Assembly (NCBI RefSeq): GCF_023509015.1
Contig: NZ_CP094975.1
Span: forward strand, 5,697,501-5,761,500
Length of the DNA stretch: 64,000 nucleotides
DNA from: Pseudomonas abieticivorans
Lineage (GTDB): Bacteria > Pseudomonadota > Gammaproteobacteria > Pseudomonadales > Pseudomonadaceae
Direction of reading: 5' to 3'
A program made the position numbers and the translations under genes. The notes beneath the pieces are model-generated. The model did not search any database and was not told the origin of the DNA. It saw only the letters and a list, made by a program, of their open reading frames with translations. Shown here piece after piece: positions 1 through 64,000 of the stretch. Every line of letters begins with the position of its first letter. Position 1 is the stretch's first letter.

Positions 1-1
1 C

Positions 2-232
2 GTGGACGTGTGGCGCACCACCTACCATCACCCCCTGGAAGGCGGGGCGGCGGCGGTGGTTGAGTGGTTCAAGGGCTCGGCGTTGCGGCCTTACCTGGAA
101 CCGCTGGGCGCTGAAGACAAAGCGGCCTTTCTGGCCCGTTACCTGGCGCTGATCAGCGAGGCGTACCCAGCCTTGGCAGACGGCACGGTGTTGCTGCCGT
201 TTCCACGGTTGTTTGTGGTGTCCACGCGCTGA
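2..232 (+). CDS. tam: trans-aconitate 2-methyltransferase, C-terminal part
   Basis: Only the last 76 codons are inside the window; the gene enters from the left edge. The segment matches what I recall of the Tam C-terminus: a VWRTTYHH stretch, then a [13 protein letters not shown] block and a closing FPRLFVV motif. Tam is a cytosolic SAM-dependent enzyme that methylates trans-aconitate, a spontaneous by-product of the TCA cycle. The SAM-binding half lies outside the window, so its integrity cannot be judged. A repeat-filled gap follows. Confidence 0.85.
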
Positions 233-271
233 GCGAAGTGCCCGTTGATCCGGCACAGTTCACGTTCTGCA

Positions 272-950
272 ACAAAGCCCGCCACTCGGTCTGAGCGGCC
301 AATGTGGGAGCGAGCTTGCTCGCGATGCGCCGCGCGGTCGCAAGCACGCTCCAAACACATCGGCTGGTACCTGCCCCCCAGCCGATTGCTCTGAAGACCG
401 CCGAAAAAGCCTTTCCTGAAATCGCATCATCGCTGACAAGTGCATGCCTCGGTTTCTCGGGCGTCCTTGAAATCGCGCGCCGCCCGTGCGGCGTATCGCG
501 AGCAAGCTCGCTCCCACATTGGCCCGTCAGCCCGAGTTGTTAGCCTTGTGTGCTCGACCCTGGTTCTATAGCCGACCCCACAAAGCCCGCCACTCGGTCT
601 GAGCGGCCAATGTGGGAGCGAGCTTGCTCGCGATGCGCCGCGCGGTCTCAAGCACACTCCAAACACATCGGCTGGTACCTGACCCCCAGCCGATTGCTCT
701 GAAGACCGCCGAAAAAGCCTGTCCTGAAATCGCATCATCGCTGACAAGTGCATGCCTCGGTTTCTCGGGCGTCCTTGAAATCGCGCGCCGCCCGTGCGGC
801 GTATCGCGAGCAAGCTCGCTCCCACATTGGCCCGTCAGCCCGAGTTGTTAGCCTTGTGTGCTCGACCCTGGTTCTATAGCCGACCCCACAAAGCCCGCCA
901 CTCGGTCTGAGCGGCCTTTGTGGGAGCGAGCTTGCTCGCGATGCGCCGCG
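272..950. repeat. 308-bp tandem duplication of a REP doublet (2 full copies plus a partial third)
   Basis: Two head-to-tail copies (272-579 and 580-887) and a third start (888-about 950) fill the gap between tam and the peroxidase gene. Each full unit carries a forward REP of the form GTGGGAGCGAGCTTGCTCGC near its start and the same element inverted (GCGAGCAAGCTCGCTCCCAC) about 200 bp later. A few substitutions separate the copies, for example the cgcggtcgc/cgcggtctc difference after the first REP. The third copy reproduces only the first REP and then diverges. Open frames through this stretch repeat with the unit and are not genes. Confidence 0.93.
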
Positions 951-959
951 CAGTACCCA

Positions 960-3044
960 TCACAGGTCGTTGTAGAACGGCTGCAACGGCCCCTCGGTCA
1001 CCCGCCGGCCTTCGGCGCCGACCGGTTGCAAGGTCACTTGCGCATCCTGCGCCCGTGGCGTGGTGGCCTTGATGTCCAGGGGGCGCAGCGTCACGGTGTT
1101 TTCATCACCGGTGTGGCCCTGCACGATCACCAGTGACGGATGATCGAACGGCGCACGCTCCCACGCCACGCGCGGGTCGGTCAGGCCCACTTCCATGAAC
1201 TTGACCAAGGCATCGATCTCCTCGCTGGTGAGGTTGAGGCGGGTGATGTCGGCGTCCAGGTTTGAGGCGTTGTGCTGGTTAACGCTGGCGTGATCGAAAC
1301 CACTGGTGTTGCTGGCGTCCTGGCCACGGCGGTCGCCGCCGCGGTTGTAGAACTCCATCACCTGGCGCAAGGTGGCGCGGCTGCCGTTGTGAAAATACGG
1401 GCCAGTGAGCGCGATGTTGCGCAGGGTCGGGGTTTTGAACGCACCGTCGACTGCATCGCGAAAGCCTGCGGGTGGCTTGAGCGTGGCGTCGCAGGGCACG
1501 GCGGCGCTCAGGGGCACTTCGAACTGGCAGACATCCACCTCGAACGGGTCGGGCACATTGCCGCCGGCCAACTGCGTGTTGTATTGGCGGGTGAACGACA
1601 ATGGGTTGCCCCACGCGTCGCTGCCACCCAGTGCCAGGTCCTCGGACGTGGGCCGAACGCCGGTGTTGTAGAAGCCGTTGTCATAGAGGGTCGTCAGGTT
1701 GTCGGCCATCAGCATGCGCTCGATGCGCTCGCGCGGTTCAAAGCGAAGGCGGCTGGCGGCGTTGGTCAGTTCCGGGCCGCCGTGGCAGTTGACGCATTTG
1801 CCTTTGCCGATGAACAGGTTCATGCCCTGCACCTGCTGGGCATTCATCGCTTGGGTGTCTCCGCCCAGGTAGGCGTCAAGCGGCGCCTGGTCGGAGACCA
1901 GGGTGGCTTCGTACAGCTGGATCGCCAGGCCGAAAAACAGCGGGAAGTTGGCTTCGATCTGGGTATACGCCGCGCCGCCCAGCGACACCGGTTGGCTGGC
2001 GTTCCACAGCCGTGGCTGGAACGCGGCCTTGACCATGTCGCGGTAACTGGGTTTGCGCGGGCCGGCGACGACGGCCAATACCGAATCGGTGGCCGCGATG
2101 CGCTGGTGGCTGAGTACCAGCGTGTCGAGGATGCGCCGGCCGATATCGGCAAAGGTGCGCCCGCCACAGGACATTTCCACTGGGCTGCCGGGCGGGCCCA
2201 CGGCTTGGGACGCGGCCGAGGCATCGTTCAGCGCCAGGCGTACCTGTTTAGCCACGCCGCTGCGGTCACTGGTGACGAAGATCGCGGCGTCGGGGTCGCG
2301 GTTGCCGAAGGGCGAAAAGCCGTTGAACACGTTGTTGGCCCGGCCATCCCAGAAGTTGCGCACGTTGAAGGCGGCATTGATGACCGTGGGGGCGTTGCGC
2401 CCGGTGCTGCGGCGCACATTGATGCCGTTGACCTGGAACACCCCGTCGGGCTGTTGCGTGCACTTGTCGAAACGTGATTGCCGGGGTTTGACGTAGTTGG
2501 CGTCGAACACCCCCTGCGAGCCGATCACGTCATCGCTGGAGTAGAGGATGGGCGAGTTGCGGTCCAGCGGGTCGGCCAGCACGTGGGTGGGAAAGTCGGC
2601 TTTTTTCAGCGTGTAATTGGGCCCGCCCTTGCCGCCGGACAAGGTGGTGTAGGCCGGTACGTCCCCGGGTATGTCGCCTGCGGCGAACGGCTTGTTGAAC
2701 AGCGACGCGAGGTTGGCATTGGTGTTGGCTTGGCCGGGGTTGATCTGGTTGGTTACGCGGTGGTCGACACCGGCGTGGTAGTGGCAGGACGCGCAGGCGG
2801 TCATGCCGTCGCTGCCCACGTCCATGTCCCAGAACAGCGCCTTGCCCAGGCGGATGGCGGCATCGCGATTGAGCACGTAGTCGGTCATCAGGTCGACCTT
2901 GCGCCCGCCCTCGATGCCGGATGGGTCGGGTGGCAACAGGCCGCGCAGCGATTGCAGGGTGGGCACGTCGGCGGCGGGGGCAGGGGCGGCCAGCAAGTGG
3001 CCGCTGAGGCACATCAGGATCAAAGCATTCAGGTATCTCATCAT
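960..3044 (-). CDS. Large di-haem cytochrome c peroxidase/MauG-family protein
   Basis: A 694-residue exported protein; residues 1-25 look like a Sec signal peptide ending near AAPAPA. Two c-type haem sites are visible: CASCH at about residue 84 and CVNCH at about residue 417, the latter followed by GGPEL. The late GPYFHNGS block is typical of the CcpA/MauG superfamily. Family members reduce peroxide or oxidise a protein or organic substrate in the periplasm. The length is nearly twice that of CcpA or MauG and close to that of RoxA-type di-haem oxygenases, so the substrate is open. The start is one of two adjacent ATGs (3044 or 3041) with a weak ribosome site. Confidence 0.85.
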   Translation of the reverse strand: MMRYLNALILMCLSGHLLAAPAPAADVPTLQSLRGLLPPDPSGIEGGRKVDLMTDYVLNRDAAIRLGKALFWDMDVGSDGMTACASCHYHAGVDHRVTNQINPGQANTNANLASLFNKPFAAGDIPGDVPAYTTLSGGKGGPNYTLKKADFPTHVLADPLDRNSPILYSSDDVIGSQGVFDANYVKPRQSRFDKCTQQPDGVFQVNGINVRRSTGRNAPTVINAAFNVRNFWDGRANNVFNGFSPFGNRDPDAAIFVTSDRSGVAKQVRLALNDASAASQAVGPPGSPVEMSCGGRTFADIGRRILDTLVLSHQRIAATDSVLAVVAGPRKPSYRDMVKAAFQPRLWNASQPVSLGGAAYTQIEANFPLFFGLAIQLYEATLVSDQAPLDAYLGGDTQAMNAQQVQGMNLFIGKGKCVNCHGGPELTNAASRLRFEPRERIERMLMADNLTTLYDNGFYNTGVRPTSEDLALGGSDAWGNPLSFTRQYNTQLAGGNVPDPFEVDVCQFEVPLSAAVPCDATLKPPAGFRDAVDGAFKTPTLRNIALTGPYFHNGSRATLRQVMEFYNRGGDRRGQDASNTSGFDHASVNQHNASNLDADITRLNLTSEEIDALVKFMEVGLTDPRVAWERAPFDHPSLVIVQGHTGDENTVTLRPLDIKATTPRAQDAQVTLQPVGAEGRRVTEGPLQPFYNDL

Positions 3045-3404
3045 GGCGGCACGCTCACGGATGTATCAGGTGGCTAAGTGCGGTTTGTTGTTATTCACGA
3101 TGAACCCTTGTTGTCTTCCAGCGGGCGCACGAAGGGGGCGCCGAGTGTGCTCCGGCTAACAGGGGTTTTATAAATAGGCGGGTGCCTGATGGAAACTCTA
3201 GCTGCGGTTTAATTATAATTGTAGTGATTTTTTACAAAATATTTTAGGGGGGGAAGTGGTGGGGATAGGGGCCCGTAAGTGGGGGTTTTCAAGGCGCAGT
3301 TATGGGTGGAAATGGCTTTTTATTCAAATGGATATGGGTTTAACGCGTAGTGGCACGAGTCTGGCAAATAGCCGTGGGAGTGTCACCGGGTTATACGCTT
3401 TTGG
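3045..3404. other. Non-coding gap with AT-rich promoter-like stretch
   Basis: No convincing gene was seen here. An AT-rich run around 3205-3245 (TTTAATTATAATTG...TTTTTTACAAAATATTTT) contrasts with the surrounding GC-rich DNA. It probably contains the promoter of the leftward peroxidase gene, although no clear -35/-10 pair or known operator could be assigned. Confidence 0.4.
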
Positions 3405-3450
3405 GTTCGCGGATGAATCCGCTCCTACAGGAGGCGCGGGATTCATTCGC
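3405..3450. repeat. Short inverted REP pair (GCGGATGAATCCGC type)
   Basis: The stretch TTCGCGGATGAATCCGCTCCTAC is followed within a few bases by a degenerate inverse copy (GCGGGATTCATTCGC). It lies immediately after the stop of the leftward porin gene, where it could form a stable RNA hairpin. It belongs to the most common REP family of this window. Confidence 0.8.
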
Positions 3451-3460
3451 GATATTCAAG

Positions 3461-4816
3461 TTAGAACTGTGATTGCACTTGCAGGCCGGCCACCACGGCG
3501 TTTTGAACTTCGCGTACACCGCCGGGGTGGGCGACATATTGCAGGTTGGGCCGCACGTTCAGCCACTGGGTGACTTGAATGCCATAGTTCAACTCGATGT
3601 CGTATTCGCTGTGTTGTTCAGGTACGTAATCGGCATCGGCGTAGCTCAGGCCGCTGGCTTGGTTGGCCGCACGGGCATTGCGCAGGTATTGGTTGCTGCT
3701 GTGCAAGCGTGCCACGGCCAGGCCCAGGGTGTCGGCAGGGCGCGCGTCGAACGGGCCCTTGTAGACCAGGCTGATTTTCAGCAGGCTGTCCACCGGCGTG
3801 GTGGCGGCGTCGAAGGCACTGACGTTGCCATACAGCACCAGGCCGCGCGAGGCATCGCCACCCACCGTGGTCAGTTGCTGCTTGCCGGTCAACCACCAGC
3901 CGTGACGGCTGTCGTCGCGGCGGTAATCGTCGCCCGTGACGGCCGCCGGCAGGTTGTTGGCGTCCTTGTACAGGTCATCGGCATTGGCGGTGCTGTAGTA
4001 GTAACCGACGCGGTATTCGCCGGGCAGGTTGTTCAGCGTCGGCGTCCACACCAGTTCTACCGGGATCATCGCACCGGTGGTGCCGGCCCCGTTGAGCTTG
4101 AAGCCATTGTTATTGTCGCCGTACGAGTCGTTGACGTCGAACACGCCGAGCTGCGCGTACACTTCGTCGTTGAGCGTGTACTTGACCCGTGCCGCCCACG
4201 TGCTGACCGGGCCCACGGTGATGCTGTCGACATAGTTGCCCGGTTGCGAGCTGCAGAACGCCAGGTTTTCAAACAGGCAGTCTTCCACGGCGAAATCATC
4301 ACCGAAGGCAAAGCGACCGGCCTTGACGTTCAAGGCGTCGTTGAACCAGCCTTTGCTCAACCACAACTCGCTCAGGCGCGTGACGCTGCCGTTGCCGGAG
4401 ATTTCCTGGGTGGCGGACAGGCTGCCGGCGCGCGGGTCGCTGATGCGCTGGTCATTCAGGCTGTCGCCGTTGGTGTTGCTCAGCAGCACCATGAACTGGG
4501 TGTCTTGCCAGCCCATGAGCTTTTGCAGGTCGATGGCCGCGCCCAGGGTGAACTGGTCGGCGTAGCGCGTGGTGTGATTCTTGTTGTAGCCGCCGCGCAG
4601 GTTGGAGGCGGTTTCACCGGTGTAGCCCATCTGGATATCGACACCCTTGTCGAGCAGGGCGGTGCGCTGGCCGCCCCAGTCGCCGGTCATCCATTGGGAG
4701 TCAGCGGCGAAAGCGTCCTGGGCCTCGGCGGTCAGGGGGGTGGCCGCGGCGGCGCACAGCGCTAGCAGCAGGGTGGCGTGGCGGCGTTGGAAGCGGGGGG
4801 CAGTGGATCGTGACAT
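3461..4816 (-). CDS. OprB-family carbohydrate-selective porin
   Basis: Outer-membrane porin of about 451 residues. The start chosen here (4816, MSRSTAP) has GGAA seven bases upstream; in-frame ATGs further upstream at 4828 and 4855 are possible. A signal peptide ends near TAEAQA. The mature N-terminus has the OprB-like MTGDWGGQRTALLDKGVDIQMGYTGE region, shown here in part as DWGGQR. The protein ends in QVQSQF, the aromatic C-terminus expected by the BAM machinery. OprB-type porins admit sugars, but paralogues vary in substrate and none is indicated here. A REP pair sits just after its stop. Confidence 0.88.
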   Translation of the reverse strand: MSRSTAPRFQRRHATLLLALCAAAATPLTAEAQDAFAADSQWMTGDWGGQRTALLDKGVDIQMGYTGETASNLRGGYNKNHTTRYADQFTLGAAIDLQKLMGWQDTQFMVLLSNTNGDSLNDQRISDPRAGSLSATQEISGNGSVTRLSELWLSKGWFNDALNVKAGRFAFGDDFAVEDCLFENLAFCSSQPGNYVDSITVGPVSTWAARVKYTLNDEVYAQLGVFDVNDSYGDNNNGFKLNGAGTTGAMIPVELVWTPTLNNLPGEYRVGYYYSTANADDLYKDANNLPAAVTGDDYRRDDSRHGWWLTGKQQLTTVGGDASRGLVLYGNVSAFDAATTPVDSLLKISLVYKGPFDARPADTLGLAVARLHSSNQYLRNARAANQASGLSYADADYVPEQHSEYDIELNYGIQVTQWLNVRPNLQYVAHPGGVREVQNAVVAGLQVQSQF

Positions 4817-5020
4817 GTGGCGTTCCATTATCATTTTTTTGGCAGGCTTGGGCACAAGAAGCGCTGGTTAGAGCGCCCAAGGGGGCAAAAGTTTAACGCT
4901 ATTGTTGTTATAAAGTAACATTAAAATGCATGAAACATTCACCCTCCACTGTTTTCTGGCTGCCAGCGGCCTGCCAACCGCGTTACGCTGTCGGCCTGTG
5001 CAGCCCTGTTACGTGACGTG

Positions 5021-5515
5021 ATGATGTTCAAATTTGCCGTGTTCCTGATCACCCTCGTTGCCATGGAGGGCGTCGGCACCCTCGCGCACAAATACGTGAT
5101 GCATGGCTGGGGGTGGTGCCTGCACCGCTCGCACCATGAGCCGCACCTGGGTGCGCTGGAAACCAACGACCTGTACCTGGTGGCCTTGGCGTTGGCGGCC
5201 ATCGGCTTGATCGTGTTCGGCAATGCCGGCCACGCACCTTGGCAGTGGGTGGGGGCCGGCGTGGCGGGCTATGGCTTGATCTACGTGATTGCCCACGATG
5301 GCATCGTGCACCGGCAGTGGCCGGTCCGCCCGCGGCCACGGCATCGCTACCTGCGAAGGTTGTACGAGGCCCATCGCCTGCATCATCAGGTCAAGGGCCG
5401 GCAGAACAGTGTGTCCTTCGGTTTTTTGTATGCACCGCCGGTGGCGAAGATCGAGCAGCAGTTGCAGCGCACCGCAGAGCAAGGCGAGGGCTGCGGGCCT
5501 CAACCGCGGGTATAA
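5021..5515 (+). CDS. crtZ: Beta-carotene hydroxylase-like di-iron membrane protein
   Basis: About 164 residues with the complete histidine clusters of the CrtZ/fatty-acid-hydroxylase superfamily: HKYVMHG, HRSHHEPH, HDGIVHRQW and HRLHHQVKGRQNSVSFGF (in order). These bind two irons that hydroxylate carotenoid rings at the membrane. Hydrophobic stretches near the N-terminus and around residues 45-90 fit the expected membrane topology. Start codons GTG 5018, ATG 5021 and ATG 5024 are adjacent; 5021 is used. No other carotenoid gene is in the window, so the real substrate is unclear. Its end overlaps the convergent cupin gene by 16 bp. Confidence 0.85.
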   Translation: MMFKFAVFLITLVAMEGVGTLAHKYVMHGWGWCLHRSHHEPHLGALETNDLYLVALALAAIGLIVFGNAGHAPWQWVGAGVAGYGLIYVIAHDGIVHRQWPVRPRPRHRYLRRLYEAHRLHHQVKGRQNSVSFGFLYAPPVAKIEQQLQRTAEQGEGCGPQPRV

Positions 5516-5880
5516 ATCACCAGCATCAAGGCGCCACCTTCGCTGCCGCCACTGTGCACGGCGCCTGGGCTGCGACAACAATAGTCGCCGATATTCAGGG
5601 TGCCGTCCTGGTCCTGGAAAGCCCCTTGCAGCAGGTACAGTTGTTCGAGTTCGCCTTCATGCTGGTGCGGCGCAGACCACGCGCCCGGGTCGACCTTCAT
5701 CAGCAAGGTGCGCATGCCCTTGGCAGTGTCGGTGAACAGTGGCTTGATCCAGAAACCCGGCGTGGCGGTGGGCTCCCAGGCCGCTGCCGCAGCGGTGTAA
5801 TGGTGGGAGCCAGGGCCCGTGTCGCGCAGGCCTGCGAGGCCTTCGATCAGCCACGGTGTGAAATCGCCATGCCCGCTCAC
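5500..5880 (-). CDS. Cupin-domain protein (ChrR-like)
   Basis: A 126-residue single-domain cupin. The motif HQHEGELEQLYLLQGAFQD supplies the first metal-binding group (two His and a Glu), and the later PGAVHSG supplies the last His. Its ATG overlaps the stop of the upstream flavoprotein gene (ATGA), which indicates translational coupling, so it probably works with that enzyme as a small dioxygenase, isomerase or metabolite-binding protein. The exact role is not known. Confidence 0.75.
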   Translation of the reverse strand: MSGHGDFTPWLIEGLAGLRDTGPGSHHYTAAAAAWEPTATPGFWIKPLFTDTAKGMRTLLMKVDPGAWSAPHQHEGELEQLYLLQGAFQDQDGTLNIGDYCCRSPGAVHSGGSEGGALMLVIYTRG

Positions 5881-7913
5881 AGGTCTTTGACCAGGCGCAA
5901 TGCGTCATAGATGGCGGCGTGAGTGTTGCGCGCGGCCACGGCATCACCGATGCGAAACAGTTGAAAGCGCCCGTTGGGGTTCGTGACCACGTGTTGGGGC
6001 TGGCTGGCGATCAGGTCCAGGTGCTCCACGGCGCCGCCGTTCGTCGAGTCTGGCTTGAGCTCGAAGTACAGCTCGTCCAGCGGCCGGGTGCCGTGGTTGA
6101 TCACCACCTGGTCCACCGTTCGGGTCCTGCCCACGATGGCGTAGTCGCTCTCGATCGATGCCTGCAACTGGCCGCCTTCCTGATGCACGGCCTTGAGCCG
6201 GTAGGTGACGGTAAAGGTGGTGTCCAGCGCTTGCAGCGAGCGCATGTAGGGCACCAGGTTCATGGCCATCACCTCGGGGGCGAAGGCGCGGTCGGGGGTC
6301 ATGATCTCGACGTGGGCGCCGCTTTTGGCGATCACTTCGGCGGCCTGCAGGCCAGCGTGGTCGCCGGCATCGTCGAATACCAGCACGTTACGCCCGGGTT
6401 TCACGTCGCCGCTGAGGATGTCCCAGGCCGATACCACCAGCTCATTGCCGCTGTCGAGCACGGCGGTGTGGGGCAGGCCGCCGGTGGCGATGATCACCAC
6501 GTCCGGGTTTTCGTCGGCGATGTGCGCACGTTCCGCCCAGGTGTTGAAGTGGAAGGTTACGCCGCGCGCCTGGCATTGGCCCATGCGCCAGTCGATGATG
6601 CTGATCATCTCCTTGCGCCGCTCTGACCGTGCCGTCAGGCGCACCTGGCCACCGGGCCGGTCGGCCACTTCGAACACCACCACTTCATGCCCGCGTTCGG
6701 CGGCCACCCGGGCGGCTTCAAGGCCTGCGGGGCCCGCACCGACCACCACCACCTTGCGGCGCACGGTCGCTTTCGGGATGTCGTGGGGCATGCTGGTCTC
6801 GCGGCCGGTGGCGGCGTTGTGGATGCAGTACGCAGCGCCGCCCTGGTAGATGCGGTCCAGGCAGTAGTTGGCGCCCACGCAGGGGCGAATGTCTTCTTCG
6901 CGGCCAGCCATGAGCTTGCGCACGATGTGCGGGTCGGTCATGTGCGCGCGGGTCATGCCCACCATGTCGACTTTGCCCGAGGCGATGGCATGCCGTGCCG
7001 TGGCCAGGTCCGGGATCTTGGCCGCATGGAAGGTGGGGAAGGCGGTGGCGGCGCGAATCTGCCCTGCAAAATCCAGGTGAGGGGAGTTGCGCATGCCCTG
7101 GATCGGAATCAGGTCGGTGAGCCCGGCGTCGGTGTCGATATGGCCGCGTACCACGTTGAGAAAGTCGACCATGCCGCTGTTTTTAAGGCGCTGCGAGATG
7201 TCCAGGCCGTCGGCCAGGGTCAGCCCGCCGGGCAGGTCTTCATCGCCGGTGTAGCGCACGCCGACGATGAACTGCGAGCCCACGCGGCGGCGAATCTCCG
7301 TGAGGACGTCGAAGGTGAAACGCAGGCGGTTCTCCACCGAGCCACCATAGGGCGCCTGCAGCTGGTTGGTCAGCGGCGACCAGAACTGGTCCATCAGGTG
7401 CCCGTAGGCTTGCAGCTCGATGCCGTCCAGGCCTGCGGCCTGCATGCGCTCGGCGGCGTCGGCATAATCTTTGATGATGCGCGCCACATCCCAGTCTTCC
7501 ATCTGCTTGGGAAAGGAGCGGTGTGCCGCTTCGCGCTCGTGGGACGGCGATACCACCGGCAACCAGTCGCCCTTGTCCCAGCGGGTGCGGCGGCCCAGGT
7601 GGGTGAGCTGGATCATCACCGCCGCGCCGTGTTCATGGCACTCATCGGTCAGGTCTTTCATCCAGCCCACCACTTCATCCTTGTAGGCCAGCACGTTGTT
7701 GAACACCGGCGGGCTGTCCCGTGAAACCGCCGCAGAGCCTGCGGTCATGGTCAGGGCCACACCGGCCTTGGCGCGCTCCACGTGGTAGGCGCGGTAGAGC
7801 TTTTGCGGCATGCCGTCCACCGGGTAGGCCGGCTCGTGGGCCGTGGTCATGATCCGGTTACGCAGGGTCAGGTGCTTGAGTTGGTAAGGCTGCAACAGCG
7901 GATCAGTGGCCAT
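5877..7913 (-). CDS. TMADH/DgcA/N-methylproline-demethylase-like flavoprotein
   Basis: A 678-residue two-part enzyme. The N-terminal half is an Old-Yellow-Enzyme-like FMN TIM barrel (LRNRIMTTAHEP start, GLDGIELQAYGHLMDQFWSP). It is followed by a cysteine cluster, CVGANYC...C, and then a Rossmann FAD/NAD domain opening with VVVVGAGPAGLEAA near residue 390. The layout is that of trimethylamine dehydrogenase, dimethylglycine demethylase and N-methylproline demethylase. The second cysteine of the TMADH-type CxxC is Ala here, leaving three visible cysteines. Neighbouring ProC-like and ProXWV-like genes favour a methylated proline or betaine substrate. It is divergent from the TetR gene. Confidence 0.82.
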   Translation of the reverse strand: MATDPLLQPYQLKHLTLRNRIMTTAHEPAYPVDGMPQKLYRAYHVERAKAGVALTMTAGSAAVSRDSPPVFNNVLAYKDEVVGWMKDLTDECHEHGAAVMIQLTHLGRRTRWDKGDWLPVVSPSHEREAAHRSFPKQMEDWDVARIIKDYADAAERMQAAGLDGIELQAYGHLMDQFWSPLTNQLQAPYGGSVENRLRFTFDVLTEIRRRVGSQFIVGVRYTGDEDLPGGLTLADGLDISQRLKNSGMVDFLNVVRGHIDTDAGLTDLIPIQGMRNSPHLDFAGQIRAATAFPTFHAAKIPDLATARHAIASGKVDMVGMTRAHMTDPHIVRKLMAGREEDIRPCVGANYCLDRIYQGGAAYCIHNAATGRETSMPHDIPKATVRRKVVVVGAGPAGLEAARVAAERGHEVVVFEVADRPGGQVRLTARSERRKEMISIIDWRMGQCQARGVTFHFNTWAERAHIADENPDVVIIATGGLPHTAVLDSGNELVVSAWDILSGDVKPGRNVLVFDDAGDHAGLQAAEVIAKSGAHVEIMTPDRAFAPEVMAMNLVPYMRSLQALDTTFTVTYRLKAVHQEGGQLQASIESDYAIVGRTRTVDQVVINHGTRPLDELYFELKPDSTNGGAVEHLDLIASQPQHVVTNPNGRFQLFRIGDAVAARNTHAAIYDALRLVKDL

Positions 7914-7964
7914 GTCATCACGCTCCGGAAGAGGTCAACGCGCCAGGGGGCCATTTCAAGCTAG

Positions 7965-8016
7965 AAGAAAATGTACAGTGGTGTCAACAAGCATGACAGT
8001 GGTGTACATTTTTCTT
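7965..8016. promoter_or_regulatory. Divergent operator region between flavoprotein and TetR genes
   Basis: Three nested repeats lie between the two start codons. A long-range inverted repeat pairs AAGAAAATGTAC (7965-7976) with GTACATTTTTCTT (8004-8016). A perfect direct repeat ACAGTGGTGT occurs at 7975-7984 and 7996-8005, with starts 21 bp apart (two helical turns). An inner inverted repeat TGTCA/TGACA lies at 7982-7998. This arrangement fits cooperative binding of TetR-family dimers controlling both directions. Binding by the adjacent regulator is an inference. Confidence 0.75.
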
Positions 8017-8049
8017 GCGCAGGCGTTGTCAGCGCGTTAGGATCGGGCC

Positions 8050-8697
8050 ATGAACGCATCGACCAAAACCATTGAAACAGGCTGGCGGGGCTCGCTGGAA
8101 GGCTGGCTCGACGCGGCATACGAGAGCCTTACCGAGGCGGGCGTTGACTCCGTACGGGTGATGCCGCTGGCCAAGAAGCTGGGGCTGTCACGTACCAGCT
8201 TCTACTGGTTTTTCAAAGACCGCGAAGAGCTGCTGGCCGCGCTGATCGAACGCTGGCGGCTGAAGAACACCGGCAACCTGATCGGCCAGACCCAGTGTTA
8301 TGCCGAGACCATTGCCGAGGCGATGCTCAACGTCTTTGACTGTTGGCTGAACCGCGAGCTGTTCGATTCGCAGTTGGAGTTCGCCATGCGCAGTTGGGCG
8401 CTGCAATCGCCGGATGTCACCGAGCACATCCGCCAGGCCGATATCGCCCGGCGCGAGGCGCTGCACCAGATGTTCATTCGCTTTGGCTACGAGCCGGTGG
8501 CGGCGGACGTTCGCGCCCGCACCATCTACCTGACACAGATCGGCTACATCAGCACCAACACCCGGGAGGATGTGGCCGAGCGAATGCTGCGTATCCCCGA
8601 GTACGTGAAGATTTTTACCGGGCAGGCACCGGACGTACGCGAAATGAAGCGGTTTTGCGCACGGCATGGCTATGTGATGGACGAAACGGCTCGCTGA
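8050..8697 (+). CDS. TetR-family transcriptional regulator
   Basis: A 215-residue protein with an N-terminal HTH at about residues 38-57 (MPLAKKLGLSRTSFYWFFKD), the sequence pattern of TetR recognition helices. The remainder is a helical ligand-binding domain with no recognisable subfamily signature. It is divergent from the flavoprotein gene and directly precedes the ProC-like and ABC transporter genes, so it likely controls the whole amine/betaine module in response to the substrate or a breakdown product. Confidence 0.88.
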   Translation: MNASTKTIETGWRGSLEGWLDAAYESLTEAGVDSVRVMPLAKKLGLSRTSFYWFFKDREELLAALIERWRLKNTGNLIGQTQCYAETIAEAMLNVFDCWLNRELFDSQLEFAMRSWALQSPDVTEHIRQADIARREALHQMFIRFGYEPVAADVRARTIYLTQIGYISTNTREDVAERMLRIPEYVKIFTGQAPDVREMKRFCARHGYVMDETAR

Positions 8698-8724
8698 TTC
8701 CAACCCACAGGGCAGGCGTACACA

Positions 8725-9555
8725 GTGAACTCACCCACGATAGGCATTATCGGCGGGGCGGGCTGGCTCGGCCGCTCGCTCGCCAAGGCACTGCTGGCCA
8801 CGGGGTTCGTGGCGCCTGAGGCGTTGCTGTTGTCCAGCCGCTCGGCCCCATCACCCTTGGCCGGCGTGGCGATGACCTGCGACAACGCCGAACTGGTGCG
8901 CCGCAGCGACGTGGTGGTGTTGTCGGTGCGACCCCAGGACCTGCCTGCGGTGCAGATCGAGGTGGGTGGCAAGCTGCTGATATCGCTGGTGGCAGGTGCC
9001 TCGATGCACGATCTCAAGGCGCACGTCAAAGGCCTGCGGGTGGTGCGCGCCATGCCCAATGCCGCCCTTGAGCAGCGCTGCGCCTATACGCCCTGGCTTG
9101 CCAGCGCCGAGGTCGATGCGCCCGGCAAAGACTTTGTTCAGCGCCTGTTCCAAACCTGCGGGCAGGCAGACGAAGTGTTCAGCGAGCAGCAACTCAATTA
9201 CCTCACCGGCCTTTCGGGCACGGGGCCTGCGTACCCGGCCTTGCTGGCCCAGGCGCTGTTCAACAGTGCCCTGCGCCAGGGCCTGCCCGAGCCCATTGCC
9301 CGGCGCGCGGTGATGGGCGTGGTGCAGGCCAGCCAACTGATTGGCCAACCGCAGCCGTTCCAAGCGCTGCTTGAAGTGTTGATCGGTTATCGAGGCGTTA
9401 CCGCTGCCGGCCTTGAAGCCATGCGTGCCGCCGGTTTTGAAACCCTGATAGAAGAAGGCCTGGCCTGCGCCGCGCAGGTAGCGGGCTGTGCGCTGTTTTC
9501 CTTTGAGCCTGCTGAGTTCTGCGAGGGTCGCACCGCACCGGTCGATCGCTCATAA
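8725..9555 (+). CDS. Pyrroline-5-carboxylate reductase-like NAD(P)-dependent reductase
   Basis: A 276-residue protein with a GTG start. It has the N-terminal Rossmann pattern IGIIGGAGWLGRSLAKALL and the ProC-type blocks VRAMPNAAL, LTGLSGTGPAYPALL and a YRGVTAAGLEAM stretch near the end, which corresponds to the GGtT.aGl region of ProC. Housekeeping ProC reduces pyrroline-5-carboxylate to proline. The genomic setting suggests this paralogue reduces, or in reverse oxidises, a cyclic imine formed by the neighbouring demethylase. It lies 27 bp downstream of the TetR gene and is probably cotranscribed with it. Confidence 0.8.
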   Translation: MNSPTIGIIGGAGWLGRSLAKALLATGFVAPEALLLSSRSAPSPLAGVAMTCDNAELVRRSDVVVLSVRPQDLPAVQIEVGGKLLISLVAGASMHDLKAHVKGLRVVRAMPNAALEQRCAYTPWLASAEVDAPGKDFVQRLFQTCGQADEVFSEQQLNYLTGLSGTGPAYPALLAQALFNSALRQGLPEPIARRAVMGVVQASQLIGQPQPFQALLEVLIGYRGVTAAGLEAMRAAGFETLIEEGLACAAQVAGCALFSFEPAEFCEGRTAPVDRS

Positions 9556-9582
9556 CCTTGTCCGTGATTAGGGGTGCAAACG

Positions 9583-10581
9583 ATGGCGAATCAGTATTTT
9601 AAAACCGGCGTGGCCTTGGGCGTGCTGTTGGCCAGTGGTGTGGTCCGGGCCGAGAGTTGCGGCGACGTGACCATCGCCAACATGAACTGGCAGTCGGCGG
9701 AGGTGATGGCCAACGTCGACAAGATCATCCTCAACCAAGGCTATGGCTGTAACGCCGACCTGGTCACGGGCGACACCGTGCCGACCATCACCTCCATGGC
9801 CGAGAAAGGCCGCCCGGACATCGTGCCCGAAGGCTGGATCGACTTGGTGCCCGATGTCGCCAAGGCGGGGCTGGACAGCGGCAAGCTGGTACAGGCCGCC
9901 AAGTCGTTAACCGATGGCGGCGCCCAGGGTTGGTGGATACCCAAGTACTTTGCCGATGCGCACCCCGACATCAAGACGTTCTCAGACGTGCTCAGGCACC
10001 CCGAATTATTCCCAGCCCCGGAAGACCCGAAAAAAGGCGCCGTGTACAACGGCCCGCAAGGCTGGGGTGGCACGGTGGTCACCAGTCAACTGTTCAAGGC
10101 CTACAACTTCGACAAGCACGGGTTCGTACTGGTCGATACTGGCTCGGCTGCAGGCCTGGACGGCTCCATCGCCCAAGCCTACGAGCGCAAGGCGCCGTGG
10201 CTGGGGTACTACTGGGCGCCGACCGCATTGCTGGGCAAGTACCCGATGGTCAAGCTGCAAACCGAAGTGCCCAACGACGCCGCCGAATGGAAACGCTGCA
10301 ACACCGTGGCCGACTGCCCCGACCCCAAGCCCAATGCCTGGCCGGTGGACCGCGTCTATACCTTGACCACCCCAGGTTTTGCCAAGCGCTCCCCGGTGGT
10401 GATGGAGTACCTAAGCAAGCGCGCCTGGTCAAACACCACCGCCAACAGCCTGATCGCCTGGATGACGGACAACCAGGCCACGGGTGAGGAGGGCGCCAAG
10501 TACTTCCTGAAAAACAACGAGGCGCTATGGAGCCAATGGGTTACTCCACAAGCCCAGGCCAAGATCAAGGCGTCGTTGTAA
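9583..10581 (+). CDS. ProX/OpuAC-type glycine betaine/proline betaine-binding protein
   Basis: About 332 residues. The ATG at 9583 is preferred over GTG 9574 because AGGGG lies eight bases upstream of it. A signal peptide ends around VVRAES. The mature protein has the OpuAC-type features: VTIANMNWQSAEVMA near the start and repeated Trp-rich segments (GAQGWWIPKYF, APWLGYYWAP) that can form an aromatic cage for a quaternary amine. It acts in the periplasm, delivering substrate to the permease and ATPase encoded next. A hairpin after its stop may set its expression above that of the downstream genes. Confidence 0.85.
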   Translation: MANQYFKTGVALGVLLASGVVRAESCGDVTIANMNWQSAEVMANVDKIILNQGYGCNADLVTGDTVPTITSMAEKGRPDIVPEGWIDLVPDVAKAGLDSGKLVQAAKSLTDGGAQGWWIPKYFADAHPDIKTFSDVLRHPELFPAPEDPKKGAVYNGPQGWGGTVVTSQLFKAYNFDKHGFVLVDTGSAAGLDGSIAQAYERKAPWLGYYWAPTALLGKYPMVKLQTEVPNDAAEWKRCNTVADCPDPKPNAWPVDRVYTLTTPGFAKRSPVVMEYLSKRAWSNTTANSLIAWMTDNQATGEEGAKYFLKNNEALWSQWVTPQAQAKIKASL

Positions 10582-10587
10582 CCAGGT

Positions 10588-10607
10588 GCCCGGCGGCAAG
10601 GCCGGGC
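10588..10607 (+). terminator. GC-rich stem-loop between binding-protein and permease genes
   Basis: The sequence GCCCGGC-ggcaag-GCCGGGC forms a seven-base-pair hairpin seven bases after the binding-protein stop. It is followed by GCTTTCAT rather than a long T-run. Such elements often attenuate transcription or stabilise the upstream message in ABC operons. Full termination seems unlikely. Confidence 0.55.
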
Positions 10608-10690
10608 GCTTTCATCAAGACCTAATAAAAAAACACCGTGTATTGAATTGACTGCCCCCTGTTTCCAGTCTTCTACAGAAGGTGAACGGT

Positions 10691-11581
10691 ATGGATTGGT
10701 TGATGAGCTTTCCTCATATGGAGGATGAGCGGCTGCGGGCCTTGAAGAAGGCCATCGATGGCGCCTTTCGTGATTTCACCGGCCAGTACGGTGATGCGTT
10801 CGAGGCATTCTTTCACCCCTTGCAAGCCTTCCTGACTCAGTCGGAACGCTTCATGACCAGCACACCCTGGCCGATCATCATCCTGTTGGTGGCGCTGTTG
10901 GCCTGGCTGGGCAGCCGCAGTTGGAAGATCGTGTTCGGTTGCGTGTTCACGCTGCTGCTGATCGGCTACCTGGATATGTGGACCGACACCATGAAAACCC
11001 TGTCGATGATCTTCGTGTGCACGGTGATCGCGATCCTCATCGGCTTGCCGGCCGGGGTCTTGATGGCGCGTTCCGATCGCCTGCAGCGGCTGTTCAGCCC
11101 GGTGCTCGACGTGATGCAGACCATGCCCAGTTTCGTCTACCTGATCCCGGTGGTCATGCTGTTGGGCATCGGCAAAGTCGCAGGCTTGATCGCGGTGGTG
11201 ATCTACGCGTTGCCGCCGATGATCCGCCTGACCAACCTGGGGATTCGCCATGTGGACAGCGAGATGCTCGAAGCCGCCGATGCTTTTGGCTCCTCCAGTT
11301 GGCAAAAACTCAAGAACGTGCAATTGCCACTGGCGATGCCATCGATCATGGCCGGCATCAACCAGACCATCATGATGGCCTTGGCCATGGTGGTGGTAGC
11401 GTCAATGATCGGGGTTCAGGGCCTGGGCCAGCCGGTGCTCAAGGCCATCGCCAACCAGTATTTCACCTTGGGTATTTTCAATGGCCTGGCGATCGTTGGC
11501 ATTGCCGTGATCTTTGACCGTGTCAGCCAGGCGTACGGCAAACGGCTGCAAAAGCACTTGGAGATCGTCCATGGGCACTGA
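10691..11581 (+). CDS. ProW-type ABC transporter permease
   Basis: About 296 residues. ATG 10691 is chosen because AGAAGG lies eight bases upstream; GTG 10682 is the alternative. The N-terminus is a soluble helical stretch followed by several membrane segments. A BPD_transp_1 core spans roughly residues 85-290, with the EAA-like loop EMLEAADAFGSSSWQKLKNVQLPLAMPSI (key residues E, A, G and the LP). It imports quaternary amines such as betaines across the inner membrane with the adjacent ATPase, whose gene it overlaps by 11 bp. Confidence 0.88.
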   Translation: MDWLMSFPHMEDERLRALKKAIDGAFRDFTGQYGDAFEAFFHPLQAFLTQSERFMTSTPWPIIILLVALLAWLGSRSWKIVFGCVFTLLLIGYLDMWTDTMKTLSMIFVCTVIAILIGLPAGVLMARSDRLQRLFSPVLDVMQTMPSFVYLIPVVMLLGIGKVAGLIAVVIYALPPMIRLTNLGIRHVDSEMLEAADAFGSSSWQKLKNVQLPLAMPSIMAGINQTIMMALAMVVVASMIGVQGLGQPVLKAIANQYFTLGIFNGLAIVGIAVIFDRVSQAYGKRLQKHLEIVHGH

Positions 11582-12623
11582 ATACGGCATCGAGATCCGC
11601 GACCTCTATAAAATATTCGGCCACCGCGCCCACACCAGCCTCGAGCGGGTCAAGCAAGGGGCAAGCAAGGCTGAGCTGCTGTCCAGCCATGCCCATGTGC
11701 TGGGGCTCAAGAACATCAACATCAGCATGCCGGCCGGCGGTATCCAAGTGATCATGGGGTTGTCCGGCTCGGGCAAGTCCACGCTGATCCGCCACATCAA
11801 CCGCTTGATCGAACCCACGGCGGGCCGGGTGTTGATCGGCGGTCAGGACATCCTTCAAATGAAGCCGGCAGCGTTGCAGGAACTGCGCCGCCATTGCATT
11901 TCCATGGTGTTCCAGAAGTTTGCCTTGCTGCCCAACCGCACGGTGCTGGAAAACACCGTGTATGGCCTGGAGATACAGGGGCTGCCCCGTGCGGTGCAAG
12001 TGGAGCGGGCCATGCACTGGCTGGAACGGGTGGGGCTCAAGGGCTTTGAAGGGCACTATCCCAATCAACTGTCGGGCGGCATGCAGCAGCGAGTTGGCCT
12101 GGCCAGGGCCTTGGCAAGTGATGCACCGGTGCTGTTGATGGATGAAGCTTTTTCGGCCCTGGACCCATTGATCCGCATGGACATGCAGTCGGTGCTGCTA
12201 GACCTGCAGAAAGAGATTCGCAAGACCATCGTGTTCATCACCCATGACCTGGACGAGGCGCTGCGCATTGGCGACCGTATCGCCATCCTGCGCGACGGCG
12301 AAGTCATCCAGCAGGGCACGCGCCACGAAATCGTCATGGCCCCGGCCGACGAGTACATCGCCCGATTCGTGCGCGAGGTCAACCGGGGGCGGGTGATTCA
12401 GGTGGAGGCAATCATGGCGCCCCTCACGGCCACGCATCGGCCGACCCTGAGCCTGCCCCGTGGCACCTCGTTGGAGGTGGCGATGAAAACCCTGATAGAG
12501 GCCGGGATGGACGCCCTGGTCGTCACCGACAACGGGCACAACCCGATCGGCCACGTGACCTTGCAATCGATTATCTCCACGGTGGTTACCGCGGCCGAGC
12601 ATAAACTCAAGGTCGCGTCTTGA
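11571..12623 (+). CDS. ProV/OpuAA-type ABC transporter ATPase with C-terminal CBS domain
   Basis: A 350-residue ATPase starting inside the permease gene. Walker A is GLSGSGKST, the signature is LSGGMQQR and Walker B is VLLMDE, followed by the H-loop FITHDLDEA. The C-terminal 70 residues resemble a CBS-type domain (GTSLEVAMKTLIEAGMDALVV in outline), which in OpuA senses ionic strength. It powers uptake for the preceding permease and binding protein. The long N-terminal extension before Walker A is normal for the ProV branch. Confidence 0.9.
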   Translation: MGTEYGIEIRDLYKIFGHRAHTSLERVKQGASKAELLSSHAHVLGLKNINISMPAGGIQVIMGLSGSGKSTLIRHINRLIEPTAGRVLIGGQDILQMKPAALQELRRHCISMVFQKFALLPNRTVLENTVYGLEIQGLPRAVQVERAMHWLERVGLKGFEGHYPNQLSGGMQQRVGLARALASDAPVLLMDEAFSALDPLIRMDMQSVLLDLQKEIRKTIVFITHDLDEALRIGDRIAILRDGEVIQQGTRHEIVMAPADEYIARFVREVNRGRVIQVEAIMAPLTATHRPTLSLPRGTSLEVAMKTLIEAGMDALVVTDNGHNPIGHVTLQSIISTVVTAAEHKLKVAS

Positions 12624-12699
12624 CCGGGCTTTCACTTGCATGAGGGCGCCAGCGGTTCCACACTCGCAGCTTTCCATGGCATCGGCAAAGGAGCCTTGC

Positions 12700-13242
12700 A
12701 TGAGCACCCTGACCAACGTTCCCCTGACCACCATCGACGGCCAGCCCAGCAGCCTTGCAGCCTACAGCGGCAAGGTGCTGCTGGTGGTCAACGTCGCCTC
12801 CAAGTGCGGCCTGACGCCCCAGTACGAGGGCCTGGAAAAACTCTACGAAGAAAAACAGGCCCAAGGTTTGACCGTGCTGGGTTTTCCGGCCAACAACTTC
12901 AAGGCCCAGGAGCCGGGCACTGACGATGAGATCAAGGCATTTTGCAGCCTGACCTATGACGTGAAGTTCCCCTTGTTCTCCAAGATTTCGGTGGCCGGCG
13001 CAGGCAAGCATCCGCTGTACCAGGCGCTGACCGAGGCCCTCCCGGCGGCGACCGGCGAGGGGCCTTGGCGTGAGCGTTTGACGGGGAAGGGCATCGAGGT
13101 GAACCCGGCGCCGGAAGTGCAGTGGAACTTCGAGAAGTTCCTGATCAGCCGGGACGGTCGGGTGGTGGGGCGTTTTGCGCCGGATGTGGCGGCCGATGAT
13201 GCGCGGCTGCTCAGCGCTATCGATGCCGAGCTTGCGAAGTAG
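12700..13242 (+). CDS. BtuE-like glutathione/thioredoxin peroxidase with altered active-site tetrad
   Basis: A 180-residue protein; ATG 12700 follows AAGGAG. The peroxidatic Cys lies in VNVASKCGLTPQYEGL, and the late WNFEKFL supplies the Trp and Asn of the catalytic tetrad. The usual FPCNQF motif reads FPANNF here, so both the second (resolving) Cys and the tetrad Gln are changed. It could still reduce hydroperoxides with glutathione or another thiol, but its mechanism or efficiency may differ from that of BtuE. It stands alone downstream of the ABC operon. Confidence 0.85.
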   Translation: MSTLTNVPLTTIDGQPSSLAAYSGKVLLVVNVASKCGLTPQYEGLEKLYEEKQAQGLTVLGFPANNFKAQEPGTDDEIKAFCSLTYDVKFPLFSKISVAGAGKHPLYQALTEALPAATGEGPWRERLTGKGIEVNPAPEVQWNFEKFLISRDGRVVGRFAPDVAADDARLLSAIDAELAK

Positions 13243-13274
13243 GCCTCACAGGCACCCAACGGAGGATCCGCATC

Positions 13275-14045
13275 ATGGCCAACATCCACCAGGCTGCTCA
13301 GCAAGGCTTTGGCAGCGAAGCCAAGACCTACGCCAAGGGGCGCCCCGATTACCCTGCGCCACTCACCGGCTGGCTGACGACCACCTTGGGGGTCAGCCCT
13401 GGCCGCCAGGTGGTCGACCTGGGCGCCGGCACCGGTAAGTTCACCCAACTGTTGACCACTACCGGTGCCGACATCGTGGCCGTGGAGCCGATCGACGCCA
13501 TGCGCGCCGAACTGGTCCAGCGCCTGCCCGACGTGCAGGCACTGGCGGGCACGGCCCAAGCCATCCCCCTGGCAGACGGCAGCGCCGATGCGCTGGTATG
13601 CGCCCAAGCCTTCCATTGGTTCGCCACCGCGCCCGCCTTGGCCGAGATCCACCGGGTGCTCAAGCCGGGTGGTCGGTTGGGCCTGGTGTGGAACGTGCGC
13701 GATGAATCGGTGGACTGGGTGGCCGCCATTACCGCGATCATCACCCCCTACGAGGGCGACACCCCGCGCTTTCATACCGGCGCCTGGCGCTTGCCGTTTG
13801 CCGGTTCCGGGTTCGCCGAGCCCACGTTGGCTACCTTCAGCTACGCCCATGTCGGCAGTGCGCAGGAAGTGATCCTCGACCGCTTTTTGTCGGTGAGTTT
13901 CATTGCCGCCTTGCCCGCCGATGAGAAGGCCAAGGTGGCGGCGCAGTTGCAGGCACTGATCGACAGCCACCCGGCATTGCGCGGCCAAACGTCGATTGCG
14001 TTCCCTTACCGGACCGAGGCCTATTGCGCGTTACGCAAGGATTGA
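13275..14045 (+). CDS. Class I SAM-dependent methyltransferase (UbiE/Methyltransf_11 type)
   Basis: A 256-residue soluble protein with a strong GGAGG ribosome site. Motif I VVDLGAGTGKF lies at about residue 46, followed by the acidic VAVEPIDAMR that binds the ribose of SAM. The ADALVCAQAFHWF and LKPGGRLGLVWN blocks are typical of small-molecule methyltransferases of the Methyltransf_11 type. The substrate cannot be inferred. It is followed directly by the M24-like gene. Confidence 0.82.
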   Translation: MANIHQAAQQGFGSEAKTYAKGRPDYPAPLTGWLTTTLGVSPGRQVVDLGAGTGKFTQLLTTTGADIVAVEPIDAMRAELVQRLPDVQALAGTAQAIPLADGSADALVCAQAFHWFATAPALAEIHRVLKPGGRLGLVWNVRDESVDWVAAITAIITPYEGDTPRFHTGAWRLPFAGSGFAEPTLATFSYAHVGSAQEVILDRFLSVSFIAALPADEKAKVAAQLQALIDSHPALRGQTSIAFPYRTEAYCALRKD

Positions 14046-14086
14046 GTCCAATGGGTGGCTGAATAACGCAAAAAAGGAATGGATTG

Positions 14087-14947
14087 TTGAAGTTCATGGA
14101 AAGAATGCGCTCGCTGTTGCCACGCTCGCAAACCCACGCGGCGCAGTCGCTGCTGGATCAATACGCCACGGGCAACCAGGCACTGGCCGCCCGCATCGCC
14201 CAATGCGGCGAGGATCAGATACTGGCCGAGGCGCGGCGGTTGGCGCCCTTGGCCAGCGACCTGCTGCTGTCGGTCAAGCCGCTGATCGGCGAAGGCATCA
14301 CGGGCCTGGCGATTCAGGATCACCTGTTGGCGCAATACCAGGCCCTGGGCTGGCGGCCGATGTTGGTGGGCTACAAGGGCTACCCGGCCGCCGTGCCGGT
14401 GTCGGTCAACCGGCGGGTGATCAATTGCATACCCGACGAGAAGCCGGTGCCGGCGGCAGCGCTGGTGACCGTCGAGTTGGTGGCGGCCACGGCGCAAGGC
14501 TACGTGGCCCAGGCCTGGACCTTCGCCACGGCCGATGCCAACGTGCCACAGCAGCACCTGTTGGCGTCGGCGCGGCACGCATTGCAGCAGGGCATCGAAC
14601 AGGTGCGCGATGGCGTGCCCGTGGGCGCGATCGGCGAGGCGATCGGCCAGGTGCTGGAGGCATGCGAGGTGAGCCCGGTGGTCGAGTTTTGCGGTTACAC
14701 CATGGGCAAGCACCGGGTGCAGGCGCCGCAAATCCTGGGTTACCGGGCTGCGGGCCAGGACACGCCCCTGCAGGCAGGCCAAGTGCTTAACGTGTACGTG
14801 GTCGCCAAGGCAGGCGAGCGTGGGGTGCGGGTGTTGTCTGACGCCTGGACGGTGCTGTCCAAGGATGGCCAGGACAGCGTGGTGCTTTCGGCGATGGTCG
14901 AAGTCACCGCCGACGGCTACCAGTTGCTTACCCCTTTGCTGAGGTGA
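14087..14947 (+). CDS. M24-fold protein lacking metal ligands (methionine aminopeptidase-like pseudoenzyme)
   Basis: About 286 residues aligning over its length with type I methionine aminopeptidase, including GYKGYPAAVPVSVN (Map: GYHGFPKTVCASVN) and AWTVLSKDGQDS (Map: GWTVVTTDGSLS). The expected metal-binding positions are replaced: the His of VCHGIP is Asn (INCIPD), the GDTS Asp is lost (GYVAQAW), the GHGIG His is Tyr (GYTMG), and the FTIEP Glu is Val (LNVYVV). It is therefore probably not a hydrolase. TTG 14087 is chosen for its AAGGA spacing; ATG 14096 is the alternative. It overlaps surE convergently by 20 bp. Confidence 0.75.
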   Translation: MKFMERMRSLLPRSQTHAAQSLLDQYATGNQALAARIAQCGEDQILAEARRLAPLASDLLLSVKPLIGEGITGLAIQDHLLAQYQALGWRPMLVGYKGYPAAVPVSVNRRVINCIPDEKPVPAAALVTVELVAATAQGYVAQAWTFATADANVPQQHLLASARHALQQGIEQVRDGVPVGAIGEAIGQVLEACEVSPVVEFCGYTMGKHRVQAPQILGYRAAGQDTPLQAGQVLNVYVVAKAGERGVRVLSDAWTVLSKDGQDSVVLSAMVEVTADGYQLLTPLLR

Positions 14948-15734
14948 GTTGCTCGCGCAGGCGCTGCGCGGTGTCCGGTTCGTTGCGCTCAAAGCGCAGT
15001 GGCGTCACCGAGATGCCGCCGCTCCACACCACCGCGCTTTCGCTGCCGTCGATGTCGGGCTGGCTGTGGCGGTCGATGGTCAGCCAGTAATAGTCCTGCT
15101 CGCGCTCATCGGTGCGCTGGCTCATGTTCAGGCCGCTCATGCGGCCCATGCCCTGGGTGGTGATCTGCATCGGCGTGGCCACCTCGGCGGCCACGTCCGG
15201 GAAGTTGATGTTCAGGCACGCGCTGCTGCCCCAACCCATCGCCCAGAGTTGCCGGATGACATCGGGGGCCAAGGCGCGGGCGGTGTCCCAGCGCACCGCG
15301 TCGCGGCGGCTGTAGGCCTGGCTCAGGGCCAGGGACGGGATGCCCATCAGAAGGCCCGCCATGGCGGCGCCCACGGTACCGGAAAACACCGTTTCCACCC
15401 CCAGGTTGGCGCCGCGATTGATGCCCGACAGCAGCAGGTCCGGCGGGCTGGGCATCAGTTGGCGCAGGGCCATGGCCACGCAATCGGCCGGGGTGCCGGA
15501 CACCGAAAAGCGCCGCTCGGTTTTGCGCACCACGCGCAGTGGGTGGTGCAGGCTGAGGGCATGGGAAATACCGCTCTGATCCAAGGCTGGGGCCACCACC
15601 CAGACCTCATCGGCCAGCTCCCTGGCCACCTGTTCCAGCACGGCGAGGCCGGGGGCATCGATGCCGTCGTCGTTGGTAATGAGTATGCGTTCAAGTCGGC
15701 GCGGGGTCGTCACGATCACCTCGGGGTTTACCAT
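14928..15734 (-). CDS. surE: SurE-family 5'/3'-nucleotidase (paralogue)
   Basis: A 268-residue protein. ATG 15734 was chosen because it lies just before the conserved core; GGGGG sits upstream of it. The catalytic start ILITNDDGIDAPG provides the Asp-Asp metal site, and SGINRGANLG and FSGTVGAAMAG complete the SurE signature. SurE dephosphorylates nucleoside monophosphates and polyphosphates. The usual partners pcm, truD and rpoS are absent, so this looks like a second copy outside the standard locus. Its upstream region is shared with the divergent acidic peptide gene. Confidence 0.9.
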   Translation of the reverse strand: MVNPEVIVTTPRRLERILITNDDGIDAPGLAVLEQVARELADEVWVVAPALDQSGISHALSLHHPLRVVRKTERRFSVSGTPADCVAMALRQLMPSPPDLLLSGINRGANLGVETVFSGTVGAAMAGLLMGIPSLALSQAYSRRDAVRWDTARALAPDVIRQLWAMGWGSSACLNINFPDVAAEVATPMQITTQGMGRMSGLNMSQRTDEREQDYYWLTIDRHSQPDIDGSESAVVWSGGISVTPLRFERNEPDTAQRLREQLTSAKG

Positions 15735-15832
15735 TACGGGCCCCCAGTTTGCCACCCCGACGAATGGCTCGCCACCCTGGTCTATAGTCAACCGAGCGCT
15801 TTGTGCGCACCCTTGAACATGGAGGCTCAACG

Positions 15833-16006
15833 ATGGCAGACCGAAATGCAGCACCGCTAGCCCAGGACATTCTTGATCCCAGCCATGCCTACAAACCCAC
15901 TGACTTCCCCCGAATCGGGCGAGTGGGCGCGGAAAAAGAAGAGTTCGAACTGAGCAGTCTGAGCCCTTGGGTCAGCCTGGCAGATGAGGAGGAAGAGGAG
16001 GAGTAA
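15833..16006 (+). CDS. 57-residue acidic peptide ending in six glutamates
   Basis: ATG 15833 has GGAGG at 15820. A TATAGT box lies at about 15783, giving a plausible independent promoter divergent from surE. The product has a helical or disordered N-terminus, a central PTDFPRIGRVGAEKEEFELSS stretch (described in part as FPRIGR), one Trp, and a terminal Glu run followed by TAA. There is no signal peptide or membrane segment. I do not recognise a family. It could be a leaderless regulatory peptide, a nucleic-acid mimic or a modified-peptide precursor; no modifying enzyme is adjacent. Confidence 0.7.
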   Translation: MADRNAAPLAQDILDPSHAYKPTDFPRIGRVGAEKEEFELSSLSPWVSLADEEEEEE

Positions 16007-16016
16007 ATCGGGGGTT

Positions 16017-16035
16017 GCCCCGCCTTTTACGGGGC
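16017..16035 (+). terminator. Candidate terminator of the acidic peptide gene
   Basis: The stem GCCCCG...CGGGGC lies eleven bases after the peptide's stop, with a pyrimidine-rich loop (CCTTTTA). It is followed by GCCTTTGG rather than a strong U-tract, so it may only slow polymerase or protect the transcript's 3' end. Confidence 0.45.
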
Positions 16036-16040
16036 GCCTT

Positions 16041-16197
16041 TGGCGGATGAATCCGCTCCTACCCCTGTAGGAGTAATTGCCTGTCAGATGGGTATCGCTC
16101 TTTCGATTCGCGACCAAGGTCGCTCCCACACGTTTCGCGGCAGTTGAGCCCGTGAGGACTCGCTGCCCCAACCTGTGGGAGCGACCTTGGTCGCGAA
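16041..16197. repeat. Mixed REP cluster: GGATGAATCC type plus inverted GACCTTGGTC pair
   Basis: At 16041-16062 there is one copy of the window's common REP (GCGGATGAATCCGCTCCTAC). Then TTCGCGACCAAGGTCGCTCC begins at 16107 and its inverse GGAGCGACCTTGGTCGCGAA ends at 16197, a REPIN with a different inner palindrome. The cluster separates the peptide gene from the convergent OprD gene. Confidence 0.85.
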
Positions 16198-16248
16198 TAT
16201 CAGATTCATCCGCGAAGGTTACGACACCGAAAATCTACCGGGCGTGCA

Positions 16249-17577
16249 TCAGAACAGATTCATCGGATAGCTGACGATCACCCGATGTTCATCCTGGTCG
16301 CGCGCGCCGGCAAACTCGGTGCGCATCGAGGCGTGGCGCAGGGCGACGGTCAGGTTCTTGGCCGGGCCCGCCTGCACGGTGTAGCTCAAGGTCAGGTTGC
16401 GCTCCCACTCGGTCTTGTCGCCCGTGGCACTGCGGATGCCCGAACCGCTTTCGTACATGCCCAGAAAACTCAGGCCCGGCACGCCCATGGCGGCAAAGTC
16501 GTAGCCATAACGCACCTGCCAGGTGCGCTCGCCGGCACGCTGGAACTTGCCGATCATCGACTCGGTCATGAAGTACGCCGTGGAACCATCGCCCTGGTTC
16601 AGCCACACCGCGTCGCTATCGCCGCTAACCTGCTGGATACCAGCGGCAAAGGTGTGCGGGCCCACCAGGTAGGAAAACAGCGCGCTGCTCAACTGGCTGT
16701 CGACCTTGCCCTTGGTCACGCCGTTACCGTAGTAGCCCACGGTGTAGTAGGCCGGGTCATCGCCGTTCTTGCCTTCGGAACGGTTATTGAAGTAGCGCAA
16801 ATCGCTGCGCAGGGTGCCTGGGCCGACCTTCCAGTCGTATTTGAGGCCGAGGAAGTTCTGGCTGTAGAAGTCTTTCAGGTTGCCGTAGTAGTACTGCAGC
16901 AGCAGGTCCGGGGTGGCTTTCCAATCGACACCGGCGTACTGGAATTTATTGACGAACTCACCGGTCAGGCGGCTGTTGGAACCTGGGATCGACATGCCCA
17001 TCTGGTTGGTCGACCCACGGCCTTTCACGCTGTCCAGTTGGCCGGCGATGAAGGTGAAATTGTCCAGGTCCTTGGACTGGATCTGCTCGCCGTTAAAGGT
17101 TTGCTGCAGCATGCGGTCGGTCGACATCACCACCGGCAGCATGGGCACCAGGGCGCCGGCGCGCACTTCGGTCTTGGCAAAGCGCATTTTCGCGGTGGCG
17201 CCCAGGCTGCCGAATTCATCCGCCGCACGGCCGTCGTCGGTGGGGAAGATGTTGCCGTTGTAGGCACTGCCGGTCGGGTTGTAGTGGCGGCCTTTGCCCG
17301 AGTCCAGCTTGATCCCGAGCATGCCGATAGCGTCTACGCCAAAGCCCACGGTGCCGGGGGTGTAGCCAGACTTGAAGTTGAGGATAAAGCCCTGGCCCCA
17401 CTCCTGGGTGTAATTGGGGTTGGCCGAACCGCTGCGGTTGTCGGCGTTGCTGAAAAAGTTACGGGCCAACAGGCTCGCCGTGCTGTCCTCGATAAAGCCC
17501 TCGGCGTGGCTTTGTTGCGCAATGACCAGGCCACACAGGCCGGCAAGTAGGGTCGGCGCGCGGTTCACTCGCTCCAT
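16249..17577 (-). CDS. OprD-family outer-membrane porin
   Basis: A 442-residue protein with GAGGAT upstream of the ATG. A signal peptide ends at QQSHA. The mature start EGFIEDSTASLLARNFFSN (first residues EGFIEDS) is the hallmark of the OprD family, and the sequence ends in an aromatic residue (MNLF). OprD porins admit basic amino acids, small peptides or carboxylates; the specificity of this paralogue is unknown. It lies downstream of the DHA2 exporter on the same strand with a 53-bp gap and might be transcribed from its own promoter. Confidence 0.92.
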   Translation of the reverse strand: MERVNRAPTLLAGLCGLVIAQQSHAEGFIEDSTASLLARNFFSNADNRSGSANPNYTQEWGQGFILNFKSGYTPGTVGFGVDAIGMLGIKLDSGKGRHYNPTGSAYNGNIFPTDDGRAADEFGSLGATAKMRFAKTEVRAGALVPMLPVVMSTDRMLQQTFNGEQIQSKDLDNFTFIAGQLDSVKGRGSTNQMGMSIPGSNSRLTGEFVNKFQYAGVDWKATPDLLLQYYYGNLKDFYSQNFLGLKYDWKVGPGTLRSDLRYFNNRSEGKNGDDPAYYTVGYYGNGVTKGKVDSQLSSALFSYLVGPHTFAAGIQQVSGDSDAVWLNQGDGSTAYFMTESMIGKFQRAGERTWQVRYGYDFAAMGVPGLSFLGMYESGSGIRSATGDKTEWERNLTLSYTVQAGPAKNLTVALRHASMRTEFAGARDQDEHRVIVSYPMNLF

Positions 17578-17630
17578 CGGGGTATCCTCGGTATGTCGTT
17601 AAAGGGATGAGGGCAGGGCAAGGGCGGCAG

Positions 17631-19190
17631 TCAGTTATTGTTGTTATGGGCAGGGTTTTCAGGAGCAAGGTTGGCCGTGACGCGGGGTAGCACCACCGGC
17701 GGCAATCGGTACAGCAGCCACAGCGCCAGCACGCCAAGGGCGGCGCATAACAGCAGGCCCACGCCCACCGATTGCGCCAGGGCCACGCGGGCCAGGTGCA
17801 ACAACTCGGGTTGCGCGTGGGCGGCGCCGGTTTGCAGCAGCACTTGTGGGTCGAGGTAATAGGGCAGTTCGGCGTCAACATCTGCGCCGGCAAAGGCCTG
17901 CTGCAGGTGGCTGGCGTATAGCAACTTGATCAACGCGCCCATGACGGCGGTGCCGAGCAGGCCGCCCACCAGGCGCAGCGATTGGGTCAGGGCGGTGGCG
18001 ATGCCCAGGAACTGGCGCTCGGCCAGGGTTTGGGTGAACACCGTGAGGTTCATCAGGATGAAACCCAGGCCCAGGCCAGCCGCCAGGATCAACCCCAACA
18101 AGGTGTTGAACGAAGCATTCAGGCCGGCCAGCGACAGCCCGACACAGGCCAGTAGCAGCACGGCAAAACCGGCCAGGGGAATGACGTTGGGGTTGCGCAG
18201 GTGGGTGACGATGCGCCCGTTGACGATCGCCCCCAAGGTGATGCTCAGGGCCAGCGGGGTGATCAGCAGCCCGGCATCCTGCGGCGAATAGCCATAGCTG
18301 CCTTGCAACAGCAGCGGCAGGTAAAACAGCAGGGTAAACATAATCGCCCCGGCCAGCAGCGACAGCACGAACAACAACCGCATGCTACGCGAGCCAAACA
18401 GCGCGGCAGGCAATAGCGCCTGGGCGCAGCGGCGCTCCCAGGCCCACAAGGCCAGCGCGGCGCTGAGGCACGTCAGGCCCAACAACGCACAGGCAAGCAA
18501 AGGCCACTGGCTCAAGCCCTCCACGAACAGTTGCAGACTGCCCAGCGCCACTGCGATCAACGCCGCGCCCAGCCAATCCAGGCGGATGGCCCGGTTGTGC
18601 TGCGGCTTGTAGTGGGGCAGGTAGCGCCAGGCAAAAAACAGCGCGATGCAGCCCAGCGGCAGGTTCAGGTAAAACACCGAACGCCAGCCGAACGCCCCGG
18701 TCAGGTAGCCGCCCAGGCCCGGGCCGATGGCATTGACCACACTGAACAGCGCGCTCAACAGCATCTGCCAGCGCAGGCGCTGACGGGTATCGGGGAATAA
18801 CTCGGGGATGCAGGCGAACGCGGTGCCGATCAGCATGCCGCCGCCCACCCCTTGCAGGGCCCGGCCGAGCACCAGTACCCACATGTCGTTGGCCAGGGCG
18901 CACAACCAAGAGGCCAGCGTGAACACCACAGTGGCGGCGATCACGAACGGCTTGCGTCCGTAGTAATCGCCCAGCCGGCCGAAAATCGGAATGGTCACGA
19001 TGGACGCCAGCAGGTAGCCGGTGGCGACCCAGGCGTACAGTTCAAAGCCCTGCAGTTGCGCAACGATGCTGGGCAGGGCATTGCCGATCACCGTCTGGTC
19101 CAAGGCCGAGAGCATCAGTACCAATGAGAGGCCGAGCATGGCCAGCAGCGCTTGCTTGAAGCTTAGGGCGGGGTGGCTCGGCATCGTCAT
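17631..19190 (-). CDS. DHA2-type MFS drug/metabolite exporter (14 TM)
   Basis: About 519 residues. ATG 19190 is used because an upstream extension would run into the aminotransferase gene, which ends at 19201. The N-terminal LSALDQTVIGNALPSI motif and GRLGDYYGRKPF (motif A), together with LVLGRALQGVGGG, define the 14-TM proton antiporters of the EmrB/QacA group. The C-terminus has an unusual His-Asn tail ending in four asparagines. It is 10 bp downstream of the aminotransferase gene, so the two form an operon under the divergent LysR-linked promoter. It may export a toxic intermediate. Confidence 0.9.
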   Translation of the reverse strand: MTMPSHPALSFKQALLAMLGLSLVLMLSALDQTVIGNALPSIVAQLQGFELYAWVATGYLLASIVTIPIFGRLGDYYGRKPFVIAATVVFTLASWLCALANDMWVLVLGRALQGVGGGMLIGTAFACIPELFPDTRQRLRWQMLLSALFSVVNAIGPGLGGYLTGAFGWRSVFYLNLPLGCIALFFAWRYLPHYKPQHNRAIRLDWLGAALIAVALGSLQLFVEGLSQWPLLACALLGLTCLSAALALWAWERRCAQALLPAALFGSRSMRLLFVLSLLAGAIMFTLLFYLPLLLQGSYGYSPQDAGLLITPLALSITLGAIVNGRIVTHLRNPNVIPLAGFAVLLLACVGLSLAGLNASFNTLLGLILAAGLGLGFILMNLTVFTQTLAERQFLGIATALTQSLRLVGGLLGTAVMGALIKLLYASHLQQAFAGADVDAELPYYLDPQVLLQTGAAHAQPELLHLARVALAQSVGVGLLLCAALGVLALWLLYRLPPVVLPRVTANLAPENPAHNNNN

Positions 19191-19200
19191 GGCAGGCCCC

Positions 19201-20409
<1,209 letters not shown>

Positions 20410-20442
20410 GTGGGTTTCCTCGAGAGTGGCCTGATGGGGGCT

Positions 20443-20507
20443 ACGTTACGAGGCGGCCGTGGGCTGAGATAAGACAAGTTCGTTCTGGGTTGATAGGCGC
20501 AGCTTAT
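20443..20507 (-). promoter_or_regulatory. LysR-type operator and promoter of the aminotransferase-exporter operon
   Basis: Read leftward, ATAAGCTGCGCCTAT (20507-20493) forms an imperfect T-N11-A inverted repeat. It is followed after 20 bp by TTATCT (-35-like, 20472-20467), 18 bp, and TAACGT (-10-like, 20448-20443). The same spacing recurs at the two other promoters of this region. The site lies in the 365-bp gap between the aminotransferase and LysR genes; the remainder of that gap (20508-20774) shows no gene. Confidence 0.7.
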
Positions 20508-20774
20508 GACCGGGAATGTTCCATGCCGCACCAAAGTGGTGCCGCGCCGTGTTTGCGAGGGTTGCCTGGGTGGGTTGTGGTGCTTTGCCGCAGTGTCATA
20601 GCAAAGGCTTATATCGGCGGTGTCTGTTGCGCGGATCAATGCGCCCCTGCACGAGCCGCGATCACTTGTAGGCACGGATTGATCGGCGAACCGCTTCCTG
20701 CCGATATTCGCCCTGCCAGGTTCTGGCCTGGCTCTTGCTCTACCCCTGCATTGCCCTGCCAGAGTGTGCCGCCT

Positions 20775-21692
20775 GTGAACCTGCGCCGTTTGAAGTACTT
20801 CGTGAAGATCGTCGACGTCGGCAGCCTGACCCAGGCCGCCGATGTGCTGCACATCGCCCAGCCTGCGCTCAGCCAGCAACTGGTGACGCTGGAGGCGGAG
20901 ATGCAACAGCAATTGATCATCCGTACCAAGCGCGGCGTGACGCCGACGGAGGCGGGCAAGGTGCTGTATGGCCACGCGCAGTTGATTCTGCGTCAGTGCG
21001 AGCAGGCCCAAAGCGATGTCAATGCCACCGGTTTCGCCCTGTCCGGCCAGGTCTCGGTGGGCCTGGCTCCCGGCACGGCGGCCTCGGCGCTGTCGCTGCC
21101 GTTGCTGCGCCGGGTACGCGAGCGCCACCCCGGGGTGCTGCTGTACCTCAACGAAAACTTTGGCACCACACTGAGCGAGTTGATCATGAACGGGCGCATG
21201 GACATGGCCGTGCTGTACGGCGGCCGTGAGGTGCATGGGCTGAGCTTCGTGCCGTTGATGCGCGAGCAGCTGTACCTGGTGAGCGCCGACCCCGAGTTGC
21301 AGGCGCGCGACGAAATCGCCTTGGCGGAACTTGCCGACCTGGACCTGTTGTTGCCGCGCACCTACAACACCATGCGCCGGCTGGTGGACGAGGCCTTCCT
21401 GAAGATCGGCTTGAGCGCACGGGTGATCGCCGAGGTGGAGTCGTCCACCACGCTGGCCGCCGCCGTGAGCGAGCATTTCGGCTCGACGATTTTGCCCGAG
21501 TCCGCCGCTCGCGCCTTGGTGGCGGTGCACGAGGCGCACCTGTGCCGCATCGTCCAACCGCAAATAGAGGCGCCCTTGGCCTTGTGCCTTTCAGGGCATT
21601 TGCCGCTGTCGGTGCCGGCCCAGGCGGTCAAGGCGATCCTGCTGGAACTGGTGGCCGAGATGCGCGGCAACCTGGTCTCGGTGCAGTCATAA
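20775..21692 (+). CDS. LysR-family regulator of the carboxylase/Pxp region
   Basis: A 305-residue protein starting at GTG 20775, immediately before the HTH domain (LRRLKYFVKIVDVGSLTQAA, recognition helix around HIAQPALSQQL). The C-terminal substrate-binding domain resembles the Nac/GltC-like group. The open frame upstream of the GTG is not LysR-like and was excluded. Its stop codon TAA lies inside the T-N11-A site of the next operon. Three such sites flank or follow this gene, making it the best candidate regulator of the aminotransferase, carboxylase and SDR operons. Confidence 0.9.
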   Translation: MNLRRLKYFVKIVDVGSLTQAADVLHIAQPALSQQLVTLEAEMQQQLIIRTKRGVTPTEAGKVLYGHAQLILRQCEQAQSDVNATGFALSGQVSVGLAPGTAASALSLPLLRRVRERHPGVLLYLNENFGTTLSELIMNGRMDMAVLYGGREVHGLSFVPLMREQLYLVSADPELQARDEIALAELADLDLLLPRTYNTMRRLVDEAFLKIGLSARVIAEVESSTTLAAAVSEHFGSTILPESAARALVAVHEAHLCRIVQPQIEAPLALCLSGHLPLSVPAQAVKAILLELVAEMRGNLVSVQS

Positions 21693-21753
21693 GCGGCCCT
21701 TATCACCCCACAGTCAAACCCTCTTGGCCGCGTTTTGGCACGCTCGATACAGT
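21689..21753 (+). promoter_or_regulatory. LysR-type operator and promoter of the biotin carrier-Pxp operon
   Basis: ATAAGCGGCCCTTAT at 21689-21703 is a T-N11-A inverted repeat. After 20 bp comes TTGGCC (21724-21729), an 18-bp spacer and TACAGT (21748-21753), leaving roughly a 35-nt leader before ATG 21795. The operator overlaps the last codons of the LysR gene. Placement of the operator upstream of -35 fits activation by a LysR protein. Confidence 0.78.
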
Positions 21754-21794
21754 GCGCTCCAGCCACTTTTTTCTATTCACGGCAGGGGCATTGC

Positions 21795-22214
21795 ATGAAC
21801 CCGGAACGCATCAAAGCGCTGATCGACCTGATGGCCGAGTCCGACCTCAGCGAACTGCGCCTCAACGAAGGCGACACCCAGCTGCAGCTGTTGCGCGACG
21901 GCCAGGTGCCGTGCGTGCCAGCACCGCCCGCGGCGGCCCCGACGGTGCAGGCCGTGTCGCCCGCCACCACCGGCACTTTTGAAGCCAGCGCCGCGCTGTA
22001 CGGCGTGCTGCACCTGACACCTGCGCCCGACCAACCGGCTTTCGTGCAGGTGGGCGATACAGTTGCCCAGGGCCAAACCCTGGCCGTGGTCGAGGCGATG
22101 AAGATGTTCCACCCGCTCAAGGCCGAACACGCAGGCACCGTACAAGCGATTTTGGCCGCCAGTGGCGAAGAAGTCGCCGCCGGCCAGCCGCTGTTTCGCC
22201 TGGAGGGCGTGTGA
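21795..22214 (+). CDS. Biotin carboxyl carrier protein (AccB-like)
   Basis: A 139-residue carrier. An N-terminal helical segment (NPERIKALIDLMAESDLSELRL) resembles AccB. An Ala/Pro linker follows, then a biotinyl domain with the canonical EAMKM lysine motif near residue 97. Biotin ligase attaches biotin to that lysine, and the carrier then moves carboxybiotin. Its gene sits beside accC- and pxp-like genes rather than with housekeeping accBC, so it probably serves a catabolic carboxylase. It heads the operon and ends immediately before the carboxylase start. Confidence 0.87.
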   Translation: MNPERIKALIDLMAESDLSELRLNEGDTQLQLLRDGQVPCVPAPPAAAPTVQAVSPATTGTFEASAALYGVLHLTPAPDQPAFVQVGDTVAQGQTLAVVEAMKMFHPLKAEHAGTVQAILAASGEEVAAGQPLFRLEGV

Positions 22215-23567
22215 ATGTTTGATACTGTGCTGATCGCCAATCGCGGCGAAATAGCCTTGCGCATCCTGCGGGCCTGCCAAGGCCTGGGCCTCAAGACGGT
22301 GGCGGTGTATTCCGAAGCCGATCGCGACGCCGGCTACGTGCAACTGGCCGACCAGGCTATCTGCATTGGCCCGGCAGCCCCGGGCCAGAGTTACTTGAAC
22401 CAGGCAGCGCTGCTGTTTGCCGCCGAGTTGAGCGGCGCCCAGGCGATCCACCCAGGCTACGGTTTTCTCTCGGAAAACGCCGCCTTTGCCGAGCGCGTCG
22501 AACAGGCCGGCCTGACCTTCATCGGCCCCAGCGCCGCGTGCATCCGTACCATGGGCGACAAAGTCTCGGCCAAGCGCGCCATGCGTGAAGCCGGTGTGCC
22601 GTGCGTGCCCGGCCCCGACACCAGCATGGCGCAAGACCCGGCGACCATCCTGGCCATTGCCCGCCAGATCGGCTACCCGGTGATCGTCAAGGCCGCGGGT
22701 GGTGGCGGTGGGCGTGGCATGCGCGTGGTCGAGCAAGAGGACCAATTGCTTGCGGCCATCGGCCTGACCCGCGAAGAAGCGCGCCGCGCGTTCGGCAACC
22801 CGGAGCTGTACATCGAGAAATTCCTGGGCGAACCCCGCCACGTGGAGATCCAGGTGCTGTGCGATGCCTATGGCCACGCGGTGTGGCTGGGCGCACGCGA
22901 CTGCTCAATGCAGCGCCGCCACCAGAAGGTGCTGGAAGAGGCCCCGGCCCCCGGCATCGACCCGGCCGAGCTGGGCCGGGTGGGCGAGCGTTGTGCGGCG
23001 GCCTGCCGGCAGATCGGCTATCAGGGCGTGGGCACCTTCGAGTTTTTGTACGAGCACGGCGAATTCTATTTCATCGAGATGAACACCCGCCTGCAGGTGG
23101 AACACCCGGTGACCGAGATGACCACCGGCATCGACATCGTCCAGCAACAGATCCGCATGGCGTTGGGCGAACGTTTGGGCCTGACCCAGGCCGACATCTG
23201 CGTGCAAGGCCATGCGTTGGAATGCCGGATCAACGCCGAAGACCCGCACAGCTTCATGCCCACCCCAGGGCTGGTCAGCCGCTGGGAAGTGCCTGGCGGC
23301 TATGGCGTGCGGGTCGACAGCCATGTCAGCCACGGTTACCGCGTGCCGCCTTACTACGACTCGATGGTGGCCAAGGTCATCACCCACGGGGCCACCCGGG
23401 CAGAAGCCCTGGCGCGCATGCGCCTGGCCCTGAGCGAAATGCGCGTGGAGGGTATCAGCACCAACATTGCCCTGCACCGCGAGATTCTCCAGGACCCTGG
23501 CTTCAACGCCGGCGGTGTCGATATTCATCATCTGGAACGTTGGCTGCAACTGAGGAGTACCCCATGA
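22215..23567 (+). CDS. Biotin carboxylase (AccC-like)
   Basis: A 450-residue ATP-grasp enzyme. It has [16 protein letters not shown] at the start, the glycine-rich ATP loop [34 protein letters not shown] and the catalytic [14 protein letters not shown] block (residues E, N, R and E). It carboxylates biotin on the preceding carrier using ATP and bicarbonate. No carboxyltransferase subunit of the AccA/D or PCC type is encoded nearby; the following PxpB/PxpC proteins, homologous to parts of urea amidolyase, take that place. It overlaps pxpB by ATGA. Confidence 0.9.
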
Positions 23568-24235
23568 GTGCCATGCACACGGACGCGGCCCCACGCATCA
23601 GCTTGCTGGGCACCACCGCCTTGCTGCTCGAAGCGCCCGGCAGCCTGGACCTGGCCCCGCAACAACGAATCTGGGCGTTGGCCCGGCTGGCCGAGCAGTG
23701 GCCGGCGATTCGCGAAGCCGTGCCGGGCATGAACAACCTGATGCTGACCTTCGACACGCCGCCGCGCGACCTGCAGGGCCTGAAAACCCGCCTGCTCGAC
23801 GCCTGGGCGCAGTGCCCGCCGCTGCCCCTGGAGGGCCGCGTGATCGAATTGCCGGTGGTGTACGGCGGCGAGCACGGCCCGCACATGGCCGATGTGATCG
23901 CCCACACCGGGCTGGATATCGAGACCATCGCCAACCTGCATTGCGAACCGCTGTACCCGGTGTACGCCTTGGGCAGCCACCCGGGCTACTGCTACCTGGG
24001 CGGCATGGACCCGCGCCTGGCCACCCCGCGCCGGCAGGTGCCGGTGCTCACTATCGGCGCAGGCTCCGTTTCCATCGGCGGCGTGCAGACCGGCGTGTCG
24101 GCCTCGGCCGGCCCCAGCGGCTGGAACACCATCGGCCGTACCGAAATGGTCTTTTTCAACGCCGAGCAGTCGCCACCGGCGATCTTGCAGCCTGGCGACC
24201 AACTGCGCTTTCGTATCGAGAGGATCATCCGATGA
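23564..24235 (+). CDS. pxpB: 5-oxoprolinase subunit B-like (KipI/DUF213)
   Basis: A 223-residue protein with the KipI/allophanate-hydrolase N-domain features: [21 protein letters not shown] (pattern PGYxYLGG...PR), followed by [12 protein letters not shown] and a late GWNTIGRT. PxpB and PxpC form the ATP-dependent partner of PxpA in prokaryotic 5-oxoprolinase, and related domains form the carboxyltransferase part of urea carboxylase. Start and stop codons overlap those of both neighbours (ATGA), indicating translational coupling. Confidence 0.87.
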
Positions 24236-25191
24236 TCGAGATCATCAGCGCCACCGCCCTGGCCACCGTCCAGGACCTGGGCCGCAACGGCAGCCTGGGC
24301 TACGGCGTGGGCACCTCCGGGGCCATGGACAGTTTGTCGTTGACCTTGGGCAACCTGTTGCTGGGTAACGAGCCGGGGGCGGCGGCCATCGAGATCCCGC
24401 TGTTCCCCTTTGAAGTGCGCTTTATCCAAGACTGCGCCTTCGCCGTGACGGGCGCCGCCTGCGGGGCCCGGTTGGACGGCCAGGTAATCCCCCCCAACTG
24501 GGTGGCCCAGGCGCTGGCCGGCCAGGTCTTGAAACTCGGTTACCCGTCGGCCGGCAGCCGTGCCTACCTATGCCTGGCCGGTGGGGTCGACGTGCCGCCG
24601 GTGCTGGGCTCGCGCAGCACCCAGTTGCGTGGCGAGTTCGGCGGCTGGCAGGGGCGCATGTTGCAGCAGGGCGACCGCTTGCCCGCAGGCCGCCCGGGCC
24701 TGGCCAGTACCAGCGATTTTGGCGTGAGCCTGGTGAGCCGGGCGATGCCGCTGGCGGTCGATGGCGTGCCGGCCATGCGCGTGCTGCCAGCAGCCGAATA
24801 CGACTGCTTCAGCGAAGATTCGCAGGCGGCGTTCTGGGCCGGGCAATGGAAAATCACCACCCAGAGCAACCGCTACGGCTATCGCCTTGAAGGCCAGCCG
24901 CTGCTGCCCAAGCACCCTCTGGAAGTTCGCTCCCATGGCATCGTGCCGGGGGTGATCCAGGTACCCCACGGTGGCCAGCCGATCATTCAGATGCGCGATG
25001 CCCAACCCAGCGGCGGTTACCCCAAGTTCGGCACAGTGATCGAGGCCGACCTGTGGCGGCTGGGCCAGGCCCCCATCGGTAGTTCGGTACGTTTCATTCA
25101 ATGCAGCTACGAGCAGGCCCTGGATGCGCTGGAGGCCAACCGCACCTTCATCGACGCCACGCGCCGCTTGCTGACCTTGCACAGCCTTTGA
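24232..25191 (+). CDS. pxpC: 5-oxoprolinase subunit C-like (KipA/biotin-dependent carboxyltransferase domain)
   Basis: A 319-residue protein with the family opening VQDLGRNGSLGYGVGTSGAMD and further conserved blocks YLCLAGGVDVPPVLGSRST and SHGIVPGVIQVPHGGQPII (read as SxGIxPGxIQVP). Pfam names this CT_A_B, a domain shared with urea carboxylase. With PxpB and the biotin carboxylase it could transfer a carboxyl group to a lactam or amide nitrogen. It is coupled to pxpB by a 4-bp overlap. Confidence 0.88.
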   Translation: MIEIISATALATVQDLGRNGSLGYGVGTSGAMDSLSLTLGNLLLGNEPGAAAIEIPLFPFEVRFIQDCAFAVTGAACGARLDGQVIPPNWVAQALAGQVLKLGYPSAGSRAYLCLAGGVDVPPVLGSRSTQLRGEFGGWQGRMLQQGDRLPAGRPGLASTSDFGVSLVSRAMPLAVDGVPAMRVLPAAEYDCFSEDSQAAFWAGQWKITTQSNRYGYRLEGQPLLPKHPLEVRSHGIVPGVIQVPHGGQPIIQMRDAQPSGGYPKFGTVIEADLWRLGQAPIGSSVRFIQCSYEQALDALEANRTFIDATRRLLTLHSL

Positions 25192-25201
25192 GGACCTAAG
25201 C

Positions 25202-25609
25202 ATGAACCTTCAGGAAATACGCCAGTTGGCCCGCTGGCTGAGCGCGGCCAACCTCAGTGGGCTACAGATTACCCGGCCCGGTTTCGAACTGACCCTGCGC
25301 CGTGGGTCGGCTGCGCCCGCGCAGGCCGCGGTGGCGGTCCAGACTCAAGTGGCTGCGGTATCTGACGCGCCGACGGCGTCAGTCAAGGCCAGCGGCCCCG
25401 GGCACTTTTTCAGCCACCACCCCGACGAGCGCAGTGCCTGGGTCAAGGCCGGCGATGAGGTGCAAGCCGGCCAATTGCTGGGCGTACTGCGCATCGGCCA
25501 CTTGATGCTGCCGGTGCGCAGTGACCAGGCCGGGCGGGTGAGCGCGGTGCGCGCCGCCGAAGGCGAACAGGTGGGTTACGGCCAGCCGCTTTTTGACCTG
25601 GCCGTCTAG
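25202..25609 (+). CDS. Degenerate biotinyl/lipoyl-domain protein lacking the biotinylation lysine
   Basis: A 135-residue paralogue of the carrier at 21795, with the same layout: an N-terminal helical segment (NLQEIRQLARWLSAANLSGLQI), a linker and a beta-barrel biotinyl fold. At the position of EAMKM it reads RIGHL, so the modified Lys is His and the flanking Met and Ala are also changed. The rest of the fold is conserved (DEVQAGQLLGVL...GEQVGYGQPLFDL). It cannot carry biotin in the usual way. A structural, tethering or competitive role in the carboxylase complex is possible. It lies within the operon, 10 bp after pxpC. Confidence 0.78.
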   Translation: MNLQEIRQLARWLSAANLSGLQITRPGFELTLRRGSAAPAQAAVAVQTQVAAVSDAPTASVKASGPGHFFSHHPDERSAWVKAGDEVQAGQLLGVLRIGHLMLPVRSDQAGRVSAVRAAEGEQVGYGQPLFDLAV

Positions 25610-25615
25610 GAGCCG

Positions 25616-26389
25616 ATGATGCGTATAGATTTGAATGCCGACCTGGGCGAGGGCTTCGGCCCGTGGACAATGGGCGAAGACCAGGCGTTGATGCAGGTGG
25701 TCTCTTCGGCCAACGTGGCCTGTGGGTTTCATGCCGGCGACCCGCTAATCATGGACGCCACGGTACGCCAGGCCAAGGCGGCCGCCATCGACCTGGGCGC
25801 GCATGTCGGCTACCCCGACTTGCAGGGCTTCGGCCGCCGGGCCATGAACATCGAGCTGCGCGAGCTGGCCACATACGTGGTTTACCAGTTGGGTGCGCTG
25901 GCCGGCATGGCCGCCGTTGCCGGCCACCCCATGACCCACATGAGTTTCCATGGCGCCCTGGGCAACCGGGTGGCCGCCGATGCCCAGATGGCCGAGGTGC
26001 TGGTGCGCGCCGTGGCCCAGTTTGACCCCCGGCTGATCATCAGCTCATCCAGCAGCCAGGCCATCGAGGCGGCCGCAGGCAAGCACGGGTTGCGGGTGGC
26101 GACTACCTTCCTGGCCGACCGCGCCTACGACGAGCACTGCCTGCTGGTGCCGCGCGGCATCCCAGGCGCGGTGATCAAGGACCCGGCGCAGGTGCGCCAG
26201 CGGGTCGCGCAATTGTTGCAGGACGGCACCGTGACCACCCTGGACGGCAAGCGGGTCAAGGTCGACGCCTGTTCGATCCTGCTGCACGGCGACACGCCGG
26301 GCGCGGTGACGCTTGCCCGCGACCTGCGCCAGTTCATCGAAGGGCAGGGCGCCGTCATCACCCCGATCAGCCAGTTGCTGCGGTCATAA
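25616..26389 (+). CDS. pxpA: 5-oxoprolinase subunit A-like (LamB/YcsF)
   Basis: A 257-residue protein matching LamB/YcsF closely: the N-terminal DLNADLGEGFGPWTMGEDQ region, SSANVACGFHAGDP and the late LHGDTPGAV block. PxpA works with PxpBC to open 5-oxoproline (pyroglutamate) to glutamate using ATP. With an adjacent biotin carboxylase the complex may act through N-carboxylation, or on another lactam. Two adjacent ATGs (25616 and 25619) follow GGAG. The gene ends the operon and is followed by the next LysR-type operator. Confidence 0.9.
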   Translation: MMRIDLNADLGEGFGPWTMGEDQALMQVVSSANVACGFHAGDPLIMDATVRQAKAAAIDLGAHVGYPDLQGFGRRAMNIELRELATYVVYQLGALAGMAAVAGHPMTHMSFHGALGNRVAADAQMAEVLVRAVAQFDPRLIISSSSSQAIEAAAGKHGLRVATTFLADRAYDEHCLLVPRGIPGAVIKDPAQVRQRVAQLLQDGTVTTLDGKRVKVDACSILLHGDTPGAVTLARDLRQFIEGQGAVITPISQLLRS

Positions 26390-26450
26390 GCGCAGCTTAT
26401 CGCCACACAACCAATGCGTCTTGGCCGTGCACAGCACGGCTGGTTACAGT
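26386..26450 (+). promoter_or_regulatory. LysR-type operator and promoter of the SDR operon
   Basis: ATAAGCGCAGCTTAT (26386-26400) has perfect six-base arms and T-N11-A geometry. It is followed after 20 bp by TTGGCC (26421-26426), an 18-bp spacer and TACAGT (26445-26450). Both hexamers and both spacings are identical to those of the biotin carrier operon promoter, and CTTGGCCG is shared around the -35. Control by the LysR protein encoded at 20775 is inferred. Confidence 0.8.
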
Positions 26451-26481
26451 CCAGAACAGAAGCAGAATTGAGGAACACCCC

Positions 26482-27234
26482 ATGCCATTTTCCGATTATA
26501 AAACCGCGCTGGTGACCGGCGCCTCCTCGGGTATCGGTGCCGCCGTGGTCGAGCGCTTGTGCGCCGAGGGCGTGCAGGTGCACGCCCTGGCCCGCAGCGC
26601 CGACAAGCTGGCTGAATTGGCCGAGCGCACCGGCTGCATCGCCCACGCCGTCGACGTCACCGACCTTGCCGGGCTGACCGCGCTGTTCGAGCGCTACACC
26701 TTCGACATCCTGGTCAACAACGCCGGCGTCGACCGCCCCGGCTCCCTGCTCAAGGCCGATGCAGAAGGCATAGACCTGCTGGTAGACGTGAATATTCGCG
26801 CCGTGCTGCACCTGGCGCGCCTGGCCCTGCCGGGCATGATGGCGCGCGACTGTGGGCACATCGTCAACATCAGCTCCATTGCCGCCGCCTACAATTTCGG
26901 CGGCAACGCCACCTACCACGCGACCAAGGCTGCGGTCAGCATGCTGTCCAAGCAGCTGCGGGTCGACGCATTCGGCAAGCGCGTGCGGGTCACCGAGATT
27001 TGCCCGGGCCGGGTGGCCACCGACATCTTCGCCCATGTGCACGGTGACTCCGACGAAGTGCGCCAGCGCTTTATCGAAGGCTTCGAGTTGCCCGAGGCCA
27101 AGGACATCGCCAACGCCATTGCTTTCGCCATTGCCGCGCCGGTGTCGATGAACGTTGGCCACATGGAAATCACCCCTACGCTGCAAGTGCCGGGTGGGCT
27201 GCAAACCGCACGCCCCCAGGAGTATCAGGGCTGA
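26482..27234 (+). CDS. Short-chain dehydrogenase/reductase
   Basis: A 250-residue NAD(P)-dependent oxidoreductase of the classical SDR type: TGASSGIGAAV for the cofactor, NNAGVDRPG, the catalytic Ser near INISSIAA and YHATKAA for the Tyr/Lys pair. Overall similarity is to the YdfG-type 3-hydroxy acid dehydrogenases, although the substrate is unproven. The strong LysR-type promoter in front of it ties it to the carboxylase/Pxp pathway. A terminator-like hairpin lies between it and the ABC genes. Confidence 0.88.
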   Translation: MPFSDYKTALVTGASSGIGAAVVERLCAEGVQVHALARSADKLAELAERTGCIAHAVDVTDLAGLTALFERYTFDILVNNAGVDRPGSLLKADAEGIDLLVDVNIRAVLHLARLALPGMMARDCGHIVNISSIAAAYNFGGNATYHATKAAVSMLSKQLRVDAFGKRVRVTEICPGRVATDIFAHVHGDSDEVRQRFIEGFELPEAKDIANAIAFAIAAPVSMNVGHMEITPTLQVPGGLQTARPQEYQG

Positions 27235-27281
27235 GCCCCGCAGGCCTTAAAAGAACGGCCCAAGCCGTCATTGCCGCACCC

Positions 27282-27302
27282 GCGCCGGGTTCGCCCCGGC
27301 GC
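27282..27302 (+). terminator. Terminator-like hairpin between SDR and ABC transporter genes
   Basis: An eight-base-pair GC-rich stem GCGCCGGG-ttcgc-CCCGGCGC is followed by CTTGTTTCTG. The tail is only moderately T-rich, so partial termination that sets the ratio between the SDR and the transporter is as likely as a full stop. Confidence 0.55.
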
Positions 27303-27342
27303 CTTGTTTCTGCCCCAAGCCGCATGTCGATGGGAATTGACC

Positions 27343-28044
27343 ATGAAGCATGACTTCGATCTGGCCGCGATCCTCCAAGGCGAATACGCCGCGCTGATCC
27401 TCAAGGGCATAGAAATGACCCTGCAACTGGCGTTGTTCGCCTGGTGCCTGGCCATGGTGCTGGCGCTGTTGCTAGTGTCGGTCCGCCTGACGGGCAACAA
27501 GTACGCCGAACGCCTGGTGGCGGCCTACGTGTCGTACCACCGCAACGTGCCGACCCTGGTGCAACTGATGCTCTGGTACTTCGGCATCCCGACGCTGCTC
27601 AGCGACACCACGCAAATCTGGCTGGCCAACTACAGCACCGAATACCTGTTCGCGATCATCGCCCTGGGCCTGTGCCAGGCGGCGTACTTCAGCGAGGACA
27701 TCCGCAGCGGCCTGCGCGCCATCCCCAGCGGGCAAACCGAGGCGGCCCGCGCCCTGGGCCTGGGCTACGTGCGTTCGTTGCGCTACGTGATCCTGCCCCA
27801 GGGGGTGCGCAACTGCCTGCCCTCGCTGATCAACCACACCGTGCTGCTGTTCAAGAACACCAGCCTTGCCATGGCAATCGGCGTGGTGGAGCTGACCTAC
27901 GCCACCCGGGAAGTGGAGAACTACACCTTCCGCACGTTCGAATCGTACCTGGTGGCCACCCTGGTGTACCTGGCGATTTCGCTGCTGCTGATGGGCCTGG
28001 GTGCCCTGATCGCACGGCACTTCAGCAAAGCCACGGCGAGGTAG
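27343..28044 (+). CDS. Polar amino-acid ABC transporter permease 1 (HisQ/GlnP type)
   Basis: A 233-residue inner-membrane protein. ATG 27343 starts just before the first conserved stretch. It contains the HisMQ-type core (GIEMTLQLALFAW, RNVPTLVQLMLWYFGIP) and the EAA loop [25 protein letters not shown]. It pairs with the permease encoded 5 bp downstream to form the channel for a polar amino acid or analogue. Confidence 0.9.
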   Translation: MKHDFDLAAILQGEYAALILKGIEMTLQLALFAWCLAMVLALLLVSVRLTGNKYAERLVAAYVSYHRNVPTLVQLMLWYFGIPTLLSDTTQIWLANYSTEYLFAIIALGLCQAAYFSEDIRSGLRAIPSGQTEAARALGLGYVRSLRYVILPQGVRNCLPSLINHTVLLFKNTSLAMAIGVVELTYATREVENYTFRTFESYLVATLVYLAISLLLMGLGALIARHFSKATAR

Positions 28045-28049
28045 GCGCG

Positions 28050-28793
28050 ATGTTCGATTTTTTCACGATTGTGCGCGACAACTGGGCGCTGCTTCTCATC
28101 GGTCAGTACCCCCACGGGCCCTTGGGCGGGCTGGCCAACACGCTGATCCTGGCCGCGTTGGCGCTGATTCTGGCGTTCCCCCTGGGGATGCTGCTGGCGC
28201 TGGCGCGGGTGTCGCCGTGGCGCTGGCTACGTTACCCGGCCACGGTGTGGGTGTATGTGCTGCGCGGTATCCCGCTGCTGATGGTGATCTTCTGGACGTA
28301 CTTCCTGGTGCCACTGCTGATCGGCCACAACATCACCGGCTTCGCCACCATGCTCTGCACCCTGGTGGTGTACCAGAGCGCGTACCTGTGCGAGATCATT
28401 CGCGGCGGCATTCAGGCCTTGCCCAGCGGGCAGTATGAAGCTTCGCGGGCCTTGGGCCTTGGGTATGTGCGCAGCACGATCTGGGTGATCCTGCCCCAGG
28501 CGCTGTACAACGCCTTACCCAGCCTGATCAGCCAGTTCGTTTCGATCATCAAGGAAACCTCCCTGGGCTACGTGATCAACGTGCAGGAGGTCACCTTCGC
28601 GGCAAACCAGGTCAACAACCAGTTGCTGACCAAACCTTTCCAGGTGTTTTTCATCCTGGCGATTACCTACTACGTGCTGTGCTACGGCCTGACCCGCCTG
28701 GCGGGCGTGCTGGAAGCGCGTATTGCCCGCAAGCGCCAGGGTAGCAATGCCCAGGCAGCGCCGCAGGCTTGCCTGCTGACCAGCGATAACTGA
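28050..28793 (+). CDS. Polar amino-acid ABC transporter permease 2
   Basis: A 247-residue permease with about five membrane segments, a [17 protein letters not shown] stretch and the EAA loop [24 protein letters not shown]. It forms a heterodimer with the preceding permease. The C-terminus is a basic, Ala/Gln-rich cytoplasmic tail. Spacing to both neighbours (5 and 14 bp) indicates one transcript. Confidence 0.9.
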
Positions 28794-28807
28794 AGAGGGT
28801 TGCCTTC

Positions 28808-29545
<738 letters not shown>

Positions 29546-29574
29546 ATTCAACCTGATTGACCTGGAGTAGCCCC

Positions 29575-30408
29575 ATGCGTATGAAGCAATTGTTGGCGAT
29601 GATGGCGTTGGCCCCCTTGGCCGTCTCGGTGGCCCAGGCCGACCAGATGAGTGATGTGCTGGCGAAAAAAAGCTTGAGCTGCGGCGTCTACGCGGACGTG
29701 CCGCCGTTCTCCGCGCCCGACCCTAAAACCCGTGAGCTGGTGGGCATGGACGTGGACCTGTGCACGGCGTTGGCCAAGCACCTGGGCGTGGCCCTGGAAC
29801 TCAAGCCGATGTCGGTTGAGGCGCGTATCCCTGAGGTTAAGATGGGCCGTGTCGACGTGATCTTCGCCAATCTTGCCTACACCAAGAGCCGTGCGGAGCA
29901 GATCCAGTTCAGCGACCCTTACTACATTGCCAAGGAAACCCTGGTGGTGCGCGCGCCGAACGCCGACCAACCGCGCTCGTTCTTCAAGGACAAGAAAATC
30001 AGCTCGACCAAGGGCTCGACCTCCGAGCAATCGATCCGCATGGCCGACGCCACGCCGGTGACGTTCCAGGACACGGGTTCTGCCTACATGGCCCTGCAGC
30101 AGAACAAAGTGGTGGGGCTGGTGACCAACACCATGACCGCGATCAAACTGGTGGGCCAGGCGAAGGAGGGCGGCGTGGAGCTTGCCATCGCCAAGGAGCC
30201 AATGGCCCTGGAACCGATTGGCGCCGGCATGCGCCAGGGCGAACCGGCCTTTCTGGCCAAGGTCAATGAATCGCTGCGCGCCATGGACCAGGCCGGCGAA
30301 ATCGACGCCATCTGGAACCGCTGGATCGGCCCGGACACCGCCTACAAGATGGTGCGCGAAGACAAGGTGCAGAGCTTGAGCGAATTGAAATTCGACCCGT
30401 TGCCCTGA
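29575..30408 (+). CDS. Polar amino-acid ABC transporter periplasmic binding protein
   Basis: A 277-residue SBP_bac_3 protein; ATG 29575 follows CTGGAG. The signal peptide ends at VAQA. The mature protein contains GVYADVPPFSAPDPKTRELVGMDVDL and the family pattern FANLAYTKSRAEQIQFSDPYY, whose Arg and Asp normally hold the amino and carboxyl groups of an amino acid. Together with the linked 5-oxoprolinase-like genes it may bring in a lactam or acidic amino-acid derivative. It ends the cluster. Confidence 0.9.
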   Translation: MRMKQLLAMMALAPLAVSVAQADQMSDVLAKKSLSCGVYADVPPFSAPDPKTRELVGMDVDLCTALAKHLGVALELKPMSVEARIPEVKMGRVDVIFANLAYTKSRAEQIQFSDPYYIAKETLVVRAPNADQPRSFFKDKKISSTKGSTSEQSIRMADATPVTFQDTGSAYMALQQNKVVGLVTNTMTAIKLVGQAKEGGVELAIAKEPMALEPIGAGMRQGEPAFLAKVNESLRAMDQAGEIDAIWNRWIGPDTAYKMVREDKVQSLSELKFDPLP

Positions 30409-30467
30409 TGGGCTTAAGCATGGGCGGCCAACGCCGCTCGTTCATACCTGGGTGCGTTGCAATACCG

Positions 30468-30656
30468 GTAGGAGCGGATTCATCCGCGAAGCAGCCGACG
30501 TAATTTGCCTGACACACCGCGGTGCGCTTTTCGCGGATCAATCCGCTCCTACGGAAGGAACGCGATCGCCTGTAGGAGCGGATTCATCCGCGAAGCAGCC
30601 GACATAATTTGCCTGACACACCGCGGTGCGCTTTTCGCGGATCAATCCGCTCCTAC
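30468..30656. repeat. Two tandem REPIN units, 104-bp period
   Basis: Two nearly identical copies start at 30468 and 30572. Each has GTAGGAGCGGATTCATCCGC at the left, a linker with the GACACACCGCGGTGCGC centre, and the inverse TTCGCGGATCAATCCGCTCC at the right. The copies differ by a single base in the linker (gacgtaat/gacataat). They occupy the gap after the binding-protein gene; the rest of that gap up to 30854 shows no gene. Confidence 0.92.
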
Positions 30657-30854
30657 ATGCAAGCCCGGTCATGGCCCGCCTGTTGTCGCGCCCCCACCAC
30701 CGCGCGTAGAATTCGCGTTATCTGGATTCACCCCCAATACTCATAACAATCGCTGGCCGCAGGCTCCACTCAGGCAAACCCTGGGTGGGGCTTTCGTGCG
30801 TGGCGTTTTCGGGTGTGGGTTGTTTTTTTCACGATTTGGCGCGGGTTCTCATAC

Positions 30855-32048
30855 ATGGATGCATCCCAGGATGTTCACACCGGCAGTTGGTTGAGCGTGA
30901 TCGCGCTGGCCCTGGCGGCCTTTATTTTCAACACCACCGAATTCGTCCCCGTGGGCCTGCTGAGCTCCATCGGCGGCAGTTTCGACATGACCCCTGCGCA
31001 AGTCGGCCTGATGCTGACGATCTATGCCTGGGTGGTGTCCTTGATGTCGCTGCCGATGATGTTGATCACCCGCAACGTCGAGCGGCGGCGCTTGCTGATG
31101 TGTGTGTTCGGCGTGTTTATCGTAAGCCACGTGCTGTCCTGCGTGGCCAACAGTTTTGCCATGCTGATGGTCAGCCGTATCGGCATTGCCTTCTCTCACG
31201 CGGTGTTCTGGTCGATCACCGCGTCACTGGCCGTGCGCGTGGCGCCGGCGGGCAAAGAGGTGCAGGCCCTGGGGCTATTGGCGACGGGCACGTCCCTGGC
31301 CATGGTGCTGGGCATCCCGCTGGGCCGGGTGGTGGGTGAATTGCTGGGCTGGCGCATGACCTTCCTGAGCATTGCCGTGGCCGCAGGCGTGACCGTGCTG
31401 TGCCTGGCCAAGTCGCTGCCCTTGCTGCCCAGCCAGAACTCCGGTTCCCTGCAAAGCCTGCCTATGCTGTTCAAGCGGCCACCGTTGGTGGCCTGCTACG
31501 TGCTGACGGCGTTGGTGGTGACCGCGCAGTTCACCGCCTACAGCTACATCGAGCCGTTCTCGCAATCGGTCGCGCACCTGAGCAGCGAAATGACCACCTT
31601 GCTGCTATTGCTGTTCGGTGGCGCCGGTATCATTGGCTCGCTGGTGTTCAGCCTGTTCAATAATCGCTACCCGCGTGGTTTGCTGATTGCCTCCATCGGC
31701 TCGCTGGCGGTGTGCCTGTTGCTGCTGTTGCCACTGTCGTACAAGGCCGGTTACCTGGGCGCGCTGAGCGTGCTGTGGGGCGTGGCGATCATGTGCTTTG
31801 GCCTGATGCAACAAGCCAAGGTGCTGCAGCTGTCGCCCGACGCCACCGACGTGGCCATGGCCCTGCACTCGGGCATCTACAACATCGGCATCGGTGGCGG
31901 GGCACTGCTGGGCAGCGTGGTCAGCAGCCAGATCGGCGTGGCCAATGTTGGCATCGTCGGCGGCGTGCTGGCCGTGTTGGGCCTGGTGTTGTGTTGCGTG
32001 GCAGCACGCCGCTTTGGCAACCCCAAGGTGATTCACACCATCGGGTAG
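30855..32048 (+). CDS. sotB: Sugar/drug efflux MFS transporter, SotB-like
   Basis: About 397 residues and 12 TM segments. The N-terminal [20 protein letters not shown] is characteristic of the SotB/YdeA group, which exports arabinose and IPTG-like sugars. ATG 30855 (MDASQD) is preferred; an upstream in-frame ATG at 30813 would add 14 residues. Motif A is reduced, as is common in this group. Its end overlaps the convergent glutathione S-transferase gene by 16 bp. Confidence 0.87.
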
Positions 32049-32644
32049 CGCTTGAACAGGGCGGTGGCTTCCAGGCGGGCGGCGTGGGCGTGCAACGCTG
32101 GGAAGTCAGCCGGCTTGATCACGTCCGGCACCATCAGCAGCATGAACGACCAGGCCACGGCACTGGTGACCTCGGCCTGCCCCGGCACCTGGTCATCTGC
32201 CGGGGGCAGGGCGGCGATCTGCTGCTCAAGCGCCGCGCACGCCGCCAGCAACTGCCCGGTCACCCGCGCCACCCAGGGTTGGTGGCGTTTCTCTTCGGGC
32301 CGCAGGTTGTGCTCGTACACCAGTTGAATCGACTTTTCACACGCGGCCAGGGCCAGGCCCTCGGTGCGCAGTGCTTGCCCCAATGCACGCGCATCCTGGG
32401 GGCGGCGTTTGCCGGCCGGTGCGCTCAGGGTTTCGAAATAGTCCAGGATAAGCGCCGAATCCATCAGCACGGTGCCGTCATCCAGCACCAGGGTAGGGGC
32501 CTTAACCACCGGGTTGACCTGGGCGAAGGCGTCGAAGGTGCTGAACACCGACAGGGGGAAATGCTCGAAGGTGATGCCGTACAGGTCCAGCGACAGGGCG
32601 ACGCGGCGTACGTAGGGGGAGTCCAGCATGCCGTAGAGTTTCAT
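32033..32644 (-). CDS. Glutathione S-transferase-family protein
   Basis: A 203-residue protein with a thioredoxin-like N-terminal domain ([19 protein letters not shown], the SPYVRR stretch holding the presumed catalytic Ser/Tyr) and the cis-Pro motif APTLVLDDG followed by ALILDYFE. A helical C-terminal domain completes the fold. It likely conjugates or binds glutathione adducts; the substrate is unknown. Confidence 0.87.
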
Positions 32645-32735
32645 TCAAACCTCCGTGTATTGAGTCAGGGTGCGTTCTGCACCCTAGCCAATGGTGGAGG
32701 GTTTGTCATGTGAATCAATGCTTGCCCCGGCCCCT

Positions 32736-32784
32736 TTCGCAAGCAAGCTTGCTCCCACGGTGTGGGAGCAAGCTTGCTTGCGAA
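32736..32784. repeat. Perfect inverted REP pair (AAGCTTGCTT core) between two leftward genes
   Basis: Arms of 23 bp (TTCGCAAGCAAGCTTGCTCC... and its exact inverse) are separated by three bases, giving a very stable hairpin. It lies just after the stop of the MFS gene read leftward and before the glutathione S-transferase gene, where it could act as an RNA stabiliser or terminator. Its core differs from those of the other REP families in the window. Confidence 0.9.
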
Positions 32785-32809
32785 GGCCGGCCTCAGATGC
32801 CATCGAGCC

Positions 32810-34018
32810 TCAAGCCAACTCGCGCGCACGCCCACGCTCATTGACCAGGAACGCCACCAGCGCCACCAGCGGTATCGCCACGCCGACCTTGACCACCAGC
32901 CCCCAGCCGCCCTGTTCATACAGGCTGCTGGCGATGGCCGAGCCGACCGCGCCGCCGATAAAAATGCTGGTCATGTACAGCGCATTCAGGCGCCCGCGGC
33001 TGGCCGGGTCCAGGCTGTAGATGGTGCGTTGGCCCAGCACCATGTTCATCTGCACGGCAAAGTCCAGCAGCACGCCGGTCAGGGCTAGGCCGATCACGCT
33101 GAACGCCGGGTGCACCAGGGCTGTGGTAAAGCTCAATGGCGCCAGCACCATGGCCACCAGGGAGGCGCGGCGGGTGTGCCCGGCATCCGCCAGCCGCCCG
33201 GCGATGGGCGCGGCGATGGCACCGATGGCACCCACCAGGGCAAAGATCGCGATCTGGCTCTGGCTCAGGCCGTGCTGGCGCGACAGCTCCAGTGGTACGG
33301 CGGTCCAGAACAGGCTGAAGGCGGCGAACATCAAGCCCTGGTAAAACGCCCGTTGGCGCAGCGCGCCGTAGCGGCTGAACAAAGTGCCCAGCGAGCGCAG
33401 CAATTGGCCGTAGCTGGCGCTGTGGTCCGGGGTGCGCGCCGGCACCGTGGCGGCCATCACCCACATGATCAACACCATGGCCACGGCGGCGGCGATGAAC
33501 ACCGCGCGCCAGCCCAGCCAGTCGGCGATCAGGCTCGACAGTGGCCGGGCCAGCAAGATACCCAGCAGCAAGCCGCCCATGATGCTGCCCACCACGCGGC
33601 CACGGGATTCTTCGCTGGCCAGGTGCGCGGCCAACGGGATCAGCATTTGCACCGACACCGAACTGAAACCGATCAGCAGCGACACCAGCAAAAAGGTCAG
33701 CGGCTCGTGGCTGATGGCCGCGCCCACCAGGCTCAGGGTCGCCAGTAAGGCGGTCGCCAGCATCAACTTGCGGTTTTCCACCAGGTCCGCCAATGGCACC
33801 AGGAAGAACAGGCCCAGGGCGTAGCCGACCTGGGTCAGGGACACGATCAGGCTGGCGCTGTGCGCCGACAGCCCGATGTCCGGGGCGATCAGCTCGATGA
33901 TCGGCTGTGCGTAATAGATGTTGGCGACGATGGCGCCGCAGCAAAAGGCAAACAGCGTCACCAGGGCGCGGCTCATGGTCGGGGCCTTGCTGTGCAACGG
34001 GTCGGTCAGACTGGTCAT
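32810..34018 (-). CDS. MFS transporter (12 TM, DHA1-like)
   Basis: A 402-residue integral membrane protein. An N-terminal ANIYYAQPIIELIAPDIGLS block, LVPLADLVENRKLM (motif A variant) and GRVVGSIMGGLLLGILLARPLSS (motif C-like) place it with the YjiJ/YnfM-type drug or metabolite exporters. It is divergent from the LysR gene at 34208 with a 189-bp spacer, so the LysR protein is a plausible regulator. Confidence 0.88.
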   Translation of the reverse strand: MTSLTDPLHSKAPTMSRALVTLFAFCCGAIVANIYYAQPIIELIAPDIGLSAHSASLIVSLTQVGYALGLFFLVPLADLVENRKLMLATALLATLSLVGAAISHEPLTFLLVSLLIGFSSVSVQMLIPLAAHLASEESRGRVVGSIMGGLLLGILLARPLSSLIADWLGWRAVFIAAAVAMVLIMWVMAATVPARTPDHSASYGQLLRSLGTLFSRYGALRQRAFYQGLMFAAFSLFWTAVPLELSRQHGLSQSQIAIFALVGAIGAIAAPIAGRLADAGHTRRASLVAMVLAPLSFTTALVHPAFSVIGLALTGVLLDFAVQMNMVLGQRTIYSLDPASRGRLNALYMTSIFIGGAVGSAIASSLYEQGGWGLVVKVGVAIPLVALVAFLVNERGRARELA

Positions 34019-34207
34019 GAAAGTCGTCTTGTGCAGTGGAACGGGATCGAGGTACCAAGGTTAAGGGCCTTGGACGCCCGGCACTAGTGTGCGCGTATCG
34101 ATAGTGGCTATGCCTGGCAGGAATGATAGGGCGCCACTGGCCAAGCACGGTACTTTAGGACTATGCTTTTATAACATTTTACTCTCTTGCTACCATGTGC
34201 GGCCCGA

Positions 34208-35122
34208 ATGAAAATTGATGATATCGATGCCTTCGTCGCGGTGATTCGTTGCCAGTCCATCAGCCAGGCAGCCCTTAGCTTGCAGCTCACCCAACCGGCG
34301 ATTACCCGGCGGGTGCAGAACTTCGAGCAGGCGTTGGGCGTGGAGCTGTTCGACCGCAACACCAAACCCCTCAAGCCCACGCTGATCGGCACCCAGGTGT
34401 ACGAGCAGTGCCGCACCATCCTGCGCGAAATGGACGCCCTGCGCGAACTGGTGGCCAGCGACGCGCCGCCCAGCGGCGTGTTGCGCCTGGGCGTGCCGCA
34501 AACCATCGGCGACGTGGTGCTGCTCGATGCCCTCAAACACCTGCGCCAACAGTACGCCGGGCTGCGCGCCCAGGTGTCGACCGGCTGGGGCAGCCACCTG
34601 GTCGGCAAGATCGAACGCGGCGAGCTGGACGCGGCCGCCGCGCTGTTCCCGGCCGGCAAGATCTTCCCCGACAACATCATCGGCGAGTCCATTGGCAAGA
34701 TGGAGTTGGTGGTGGTGTGTGCCAAGGCGCAGTTGCCGAAAAAACCCTGCAAGCTTGCCGACTGTTATGACAGCGGCTGGGTGCTCAACCCCGACGGTTG
34801 CGGGTTTCGCGCAGGGCTTGCGCGCACGCTCTCGGAGCAGGGCTTGCAACTGAAAGTGAACCTGGAAACCTTTGGCACCGAGCTGCAGCTGGGCCTGGTG
34901 GCCGAAGGCATGGGCCTGGGCCTGGTGCCCCGCGACTTGCTTGAGCGCAGCGCCCATCGCGAGCAACTGGCGGTGGTGCCGCTCAAGGATTTCAAGCCGG
35001 TGATGGACCTGTGGCTGATCTACCCGCGGTTTCTGGGCAACCTGCAGGGGCCGGTCGCGACCTTTGGCGAACTGGTGGCGCAATCGCTGAAAAAAAACTC
35101 GGGCGGCTGCGTAAGGTCATAA
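34208..35122 (+). CDS. LysR-family transcriptional regulator
   Basis: A 304-residue protein starting at ATG 34208. The HTH spans about residues 5-60 (DDIDAFVAVIRCQSISQAA; recognition helix near QLTQPAITRRV). The effector domain has no assignable ligand. It sits between the divergent MFS exporter and the aldolase/monooxygenase genes and could control either or both. The C-terminus is lysine-rich. Confidence 0.9.
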   Translation: MKIDDIDAFVAVIRCQSISQAALSLQLTQPAITRRVQNFEQALGVELFDRNTKPLKPTLIGTQVYEQCRTILREMDALRELVASDAPPSGVLRLGVPQTIGDVVLLDALKHLRQQYAGLRAQVSTGWGSHLVGKIERGELDAAAALFPAGKIFPDNIIGESIGKMELVVVCAKAQLPKKPCKLADCYDSGWVLNPDGCGFRAGLARTLSEQGLQLKVNLETFGTELQLGLVAEGMGLGLVPRDLLERSAHREQLAVVPLKDFKPVMDLWLIYPRFLGNLQGPVATFGELVAQSLKKNSGGCVRS

Positions 35123-35225
35123 AATAATTTGATGATTAGCTTAGATTAAAATGTGATTTTTAAATGTTGCTCCCGGGGCTTAGGCTGCCTGCACAGCCAC
35201 CATAGGCCCCACAGGGAGCAGTGCC

Positions 35226-36029
35226 ATGAGCAGCGTGTCAGCCTTACCCCTCAATACCAGCAGCAACACCTCGGTTCGCGAACGCGTCACGCCCCAGGAA
35301 TGGGAAGTACGCGTCAAACTTGCCGCTGCCTACCGCCTGGCTGCACAGCTGCGCTTCACCGACCATATCTACACGCACTTTTCGGCCCGCGTGCCCGGCC
35401 CTGAAGAGCACTTTTTGATCAACGCCTTCGGCCTGCTGTTCGACGAGATCAGCGCCTCCAACCTGGTCAAGGTTGACATCGACGGCACTATTGTCGATGA
35501 CCCCATCGGCCTTGGCATCAATTACGCAGGCTACGTGATCCACAGCGCCATCCACGGCGCGCGCCCGGACCTGCAAGCCGTGCTGCATACCCACACCCGC
35601 GACGGTATTGCCGTGTCGGCGCAAAAGGATGGCCTGCTGCCGATCTCCCAACACGCCATCGGGTTCTCTGGCCGCGTGGCTTACCACGGCTATGAGGGCG
35701 TGGCCCTGGACCTGGACGAGCGGGTGCGCCTGGTGGCGGACCTGGGCGACAAGAGCGTGATGATCTTGCGCAACCACGGCCTGTTGACCGGCGGCATCAG
35801 CGTTGAGCACGCCTTCCAGCAACTGCATGGCCTGGAGCGTGCCTGCACCATCCAGGTGGCGGCACAGGCCGCAGGCAATGCCGAGTTGGTCTACCCGCCC
35901 GCTGCGGTGATCGCCAAAGTGGAGCAACAGGCCAAGGCCCACGCCAGCGGCGATGGCCCCGGCGTGGCGCGGCACTGGAACGCGCTGATTCGTCAGCTGG
36001 AACGCACCGACACCGACTATAAACTCTGA
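35226..36029 (+). CDS. Class II aldolase/adducin-family protein
   Basis: A 267-residue protein. Metal ligands of the AraD/FucA fold are visible: HTHTRDG supplies two His and RNHG another. The N-terminal LAAAYRLAAQLRFTDHIYTHFSARVPG shows the usual substrate-phosphate or carboxylate region. Members cleave or epimerise sugar phosphates or decarboxylate. Here it is 15 bp upstream of a flavin monooxygenase gene, pointing to catabolism of a complex organic substrate. Confidence 0.87.
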   Translation: MSSVSALPLNTSSNTSVRERVTPQEWEVRVKLAAAYRLAAQLRFTDHIYTHFSARVPGPEEHFLINAFGLLFDEISASNLVKVDIDGTIVDDPIGLGINYAGYVIHSAIHGARPDLQAVLHTHTRDGIAVSAQKDGLLPISQHAIGFSGRVAYHGYEGVALDLDERVRLVADLGDKSVMILRNHGLLTGGISVEHAFQQLHGLERACTIQVAAQAAGNAELVYPPAAVIAKVEQQAKAHASGDGPGVARHWNALIRQLERTDTDYKL

Positions 36030-36044
36030 CTCCAGGAACACCCA

Positions 36045-37376
36045 ATGACCCGACAATTGAAACTTGGCGCTATCCTGACCGGCGTCGGCACGGGCCAGGC
36101 CGACTGGCTGAGCCCCGAAATCCCTGGCGACGCCAGCGTCGACATCGACTGGTACCGTGAGCAGGCGCGCCAGGCGGAAGCTGCCAAGTTCGACCTGGTG
36201 TTCATCGTCGACAGCCCCTATATCACCGCCGATTCCGCCCCGCACTACCTCAACCGGCTGGAACCGTTGACGCTGCTGTCGGCCATCGCCGGCAGTACCT
36301 CGAAGATCGGCCTGGTGGCCACCCTGACCACCTCGTACACCGAGCCCTACAACGTGGCGCGCCAGTTTGCCTCGCTGGACCTGATCAGCCACGGCCGCGC
36401 TGGCTGGAACGTGGTGACCACGGGCCTTGAAGGGGCGGCCGGCAACTTCGGCCTGGAACAGCACATCGACCATGGCGAGCGCTACCGCCGGGCGCGCGAG
36501 CATGTCGAGGTGGTGCAGGGGCTGTGGAGCTCCTATCAAGCCGATGCCTTCCCGCGCGACAAGCAACGCAAGCAGTTCCTCGACCCCTCACGCCAACATC
36601 GCCTGGACCATCGTGGGGAATTTTTCTCGGTGACCGGGCCGTTGAACATCGGCCGCTCCAAGCAGGGTGAGCCGGTGATCTTCCAGGCTGGGATTTCCGA
36701 GTCGGGCAGGGCGCTGGCCGCCGACGTGGCCGAAGGCATTTTCGCCGGCGTCGATAACTTTGAAGACGCCCAGGCCTACTACCGCGACATCAAGCAGCGC
36801 ACCCAGGCCGCCGGGCGCAACCCGGAGCACGTGGTGATCTTGCCGGGCATCGCGCCGATCATTGCCGACACCGATGAACAAGCGCGCCTGCTGGAGCGCC
36901 AGTTGCACGGCGAACTGGACCTGAACAAGGCCCTGGCAGCCTTGGGGCGCCCCTTCAACTACCACGACTTCAAGCAGTACCCTTTGGACCAACCGTTTCC
37001 AGAACTGGGCGATTTGGGTAGCAACGGCTACCGCGGCCATGCCGAGCACATCAAGCAAGTGGCTCGCGAACAGGGCCTGACCTTGCGCCAGGCCGCCCTG
37101 CGCTTTGCCACGCCGTTTTCGCATTTTGTCGGCTCGCCGCAAACGGTGGCCAACGAGATCGAGCGCTGGTTCGTGGAAGGGGCCTCGGATGGCTTCAACA
37201 TCCGCCTGACCGCGCCCAGCGAGTTTGCCGCGTTTACCGAGAAGGTCCTGCCGCTGCTGCGAGCCAAGGGGCTGTTTCGCGAGGAGTACAGCCATGACAC
37301 GCTGCGTGGGCACTTGGGCTTGCCGGTGCCCGAGAATCGCCATGCACAGGCGCCGGCGCTTTCCATCGCGGTCTAG
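36045..37376 (+). CDS. LLM-class flavin-dependent monooxygenase (NtaA/SnaA/DszA family)
   Basis: A 443-residue FMNH2-dependent oxygenase. The N-terminal block LKLGAILTGVGTGQADWLSPE is followed by AKFDLVFIVDSPY, the SHGRAGWNVVTTG motif (RxGWNxVT) and EHVEVVQGLWSSY, all diagnostic of the NtaA family that cleaves aminocarboxylates, sulfur heterocycles or similar compounds. It needs a flavin reductase encoded elsewhere. It is coupled to the upstream aldolase gene; a REPIN and the TonB receptor follow. Confidence 0.9.
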   Translation: MTRQLKLGAILTGVGTGQADWLSPEIPGDASVDIDWYREQARQAEAAKFDLVFIVDSPYITADSAPHYLNRLEPLTLLSAIAGSTSKIGLVATLTTSYTEPYNVARQFASLDLISHGRAGWNVVTTGLEGAAGNFGLEQHIDHGERYRRAREHVEVVQGLWSSYQADAFPRDKQRKQFLDPSRQHRLDHRGEFFSVTGPLNIGRSKQGEPVIFQAGISESGRALAADVAEGIFAGVDNFEDAQAYYRDIKQRTQAAGRNPEHVVILPGIAPIIADTDEQARLLERQLHGELDLNKALAALGRPFNYHDFKQYPLDQPFPELGDLGSNGYRGHAEHIKQVAREQGLTLRQAALRFATPFSHFVGSPQTVANEIERWFVEGASDGFNIRLTAPSEFAAFTEKVLPLLRAKGLFREEYSHDTLRGHLGLPVPENRHAQAPALSIAV

Positions 37377-37409
37377 CCACACCTCGCGCCACTAAAACGC
37401 AGGCTTTAC

Positions 37410-37493
37410 GTAGGAGCGGATTCATCCGCGAAAAGCGCCGCGCGGTTCTCCTGGGGGAACGCGGAGTGCTTTTCGCGGATGAATTCGCTCCTG
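37410..37493. repeat. REPIN (GGATTCATCC type) after the monooxygenase gene
   Basis: GTAGGAGCGGATTCATCCGC at the left is matched by TTCGCGGATGAATTCGCTCC at the right with an imperfect palindromic centre. The right copy carries one mismatch in its core (gaattcgc). It could protect the end of the aldolase-monooxygenase message. Confidence 0.87.
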
Positions 37494-37654
37494 CGGGCGC
37501 ATATAAAAACGTAAAATAATAAAATAAATTAATACAAGATTATACCAAAATAGAATTATACGACTCGATTTAATTCCCTTATTGTCATTTCCAACAGCCT
37601 ACCCCCGCCCACGGATGGTTCCCCAGCAACATTGGACGGGAGTTACCCGCAGGT
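37494..37654 (+). promoter_or_regulatory. AT-rich promoter region of the TonB receptor-ABC operon
   Basis: About 90 bp (roughly 37500-37590) are strongly AT-rich (AAAACGTAAAATAATAAAAT, then AATTAATACAAGATTATACC), unlike the GC-rich surroundings. Several -10-like hexamers (TATACC, TATACG) occur. It probably carries the promoter for the receptor gene and sulfur-, iron- or LysR-responsive sites; none could be assigned with confidence. Confidence 0.45.
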
Positions 37655-40048
37655 ATGCACACCACCTCTTCTCTGGCCCTGGCAATCAGCAGCGCATTGC
37701 TGGCCAGCAACGCCTTCGCCGCCAATGACGACACCTTGAGCACTGTAGTCGTCACCGGCAACCGTGGCGCCGAACAGCGCACCGTGACCAGCAGCCCGGT
37801 ACCGATCGACGTGGTCAGTGCCAAGCAATTGCAAGCCACCGGCAAGCCCGGCTTGATGGAAGCCCTGAGCGCCAGCATTCCCTCGCTGTCGCTGCCGGAA
37901 AAAACCGGCTGGGACGCCAGTGGCATGGCCCGCGCACCCAACCTGCGTGGCATGAACGCCGCCCAAGTGCTGGTATTGGTCAACGGCAAGCGCCGCCACA
38001 CCAGCGCCACCCTGAACATCAACGGCATCAACACCGGCGCTGCGCCTGCGGACCTGGACTTCATCCCCATCAGCGCCATCGACCACGTCGAAGTGCTGCG
38101 TGACGGCGCGGCGGCGCAGTACGGCTCTGATGCCATTGCAGGGGTGATCAACGTGATCCTCAAGGCCGACGCCAGCGGCACCTCGGTGACCAACGCCGGC
38201 CAAGGCTACGACGGCAAGAAGCAGACCGTGCAGCAAAGCCTGGACAAGGGCTGGGAGATTGGCGACGGCGGTATCGTCCACCTGAGCCTGGATGCACGCA
38301 GCCAGAACGATGACAACAAGGCCAGCGCCAACGGCTACAGCGTGGCCCAGGCCGGTGACCTGGCGGGCAAGTCGACCTACGGCGGCTACGGCACGCCCAA
38401 GCAGAACCTGCTGACGCTGGCCTACAACGCCGAGCTGCCGTTGGCCGATGATTTAAGCCTGTACTCGTTCACCACCTGGTCCAGGCGCAAGTCCGAGCAA
38501 GGCCAGAACTTCCGCCTGCCGACCATCACCAACACCATCACCACCGGCCCCAATGGTTACCCGGCCGGCTACGTGCCGGTGTGGACCATCGATGAGGACG
38601 ACTTCCAGGCAGCCTTCGGCGGCAAGGGCCAGGTGGGCGAGTGGGACTGGGATTTGTCCACCACCTACGGGCGCAACGAAGCAGAGCAGGGCACCTACCA
38701 CAACCAGAACCCGTCGCTGGGCGAGGCCACGCCCAACTCGTTCACCAATGGCACCTGGATTTCCACGCAGTTGACCACCAACCTGGACTTCCAGCGCAGC
38801 TACGACGTGGGCCTGGAAGACCCGCTATCGCTGTCCTGGGGCCTGGAGCACCGCCGCGATGGGTACCAAGTGCAGGCCGGCGACTACGCCTCCTACGCCG
38901 ACGGCGGCTATTGCGTGGCGCCGGGCAATTGCGCGTCCTCAGGCGCGCAGGTCACCAACGGCATTTCGCCGGACGAGGCCACCAGCGCCACCCGCAACAG
39001 CGTGGCCAGCTATATCGACGTGGGCATCAACCCGGTGCCGCAGTGGTACCTGGGCACCGCCTTGCGTTACGAGCATTACAACGAAGGCGTGGGCGCCACC
39101 CGCAGCGGCAAGCTGACCAGCCGCTACGATTTCACCCCGGCCTTTGCCATTCGCGGTACCGTGAGCAATGGTTTCCGTGCACCGAGCCTGGCCGACAGCC
39201 TGTTCAGTGCGCGCTCCACCACCTATGGGGTGGTCGATGGCGTGTACCAGTCGATCAACTATGGCGTGCTGCCCGTGGACTCGGCGGCGGCCAAGGCCCT
39301 GGGCGCGACGTCGCTCAAACCTGAGCGCTCGACCAACTTCAGCCTGGGCTTCACCTTTACCCCGACCGACGATTTCACCCTGACCACCGATGCCTACGTG
39401 GTGAACATCCGTGACCGCATCACCCTGACCGGCACGCTGCTGGGCGACGAAGTCACCCAAGTGCTGCAAAGCAACGGGATCAACTCCACGTCGGGTGGGC
39501 AGTACTTCCTCAACGGTGCCGACACCCGTACCAAGGGCGTGGATGTGGTCAGCAATTACAGCCAGGACCTGGGAGCCTGGGGCTCGCTGAAATACACCGC
39601 GGCCTTCAACTGGAACCAGACCGAGATCCTTAGCTACAAGGCCACCACCGACATCGGCGGCACCCCCTATGAGCTGATGAACCGCGAGGCGCGCAACCTG
39701 CTCACCGGCGTGCAGCCCAAGACCAAGCTGATCTTGGGCGGCGACTGGAGCATCGACAAGTTCAACGTCAACCTGGCCTTCACCCGCTACGGCGCTTACA
39801 AAGAGGTCAATGCCTCGTCCGATCGCTCCCTGGACCGCATCTACGGCGCGCAGTGGATCACCGACCTTGACGTGGGCTACCGGCTGACCAAAGACCTGAG
39901 TGTCGCGGTCGGCGCCAAGAACCTGTTCGACGAGTACCCCAAGAAACAGGGGGTGCCCTCCAGCACCATGGTCAGTAGCTACGGCGTGTACTCCCCGTAC
40001 GGTTTTACCGGTGGCTACTACTACACCCGCCTGACCTACGCCTTCTGA
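37655..40048 (+). CDS. TonB-dependent outer-membrane receptor
   Basis: A 797-residue protein. A signal peptide ends at NAFAA, followed directly by a TonB-box-like STVVVTGNRG. The plug has GMNAAQVLVLVNGKRRHTSA, with VLVLVNGKR being the usual strand, and EVLRDGAAAQYGSDAIAGVINVIL. The barrel ends in LTYAF. Receptors of this subgroup (iron complex or small organic nutrient) need TonB-ExbBD energy. The following genes encode an ABC importer and an amine oxidase, so it likely imports the same nutrient; no siderophore genes are near. Confidence 0.92.
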   Translation: MHTTSSLALAISSALLASNAFAANDDTLSTVVVTGNRGAEQRTVTSSPVPIDVVSAKQLQATGKPGLMEALSASIPSLSLPEKTGWDASGMARAPNLRGMNAAQVLVLVNGKRRHTSATLNINGINTGAAPADLDFIPISAIDHVEVLRDGAAAQYGSDAIAGVINVILKADASGTSVTNAGQGYDGKKQTVQQSLDKGWEIGDGGIVHLSLDARSQNDDNKASANGYSVAQAGDLAGKSTYGGYGTPKQNLLTLAYNAELPLADDLSLYSFTTWSRRKSEQGQNFRLPTITNTITTGPNGYPAGYVPVWTIDEDDFQAAFGGKGQVGEWDWDLSTTYGRNEAEQGTYHNQNPSLGEATPNSFTNGTWISTQLTTNLDFQRSYDVGLEDPLSLSWGLEHRRDGYQVQAGDYASYADGGYCVAPGNCASSGAQVTNGISPDEATSATRNSVASYIDVGINPVPQWYLGTALRYEHYNEGVGATRSGKLTSRYDFTPAFAIRGTVSNGFRAPSLADSLFSARSTTYGVVDGVYQSINYGVLPVDSAAAKALGATSLKPERSTNFSLGFTFTPTDDFTLTTDAYVVNIRDRITLTGTLLGDEVTQVLQSNGINSTSGGQYFLNGADTRTKGVDVVSNYSQDLGAWGSLKYTAAFNWNQTEILSYKATTDIGGTPYELMNREARNLLTGVQPKTKLILGGDWSIDKFNVNLAFTRYGAYKEVNASSDRSLDRIYGAQWITDLDVGYRLTKDLSVAVGAKNLFDEYPKKQGVPSSTMVSSYGVYSPYGFTGGYYYTRLTYAF

Positions 40049-40064
40049 CATGCGAGGAACCGCC

Positions 40065-41009
40065 ATGCCCACTGTATTGGAAAGCTACGCCTACACCCGT
40101 GAAACCCAGGCACCGGCCACTCAGGCTTTGCGCATCGTGCCCGCGCGTCACCCCTGGCGCTGGCTGGGCTCGGCCTTCGCCGCACTGGTGCTGCTAGGCA
40201 TCGGCCATTCCCTGGCCACCAACCCGCGTTGGGAGTGGGGGGTGTTTGCCCATTGGTTCTTCGCGCCCTCGGTGCTCAAGGGCCTGGGCCAGACCTTGCT
40301 GCTGACCTTGCTCAGCACGCTGCTTAGCGCAGTGCTGGGCACAGGCCTGGCGTTGGCGCGGTTGTCCAGGTCGCCGCTGCTGTCGTCGCTGGCGTGGGGC
40401 TACATCTGGTTCTTCCGCTCGCTGCCGGCGTTGCTGGTACTGATCATCCTCTACAACTTCGCCTACCTGTACGACCACATCACCCTGGCGGTGCCCTTTA
40501 CCCAGCAGGTACTGGCGCAGTGGTCGACCGTGGATGTGCTTAGCCAGTTCACCGTGGCGGTGCTGGGCCTGGGGATGATGCAGGCGGCATACACCGCCGA
40601 GATCATCCGCGGCGGCATCATCGGCGTCGACCCCGGCCAGCACGAGGCCGCCGCCGCGCTAGGGCTACCCAGCCACCGGCGGATTTTCCGGATCATCCTG
40701 CCCCAGGCATTGCGCTCCATCGTGCCGACCGGCTTCAACGAAATCATCGGCCTGGTCAAGGGCACCTCGATCGTCTACGTGCTGGCCTTGCCGGAGCTGT
40801 TCTACACCGTGCAGGTGATCTACAACCGCACCCAGGCGGTGATCCCGCTGCTGATCGTGGCCACGGTCTGGTACCTGCTGATCACCACCGTGCTGACCAG
40901 CGCCCAGTACTACATCGAACGCTACTTTGCCCGCGGCGCGGTGCGGGTGTTGCCGCCCACGCCGCTGCAACGCCTGCGCGGCTGGTTCAAGGAGAAGGCC
41001 CATGGCTGA
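40065..41009 (+). CDS. Polar amino-acid ABC transporter permease
   Basis: A 314-residue permease. ATG 40065 has GAGGAA at 40054. About 55 N-terminal cytosolic residues precede the first TM. The core includes [20 protein letters not shown] and the EAA loop [25 protein letters not shown]. It carries both halves in one polypeptide or works as a homodimer, since only one permease gene is present. It is 16 bp after the TonB receptor gene. Confidence 0.9.
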
Positions 41010-41784
41010 CGCCACCACCGTGCGCGCCGGACGCATCCAGATCCAGGGCGTGAGCAAACACTACGGCGCACAGGCGGTGTTGAAGAACATCGACCTGACC
41101 ATCGAGCCTGGCCAGGTGACGGTGATCCTCGGGCCCTCGGGCTCGGGCAAGTCGACCCTGCTGCGCACCCTCAACCACCTGGAGAAGATCGACGCCGGGC
41201 ACATCACCATCGACGGTGAATACGTGGGCTACCGGCGCAAGGGCCACCTGCTGTATGAGCTCAAGGAGCGCGAAGTGCTCAAACGGCGCATCGAGGTGGG
41301 CTTTGTGTTCCAGAACTTCAACTTGTTCGCGCACCTCACGGCCCTGGAGAACATCAGCGAAGCGCCCCTGGCGCACAAGCTCTGGACCCCGGCCAATGCG
41401 CGCACAAAAGGCCTGGAACTGTTGGGCAAGGTGGGCCTGGCCGAGAAAGCCGATGCCTACCCGAGGCAGCTGTCCGGCGGCCAGCAACAGCGTGTGGCCA
41501 TCGCTCGCGCATTGGCACTGAACCCCAAGGTAATGCTGTTCGATGAGCCGACCTCGGCCCTGGACCCGGAGCTGGTAGGCGAGGTGCTGGACGTGATCAA
41601 GCAGTTGGCAAGCCTGGGCACCACCCTGGTGGTGGTCACCCACGAGATCGGTTTCGCCCGCGAGGTGGCCGACCACGTGGTGTTTCTGTGCGACGGCGAG
41701 CTGATCGAGCAGGGCCCGCCGCACCAGGTTTTCGAACACCCGCGACACCCGCGCACCGCTGCCTTCCTGGGCAAGGTGCTGTAA
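41002..41784 (+). CDS. Polar amino-acid ABC transporter ATPase
   Basis: A 260-residue ATPase overlapping the permease by 8 bp. Walker A is GPSGSGKST, the Q-loop is [11 protein letters not shown], the signature is LSGGQQQR and Walker B is [14 protein letters not shown]. An insertion after Walker A ([19 protein letters not shown]) distinguishes it from GlnQ and resembles ATPases of the HisP-like branch. It energises the adjacent permease. Confidence 0.92.
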
Positions 41785-41810
41785 ACCGCCACGTTAAAGG
41801 AATGACTGCC

Positions 41811-42734
41811 ATGTTCAAACGTTCCCTGTTAGCCCTGTTACTGAGCGCCAGTGCCAGCGGTGCCGTGCTGGCCGACACGGTCAAGGAGTTCGACCTGAGC
41901 CCCGACCAGCCGCCTATCGTCACACCGCCCAATGCCGCGGCCATCAAGCAGATCCCGGCGGGCTTCAAGTTCGCCGAGCCCGGTACCTTCACCGTGGCGG
42001 TGTCGGGCACGGCCAGCCCACCGTTGGCCCTGTTGGCCACTGATGACAAGACCACCATCGGTAGCGAAGCCGACACTGCCCGGTTGATCGCCGACAGCCT
42101 GGGCCTGAAGCTCAAGGTGCTGCAGGCCAGCTGGGAGGACTGGCCCCTGGGCGTGAGTTCCGGCAAGTACGACGCGGTGATCAGCAACGTGACGGTGACC
42201 GAGGCGCGCAAGCAGCGTTTTGACTTCGCCACCTACCGCCAGGACGTGCTGGGCTTCTATGTCAAATCGAGCAACGCCATCAGCGAGATCAAGCAAGCCA
42301 AGGACATCGCCGGGCTGAAGATCATCGTCGGCGCCGGCACCAACCAGGAAAAAGTCTTGCTGGCCTGGAACGAGGCCAACGAAAAGGCCGGCATCGCCCC
42401 GGCCACCCTGGCCTATTACGACGACCAGGCGGCCTCGACCCTGGCCTTGCAGTCGGGCCGGGTGGATGCGCTGTTCGCACCCAACTCGGTGCTGTCCTAC
42501 GCCGCCAGCCTGCGCGGCGGTATCAAGTTGGTTGGCTTGGTGAACGGCGGCTGGCCGCTGAAGGCCGACATCGCCGTGACCACCCGCAAGGGCAACGGCC
42601 TGGTAGCACCGATCCACACCGCGCTGGAAGGCGCCATCGCCGGCGGGCAGTACGCCCAGGTGCTGCAACGCTGGGGCCTGGTCGTGGAGGGCATCGACCA
42701 TTCGCAAATCAACCCACCGGGCCTGCCGGACTGA
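41811..42734 (+). CDS. ABC transporter periplasmic binding protein (SBP_bac_3)
   Basis: A 307-residue protein; ATG 41811 is placed about ten bases after AAAGGA (ATG 41802 is too close). The signal peptide ends at AVLAD. The mature N-terminus is longer than usual before the first lobe (about 40 residues), then has the SBP_bac_3 pattern SNVTVTEARKQRFDFATYRQDVLGF. Its ligand pocket differs from that of the 29575 protein, and the nearby amine oxidase suggests an amine- or amino-group-bearing ligand. Confidence 0.88.
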   Translation: MFKRSLLALLLSASASGAVLADTVKEFDLSPDQPPIVTPPNAAAIKQIPAGFKFAEPGTFTVAVSGTASPPLALLATDDKTTIGSEADTARLIADSLGLKLKVLQASWEDWPLGVSSGKYDAVISNVTVTEARKQRFDFATYRQDVLGFYVKSSNAISEIKQAKDIAGLKIIVGAGTNQEKVLLAWNEANEKAGIAPATLAYYDDQAASTLALQSGRVDALFAPNSVLSYAASLRGGIKLVGLVNGGWPLKADIAVTTRKGNGLVAPIHTALEGAIAGGQYAQVLQRWGLVVEGIDHSQINPPGLPD

Positions 42735-42750
42735 GCAAGGAGCAACAGAC

Positions 42751-44331
42751 ATGGCATTGACTCGACGTGAAGCGCTTTCAACCCTGAGCGCAGTGGGCGG
42801 TGAGCCTGCGGCGCAGGCGGCCTTGGGGGCATTGGGCCTGGGCCCTTCGGGGCATTTGCAATACCAGAAACTGGACTATGGCAAGGCCGCCGGGCAGGGC
42901 ACCCGGGTGTTGATCCTGGGCGCCGGCATCGCTGGGCTGGTGGCGGCGCTGGAGCTCAAGCGCGCCGGTTTCCAGGTACAGGTGCTCGAAGCGCGCAAGC
43001 GCACCGGTGGGCGTAACTGGAGCCTGCGCCATGGCGACCAGGTTGACTACCTGGACGGTCGCAGTCAAACCGTGAGCTACGCCGAAGGCTTGTATTTCAA
43101 CGCCGGGCCGGCGCGCCTGCCCAGCCAGCACAAGACCCTGCTGGACTACTGCAGCGAGCTGAACGTGCCGCTGGAGGTGCTGATCAACAGCAGCCACGGC
43201 GCGCGCCTGCGGCCCGATTTGCAGCAGCCAGCCTACACCGTGCGCCAGGCCAAGAATGATACGCGCGGGCAGGTGTCCGGCCTGCTGGCGCGCGCGGTGC
43301 AGCGCGACGCTCTGGATGATCAACTGAGCAGCGAAGAGCGCGCGCGCCTGCTGGCGTTCCTCAAGGACTACGGCGACCTGTCGGACGAGCTGGTGTACGA
43401 AGGCAGCATTCGCTCCGGCCATGGCGTGGCCGACCGTGCCCCCGGTGCGATGCCGGGCAAGGGCGCGCCGCTGGCCTTGGACCGCCTGCTGCACCCGCAA
43501 CTGTGGGGCGCCTTGCTGCACACCGAATACCCGGAATTTTCCGCCACCATGTTCCAGCCGGTAGGCGGCATGGACCGCATCAGCCAGGCCTTCCACCAGC
43601 GCTTGCAGGATGAGGTGCAATTGGGCGCCCAGGTGCGGCAGATTCGCCAACTGCAGGACGGCGTGGCGGTGACGTATCACGACCTGGCCAGCGGGCGCGA
43701 GCAAGTGGTGCGCGCCGACTACCTGGTCTCGACCATCCCGCTGCCTTTGCTGGCCAAGCTCGACACCGACTTCAGCGAGCCCTTCAAGGCGGCGCTGCGC
43801 AGCACCCGCAACGACCAGGCAACCAAGGTGGCCTGGCAGGCGCCGCGCTTCTGGGAACAGCAGGACCGCATTTATGGCGGGCTGTCGTGGCTGGACCACC
43901 CGGCGCGGATCCTCTGGTACCCCAGCAACAACCTCAACCACGCACAAGGGCTGCTGGTGGCCGGCTACGTGACTGGGGAGGGCGCGGCTGCATTCGGCCA
44001 GCAACCCTTAGCCGATCAATACGCAGCCTCTGCCCAGGCGGTGGAGTTGCTGCACCCAGGTCAAGCCGAAAAACTGCGTCACCCGCTGGCCGTGTCCTGG
44101 GAGCAGGTGCCGTTCAGCGAGGGGCCGTGGTTGCAACGCGAGCATTTTCCAGCCGATGCCCATGCGTTGCTGGAAGAACCCCAGGGCCGGGTGTATTTGG
44201 CCAGCGACGGGCTGGTGCAAAACGGCGTCGGCATCTGGCAGGAGTCGGCGGCCAACTCGGCGCGCCGGGTGGTCGGGCAATTGGCCAAACACGTCATCGA
44301 ACAACGCCACGCTGCGGCCAGCCTTTCCTGA
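42751..44331 (+). CDS. FAD-dependent flavin monoamine/L-amino-acid oxidase
   Basis: A 526-residue enzyme. The N-terminus (LTRREALSTLSAVGG) is weakly Tat-like with twin Arg but only moderately hydrophobic, so location is uncertain. The FAD-binding Rossmann fold is VLILGAGIAGLVAALELKRAG, followed by RTGGRNWS and late YLASDGL. Family members oxidise amines or amino acids to imines, releasing peroxide. Its gene lies between an ABC importer and a RidA gene, so it probably oxidises the imported compound and RidA clears the imine. Confidence 0.88.
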   Translation: MALTRREALSTLSAVGGEPAAQAALGALGLGPSGHLQYQKLDYGKAAGQGTRVLILGAGIAGLVAALELKRAGFQVQVLEARKRTGGRNWSLRHGDQVDYLDGRSQTVSYAEGLYFNAGPARLPSQHKTLLDYCSELNVPLEVLINSSHGARLRPDLQQPAYTVRQAKNDTRGQVSGLLARAVQRDALDDQLSSEERARLLAFLKDYGDLSDELVYEGSIRSGHGVADRAPGAMPGKGAPLALDRLLHPQLWGALLHTEYPEFSATMFQPVGGMDRISQAFHQRLQDEVQLGAQVRQIRQLQDGVAVTYHDLASGREQVVRADYLVSTIPLPLLAKLDTDFSEPFKAALRSTRNDQATKVAWQAPRFWEQQDRIYGGLSWLDHPARILWYPSNNLNHAQGLLVAGYVTGEGAAAFGQQPLADQYAASAQAVELLHPGQAEKLRHPLAVSWEQVPFSEGPWLQREHFPADAHALLEEPQGRVYLASDGLVQNGVGIWQESAANSARRVVGQLAKHVIEQRHAAASLS

Positions 44332-44360
44332 GCCGCCTTCATTGATCAAGGAGCCACACC

Positions 44361-44795
44361 ATGAGCCAAACCATCCAACGCGTCAGTGCCGGTGCCTTTC
44401 CGATTTCCCAGAGCGTGACCGTGAAGGCCTCGGCCAGCCTGACCTTCTTGAGCGGCGCCTTGCCCGATGTCGCCGACCCCAACGCCACGCCCGGCACGCC
44501 GGCCTCTTTCGGCAATACCGCGACCCAGACCGTGTCGGTGCTGCGCAAATTGCAGAAAGTGCTGCAGGCCCAAGACCTGGACCTGGGCGATATCGTGCAG
44601 CTTCGGGTATTTCTGGTGGGCGCCGAAGAGCTGGGCGGGCGTCTGGACTTTGCCGGCCTGCAAGAGGGCTACACGCAGTTTTTCGGCACCGCCGAGCAGC
44701 CGAACAAACCCGCGCGCACCGCCGTGCAGGTGGCGGCGTTGCCGTTGCCGGGGGCGCTGGTGGAGATCGACGCCATCGCCGCACGCCAAGGGTGA
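44361..44795 (+). CDS. RidA-family imine/enamine deaminase
   Basis: A 144-residue protein with the RidA core: NTATQTVSVLRKLQKVLQ, VQLRVFLVG and the catalytic-Arg region KPARTAVQVAALPLPGALVEIDAIA. RidA hydrolyses reactive 2-imino acids to oxo acids and ammonia. The position 29 bp after a flavin amine oxidase gene gives a clear job, clearing the imine that enzyme makes. Confidence 0.9.
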   Translation: MSQTIQRVSAGAFPISQSVTVKASASLTFLSGALPDVADPNATPGTPASFGNTATQTVSVLRKLQKVLQAQDLDLGDIVQLRVFLVGAEELGGRLDFAGLQEGYTQFFGTAEQPNKPARTAVQVAALPLPGALVEIDAIAARQG

Positions 44796-44899
44796 ATCAT
44801 CGCTTTTGGCAATGACCACTATCATTTCAATCACGTTCTCTTTGGCAGGGCGGGCGGCCACCATGGCAGTGCCTGCTCACACCCCAGGGAGAACACCCC

Positions 44900-45541
44900 A
44901 TGATGCCCAGAATCGCCTTGCTGCTGACCCTCGTTTCGGCCCTCGCCACCGGCGCTGTGTCGGCCGCCCCGCGTGCTGCCGAGCCCCATGATGGGTTGTT
45001 CCGCCCTGCCACCGTGCACTCCAGCGTCACCCTCAAGCACACCCAGAGCGTGGGCGTACTGGTGAGTGACGACACCCTGAGCAACATTGCCTACCTGGCC
45101 CGCTACCGCAGCGACGCCCAACGTGGGGTGAATACCCATGGCTTGGCGCCCGAGGTCAAGCAGGCCTATGTCGACAGCGCCGACCCGGACCTGGCCATCG
45201 CCTGGTTGAACAGCGCGCTGGAACAGCAGTTCGCCCAGGTCACCTTCTACCGCGACCTGGGGTCGCTGGTGGCCGCGCGGCCCGACGTGGTGGTGATGAT
45301 CGACAGCCGCAGCCAGTTGTTCAGCGAGCACAACGCCGACGTGCAAACCAACGTGACGGCGCAGTTCTTCGACGCCAACTTCGCCTACATCGGCAAGGCC
45401 GAGGGGCATGACGCGCTGCAGATGTCACCGCTTGAAGCGCGCCGGCAGGCGGCGCAGATCAGCCAGCAGCGGGTGGTGCAGATCAATGCGCTGCAGCGCT
45501 TCGATGCCTCGTTGCAGGCCTTGATCAAGGGGCAGGCGTGA
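44900..45541 (+). CDS. Secreted protein of unknown function
   Basis: A 213-residue protein with AGGGAG ten bases before the ATG. A signal peptide ends at VSAAPR. The mature part contains VTLKHTQSVGVLVSDDTLSNIAYLARYRS and an alternation of strands and helices ending in a Gln/Ala-rich helix (RRQAAQISQQRVVQINALQ, shown in part as RQAAQISQQR). No Cys, TM or known motif was recognised. It is monocistronic and convergent with the next gene. Confidence 0.72.
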   Translation: MMPRIALLLTLVSALATGAVSAAPRAAEPHDGLFRPATVHSSVTLKHTQSVGVLVSDDTLSNIAYLARYRSDAQRGVNTHGLAPEVKQAYVDSADPDLAIAWLNSALEQQFAQVTFYRDLGSLVAARPDVVVMIDSRSQLFSEHNADVQTNVTAQFFDANFAYIGKAEGHDALQMSPLEARRQAAQISQQRVVQINALQRFDASLQALIKGQA

Positions 45542-45550
45542 GGGCAGGCT

Positions 45551-46387
45551 TCAGCGCGTGCTTAATTCAATCACTCGATCGCGACCACCCTCGGCCAACA
45601 AGTACTTGCCACCGCCCATGGGCAACAGTTCCTGGGGCGCACGCAGGTGCGACAGGATCACCTGCAACTTGCCGCTGTTGTCCAACAGCCACAACCGCGC
45701 CAAGTGCGTCTGGTCTTCGCTGATCCACAGCCCGCGCTCGTCGCACAGCAAAAAGGTCGGCTCTTTCAGCCCGCTCAGGTACACCGGGTCTTTACCGTCC
45801 TCGGTGAACTGGCGTACTTCACCGGCAGCCTTCACTGTGTAGAGCATCTTGCCGTCGGGGCAGGTTTCCACCGATTCCGATTCGCTGAGTGCGTCGCGCA
45901 GCACGGTCAGTTGCCCGCTGTCGCCGTCGTAACGCATCAGGCGGCCTTGGCCCTTGCGGTCTTCGATGGCGTACAGGCTGTTGCCCACCGCCTTTAAGCC
46001 CTGAACATGGTTGCCCATGAACAGCGGGGTGACGGTGCCGTTTTTCCACAATTGCACCGGCGAGTCGACGGCTTCCTGGCTGAACGCCAGGCCGCCCATG
46101 AACGCGGCCATGCCATCGGGCTTGGTCAGTTTTTCAATCAGTGGCGTGCGGCTGCCGTCGGGATTGAGCGCGACGATGCGGCCCTTGGCATTGCGCAACT
46201 CCTCGCTCACCAGCAAGCGCCCCTGGTCATCGATCCCAAGCGCTGCGGCCTTGGGAATGTCGCCATGGGCCAGGCGCACTTGCCAGCCGCTGGCCGCTTG
46301 AACCGGGTAGTAGTGCTGCCAGCCCAAAAAAACCAGGCCGCAGGCAACGGCGAGGGCGGGCAGGGCGAAAAGTGCTTTGAGATTCAT
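45551..46387 (-). CDS. Membrane-anchored beta-propeller-like protein (SMP-30/gluconolactonase-like)
   Basis: A 278-residue protein. Residues 5-25 form a TM or signal anchor (ALFALPALAVACGLVFLGW). The periplasmic part has repeated blade-like units, for example IDDQGRLLVSEELRN, LKAVGNSLYAIED and CDERGLWISEDQTH, which fit an SMP-30/NHL-type propeller. No catalytic metal set could be confirmed. It may sense or bind a ligand; its function is unknown. Confidence 0.7.
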   Translation of the reverse strand: MNLKALFALPALAVACGLVFLGWQHYYPVQAASGWQVRLAHGDIPKAAALGIDDQGRLLVSEELRNAKGRIVALNPDGSRTPLIEKLTKPDGMAAFMGGLAFSQEAVDSPVQLWKNGTVTPLFMGNHVQGLKAVGNSLYAIEDRKGQGRLMRYDGDSGQLTVLRDALSESESVETCPDGKMLYTVKAAGEVRQFTEDGKDPVYLSGLKEPTFLLCDERGLWISEDQTHLARLWLLDNSGKLQVILSHLRAPQELLPMGGGKYLLAEGGRDRVIELSTR

Positions 46388-46426
46388 CGGGTTATCCGAA
46401 CGGGAGTCAAGTCAGCGGCCACCTTA

Positions 46427-46745
46427 TCATTTGTGATCGGTACTGTGCCCCTCCTTGAACGCACTCGGGCTGACCCCCACCTGCTTGCGAAAGAACCGGC
46501 TGAAATAGCCCACGTCGGTGAACCCCAGTTCATGGGCGATCTGCTTGATGCTGAGCCCCGAATGCGCCAGTTCGCGCTTGGCTTGCAGCACCAGGCGCGC
46601 GTTCACCAACGCCATGGGGGTCATGCCCAGTTGCTCCTGGCACAGGCGGCCCAAGCCTACCTGGAGGCCACCATGCACTTGGTAATGGCGCAAGAAACGC
46701 GGATCGTGCGGCCGGTGCAGTTTGCCAGCCTCGATACACCATGGT
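46427..46745 (-). pseudogene. Remnant of an AraC-family regulator (C-terminal HTH only)
   Basis: The last approximately 75 codons encode a good AraC tail: LGRLCQEQLGMTPMALVNARL..., IKQIAHELGFTDVGYFSRFFRKQVGVSPSAF. Upstream of GLGRLCQ the frame shows only weak remains (DPRFLRHYQVHGG) and no effector domain or start codon that fits, so the N-terminal half is deleted. The same-strand frame continuing to 46945 overlaps the lipoprotein gene and is spurious. Confidence 0.75.
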
Positions 46746-46802
46746 GAGTGCCTAAGGCCGCCGGGGCTGGTAAAGTCAGCGCTTTTGCGCCGAGGGAAGA
46801 CC

Positions 46803-47159
46803 ATGAAGCGAGTGTTGGGGATGGGTGTGCTGGTAGCCGTGGCGCTGGCCGGGTGCACCGGGCAGAAGATGGACAGCACTCGCACGGCGGGGCCCGCCAA
46901 GACGTTCGACTCGCAGAAACCGGCGCAGAAAGTGGCGCAGTGCATCGAGTTCTACTGGAAGGATGAGGCGGTGTTCGGCGCCACCACCGACGCGTTCGTC
47001 AAGAACCTCAAGGACGGCAGCTTCACCGTCTACACCACCGACTCGGAATACTTTGCCGATGTGCGGCCGGTGGGGGCAGGGGCCCAAGCCCGCTATTACG
47101 TGATGGCGCCGGACAAGTTGGCCGATCGCCGGTTGGCGGCGGTGGCGTCCTGCCTTTGA
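46803..47159 (+). CDS. Small lipoprotein of unknown function
   Basis: A 118-residue protein; ATG 46803 follows GAGGGAAG. The signal peptide has a lipobox LAGC at residues 15-18, giving a lipidated Cys. The mature part contains EFYWKDEAVFGATTDAFVK and a short beta-rich YYVMAP segment, with one further Cys pair (CIE and SCL). It resembles small envelope lipoproteins common in Pseudomonas; a role cannot be assigned. Confidence 0.75.
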   Translation: MKRVLGMGVLVAVALAGCTGQKMDSTRTAGPAKTFDSQKPAQKVAQCIEFYWKDEAVFGATTDAFVKNLKDGSFTVYTTDSEYFADVRPVGAGAQARYYVMAPDKLADRRLAAVASCL

Positions 47160-47474
47160 TTTAACCACAACGCAAAGTCCTGGCCGTGGCCGCGAGGCTC
47201 ACGGTGGCAACCTGACGCCGGGCAATGCCCCGGTGGCGGCCTGCTGGCGGTGCTCGAACTGCCTCGGGGTCGCGACTGATACTTTTTTAGTATCGATGCT
47301 TATTTATTAAGAAATATTTATTTCCGGTGGGGTTAATTAAACTTTGCTTAACCCCTCGGGAAGTGAACTTGTCGGACAATGGCATAACTTTCCGTTAATC
47401 GAAGTTAATCAACATGGCGAACTTCAACGCAGGTTCGGTCGAACCCGTGACGCCAGTGTATTGAGGTCATTATC
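47160..47474. other. Non-coding gap with a GATACT/AGTATC hairpin
   Basis: Contains the perfect inverted repeat GATACT-ttttt-AGTATC at 47278-47294 and an AT-rich run (ATTTATTAAGAAATATTTATT in outline) at about 47300-47400 that probably includes the promoter of the DUF2790 gene. No gene was seen. The hairpin could be an operator or terminator. Confidence 0.5.
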
Positions 47475-47711
47475 ATGAAAAAGTTAATGCTGTTGGTGGC
47501 TGCCAGCCTGTCGATCATGGCCGGTGTGGCCGAGGCAGACGGTGCTGCGCCGTACAAGTACGGTGACAAGCTGGACATCGCCAAGGTGATCAACCTGTCG
47601 GACATCCCTAACGTGTGCAAAGTGGTGCCGGCGCAAATGACCTATGAAGATCATCAGGGCCAACGGCACACCGTTGAATATCAAGTGATGGGCAATGGCT
47701 GTTACGAATAA
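47475..47711 (+). CDS. DUF2790-family periplasmic protein
   Basis: A 78-residue protein with a signal peptide (MKKLMLLVAASLSIMAGVAEA) and the DUF2790 pattern YKYGDKLDIAKVINL...VCKVVPAQMTYEDHQG, with two Cys that can form a disulfide. The family is abundant in Pseudomonas and often stress- or metal-inducible; its function is unknown. It lies just upstream of a LysR gene on the same strand. Confidence 0.88.
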   Translation: MKKLMLLVAASLSIMAGVAEADGAAPYKYGDKLDIAKVINLSDIPNVCKVVPAQMTYEDHQGQRHTVEYQVMGNGCYE

Positions 47712-47775
47712 ACGTATCTCGCGCTATTTGCATTACACTGCAGGTGATCGCCCCCTCGCGCCGCCCGGACCTGCA

Positions 47776-48666
47776 ATGAACCTGCGCCAACTGCTGTATT
47801 TCAAGACCATCGTGGAATGCAACTCCATCTCGGCCGCCTCCGAAGTGCTGCACATCGCCCAGCCGCCGCTGAGCCAACACCTCAAGACCCTTGAGGCTGA
47901 CTACGGCTTGCAGCTGTTCGAGCGCAAGGGCCGCGGCCTGCTGGTGACCGAGGCCGGGCTACACCTGTACCGGCGCGCCTGTGAACTGTTGAATCTGGCC
48001 GATGAAATCGATGCCGATATGCGCTTTCGCGCCGAGGGCCTGGCCGGGCACGTGCGCATCGGCGCGGTGACCACCGGCCTGCTGCCGTTGGCCAAGGTGC
48101 TGGCCGAGCTGCGCCTGGCACTGCCCAAGGTGGTGTTTTCGATCGACCAGGGCGACCCCCGGCAATTGGAGGAGCGGGTGGCCACCCGTGAGCTGGATTT
48201 CGCGCTGACCCATTGGCCCGTCAATACCCCGGGGCTGCAGACATTGCCCTTGCTGGACCTGACGCTGGTAGCGGTGGAGAACGGCGCCGGGCCATTGGCC
48301 GGGCACTCCCATTGCCAGTTGGCCGAACTTGCCCAAGTCCCCTTGATCATGGTGCGTCGCCGGCAGGGCGAGGGCGTTTACGAACGCATCATCCAGGCCT
48401 TCGGCAGCCTTGGGGTGGCGCCGGTGATTGCCTTCGAGTGCACCGACATTACCGGTGCCCTGGCCTTGGCCGAAAGCGGCGCGGGGGTGGCGTTGTTGCC
48501 GGTGTGGCAGGGCCGCGAGCAGGCCGCGCCACTGCGGCGGGTGCCCATCAGCGACTTTGCCGGCCGCGAACAATTGGTGTTGATGTGGCAGGCTGATCGC
48601 CAGCCCGCACCGGCCGTGCACATGGCATTGAGTGCGTTGCAGGCCTTGGCGGTGCAGGGCGCTTAG
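47776..48666 (+). CDS. LysR-family transcriptional regulator
   Basis: A 296-residue protein with an N-terminal HTH (LRQLLYFKTIVECNSISAAS; recognition helix HIAQPPLSQHL). Residues 1-60 are clearly related to those of the regulator at 20775. The effector domain (residues 90 onward) has the usual two-lobe fold. No obvious target operon is adjacent apart from the DUF2790 gene. It ends convergently with the next LysR gene, overlapping by 4 bp. Confidence 0.88.
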   Translation: MNLRQLLYFKTIVECNSISAASEVLHIAQPPLSQHLKTLEADYGLQLFERKGRGLLVTEAGLHLYRRACELLNLADEIDADMRFRAEGLAGHVRIGAVTTGLLPLAKVLAELRLALPKVVFSIDQGDPRQLEERVATRELDFALTHWPVNTPGLQTLPLLDLTLVAVENGAGPLAGHSHCQLAELAQVPLIMVRRRQGEGVYERIIQAFGSLGVAPVIAFECTDITGALALAESGAGVALLPVWQGREQAAPLRRVPISDFAGREQLVLMWQADRQPAPAVHMALSALQALAVQGA

Positions 48667-49556
48667 CTGGGCGTCACTGCCAGGAAGGTGCGGGCTTCGG
48701 CAAAGCACTTTTCGGCGAGCACCGAGCGCGGTTCGGTGCGGCGCATGATCAGGCCCAGCGGCGCGATCACTTCGGCGTCGGGCAGTTGCAAAAAGGCCAA
48801 GTGTTCATTGAGGCTTTCAAGGCCGCTGTCCAGGGGCATCACCGCGCAGCACAGCCCGGCCTGCAAGGCCTGGACCAGTTGGAAGGTGGAGTCGCTTTCC
48901 AGCACCGGTTGCGGTGACAGGCCACGGCTGCGAAAGCTCAGGTCCACGGATTTGCGAAAATGCATGCCGTTGACGATCATCCCCAAGGGCAGTTGCGCTG
49001 CGTCTTCCCAACTGATGCCAGGCGCCTGGAAACTGAAGTGACGCTTGTCGTACAGCAGGCCAACGCGGGTCGAGGACAGCTCGATAAACTCGAAATAGGC
49101 AGGGTTGACCTGGTCCAGGTAGCACAGGCCCAGGTCAATCTGGTTGTTGGCCAGGCCTGCGAAAATGTCATCCGAGGTCAGCGTGCTTACCCGAAAGCGC
49201 AACTCGGGAAAGCGCTCGGCCAGGTTCTTGATGAACGTGGTGGTGTTGAAACTGCTCAGCGGTACCAGGCCCAGGCGCAAGTCACCGATCAACTGGCCAC
49301 GGCAGGCCGCAGCCTCGGCGTACAAGCCGTCATGGGCCGCGATCAGCGTGCGCGCCCAGGCCAGGACCCGTTCGCCGGCCTGGGTGAACCCCTCGAAGCG
49401 CTGGCCACGGTTGACCAGCACCACGTCCAGCTCGTCTTCCAGGTTGCGCAGGCGCATCGACAGGGTCGGCTGGGTGATGTTGCAGCGGGCCGCAGCCTGG
49501 CCAAAATGCCGGGTCTGGTCCAGGGCGATCAGGAACTTGAGCTGTTTGATGTCCAA
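48663..49556 (-). CDS. LysR-family regulator (OxyR-like subgroup)
   Basis: A 297-residue protein with MDIKQLKFLIALDQTRHFGQAA and recognition helix NITQPTLSMRLRNLE. The first 80 residues resemble the OxyR/CynR branch, but the paired redox Cys of OxyR are not apparent: a Cys pair occurs only as LCC in the effector domain. Its targets are unknown. It is transcribed towards the other LysR gene. Confidence 0.87.
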   Translation of the reverse strand: MDIKQLKFLIALDQTRHFGQAAARCNITQPTLSMRLRNLEDELDVVLVNRGQRFEGFTQAGERVLAWARTLIAAHDGLYAEAAACRGQLIGDLRLGLVPLSSFNTTTFIKNLAERFPELRFRVSTLTSDDIFAGLANNQIDLGLCYLDQVNPAYFEFIELSSTRVGLLYDKRHFSFQAPGISWEDAAQLPLGMIVNGMHFRKSVDLSFRSRGLSPQPVLESDSTFQLVQALQAGLCCAVMPLDSGLESLNEHLAFLQLPDAEVIAPLGLIMRRTEPRSVLAEKCFAEARTFLAVTPS

Positions 49557-49567
49557 AAGGCCAGGCC

Positions 49568-49798
49568 TCAGCGCTTGCCCATGGAGCGGCGGGTGCCGTT
49601 GGGCGCGCGGCCCGGGGTTTTGTCATGGCTGGACTTGCCGGCACCTGGGTGGGTGGGCTGGCCTTTTTTCAAGGCCTCGGCAAACGCCGCCGGCTTGAAT
49701 GGAAAGCTGAACGCGGGGATGGCCGGCTTGCTGTCCTGGCTGTCGCCGCTGGGTTGTTCAAGGGTCGGCTCGACAGGGGGGTGTTCACTGACAGACAT
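49568..49798 (-). CDS. Small hypothetical protein, Pro/Lys-rich C-terminus
   Basis: A 76-residue protein starting MSVSEHPPVEP. An acidic, Pro-rich start is followed by FSFPFKPAAFAEALKKGQPTHPG and a basic tail RAPNGTRRSMGKR. It has no signal peptide or TM. A longer in-frame frame extends into the REPIN array and was trimmed. It looks like a nucleic-acid-associated or ribosome-linked accessory protein, but that is a guess from composition. It lies 11 bp downstream of the LysR gene's start on the same strand. Confidence 0.6.
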   Translation of the reverse strand: MSVSEHPPVEPTLEQPSGDSQDSKPAIPAFSFPFKPAAFAEALKKGQPTHPGAGKSSHDKTPGRAPNGTRRSMGKR

Positions 49799-49865
49799 GC
49801 GGGGCTCCGGGGGTATTGCGCGATAGGCGTGGAAGCTGCGCAGTATATCAGGTAGACCGCGTTGT

Positions 49866-50625
49866 GTTGTTCGCGGATCAATCGGCACCCCGCAAGAGCG
49901 CCAACCCTGTAGCGGATTTATCCGCGAAAAGGACACTGCGGTTTGTCTGGAAGATCACCGGTGCATTCTTCGCGGATAAATCCGCTCCCACAGATTGATC
50001 GCGTTCCCTCTGTAGGAGCGGATTGATCCGCGAAAAGGCCGCCGCGGTTTGTCTGGAAGATCACCGGTGCATTCTTCGCGGATAAATCCGCTCCCACAGA
50101 TTGATCGCGTTCCCTCTGTAGGAGCGGATTGATCCGCGAAAAGGCCGCCGCGGTTTGTCTGGAAGATCACCGGTGCATTCTTCGCGGATAAATCCGCTCC
50201 CACAGATTGATCGCGTTCCCTCTGTAGGAGCGGATTTATCCGCGAAAAGGCCGCCGCGGTTTGTCTGGAAGATCATCGGTGCATTCTTCGCGGATGAATC
50301 CGCTCCCACAGATTGATCGCGTTCCCTCTGTAGGCGCGGATTTATCCGCGAAAAGGCCGCCGCGGTTTGTCTGGAAGATCACCGGTGCATTCTTCGCGGA
50401 TGAATCCGCTCCCACAGATTGATCGCGTTCCCTCTGTAGGCGCGGATTTATCCGCGAAAAGGCCGCCGCGGTTTGTCTGGAAGATCATCGGTGCATTCTT
50501 CGCGGATGAATCCGCTCCTACAGGCGATCGTATTCCCTCTGTAGGAGCGGATTTATCCGCGAAAAGGACACTGCGGTGTGTCAGGTAATTGGTGTCGGCG
50601 GCTTCGCGGATAAATCCGCTCCTAC
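49866..50625. repeat. Tandem REPIN array, about seven units of 103-106 bp
   Basis: REP starts fall at 49908, 50011, 50117, 50223, 50329, 50435 and 50540, giving periods of 103, 106, 106, 106, 106 and 105 bp. Each unit is GTAGGAGCGGATTNATCCGC, then a 25-30 bp linker (GGTTTGTCTGGAAGATCACC type), then the inverse TTCGCGGATNAATCCGCTCC and a short spacer GATTGATCGCGTTCCCTC. The central units are almost identical, while the outer ones diverge. The array separates the small hypothetical gene from the LysR gene, whose stop codon lies in its last REP. Confidence 0.95.
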
Positions 50626-51533
50626 GGATGTTGCGGCTGCCAGCGCCGCAGTATCTCGGCAAACGCCCGGGTCGCGTTCGACTGCGGGTGATCGGTGGGG
50701 GTGGTCAGCCCCACCGGCGCCTTGAGCAAGGGGCTGGCAAAGGGCAACGGCACCAGCAGCCCCAGGCGCAGGTCCAGGTTCACCAGCCCGCGCTGCACGA
50801 ACCACACCGCCTGGTGATCGTGGGTAAACACCCGTGAGAAGGTCTCGCTCAAAGACTCGACGATGCGAAACCCGGCGCCGGCGCCGCTGGCCAGCAAGAA
50901 GTTGTCGACGGTGATGCGCACCAGCGTCCCCGGTGGCGAGGCCAGCAAGGTGTAGGGCCGCAGGTCGTCCAGTTCCAGCTGTTCGCGGCCGGCCAACGGG
51001 TGGTCGCGGTGCACCACCAGCACCAGGTCTTCCTCATACAGTGCCTCGAAGCTCACCCCCAGCATGTCGCGGCCGATCAGCCGGCCGACGATCAGGTCAA
51101 GGTCGTGGGTGCGCAGTTTGGCCACCAGGTATTCGTACACGCCCGACAACACCTGGATTTGCACCTCGGGGTGGCGCGCCTGCATCAATGCCACGGCGGG
51201 CGCCAGCATGTAGCCGGCGGCTGTGGGCAGGGCGCCGATGCGCAGTACCTCCGGCTGGCCGGGGGCGCTGTGGGCCAGGGTCAGGGCCTGGTTGAAACTG
51301 CTCATGGCCTGCGCGGCGTGCGTCTGGAAAGCCTCGCCGGCCTGGGTCAGGCGCATGCCGCGACGGCCGCGCTCCACCAGGCGCTGGCCCAGTTCGTCTT
51401 CCAGCTCCTTGAGGCTTTTGGACACCGCCGACAAAGTGATATGCAGCATTTGCGCAGCCTTTTGCAGGCTGCCGTGCTGCACCACCGCCAAAAACACCCG
51501 CAAGTGACGCAGGTTGATGGTCGACAGGCTCAT
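50622..51533 (-). CDS. LysR-family regulator with REP-derived stop codon
   Basis: A 303-residue protein starting MSLSTINLRHLRVFLAVV with recognition helix HITLSAVSKSLKELE. The GbpR/PcaQ-like effector domain has HPEVQIQVLSGVYEYLVAKLRTHDLDLIVGRLIG. Its last codons are followed directly by the TAG of GTAGGAG, the start of a REP, so the repeat supplies the stop codon. It is divergent from the isomerase-SDR-transporter operon, which it probably controls. Confidence 0.88.
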   Translation of the reverse strand: MSLSTINLRHLRVFLAVVQHGSLQKAAQMLHITLSAVSKSLKELEDELGQRLVERGRRGMRLTQAGEAFQTHAAQAMSSFNQALTLAHSAPGQPEVLRIGALPTAAGYMLAPAVALMQARHPEVQIQVLSGVYEYLVAKLRTHDLDLIVGRLIGRDMLGVSFEALYEEDLVLVVHRDHPLAGREQLELDDLRPYTLLASPPGTLVRITVDNFLLASGAGAGFRIVESLSETFSRVFTHDHQAVWFVQRGLVNLDLRLGLLVPLPFASPLLKAPVGLTTPTDHPQSNATRAFAEILRRWQPQHP

Positions 51534-51552
51534 GGAGCGTTCTCTTTTTATT

Positions 51553-51616
51553 GGTTGAGCTGTAGGTTGATCAATGCGGGAATATAACTCAATTTTATCA
51601 ACCACGGGGTTGAGCT
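51553..51616. promoter_or_regulatory. Divergent operator candidate between LysR gene and isomerase operon
   Basis: Contains the inverted repeat GGTTGAT (51565-51571)/ATCAACC (51597-51603), the palindrome TTGATCAA (51567-51574), and two direct GGTTGAGC copies (51553 and about 51609). The TATAACTC stretch within could be a -10. Repeats of this density between divergent LysR and target genes typically form the regulator's site. Confidence 0.6.
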
Positions 51617-51654
51617 AGCATGGGCTCATTCATAAAAACAACAGAGGTAGCGCC

Positions 51655-52563
51655 ATGCCCCTTCGCCCGGATGCATCGCCCCCTACACCGCGCCTGGGCC
51701 TGTCCAGTGCATCCACGCCGAGCCTGAGCCCGGAAGCCCTGATCGAGCAATTGGTGGAGCAGGGTTACCAAGGCGTCGAATGGCGCGTGGCCGACGTCAG
51801 CGCGCTCGACCCCTCGCGCCCCTGGGACGCCAAGCACAACAACCGCTGCACCGTGGCGCCAACCACTGAGGCGGTCAGCCGCATTGCCCGTCGCTGCCAG
51901 GACGCTGGCCTGAGCATTTTTGGCCTCAGCCCCTACCTGGCCGTCGGCGACCTGGCTTACGCCAACCAGTTGCTCAGCCTTGCGGCCATCGCCGGGCAAG
52001 CGCGCCTGCGCCTGTGGGCGCCGGCCTATGAAGGCGAGCGCTACAGCGTAGGCTACGAGCGTTTTCGTCACTTCCTTGACCACCTGCTGCCCCAGGCCCA
52101 GGCGCTCGGCGTGCAACTGGCCCTGGAAGTGCACCAACGCACCATCTGCTCAAGCCCTGCGCTGGCGATGCGCGTGGCGCAGCACTACCCGGCGCAGGCG
52201 CTGGGGATCATCTACGACCTGGGCAACCTGGCCATCGAAGGCCGCGAAGACGTGCAATTGTCCTTGGACCTGATGGGCCCGCACCTGGCCCACGTGCAGG
52301 TCAAGAACGTCGCCTACGCCCCGCGCGGCGACGGCCTGGGCTGGACCTGGGACTGGTGCCCGCCCGATGAGGGCTTCCTGCCGCTGCGGGCCATGCTGGC
52401 AACCTTGCAGCACAATCAATTCAACGACTGGGTCAGCGTCGAAGACTTCGACAGCCGCTACCCCGACCGCCAGAAAATCGCCCGCAACCGCGCCCTGATG
52501 CACGATTACCTGAACCTGCCGCTTGGCACCCCTTGCACTGAAACCGAGGTGACCACCCGATGA
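51655..52563 (+). CDS. Sugar phosphate isomerase/epimerase-like TIM-barrel protein
   Basis: A 302-residue protein of the AP-endonuclease-2/xylose-isomerase-like fold. Likely metal ligands lie in LALEVHQRTICSS (Glu and His), IIYDLGNL (Asp), HVQVKNV (His) and WVSVEDFDSR (Glu). Members isomerise or epimerise keto-sugars or act as hydroxypyruvate or dehydroshikimate enzymes. Grouped with an SDR and an MHS transporter, it likely belongs to a sugar-acid or polyol pathway. Its stop overlaps the SDR start (ATGA). Confidence 0.85.
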   Translation: MPLRPDASPPTPRLGLSSASTPSLSPEALIEQLVEQGYQGVEWRVADVSALDPSRPWDAKHNNRCTVAPTTEAVSRIARRCQDAGLSIFGLSPYLAVGDLAYANQLLSLAAIAGQARLRLWAPAYEGERYSVGYERFRHFLDHLLPQAQALGVQLALEVHQRTICSSPALAMRVAQHYPAQALGIIYDLGNLAIEGREDVQLSLDLMGPHLAHVQVKNVAYAPRGDGLGWTWDWCPPDEGFLPLRAMLATLQHNQFNDWVSVEDFDSRYPDRQKIARNRALMHDYLNLPLGTPCTETEVTTR

Positions 52564-53339
52564 ACCCAACAGTAACTGTACGTCCCGTAGCCCTGGTGAC
52601 GGGCGCTGCCGGCGTGCTGGGCCGGGCGATCTGCGAACGCCTGTGCCGTGACGGCATGCACCTGGTGCTGGCCGACCTGAACCTGGCCGCGGCCCAAGCC
52701 GTGGCGGATAACCTGGACCGGGCAGACGGGCAGGGCGCCTTGGCGCTGCAGGTGGACATGGGCGACAACGCGTCCATCGCAGCCTTGGTCGAGCAGGCCG
52801 GTGGGCACTATGGCCGGATCGACGTGGTGGTCAACAACGCGGCTGTCAACCATCGCGGTTCCCTCGCCGATTTCGACCCGGCGCTGTGGGACCACATGAT
52901 GGCGGTCAACCTGCGTGGGCCGGCGGTGCTGTGCCAACAGGTGCTGCCGTACTGGAAGGCGCAGATGAGCGGGCGGGTGATCAACATGGTCTCGCGTTGC
53001 TGGGTAGCGGGCGGGCCACCGGCCTACGTCGCCTGCAAGGCCGGGCTGGTGGGCCTGACCCGTTCGTTGGCGCGGGAGTTGGCACCCTACAACGTCACGG
53101 CCAACGCCGTGGCCCCGGGCATGCTGCCGTCGGCGTTTACCCAGGACGGCCGCGATGAGGCAGCCTTCGAACGCATGGCCGAAGGCGCGGTGCGGGTCAC
53201 GCCGCTGGGCCGTTTGACCACGCCGCAAGACGTGGCCAATACCACCGCGTTCCTGGCCTCTGGCGATTCTGCGTTCGTCACCGCCGAGGTCATTCACGTG
53301 TGCGGCGGCAGCCAGTTGGCACCGTTCGGCAACCTCTGA
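52560..53339 (+). CDS. Short-chain dehydrogenase/reductase
   Basis: A 259-residue SDR: TGAAGVLGRAICERL for the cofactor, NNAAVNHRG, INMVSRCWVAGG with the catalytic Ser, and the CKAGLVGLTR region. The tyrosine of the usual YxxxK falls in PPAYVACKAG. The acidic residue LADLNL after the second strand suggests NAD rather than NADP. It is translationally coupled to the isomerase and probably oxidises the same sugar-derived substrate. Confidence 0.9.
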   Translation: MNPTVTVRPVALVTGAAGVLGRAICERLCRDGMHLVLADLNLAAAQAVADNLDRADGQGALALQVDMGDNASIAALVEQAGGHYGRIDVVVNNAAVNHRGSLADFDPALWDHMMAVNLRGPAVLCQQVLPYWKAQMSGRVINMVSRCWVAGGPPAYVACKAGLVGLTRSLARELAPYNVTANAVAPGMLPSAFTQDGRDEAAFERMAEGAVRVTPLGRLTTPQDVANTTAFLASGDSAFVTAEVIHVCGGSQLAPFGNL

Positions 53340-53385
53340 ACGCACCAGTGATTTACAACCCTTACAACGACAACAAAGGTTGATC

Positions 53386-54702
53386 ATGCACACTCACTCC
53401 ACCCCTTCGCGAAGCATGGCCCGCCGGGCTGCCTTCGGTAGTTTCCTCGGCAGCGTGGTCGAGTACTACGACTTCTTCATCTACGGCTCGGCCGCAGCGC
53501 TGGTGTTCAACAAGGTCTTTTTCCCGGGCAGCGATGCCATGGCCGGCACCCTGGCGGCACTGGCGACCTTTGGCGTGGGCTACATCGCCCGCCCGGTGGG
53601 CGCATTGGTGTGCGGCCACCTGGGCGACCGCATCGGCCGCAAGCAGGTGCTGTTGTTGACCCTGGTGCTGATGGGCCTGGCCACCTTCGCCATCGGCCTG
53701 CTGCCCACCTACGCGATGATCGGCACCTGGGCGCCGGCCTTGCTGGTGCTGTGCCGCTTGCTGCAGGGCTTTTCCGCCGGTGGCGAGCAAGTGGGCGCCA
53801 GCCTGTTGACCATGGAGCACGCGCCCAGCAAGCACCGCGCGTTCTACACCAGCTGGTTGCTCAACGGCGCGTCCATGGGCTCGATCCTCGCGACCTCGGT
53901 ATTTATCCCGATCTCGATGCTTAGCGAAGAACACCTGCTGGCCTGGGGTTGGCGCATTCCGTTCCTGTTGAGCGCGCTGATGGTCATCAGCACCTACCTG
54001 ATCCGTCGCGGCATCGACGAAAGCCCGGAATTCACGGCCACGGCGGCTAAACAACCGGTCGAGGAGCACATCCCGATCAAGCACTTGCTGCGTAACGAGC
54101 GCCGGGCGTTGGTCGTGGTGTTTTGCTGCGCGCTGATCACCTCGGTGTCGTCGCTGGTGATGATTTTCGGGTTGTCGTACGCCACCAACAACGAGCACAT
54201 CGACCGGCCGTCCATGCTCATGGCCATTTCCATCAGCCAGTTCGTCGCGCTGGTGTGCCACCCGCTGTTCGGCTGGCTGGCAGACCGCATCGGCAAGAAG
54301 CGCATCTTCGTCACCGGCGCCATGGCCTGCACGGTGGGGGTGTTCCTGTTCCTGTGGTCGATCAGCACCCACCAGCTATGGCTGATCATCGCCTGCACCA
54401 TCCTGCTCAAGGCCGTGTTCTACAGCGCGCCCAACGCCCTATGGCCGTCGTTCTACGCAGAAATGTTCAGCCCGAGGGTGCGCTATACCGGGGTGGGCCT
54501 GGCCACGCAACTGAGCTTCATCGTCGCGGGCTTTTCGCCCAGCCTGTGTTACGCGCTGCTGGGCGAAGGGCCGCAGGGCTGGGTGCCGGTGGCGTGCTTC
54601 ATGGGCGCGTTGGCGTTGGTGGCGGCGATCGCGGGGATGGTTTCGCGGCCGGCGAACGCCAGCGAGCCGGTGGCTGCTGGCGGGCTTTGCGCTCGGGCCT
54701 GA
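53386..54702 (+). CDS. MHS-family MFS transporter (metabolite:H+ symporter)
   Basis: A 438-residue transporter; ATG 53386 chosen. Family features are SVVEYYDFFIYGSAAALVF, GHLGDRIGRKQVLL (motif A), LLQGFSAGGEQVGAS and a second motif-A-like FGWLADRIGKKRIF after TM7. Members import carboxylates, shikimate, citrate or osmolytes with protons. With the upstream isomerase and SDR it likely brings in a sugar acid or related carboxylate. The operon starts at 51655. Confidence 0.9.
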   Translation: MHTHSTPSRSMARRAAFGSFLGSVVEYYDFFIYGSAAALVFNKVFFPGSDAMAGTLAALATFGVGYIARPVGALVCGHLGDRIGRKQVLLLTLVLMGLATFAIGLLPTYAMIGTWAPALLVLCRLLQGFSAGGEQVGASLLTMEHAPSKHRAFYTSWLLNGASMGSILATSVFIPISMLSEEHLLAWGWRIPFLLSALMVISTYLIRRGIDESPEFTATAAKQPVEEHIPIKHLLRNERRALVVVFCCALITSVSSLVMIFGLSYATNNEHIDRPSMLMAISISQFVALVCHPLFGWLADRIGKKRIFVTGAMACTVGVFLFLWSISTHQLWLIIACTILLKAVFYSAPNALWPSFYAEMFSPRVRYTGVGLATQLSFIVAGFSPSLCYALLGEGPQGWVPVACFMGALALVAAIAGMVSRPANASEPVAAGGLCARA

Positions 54703-54722
54703 TGGCACGAGCGGTCAGGGCT

Positions 54723-55526
54723 TCAGGGCGCCGGGTACTCCAGCGACACATCCGGCCACGGCGTCAGCACCTCAAAGCCCGTGTCGGTCACCGCCACCAT
54801 GTGCTCCCACTGCGCCGACAGTGAGCCATCGGTGGTGACCACGGTCCAGCCATCGGCAAGGGTCTTGACCATGCGTTTGCCGGCGTTGAGCATCGGCTCG
54901 ATGGTGAACACCATGCCGGCTTGCAGTTTCAGGCCGTGCCCCGGGTTGCCGTAATGCAGCACCTGGGGTTCGTCGTGGTAAACCTTGCCGATGCCATGGC
55001 CGCAGTACTCGCGCACCACGCTGAAACCGTCGCGGTGGGCCACCGTCTGGATCGCGTGGCCCACGTCGCCCAAGGTGGCGCCGGGGCGCACGGCGCGGAT
55101 GCCGGCACACATGGCTTCGTAGGTGGTGCTGACCAGGCGCTGTGCTTGCGGCTGCGGCTCGCCGACGAAGTACATGCGGCTGGTGTCGCCGTACCAGCCG
55201 TCCTTGATCACGGCGATGTCGATGTTGATGATGTCGCCATCTTTGAGCGGCACGGCCGATGGGATGCCATGGCACACGACATCATTGACCGATGCGCACA
55301 CGGTTTTGGGAAAGCCATGGTAGCCGACGTTGGCCGGGATGGTTTTCTGCACCTTGACGATGTAGTCGTTGCACAACTGGTCGAGCTGGTCGGTGGTCAC
55401 CCCAGGCTTAATGTGCTCGGCGATCATGTGCAGCACCTCGGCGGCCAGCTTGCCGGCGATGCGTGCGCTGTCGATTTGGGCCGCGGTCTTGAGGGCCACC
55501 TGGTTGCGCATCGCTGGACGGCTCAT
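54723..55526 (-). CDS. map: Type I methionine aminopeptidase (second copy), coupled to ParD-like gene
   Basis: A 267-residue M24 enzyme with every ligand region present: VCHGIP, INIDIAVIKDGWYGDTSRMY (two Asp), REYCGHGIGKVYHDEP (His), FTIEPML (Glu) and SLSAQWEHM (Glu). It removes N-terminal Met from new proteins. Housekeeping map lies with rpsB-tsf in Pseudomonas, so this is likely an additional copy. Its ATG overlaps the stop of a ParD-like gene (4 bp), a toxin-antitoxin-like arrangement. Confidence 0.92.
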   Translation of the reverse strand: MSRPAMRNQVALKTAAQIDSARIAGKLAAEVLHMIAEHIKPGVTTDQLDQLCNDYIVKVQKTIPANVGYHGFPKTVCASVNDVVCHGIPSAVPLKDGDIINIDIAVIKDGWYGDTSRMYFVGEPQPQAQRLVSTTYEAMCAGIRAVRPGATLGDVGHAIQTVAHRDGFSVVREYCGHGIGKVYHDEPQVLHYGNPGHGLKLQAGMVFTIEPMLNAGKRMVKTLADGWTVVTTDGSLSAQWEHMVAVTDTGFEVLTPWPDVSLEYPAP

Positions 55527-55765
55527 CGGGCCACCCCGACGACGGCGCGCAGCGGTTCACAGGCACCGCCCAAGGTCAGGCCACCGGCCAGTTCCGCCTG
55601 GATCAGCAAACGCGACAGCTCCCGATGATTGAGCTCTGGGTGCAACTCGGCGAGCATGCCGATGCGCATCCAGTGTTCGGCCTGCGCGTTGATGGAGCGG
55701 CTGAGCGCATTGCCGGCGATGCGCAGGTTTTCGTGCATTTGCTCAGAGATCTTGACGATGCCCAT
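55523..55765 (-). CDS. ParD-like (ribbon-helix-helix) antitoxin-family protein
   Basis: An 80-residue protein starting MGIVKISEQMHENLRIAGNALSRSINAQAEHWMRIGML: the short N-terminal strand and two helices fit a ribbon-helix-helix DNA-binding fold of the ParD-like family. The C-terminal part is non-basic and hydrophobic. It is translationally coupled to the Map gene in place of a ParE toxin. It probably binds the palindrome just upstream of its own start. Confidence 0.78.
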   Translation of the reverse strand: MGIVKISEQMHENLRIAGNALSRSINAQAEHWMRIGMLAELHPELNHRELSRLLIQAELAGGLTLGGACEPLRAVVGVAR

Positions 55766-55780
55766 GGGGGAGGGTGCCTT

Positions 55781-55804
55781 ATATGAAACGTATATGTTTC
55801 GTAT
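55781..55804 (-). promoter_or_regulatory. Palindromic operator candidate of the ParD-like/Map operon
   Basis: The sequence ATATGAAACGTATATGTTTC lies 16 bp upstream of the ParD-like start. The arms GAAAC (55785-55789) and GTTTC (55796-55800) flank an ATGC-balanced centre, and the outer ATA/TAT extend the symmetry. Its size and position fit autoregulation by a ribbon-helix-helix dimer pair. Confidence 0.65.
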
Positions 55805-55945
55805 GGTAGGCGAAGGGGTGGCACACCGCAAGTTTATGACCGGCCTGGGTTATGGAGGGCGCGCGTTGGCAGATCGCTCACGACTTGCGGTGGAAAAACC
55901 GGGATAATGGCGGCCAATTCGTTTTGCTCGCATGGTAATTCCCGC

Positions 55946-58150
55946 ATGGAAATCAAAGTCAATTTTCTCGACAACCTTCGGCTTGAAGCCAAGTTCGATG
56001 ATTTCACGGTGGTGGCCGACCAACCCATTCGCTACAAAGGCGATGGTTCGGCGCCGGGCCCGTTTGATTATTTCCTGGCGTCGTCGGCGTTGTGCGCGGC
56101 TTACTTTGTGAAGTTGTACTGCGATACCCGCGACATCCCCACCGATAACATTCGCCTGTCGCAAAACAACATCGTCGACCCGGAAAACCGCTACAACCAG
56201 ATCTTCAAGATCCAGGTCGAGTTGCCGGCCGATATCAGCGCCAAGGACCGCCAGGGTATCTTGCGTTCCATCGACCGCTGCACGGTGAAGAAGGTGGTGC
56301 AAGCCGGGCCGCAATTCGTGATCGAGGAAGTGGATAACCTGGACGCCGATGCCCAGGCCTTGTTGATGCCCGCGTCGGCGGCGCACGCCAGCACGTACAT
56401 TGCCGGCAAGGACCTGCCGCTGGAGCAGACCATCGCCAATATGTCGGCCATCCTGGCGGGCTTGGGCATGAAGATTGAGATCGCCTCGTGGCGCAACATC
56501 GTGCCCAATGTCTGGTCGTTGCACATCCGCGACGCGCACTCGCCCATGTGCTTCACCAACGGCAAGGGTGCGACCAAAGAGGGCGCCCTGGCGTCGGCGC
56601 TGGGCGAGTTCATCGAGCGCTTGAACTGCAACTTCTTCTATAACGATCAGTTCTGGGGCGAAGACATCGCCAACGCAGCGTTCGTGCACTACCCGGATGA
56701 ACGTTGGTTCCAGCCGGGCCGCAAAGACGAGCTGCCGCCGCAAATCCTCGACGCGCACTGCCTGAAAATCTATAACCGCGAAGGCGACCTGCGTGGCTCG
56801 CACCTGTTCGATACCAACTCGGGCAACGAGGCGCGCGGGATTGTCTCGCTGCCCTTCGTTCGTCAGTCCGATGGCGAGGTGGTGTACTTCCCGTCCAACC
56901 TCATCGAAAACCTGTTCCTGAGCAACGGCATGAGCGCCGGCAACACCCTGGCCGAAGCCCAGGTGCAGTGCTTGTCGGAAATTTTCGAGCGTGCGGTGAA
57001 GCGCGAAATCATCGAAGGCGAATTCGCCCTGCCGGACGTACCGGCCCACGTGTTGGCCAAATACCCGGCGATCATGGCCGGCATCGAGGGGCTGGAGGCC
57101 CAGGGCTTCCCGGTGCTGGTGAAGGACGCGTCCCTGGGCGGTGAGTTCCCGGTGATGTGCGTCACGCTGATGAACCCGCGCACCGGCGGCGTGTTTGCCT
57201 CGTTTGGCGCGCACCCAAGCCTGGAAGTGGCGCTGGAGCGCAGCCTCACGGAGCTGCTGCAGGGGCGCAGCTTCGAAGGCCTGAACGATTTGCCACAGCC
57301 GACCTTTGCCGGCCACGCGGTCACCGAGCCCAACAACTTCGTCGAGCACTTCATCGACTCCAGCGGCGTGGTGTCGTGGCGCTTCTTCAGCGCCCAGTCC
57401 GACTACGAGTTCGTGGAGTGGGACTTCACCAGCGAAGGCGACAACGCCAACGTCGAAGAAGCCGCCACGTTGTTCGGCATTCTCGAAGGCATGGGCAAGC
57501 AAGTCTACATGGCGGTGTACGAGCACCTCGGCGCCAAGGCCTGCCGCATCCTGGTGCCCGACTATTCGGAAATCTACCCAGTGGACGACCTGATCTGGGA
57601 CAACACCAACAAGGCGCTGTTCTTCCGCACCGACATCCTCAACCTGCATCGCCTGGACGAAGATGACCTCAAGGCTTTGGCTGAGCGCCTGGTCGAAAGC
57701 GAGCTGGACGACTACACCGACATCACCTCGCTGATCGGCATCGAGTTCGACGACAACACCGCTTGGGGCCAGTTGACCATCCTGGAGTTGAAACTGCTGA
57801 TTTACCTGGCCTTGCAGCAATTTGAGGAAGCCAAGGAGGCGGTGGAAGCTTTCCTGCAGTACAACGACAACACGGTGGAGCGCGGCTTGTTCTACCAGGC
57901 GGTGAACGCGGTGCTGGAGATGGAACTGGACGAAGACCTGGAGCTGGCTGATTACGAGGTCAATTTCCGGCGCATGTTCGGCAACGAGCGCATGGACGCG
58001 GCCATCGGTTCAGTCAACGGCTCGGTACGTTTCCACGGTCTGACGCCGACCAACATGAAGCTGGAAGGCCTGGACCGGCACCTGCGGTTGGTGGAGAGCT
58101 ACAAAAAACTGCACGCGGCGCGGGCCAAGGTGGCGGGGCTGGCCGGTTAA
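55946..58150 (+). CDS. OsmC-YcaO fusion protein
   Basis: A 734-residue protein; ATG 55946 is the first that fits the OsmC fold. Residues 1-140 are OsmC-like (MEIKVNFLDNLRLEAKF, FDYFLASSALCAAYFVKLYC with the redox Cys). The central and C-terminal parts are YcaO (GKGATKEGALASALGEFIERL for ATP/Mg and later LIWDNTNKALFF). E. coli YcaO is related and supports ribosomal protein S12 methylthiolation by RimO; TOMM-type YcaO enzymes modify peptides. No precursor peptide is adjacent, so the non-TOMM role is favoured. Confidence 0.88.
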   Translation: MEIKVNFLDNLRLEAKFDDFTVVADQPIRYKGDGSAPGPFDYFLASSALCAAYFVKLYCDTRDIPTDNIRLSQNNIVDPENRYNQIFKIQVELPADISAKDRQGILRSIDRCTVKKVVQAGPQFVIEEVDNLDADAQALLMPASAAHASTYIAGKDLPLEQTIANMSAILAGLGMKIEIASWRNIVPNVWSLHIRDAHSPMCFTNGKGATKEGALASALGEFIERLNCNFFYNDQFWGEDIANAAFVHYPDERWFQPGRKDELPPQILDAHCLKIYNREGDLRGSHLFDTNSGNEARGIVSLPFVRQSDGEVVYFPSNLIENLFLSNGMSAGNTLAEAQVQCLSEIFERAVKREIIEGEFALPDVPAHVLAKYPAIMAGIEGLEAQGFPVLVKDASLGGEFPVMCVTLMNPRTGGVFASFGAHPSLEVALERSLTELLQGRSFEGLNDLPQPTFAGHAVTEPNNFVEHFIDSSGVVSWRFFSAQSDYEFVEWDFTSEGDNANVEEAATLFGILEGMGKQVYMAVYEHLGAKACRILVPDYSEIYPVDDLIWDNTNKALFFRTDILNLHRLDEDDLKALAERLVESELDDYTDITSLIGIEFDDNTAWGQLTILELKLLIYLALQQFEEAKEAVEAFLQYNDNTVERGLFYQAVNAVLEMELDEDLELADYEVNFRRMFGNERMDAAIGSVNGSVRFHGLTPTNMKLEGLDRHLRLVESYKKLHAARAKVAGLAG

Positions 58151-58154
58151 GGGC

Positions 58155-58242
58155 GCGGCGGTCCGGTTTGTCCGCGAAAAAAGCATGCTGTGGTTTGCCT
58201 GATGCATCACGGTGTGTTTTTCGCGGATAAATCCGCTCCTAC
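58155..58242. repeat. Degenerate REPIN after the OsmC-YcaO gene
   Basis: The left REP is degenerate (GCGGTCCGGTTTGTCCGCGAAA) while the right copy TTCGCGGATAAATCCGCTCC is intact. It lies between the OsmC-YcaO stop and the diguanylate cyclase gene and may shield the former's mRNA. Confidence 0.82.
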
Positions 58243-58299
58243 GGGGCCCTGTAGCCTTACACAGGTCGCGCTTCGAAGCGTTTGGCGAGGTGGTTGAGC

Positions 58300-59319
58300 A
58301 TGCATGCATCGCAAGAAACGCTGGAGCAAAAATCCTTTGCTCAATTGCGCCCGCTGAAAATTTCCAGCGAGATTTTGGCTACCGCCGTGTGCTTGCTGGT
58401 GTTGGTGCTGGCCAACACCAGCCAGGCGCTGTCGCCCTGGCTCTACGGGTATTGCCTGGTGGCCGGCATGGCCTGCTACCTCACCTACCGGGCCCGCACC
58501 ACGCGCCAGCTATGGTTGACCGGCATGCTGTTGCTGTGCACCTGCACCGCCTGCCTGGGCTCGCTGGCCATCGCCCTGGGCAACCCGCTCCTGTGGTTCT
58601 TGCCCATCGGCCTGGTGTTGAGCTTGCCGGTGTCGGCCATGCACGATCATCCGTTGCACGCCCTCAGTACCGGGGGCGCCATCTGGGCCACGCTGTTCTA
58701 TGTGGTGCAACCCAACTTCGACCGGCAACTGGACCTCACCCTGACGCTGATACTGATCACTGGCAGCCTGCTGGTGGCCACCCTGGTGTGCACGACGTTT
58801 TGCCGTACCCGCAAAGACGTGTTCGATTTACAGCGCCAACTGCATGGCATGGCCTACAAGGACGCCCTGACGGGGCTGCCCAATCGACGGGCCTTCATGG
58901 AGCAACTGGGTGCGACGCTGGAGCAAGGATCGGCAGCGTTATTTTTCCTGATGATCGACATCGACGACTTCAAGAAAATCAACGACGGCTTCGGCCATGA
59001 TGTCGGCGACAGGGTGCTGGTGGAGGTGGCCAAGGTGCTGCGCGAGCACAGCCTGGGCCACAACTTCGCCCGCCTGGGCGGTGAGGAGTTCGCGGTTGCC
59101 GCCCAGGTGGCGGACGTTAGCGCAGCGCAGGCACTGGCTGGCAGCCTGGTCGAGGCCGTGCACTCAAGCCAGGTGTACGGCCTCATGGTGTCCATCAGCG
59201 TAGGGTTGGCGCAACACGCGTGCGAGGAAACTTTGTTCAGCCTGATGCGCCGTGCTGACCTTGCGCTGTATGAAGCCAAAAGTGCTGGCAAGAACCGCCA
59301 CGCATTGGCAGCCTCCTAA
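58300..59319 (+). CDS. Membrane-bound diguanylate cyclase (GGDEF)
   Basis: A 339-residue protein. About five or six TM helices in residues 25-170 are followed by a GGDEF domain: DALTGLPNRRAFMEQL, MIDIDDFKKINDGFGHDVGD and the active site RLGGEEFAV near residue 265. The active site is GGEEF, so it should make cyclic di-GMP. No RxxD inhibitory site is visible upstream of GGEEF. The TM sensor has no recognised domain name. Confidence 0.92.
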   Translation: MHASQETLEQKSFAQLRPLKISSEILATAVCLLVLVLANTSQALSPWLYGYCLVAGMACYLTYRARTTRQLWLTGMLLLCTCTACLGSLAIALGNPLLWFLPIGLVLSLPVSAMHDHPLHALSTGGAIWATLFYVVQPNFDRQLDLTLTLILITGSLLVATLVCTTFCRTRKDVFDLQRQLHGMAYKDALTGLPNRRAFMEQLGATLEQGSAALFFLMIDIDDFKKINDGFGHDVGDRVLVEVAKVLREHSLGHNFARLGGEEFAVAAQVADVSAAQALAGSLVEAVHSSQVYGLMVSISVGLAQHACEETLFSLMRRADLALYEAKSAGKNRHALAAS

Positions 59320-59323
59320 GCGC

Positions 59324-59767
59324 TTACCGTTCAGGATTGACGATGTTCGATTCGACTTTCTTGCCCATGCTGATGCGTGGCTCGACCGAATAGCCCAGGG
59401 CCTCGTAGAAGCCTATGACACGTTCGTTGTCGTTGGTAATCTGCAGGTTGATTTTCATGCACCCACGCGCGGTCAAGGCGGCCTCCGCATGACCGATCAA
59501 GCGTGCTCCAATGCCTTGGCGCTGATGGGCAGAATGCACCGCTACCGAATACAGCCAGCCACGATGACCGTCGTAACCGGCCATCACGGTGCCAATCACG
59601 GCATCACCGGCCAGTGCTACAAAAAACAGGCCGTCTGAAGCGGCGAGCTTTTTGTCGATTGCAAGGCTTGGGGTGTTGTGGGCGGTGTTATATCCGAAAA
59701 CAGATTCCCACAGCGCAATGACGCCAAGGCGATGGTGTTCGTTTGAATACTCAGTGATGGCGTGCAT
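59324..59767 (-). CDS. GNAT-family N-acetyltransferase
   Basis: A 147-residue protein with the GNAT cofactor loop RQGIGARLIGHAEAAL (Q/RxxGxG/A) and preceding strand WLYSVAVHSAHQ. The C-terminal FYEALGYSVEPR is also typical. It transfers acetyl from acetyl-CoA to an amine; the substrate is unknown. It resembles YpeA-type small acetyltransferases. It is convergent with the diguanylate cyclase gene, leaving 4 bp between. Confidence 0.9.
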   Translation of the reverse strand: MHAITEYSNEHHRLGVIALWESVFGYNTAHNTPSLAIDKKLAASDGLFFVALAGDAVIGTVMAGYDGHRGWLYSVAVHSAHQRQGIGARLIGHAEAALTARGCMKINLQITNDNERVIGFYEALGYSVEPRISMGKKVESNIVNPER

Positions 59768-59831
59768 GGCAGGGCCTTGGGTGGGGTGGCGTTAGGGGGC
59801 GGCGCTATCTTTTTGAACGACAGCTTTTGGC

Positions 59832-60815
59832 CTATTCAGCCCGCCCGAATTGCTTGCGATAACAGCTGGGGCTGCTGTCCAGGCTTTTGCGAAAGTGGTG
59901 CCGCAAGGTGGCGGCGGTGCCAAAGCCGCACCGCTCGGCAATCAGCGGCATGGGCAAGGTGCTGGTTTCCAGCAGAGCCTTGGCGCGCTCCAACCTGACC
60001 CCCAGCAACCAGTTGGCCGGCGTGGTGCCGGTGGCATCGTGAAAGCGGCGCAGGAACGTGCGGCGGCTCATGTGGGCGGTGCGCGCCATGTGCTCGATAT
60101 CGATATCGCTGTGCGGGCTGGCCATTAGTGCGTCCAGCATTGGCGCCAGGCTGCTACCGGGCCGAACGGTGACGGGCTGTTCGATATATTGTGCCTGGCA
60201 CCCCAGCCGATGGGGCGGCGTAACCATGCGCCGCGCCGCGCGGTTGGCCGCTTCAGGGCCAAAGTCGCGGCGGATCAAATACAGGCAGGCATCGAGCCCG
60301 GAGGCGCAGCCAGCCGAGGTCAGGATATTACCTTCGTCCACGTACAGCACCGACGGCTCGACCTGAATATCGGGGTAGGCCCGGGACAATGCCTCGTGAT
60401 GGTGCCAATGGGTAGTGGCGCGCCGGCCCGCCAGCAAACCGGTGGCCGCCAGCACAAAGGTGCCGGCGCAAATAGTCACGATGCGACAGCCCCGTTGGCT
60501 GGCCGCCCGCAGCGCATCGAGCAGGCCGGCCGGCACCTCTTCAGCCAGGTCGCGCCAGCCAGGGATGACGACAGTGCCAGCCTGCTCCAGCAACTCCAGG
60601 CCGCCTTGCACGGTGATCTGCACGCCGCCAAACGCCCTCAGCGGGCCCGGCTCGGCTGCAGCGACGCGCAACTCATAGAGGGGGCGTTTGAGCTGCGGGT
60701 CGTTGCGCCCGAAGGCTTCGATGGCGGTGCCGAATTCAAAGGTACACAGCTGGTCGTACGCCAGCACGACGAGGCGGTTATTGAACGGTATTGAGTCAGG
60801 CAGGTGTTTTGGCAT
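59832..60815 (-). CDS. GlxA-type AraC-family regulator with DJ-1/PfpI domain
   Basis: A 327-residue protein. The N-terminal two thirds is a DJ-1/PfpI-like domain (RIVTICAGTFVLAATGLL with the nucleophile-elbow Cys, ATTHWHHHEAL) and the last 100 residues are an AraC double HTH (DIEHMARTAHMSRRTFLRRF, IAERCGFGTAATLRHHF). Start 60815. Its divergent position opposite a DHA2 exporter suggests it senses a small toxic compound and induces that exporter. Confidence 0.9.
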   Translation of the reverse strand: MPKHLPDSIPFNNRLVVLAYDQLCTFEFGTAIEAFGRNDPQLKRPLYELRVAAAEPGPLRAFGGVQITVQGGLELLEQAGTVVIPGWRDLAEEVPAGLLDALRAASQRGCRIVTICAGTFVLAATGLLAGRRATTHWHHHEALSRAYPDIQVEPSVLYVDEGNILTSAGCASGLDACLYLIRRDFGPEAANRAARRMVTPPHRLGCQAQYIEQPVTVRPGSSLAPMLDALMASPHSDIDIEHMARTAHMSRRTFLRRFHDATGTTPANWLLGVRLERAKALLETSTLPMPLIAERCGFGTAATLRHHFRKSLDSSPSCYRKQFGRAE

Positions 60816-60908
60816 GAAATTGACGATACCTGGCATTCGTGCCGATTTCCACCGGCGCGCCTGCCCCTGATCATCGCTGCACTCACTGTGGCTATGCAAA
60901 GGTGCAAC

Positions 60909-62396
60909 ATGAAGGACTCGGTAAAGGCGCTGTCCGCCGTGTGTTTGGCGGCAATGATGTTTGGTTTGGAAATCTCCAGTATCCCGGTGATATTGCCCAC
61001 CCTTGAGGCATTGCTCAAAAGCCGGTTCAGTGACCTGCAGTGGATCATGAACGCCTACACACTGGCCTGCACGACCGTGTTGATGGCCGTGGGCACGCTG
61101 GTGGATCGCTACGGGCGCAAAGCCTTGTTTATCCAAAGCGTCGCGGTATTTGGCCTGGCCTCGTTGGCCTGCGGCCTGGCGGACAGCGCCGCGCAACTGA
61201 TCATCGCCCGTGCGGTGCAGGGCGCCAGTGGCGGCGCCATGCTGGTGTGCCAGGTTTCGATTCTGTCCCGGCAGTTCACCGTGGCCCGTGAACGCAGCAA
61301 AGCGTTCGCCTTGTGGGGCATTGTGTTTGGCGCAGGCCTTGGGCTGGGCCCGATCATCGGCACCGGCATCCTTGCGTTGGCCAGCTGGCAGTGGGTGTTT
61401 CTGGTCCATGTGCCGATCGCCGCAGGCGCCTGTGCCCTTGCCGCCGCCGGGGTGCACGCTTCGAGCGAGGCGCCTACTGGCAAGCTGGATGGCGTCGGGA
61501 TTGTGTTGTTGGCCTTAGCCGTGTTCGGCCTGACCTACGTGATCATTCAAGGCTCACAGCCTGAAATGTCGAGTGTGGAAGCACGGGTGATCTTGTCGTT
61601 GACGCTGCTTGCGTTCGTGGCGTTCGTAATTTCGCAAAGGGTCAACCGCCAGCCGATGATGGATTTCTCGGTGTTGCGCATTCGCGGATTTTCCGGTGCG
61701 TTGCTCGGCTCGGCAGGCATGAACTTCAGTTTTTGGCCGCTGATGATCTACTTGCCCATCTACGTTCAGGCGGGTATGGGGCTGGGCAAAGGCGAAGCCG
61801 GCTTACTGTTGCTGGCGTATACGTTGCCGACGCTCTTCGTGCCGCCGCTGGGTGAGCGCCTGGCGCTGAAGCTGCATCCGGGTGTGGTCATCCCGGCAGG
61901 GCTGCTGGTGATCGGGGCGGGCTTGATGTTGATGTGTGCATCCATCGGCCATGCCCAACTGCTGGTACCGGGAATGGCCGCTGGCTGCTTGCTGGCCGGG
62001 ACGGGGTTGGGGCTGACCAACACCCCGGTGACCAACACCAGCACCGGCTCCGTGCCGCCAACCCGTGCCGGCATGGCGTCGGGCATGGACATGAGCGCGC
62101 GGATGACCTCGCTGGCCATCAACATCGCGGTCATGGGCTGGATACTGCTGCAAGGTATCAGCGTTGGGTTGCAGCAGGCATCGGGTGGGTTGAGCGATGC
62201 AGCAAGCTTGCACGCTGCGGCCCAGGCAGTGGCGGCGGGCAAGCAAGAGGTACCGGCAGCCGCCTTTCACGCGGCGCTCGATCTAGGCTTCACCTGGGTG
62301 CTGCTGTATGGCGTGGCCAGCGTCTGCCTGGCGGCGCTGGCGAGCTTTGTGGTGTTCAGGCCTTGGGCTGGGGGGGCGGTTTTGAAAACGGCTTGA
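60909..62396 (+). CDS. DHA2-type MFS drug exporter (14 TM)
   Basis: A 495-residue exporter (start ATG 60909; an in-frame ATG at 60894 is possible). It has FGLEISSIPVILPTLEALL, LVDRYGRKALF (motif A), ARAVQGASGGAMLV and the motif C-like FGAGLGLGPIIGTGIL. The loop after TM2 and the C-terminal TM pair complete a 14-TM topology. It is divergent from the GlxA-type regulator at 60815 with a 93-bp gap and probably regulated by it. Confidence 0.9.
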   Translation: MKDSVKALSAVCLAAMMFGLEISSIPVILPTLEALLKSRFSDLQWIMNAYTLACTTVLMAVGTLVDRYGRKALFIQSVAVFGLASLACGLADSAAQLIIARAVQGASGGAMLVCQVSILSRQFTVARERSKAFALWGIVFGAGLGLGPIIGTGILALASWQWVFLVHVPIAAGACALAAAGVHASSEAPTGKLDGVGIVLLALAVFGLTYVIIQGSQPEMSSVEARVILSLTLLAFVAFVISQRVNRQPMMDFSVLRIRGFSGALLGSAGMNFSFWPLMIYLPIYVQAGMGLGKGEAGLLLLAYTLPTLFVPPLGERLALKLHPGVVIPAGLLVIGAGLMLMCASIGHAQLLVPGMAAGCLLAGTGLGLTNTPVTNTSTGSVPPTRAGMASGMDMSARMTSLAINIAVMGWILLQGISVGLQQASGGLSDAASLHAAAQAVAAGKQEVPAAAFHAALDLGFTWVLLYGVASVCLAALASFVVFRPWAGGAVLKTA

Positions 62397-62397
62397 T

Positions 62398-62670
62398 CTA
62401 GCCTCCGTTGCGGCTTTCGTGGCCGGCCAGCAATGCATCCACCAAACCTTTTGCCCCCTCGATGTGGTGCAATGCAGACCACACCAACCCGCGGTCAGGG
62501 TTGGGTGTGTCGCACAGTTCGAACGTCGACGCGTGTGCGCACTTGAGCAGGTGCGACAGGTGGGTCAGGGCGTCTTCCAGGCTGATGCCGGAGTTTACGC
62601 TGAAGTAGGGCTGTTGCCCGGAATCGCACAGGCCGAAGGGCAGGGCGGTGGTTTCGGTGATGTCGTTCAT
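62398..62670 (-). CDS. DUF3077-family small protein
   Basis: A 90-residue protein with the DUF3077 core: PYFSVNSGISLEDALTHLSHLLKCAHASTFELCD. The conserved LFxVxxGxxxxDAL-like pattern and two Cys are visible. The family is frequent in Pseudomonas and of unknown function. It follows the small basic protein gene on the same strand with a REPIN between. Confidence 0.85.
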   Translation of the reverse strand: MNDITETTALPFGLCDSGQQPYFSVNSGISLEDALTHLSHLLKCAHASTFELCDTPNPDRGLVWSALHHIEGAKGLVDALLAGHESRNGG

Positions 62671-62710
62671 GGTCAATATCCTTCTTGATAAACGGGGCGC
62701 ACCCCATTCT

Positions 62711-62796
62711 GTAGGAGCGGATTTATCCGCGAAAAAAAACGCCACGGTCTATCAGTTGGACCGAGGTGCGTGCTTCGCGGATAAATCCGCTCCTAC
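62711..62796. repeat. REPIN inside the end of a small gene
   Basis: GTAGGAGCGGATTTATCCGC (62711) and the inverse TTCGCGGATAAATCCGCTCC near 62796 enclose a 40-bp linker. The right REP is part of the coding end of the leftward gene at 62752-62997. It belongs to the common family of the window. Confidence 0.9.
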
Positions 62797-62997
62797 CGCG
62801 TGGCGCCAAAATTGCCACCAGCGCCGGGGCCTGGATTTGCGCCGTTCGGCCTCGCGTTTGGCGAAGTAGACGGCGTAGCGCTTGGCCAGGACTTTGTTGT
62901 CCAGGTCGAACACAAGGCGTGGGAATGCCAGGAGGGGGTGATCGGCGGGTAGGCTGAAGTGCGGGATGTTGGGTGGATCGGGGGTTGGTTTGACCAT
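62752..62997 (-). CDS. Small basic protein with REPIN-encoded C-terminus
   Basis: An 81-residue protein; ATG 62997 is preferred since a start at 63030 would cross the SD hairpin. The body (PHFSLPADHPLLAFPRLVFDLDNKVLAKRYAVYFAKREAERRKSRPRRWW in outline) is strongly basic in its second half (AKREAERRKSRPRRWWQFW). The last residues VGADLSAKHAPRSN come from reading GTAGGAGCGGATTTATCC in frame, so the original stop was probably replaced by the repeat. A long structured leader precedes it. Confidence 0.6.
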   Translation of the reverse strand: MVKPTPDPPNIPHFSLPADHPLLAFPRLVFDLDNKVLAKRYAVYFAKREAERRKSRPRRWWQFWRHAVGADLSAKHAPRSN

Positions 62998-63026
62998 GAT
63001 GCAGCTCCTGAGAGAGTGGAGCTGCC
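62998..63026 (-). promoter_or_regulatory. Hairpin sequestering the ribosome-binding site of the small basic protein gene
   Basis: In the leftward transcript, the arms GCAGCTCC (63025-63018) and GGAGCTGC (63008-63001) flank a nine-base loop. The AGGAG Shine-Dalgarno sequence is inside the second arm, three bases before ATG 62997. Translation should therefore require the stem to open, suggesting thermosensing, RNA-binding protein or sRNA control. Confidence 0.65.
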
Positions 63027-63495
63027 ACATTCGCGACTAAACGAAGGGGTGGCAGCCGTGGCAACAGGTTAGTCGACCGGCCTCCCAGGAATACCGGCGC
63101 ACCCGAGGGTGCCCTGCGCCACAGCTGCCATAACGGTTTTTCGCGGACGATAAAGTACGCGAAACGCTATGCATCTATAGCGAGTGGGAGAACTTCCGAG
63201 CGACTAAACCCGACCGCTGATGAGCAGCGGCGAGCGCAGACTAGACCCGGAAATACACCCCGTGCAAGCGCAAAATTGTAAGCTGTAGGCCGATTATCGC
63301 AGAGGTTGTAGTACTTTTCCTACGGTTTTCTCGCGGGACTGGGCAATGGCTCGCGGGGTCGGAACGCTGTGCCACATCAGTAAAATCCAACGAACAACTG
63401 CCTGTAACCGGCCGCGTTCTATTAGCATGGCGACACCCGCCTTACGTGCCCCTCGCGTAAGGCCCCTTAAAAACAAAGAATCTGCCACCCCCTCC
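63027..63495 (-). other. Long structured leader or RNA candidate upstream of the small basic protein gene
   Basis: Several stems can be seen: TTTCGCG/CGCGAAA at about 63136-63163, CGCACCC/GGGTGCC near 63108, CCGCT/AGCGG near 63215, and GCCTTACG-loop-CGTAAGGC at 63439-63463. Repeated GCGACTAAAC occurs at 63033 and 63200, with its inverse TTAGTCG at 63069. A 67-codon leftward frame (63294-63497) is within it but lacks independent support as a gene. I have the impression that similar sequence recurs before small genes in other Pseudomonas; this is unverified. Confidence 0.45.
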
Positions 63496-64000
63496 ATGAC
63501 TGCCTTCTACTTAAAACTGCTCGTCACACCCACCCTGATGCTCGCCATTTCGCTGGCCGGCAATCGCTGGGGCGTTCGCCTGGCCGGTCTTCTCTCTGGG
63601 TTGCCCGTGACATCGGCGCTGATCATGTTGTTTCTCACCCTGGAGCAAGGCAGCGCCTTTGCACTGGAGGCCATTCCCGGGGCATTGGCCGGGCTGTCCG
63701 CGGTGCAGGCGACGTACCTGGTGTACCTCATCGTGGCGCAACGTGTTCGCATCCCCCTGGCCTGCATGGTGGCTTTGGCAGCGTACGGCGCAATGGCCGT
63801 GTTGATGAGCCATTTGGGCAGCCTGGCACTGTCGGTCAGCGTGACGTTGGTGTTGCTGGCCTCGATCATCATCCTCACCTCCAAACAGGCCCAGCCAAGC
63901 ACGGCGCGCCTGGTGCGAGTGCCGCGATGGGTGATTCCGATGCGTATGCTGGCGGCCACCTTGCTATTGCTGGCCATTACCGCCAGCGCCCAATGGCTGG
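63496..64000 (+). CDS. Integral membrane protein, 5' part (runs off the window)
   Basis: From ATG 63496 the frame stays open for 168 codons to the window edge. Translation begins MTAFYLKLLVTPTLMLAISLAGNRWG and is almost wholly hydrophobic, with about five TM segments separated by short loops (LSGLPVTSALIMLFL, YLVYLIVAQRVRIP, SVTLVLLASIIILTSKQ). The cytoplasmic basic segment RLVRVPRWVIPMR precedes the last visible TM. I do not recognise a family. Its ATG overlaps, on the opposite strand, the start of the leftward leader frame. Confidence 0.7.
   Translation, partial: MTAFYLKLLVTPTLMLAISLAGNRWGVRLAGLLSGLPVTSALIMLFLTLEQGSAFALEAIPGALAGLSAVQATYLVYLIVAQRVRIPLACMVALAAYGAMAVLMSHLGSLALSVSVTLVLLASIIILTSKQAQPSTARLVRVPRWVIPMRMLAATLLLLAITASAQWL

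Follow-up and report, generated by a model that had tools for sequence, protein, structure and literature searches.

How three operons in a stretch of Pseudomonas abieticivorans DNA come to share one promoter layout, and which regulator acts on them, is the question raised by this locus. The stretch analysed, hereafter the window, comprises 64,000 nucleotides (contig NZ_CP094975.1, positions 5,697,501 to 5,761,500). A preliminary description had reported three T-N11-A inverted repeats, each followed at identical distances by two promoter-like hexamers, and had tentatively attributed them to the LysR-type gene at 20775.

Three promoters of one layout and the genes they precede

All three 15-mers, here called Nac-type sites after the regulator identified below, are of the T-N11-A type and lie at 20493-20507, 21689-21703 and 26386-26400, and in the direction of each operon a first hexamer begins after a gap of 20 bp and a second after a further spacer of 18 bp. 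Searching the 64 kb for ATARGC-N4-CTTAT with at most one mismatch returned 6 strand-matches, exactly at the three sites, against a shuffle mean of 0.21 and with none of 100 shuffles reaching 6. The promoter features are as follows.

20493..20507, minus strand: Nac-type site 1, ATAAGCTGCGCCTAT read towards the aminotransferase operon; kept in Pseudomonas and most betaproteobacterial loci
20467..20472, minus strand: -35-like hexamer TTATCT, aminotransferase operon; the preceding TC and the hexamer's TT are conserved
20443..20448, minus strand: -10-like hexamer TAACGT, aminotransferase operon; spacer 18 here and in betaproteobacteria, mostly 19 in other Pseudomonas
21689..21703, plus strand: Nac-type site 2, overlapping the nac stop codon; pattern match and conservation upstream of bccp1
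21724..21729, plus strand: -35-like hexamer TTGGCC, pxp operon; from spacing and relatives
21748..21753, plus strand: -10-like hexamer TACAGT, pxp operon; from spacing and relatives
26386..26400, plus strand: Nac-type site 3, overlapping the pxpA stop codon; pattern match and conservation upstream of the SDR gene
26421..26426, plus strand: -35-like hexamer TTGGCC, SDR operon; from spacing and relatives
26445..26450, plus strand: -10-like hexamer TACAGT, SDR operon (Pseudomonas consensus TAgAGT); from spacing and relatives

The -35- and -10-like hexamers match the sigma70 consensus poorly. None of the three promoters came up in a generic sigma70 scan, which gave 2 promoter-like sites against a shuffle mean of 2.0; the hexamers are backed by conservation rather than by consensus score. 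The genes downstream were assigned as follows.

19201..20409, minus strand: class I/II aminotransferase (aspartate transaminase model), first gene of operon 1; NF004769, 724.6 bits, cut-off 617
17631..19190, minus strand: DHA2-type MFS transporter; efflux_EmrB, 215.9 bits, just below the cut-off of 230.2 (a slightly longer frame was searched)
16249..17577, minus strand: OprD-family porin; PF03573
21795..22214, plus strand: biotin carboxyl carrier-like protein 1 (bccp1); family profiles
22215..23567, plus strand: biotin carboxylase (AccC-type); family profile
23564..24235, plus strand: PxpB (carboxyltransferase C/D domain); TIGR00370 over cut-off, PF02682
24232..25191, plus strand: PxpC-like (5-oxoprolinase/urea amidolyase family); TIGR00724 over cut-off
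25202..25609, plus strand: biotin carboxyl carrier-like protein 2; family profiles
25616..26389, plus strand: PxpA (LamB/YcsF type); NF003814, 326.7 bits, cut-off 226 (a subfamily model)
26482..27234, plus strand: short-chain dehydrogenase (SDR), first gene of operon 3; PF00106
27343..28044, plus strand: amino-acid-type ABC permease 1; named from translation and neighbours
28050..28793, plus strand: amino-acid-type ABC permease 2; named from translation and neighbours, adjoining permease 1 in relatives too
28808..29545, plus strand: ABC ATPase; PF00005
29575..30408, plus strand: family 3 solute-binding protein; PF00497

By curated models for 5-oxoprolinase subunits, PxpA and PxpB pass, and the PxpC-like protein passes TIGR00724 while falling below the PxpC equivalog (322.7 against 500). 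Since the operon also encodes a biotin carboxylase and two carrier proteins, its pathway may include a carboxylation step, and the substrate may differ from 5-oxoproline. A strong GC hairpin (27282-27302) stands between the SDR and ABC genes, so the ABC genes may be transcribed with the SDR gene or apart from it; a terminator scan gave no excess over shuffles, and Rfam at gathering thresholds returned no family in 16000-31000.

The regulator at 20775 belongs to the Nac family

20775..21692, plus strand: nac-type LysR regulator gene, GTG start, 305 aa; NCBIfam, Pfam, alignment

The 20775 product carries both HTH_1 (N-terminal) and LysR_substrate (C-terminal) domains, as expected of a LysR-type protein, and scores 489.6 bits against the NAC model NF008410 (cut-off 309), which no other protein of the genome passes; the next LysR in the genome is 31% identical to it. 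With E. coli Nac it shares 53.6% identity over 295 residues, and counts on the alignment gave 50/60 identical residues in the HTH region (first 60 residues) and 108/235 beyond. Judged by this family membership, the 20775 product is one of the NAC (nitrogen assimilation control) proteins. This identity, together with the gene neighbourhood around nac common to the kept loci (the best 80 of 119), supports the earlier attribution of the sites to this gene, which had left unstated which LysR it was.

In a tree of 30 of the 80 loci, hand-picked, plus 15 other rows, with long outgroup branches flagged, the window protein falls inside a Pseudomonas group of 15 (support 100/99), and the E. coli-like Nac rows form a separate group of 4 (92/96, not starred), and the 20775 product does not group with E. 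coli Nac as a canonical enteric orthologue would. Both types, E. coli-like and cluster-linked, are present in all three enterobacterial genomes examined.

The composite promoter pattern is closely tied to nac-bearing genomes

The short 15-mer is not enriched at genome scale: allowing one mismatch, it gave 51 strand-matches against 89 for the reversed pattern, and the short-motif genome scan was rejected as regulon evidence because the 15-mer is no commoner than its reversed control. Two further exact places lie outside the window, one directly upstream of a porphobilinogen-synthase-like gene and one flanked by a sulfatase-like gene and a divergently oriented LysR gene (names read from translations), and the downstream half of the composite pattern is absent at both. 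The composite pattern behaves differently. The preliminary description had held that a pattern common across unrelated promoters would count against a local regulon; in the 6.7 Mb genome we found 3 exact matches, all at the locus, nothing more at 1-2 mismatches, and 5 matches once 3 mismatches were allowed, compared with 13 matches at up to 3 mismatches for the reversed composite. This check did not speak against a local regulon. Among 298 genomes of the genus, the composite occurs in 17/17 Nac-bearing and 2/281 Nac-less genomes (Fisher p = 8e-26, kinship not corrected). As to a genome-wide Nac regulon (hut, ure, gdhA and others), the composite occurs at the locus only, and short ATA-N9-TAT sites may exist elsewhere.

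These scans bear on whether the sites might belong to another regulator, the adjacency of nac being coincidental. ATAAG...CTTAT-like sites do adjoin other LysR genes in the genome; against this stand the co-occurrence just given, the presence of the sites beside nac in three bacterial groups, and the three enterobacterial genomes with both Nac types, where the composite (at most one mismatch) is found beside the cluster-linked nac only. We regard coincidence as very improbable.

Conservation places the sites at operon heads and in an activator position

Further evidence for Nac as the regulator of these promoters comes from related loci, taken as the best 80 of 119, so that distant relatives are under-sampled; tblastn matches shorter than half the query were ignored. 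With a cut-off of 10 of 12 for the site score and a reach of 200 bp upstream, in stretches of 150 bp or more, Nac-type sites precede the SDR homologue in 72/75 loci, bccp1 in 47/55 and the aminotransferase in 36/78. None precedes the seven non-leading genes (abcM1 0/71, abcA 0/71, sbp 0/62, pxpA 0/73, pxpC 0/78, accC 0/56, oprD 0/36), and the shuffled rate was below 0.01 for every gene.

In consensus lines built from distinct sequences whose sites scored above 9 or 10, misses not being included, variation is least in the site itself and in the TC at positions 34-35 directly before TT. The pxp and SDR promoters keep CANA at positions 21-24, as does the aminotransferase promoter of Pseudomonas but not that of betaproteobacteria; 3' of the pxp and SDR sites, CANA and TCTT stand at fixed places in all three groups, Pseudomonas, Enterobacterales and Betaproteobacteria. 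A spacer of 18 bp is kept in the SDR promoter and, in Pseudomonas and betaproteobacteria, in the pxp promoter. The aminotransferase promoter of most Pseudomonas relatives has its -10-like hexamer 1 bp further away, so the description of an "identical design" is right within the window and slightly too strong for that promoter. In enterobacterial loci the aminotransferase site is absent (19/20 scored below 9 in the stretch examined) and the pxp-side promoter has no conserved -10-like hexamer.

The same geometry speaks to the sign of regulation. Among the targets of enteric Nac are some that it represses, for instance gdhA and gltB (PMC12304020, excerpt), and Nac could by analogy repress the three operons. 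This is improbable, since the sites end about 20 bp upstream of a poor -35 at constant spacing, which is an activator position, whereas sites overlapping the promoter would be expected for repression.

The nac upstream region combines sigma54-type, NtrC-like and paired Nac-type elements

20724..20739, plus strand: sigma54-type promoter of nac, TGGCCTGGCTCTTGCT (GG-N10-GC); consensus score 19.5 of 22.5
20527..20543, no strand assigned: NtrC-like site CGCACCAAAGTGGTGCC, between two Nac-type sites; 12/14 consensus positions
20598..20612, no strand assigned: Nac-type site 4, ATAGCAAAGGCTTAT, ATA-N9-TAT, 105 bp from site 1; pattern and paired spacing

The Nac consensus is ATA-N9-TAT, and all four window sites fit it. 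The predicted NtrC/sigma54 input, the fourth site and the phased spacing had gone unmentioned in the preliminary description. A sigma54 score of at least 19.5 was reached in 66/80 nac upstream regions, compared with 0/80 reversed and 9/80 reverse-complemented; one locus with too short an upstream stretch was left out of the sigma54 and NtrC scoring. In Pseudomonas and Enterobacterales nac is preceded by conserved sigma54-type elements and often by NtrC-like sites, and the GCAC half of the NtrC-like site is conserved in a 17-row alignment. The assignment of an NtrC/sigma54-type promoter to nac is one of consensus. In 13 Burkholderiaceae loci no sigma54 element reached 19.5, and with the enterobacterial gaps this means that neither limb, target sites or sigma54 input, is universal.

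These data weigh on the possibility that the Nac-like protein is an inducer-responsive LysR sensing the pathway substrate, for example 5-oxoproline, at the same three promoters, with nitrogen control secondary. Its gene accompanies a single catabolic cluster, in the manner of pathway-specific LysR genes, its sequence is less like E. coli Nac past residue 60, the Burkholderiaceae loci retain both the pxp and the SDR site while lacking a good sigma54 element, and an unrelated GntR regulator of Corynebacterium, PxpR, senses 5-oxoproline (PMC13274462, excerpt). Against it, the elements upstream of nac in Pseudomonas and Enterobacterales indicate that nitrogen status probably enters there, and enteric Nac is not known to need a co-effector. 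Substrate sensing is accordingly possible but rather unlikely.

The spacing between sites 1 and 4 is 94 or 105-107 bp in 36/37 Pseudomonas regions (36 of 43 Pseudomonas loci plus the window; 7 loci with no aminotransferase gene directly before nac or with an incomplete contig were left out). Most of the DNA between them is unconserved, yet its length is kept and it still contains the NtrC-like half-site; site 4 and the sigma54 element, by contrast, lie anywhere from 20 to 863 bp apart. This suggests that the pair forms a looped autoregulatory operator. A serious possibility, though one we think somewhat doubtful, is that the two sites have no joint role, site 4 alone blocking NtrC contact with sigma54 polymerase and the constant spacing reflecting shared descent. 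The 94-bp class (9 loci) may be one clade and could be one inherited deletion, in which case the phasing rests on few independent events; E. coli nac has a single ATA-N9-TAT in 420 upstream bases (at -189, with a sigma54-type element at -70), and betaproteobacterial loci have no second one between the aminotransferase and nac. Weighing against this reading are the fixed lengths across unconserved DNA, the retained NtrC-like half-site and the free variation of neighbouring distances.

A probable two-tier nitrogen circuit

Overall, we consider it probable that the locus encodes a two-tier circuit in which NtrC and sigma54 produce Nac under nitrogen limitation and Nac turns on three nearby sigma70 promoters. 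The sites, spacings, conservation, composite uniqueness and family identity are read directly from the DNA; Nac binding, activation, nitrogen control and looping are predicted from them. Under nitrogen limitation, phosphorylated NtrC would bind near 20527-20543 and, with sigma54 RNA polymerase at 20724-20739, switch nac on. Nac would then bind the ATAAG-N5-CTTAT-type sites, centred about 64 bp upstream of the three weak sigma70 promoters (assuming a start 7 nt after the -10-like hexamer), and activate the aminotransferase-MFS-OprD, biotin/Pxp and SDR(-ABC) transcription units. Activation from -64 and autorepression are both known for Nac. Most likely, Nac would bridge site 1 and site 4, about 9 or 10 helical turns apart with the NtrC-like site between, and so turn its own promoter off.

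That the layout persists in Pseudomonas and in bacteria further removed suggests that the circuit is self-contained, can move, and serves to scavenge a nitrogen compound. Tentatively, with a likelihood a little short of even, we propose that this module has moved among Gamma- and Betaproteobacteria with a dedicated Nac paralogue, distinct from and compatible with the global enteric Nac, whose targets are confined to the module, and that in Pseudomonas phased Nac operators loop out the NtrC enhancer and thereby limit Nac synthesis. The locus offers a promoter grammar that can be tested directly and gives a Pxp-type cluster a probable nitrogen input; the phased operators flanking an NtrC-like site likewise allow looped anti-activation at a sigma54 promoter to be put to the test.

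Comparison with known systems

Nac has been described in a few enteric bacteria as a regulator of broad reach, and a separate Nac lineage tied to one catabolic cluster in three bacterial groups provides a compact natural system for studying the passage from global to local regulator, or the reverse. The enteric relay from phosphorylated NtrC through nac to Nac is established (PMC12304020, excerpt). The window resembles Klebsiella and E. coli in the shared NCBIfam equivalog and the HTH region with 50/60 identical residues, in ATA-N9-TAT sites upstream of sigma70-type hexamers, and in a nac gene preceded by sigma54-type and NtrC-like elements with ATA-N9-TAT upstream. It differs in that its Nac stands apart from the E. 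coli-like rows in the tree, its nac lies inside its own target cluster whereas enteric nac adjoins cbl, and its composite target sites are confined to the locus.

Among the titles and abstract beginnings of the matches listed, none linked Nac with a Pxp cluster; in the excerpt of PMC5263251, which refers to Feng et al. 1995, "NAC" means negative autogenous control, and the excerpts of PMC5217608 and PMC10657418 contain no Nac consensus. For the looped divergent promoters of the LysR protein ThnR (PMC4834489, excerpt), the likeness is two sites in a divergent intergenic region on one helix face, compatible with bridging; here one divergent promoter is instead predicted to be sigma54-type and the NtrC-like site lies inside the putative loop. 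According to the excerpt of a 2026 paper, regulation of bacterial 5-oxoproline metabolism was, to its authors' knowledge, previously unstudied (PMC13274462). The Corynebacterium PxpTABC/PxpR system for 5-oxoproline utilisation that it describes likewise has homologues of PxpA, PxpB and PxpC, a transporter and its own local regulator, but that regulator is of the GntR type, whereas the window has a Nac-type regulator with a likely nitrogen input and adds a biotin carboxylase and two carrier proteins. What is new is the dedicated, locus-bound Nac paralogue, the component parts being already known.

Regulator and candidate binding sites in the window

The LysR gene at 20775-21692 encodes a NAC protein according to a curated equivalog model (489.6 bits against a cut-off of 309). 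It is the only product of this genome to match above that cut-off, the next LysR protein being 31% identical to it. Its identity to E. coli Nac is 53.6% across 295 residues, with 50 of the first 60 residues of that alignment identical by hand count. The enteric Nac consensus is ATA-N9-TAT, and it is fitted by all four sites of the window, including a second ATA-N9-TAT of the region upstream of nac (site 4). The features considered are as follows:

20493-20507, site 1, aminotransferase operon (-)
20598-20612, site 4, upstream of nac
20724-20739, sigma54-type element TGGCCTGGCTCTTGCT, upstream of nac, called by consensus score
20775-21692 (+), nac
21689-21703, site 2, pxp operon (+)
21795-25609 (+), part of the pxp operon from the first to the second biotin-carrier gene, with the biotin carboxylase
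26386-26400, site 3, SDR operon (+)

The inverted repeats at sites 1 to 3, from which the preliminary description had proposed a local LysR regulon, are present where it placed them and have the T-N11-A form; past each come a 20-bp gap, a hexamer, an 18-bp spacer and another hexamer. The motif gives six strand-matches in the window, a number reached by 0 of 100 shuffles. Site 2 overlaps the stop codon of nac and site 3 that of pxpA, which places both in compact operon junctions. With a start 7 nt past the -10-like hexamer, the site centre would fall at -64. The hexamers themselves are weak, as the three promoters were absent from the list produced by a generic sigma70 scan. The SDR gene is separated from the ABC permease genes by a strong GC hairpin (27282-27302; 8 G-C pairs and a weak T tail) that could limit transcription running on into the transporter genes.

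Size of the proposed regulon and distribution in the genus

A genome-wide search of the kind proposed with the preliminary description used a composite of the Nac-type site and downstream elements (ATARG-N5-CYTAT-N5-CANA-N9-TCTT) and returned three exact matches in 6.7 Mb, which are the three promoters. There were no matches at one or two mismatches and five at three, while the reversed pattern gave 13 at up to three. Because the composite was built partly from the three sites, along with Pseudomonas relatives, their own fit is circular, but the absence of matches elsewhere is not.

Across the genus, the Nac family was found above cut-off in 17 of 298 genomes, and each of these 17 has three or four composite sites (at most one mismatch), every one within about 13 kb of nac. 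Among the 281 Nac-less genomes, two have a single composite site apiece, both at one mismatch and nearly the same in sequence; the reversed composite gave 10 single matches over the 298. This co-occurrence corresponds to a Fisher p of 8e-26 with genomes counted as independent and kinship uncorrected. The patchy presence of nac in the genus, together with the neighbourhood it shares with Betaproteobacteria, suggests that the gene moved horizontally.

Several individual genomes merit mention. One Pseudomonas genome encodes a second protein above the NAC cut-off (G198:C1:4102145-4103041, 365 bits), beside which composite sites were not found. Two copies of the post-nac site, separated by 674 bp, are present in locus L038 (10915-11603) and genome G051 (G051:C1:3967439-3968149), and in the latter a partial second nac-like match lies between them; the doubling suggests that the 3' end of nac was duplicated in tandem. 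In the window's own genome (L002), ATAAGCAGGGCTTAT lies at 2568320, flanked by a sulfatase-like gene and a divergently oriented LysR gene, and its arm sequence is common to other LysR-linked sites.

Conservation of sites and promoter layout in related loci

Scanning one genome per species turned up 119 places encoding a relative, of which the best 80 were kept; these fall in Pseudomonas, Enterobacterales (Pantoea, Rahnella, Brenneria, Lonsdalea and others) and Betaproteobacteria (Variovorax, Paraburkholderia, Herbaspirillum and others). In most of these 80 loci the nac relative is accompanied by Pxp genes, an SDR gene, an amino-acid-type ABC transporter and an aminotransferase gene, and biotin genes join the cluster in most Pseudomonas and Betaproteobacteria. 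Sites matching at least 10 of 12 consensus positions within 200 bp upstream were found for SDR (72/75), the first carrier gene (47/55), the aminotransferase gene (36/78) and nac (18/79), against a rate below 0.01 for each gene in single-base shuffles. By the same distance limit, non-leading genes had none: abcM1 (0/71), abcA (0/71), sbp (0/62), pxpA (0/73), pxpC (0/78), accC (0/56) and oprD (0/36). Loci L050 and L053 hold a 10-scoring ATA-N9-TAT inside the operon, 208 bp from pxpA. The MFS gene has a site in 5 of 42 loci, those in which it leads the divergent operon. In the Pseudomonas-type loci L064, L065, L071, L072 and L077, which have this arrangement, the site stays with the leading gene; PxpB and PxpC there are just 41-51% identical, and in L064, L065 and L077 PxpA-SDR-ABC is placed 6-10 kb upstream. 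In Enterobacterales the aminotransferase site is essentially absent (19 of 20 score below 9 over the 60-115 bp examined), and the aminotransferase gene itself shows only 46-50% identity.

In the alignment anchored on its site, the SDR promoter consists of ATAAG-N5-CTTAT, followed by CANA and GTC-TT in constant positions and, beyond a spacer of 18 bp, by a hexamer of the TAnA(G/T)T type. The pxp promoter follows the same grammar in Pseudomonas and Betaproteobacteria; its site-aligned Enterobacterales relatives retain CANA and TCTT, and a -10-like hexamer was not found in them. The aminotransferase promoter retains TCTT, with CANA kept in Pseudomonas but not in Betaproteobacteria. The identical design claimed for the three promoters is a little overstated for this one: its -10-like hexamer is displaced by 1 bp in most Pseudomonas relatives, though neither in the window nor in Betaproteobacteria. 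Overall, the underlying observation was right, and the comparative evidence supports a local LysR regulon.

Probable nitrogen input and the fourth site

Upstream regions of nac from 79 loci and the window were scored for regulatory input. A sigma54-type element (at least 19.5 of 22.5) occurs in 66 of the 80, compared with 0/80 reversed and 9/80 reverse-complemented; the 14 lower-scoring regions are 13 Burkholderiaceae loci and one Variovorax locus. An NtrC-like site (at least 11 of 14) occurs in 48/80, compared with 2/80 reversed. In enteric bacteria, the relay from NtrC-P through nac to Nac is established, as outlined in PMC12304020, and nitrogen-source use in a Pseudomonas is described as under NtrC control (PMC8443478). 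Judged by these motifs, the local regulon likely extends to an NtrC-Nac relay.

The distance between sites 1 and 4 was measured in 37 Pseudomonas regions (36 of 43 loci plus the window) and is 105 bp (15), 106 (11), 107 (1), 94 (9) or 263 (1), where 94 and 105 bp approximate 9 and 10 turns at 10.5 bp per turn. This spacing looks selected, because the intervening DNA is mostly unconserved, except for an NtrC-like half-site (17 aligned rows), while neighbouring distances vary (20 to 863 bp from site 4 to the sigma54 element and 50 to 361 bp from there to nac, in the 37 regions). The nine 94-bp cases may reflect one inherited deletion. Nac bridging sites 1 and 4 would form a loop enclosing the NtrC-like site and would thereby repress nac, making a looped, autoregulatory operator possible.

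Possible cluster function and comparison with known Nac systems

PxpA and PxpB score above their model cut-offs; the PxpC-like protein falls below the PxpC equivalog cut-off and passes the broader 5-oxoprolinase/urea-amidolyase family. The pxp operon also holds a biotin carboxylase and two biotin-carrier-like proteins. This gene content makes it plausible that a cyclic amide or urea-like nitrogen compound is carboxylated, with 5-oxoproline as the default candidate; instead of a plain 5-oxoprolinase, the enzyme may be one that carboxylates its substrate.

Six genomes were searched for NAC proteins. The three enterobacterial ones (G059, G060 and G061) each contain both an E. coli-like and a cluster-linked Nac, and the Paraburkholderia genome and two Pseudomonas genomes each encode one protein above the cut-off. 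In a 45-row tree, the E. coli-like rows (4; 92/96, not starred) stand apart from the enterobacterial cluster-linked (13; 100/100) and Pseudomonas rows (15; 100/99); the fork uniting Pseudomonas with Betaproteobacteria is weak (83/38), and long outgroup branches were flagged. In the three enterobacterial genomes, the composite (at most one mismatch) occurs only beside the cluster-linked gene, with two matches each. Given the tree separation, this coexistence and the placement of the composite, the most fitting reading of the window's regulator is a paralogue within the Nac family that has a resident regulon, rather than the canonical enteric orthologue.

Repression of the Klebsiella nac promoter has reportedly been studied, a precedent for autorepression, as has tetramer-dependent Nac repression of glutamate dehydrogenase formation. 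For the looped operator, a precedent is the LysR protein ThnR, described as bridging divergent promoters in a helix-face-dependent manner (PMC4834489). All parts of the arrangement have precedents; what is new is the dedicated, locus-confined Nac paralogue.
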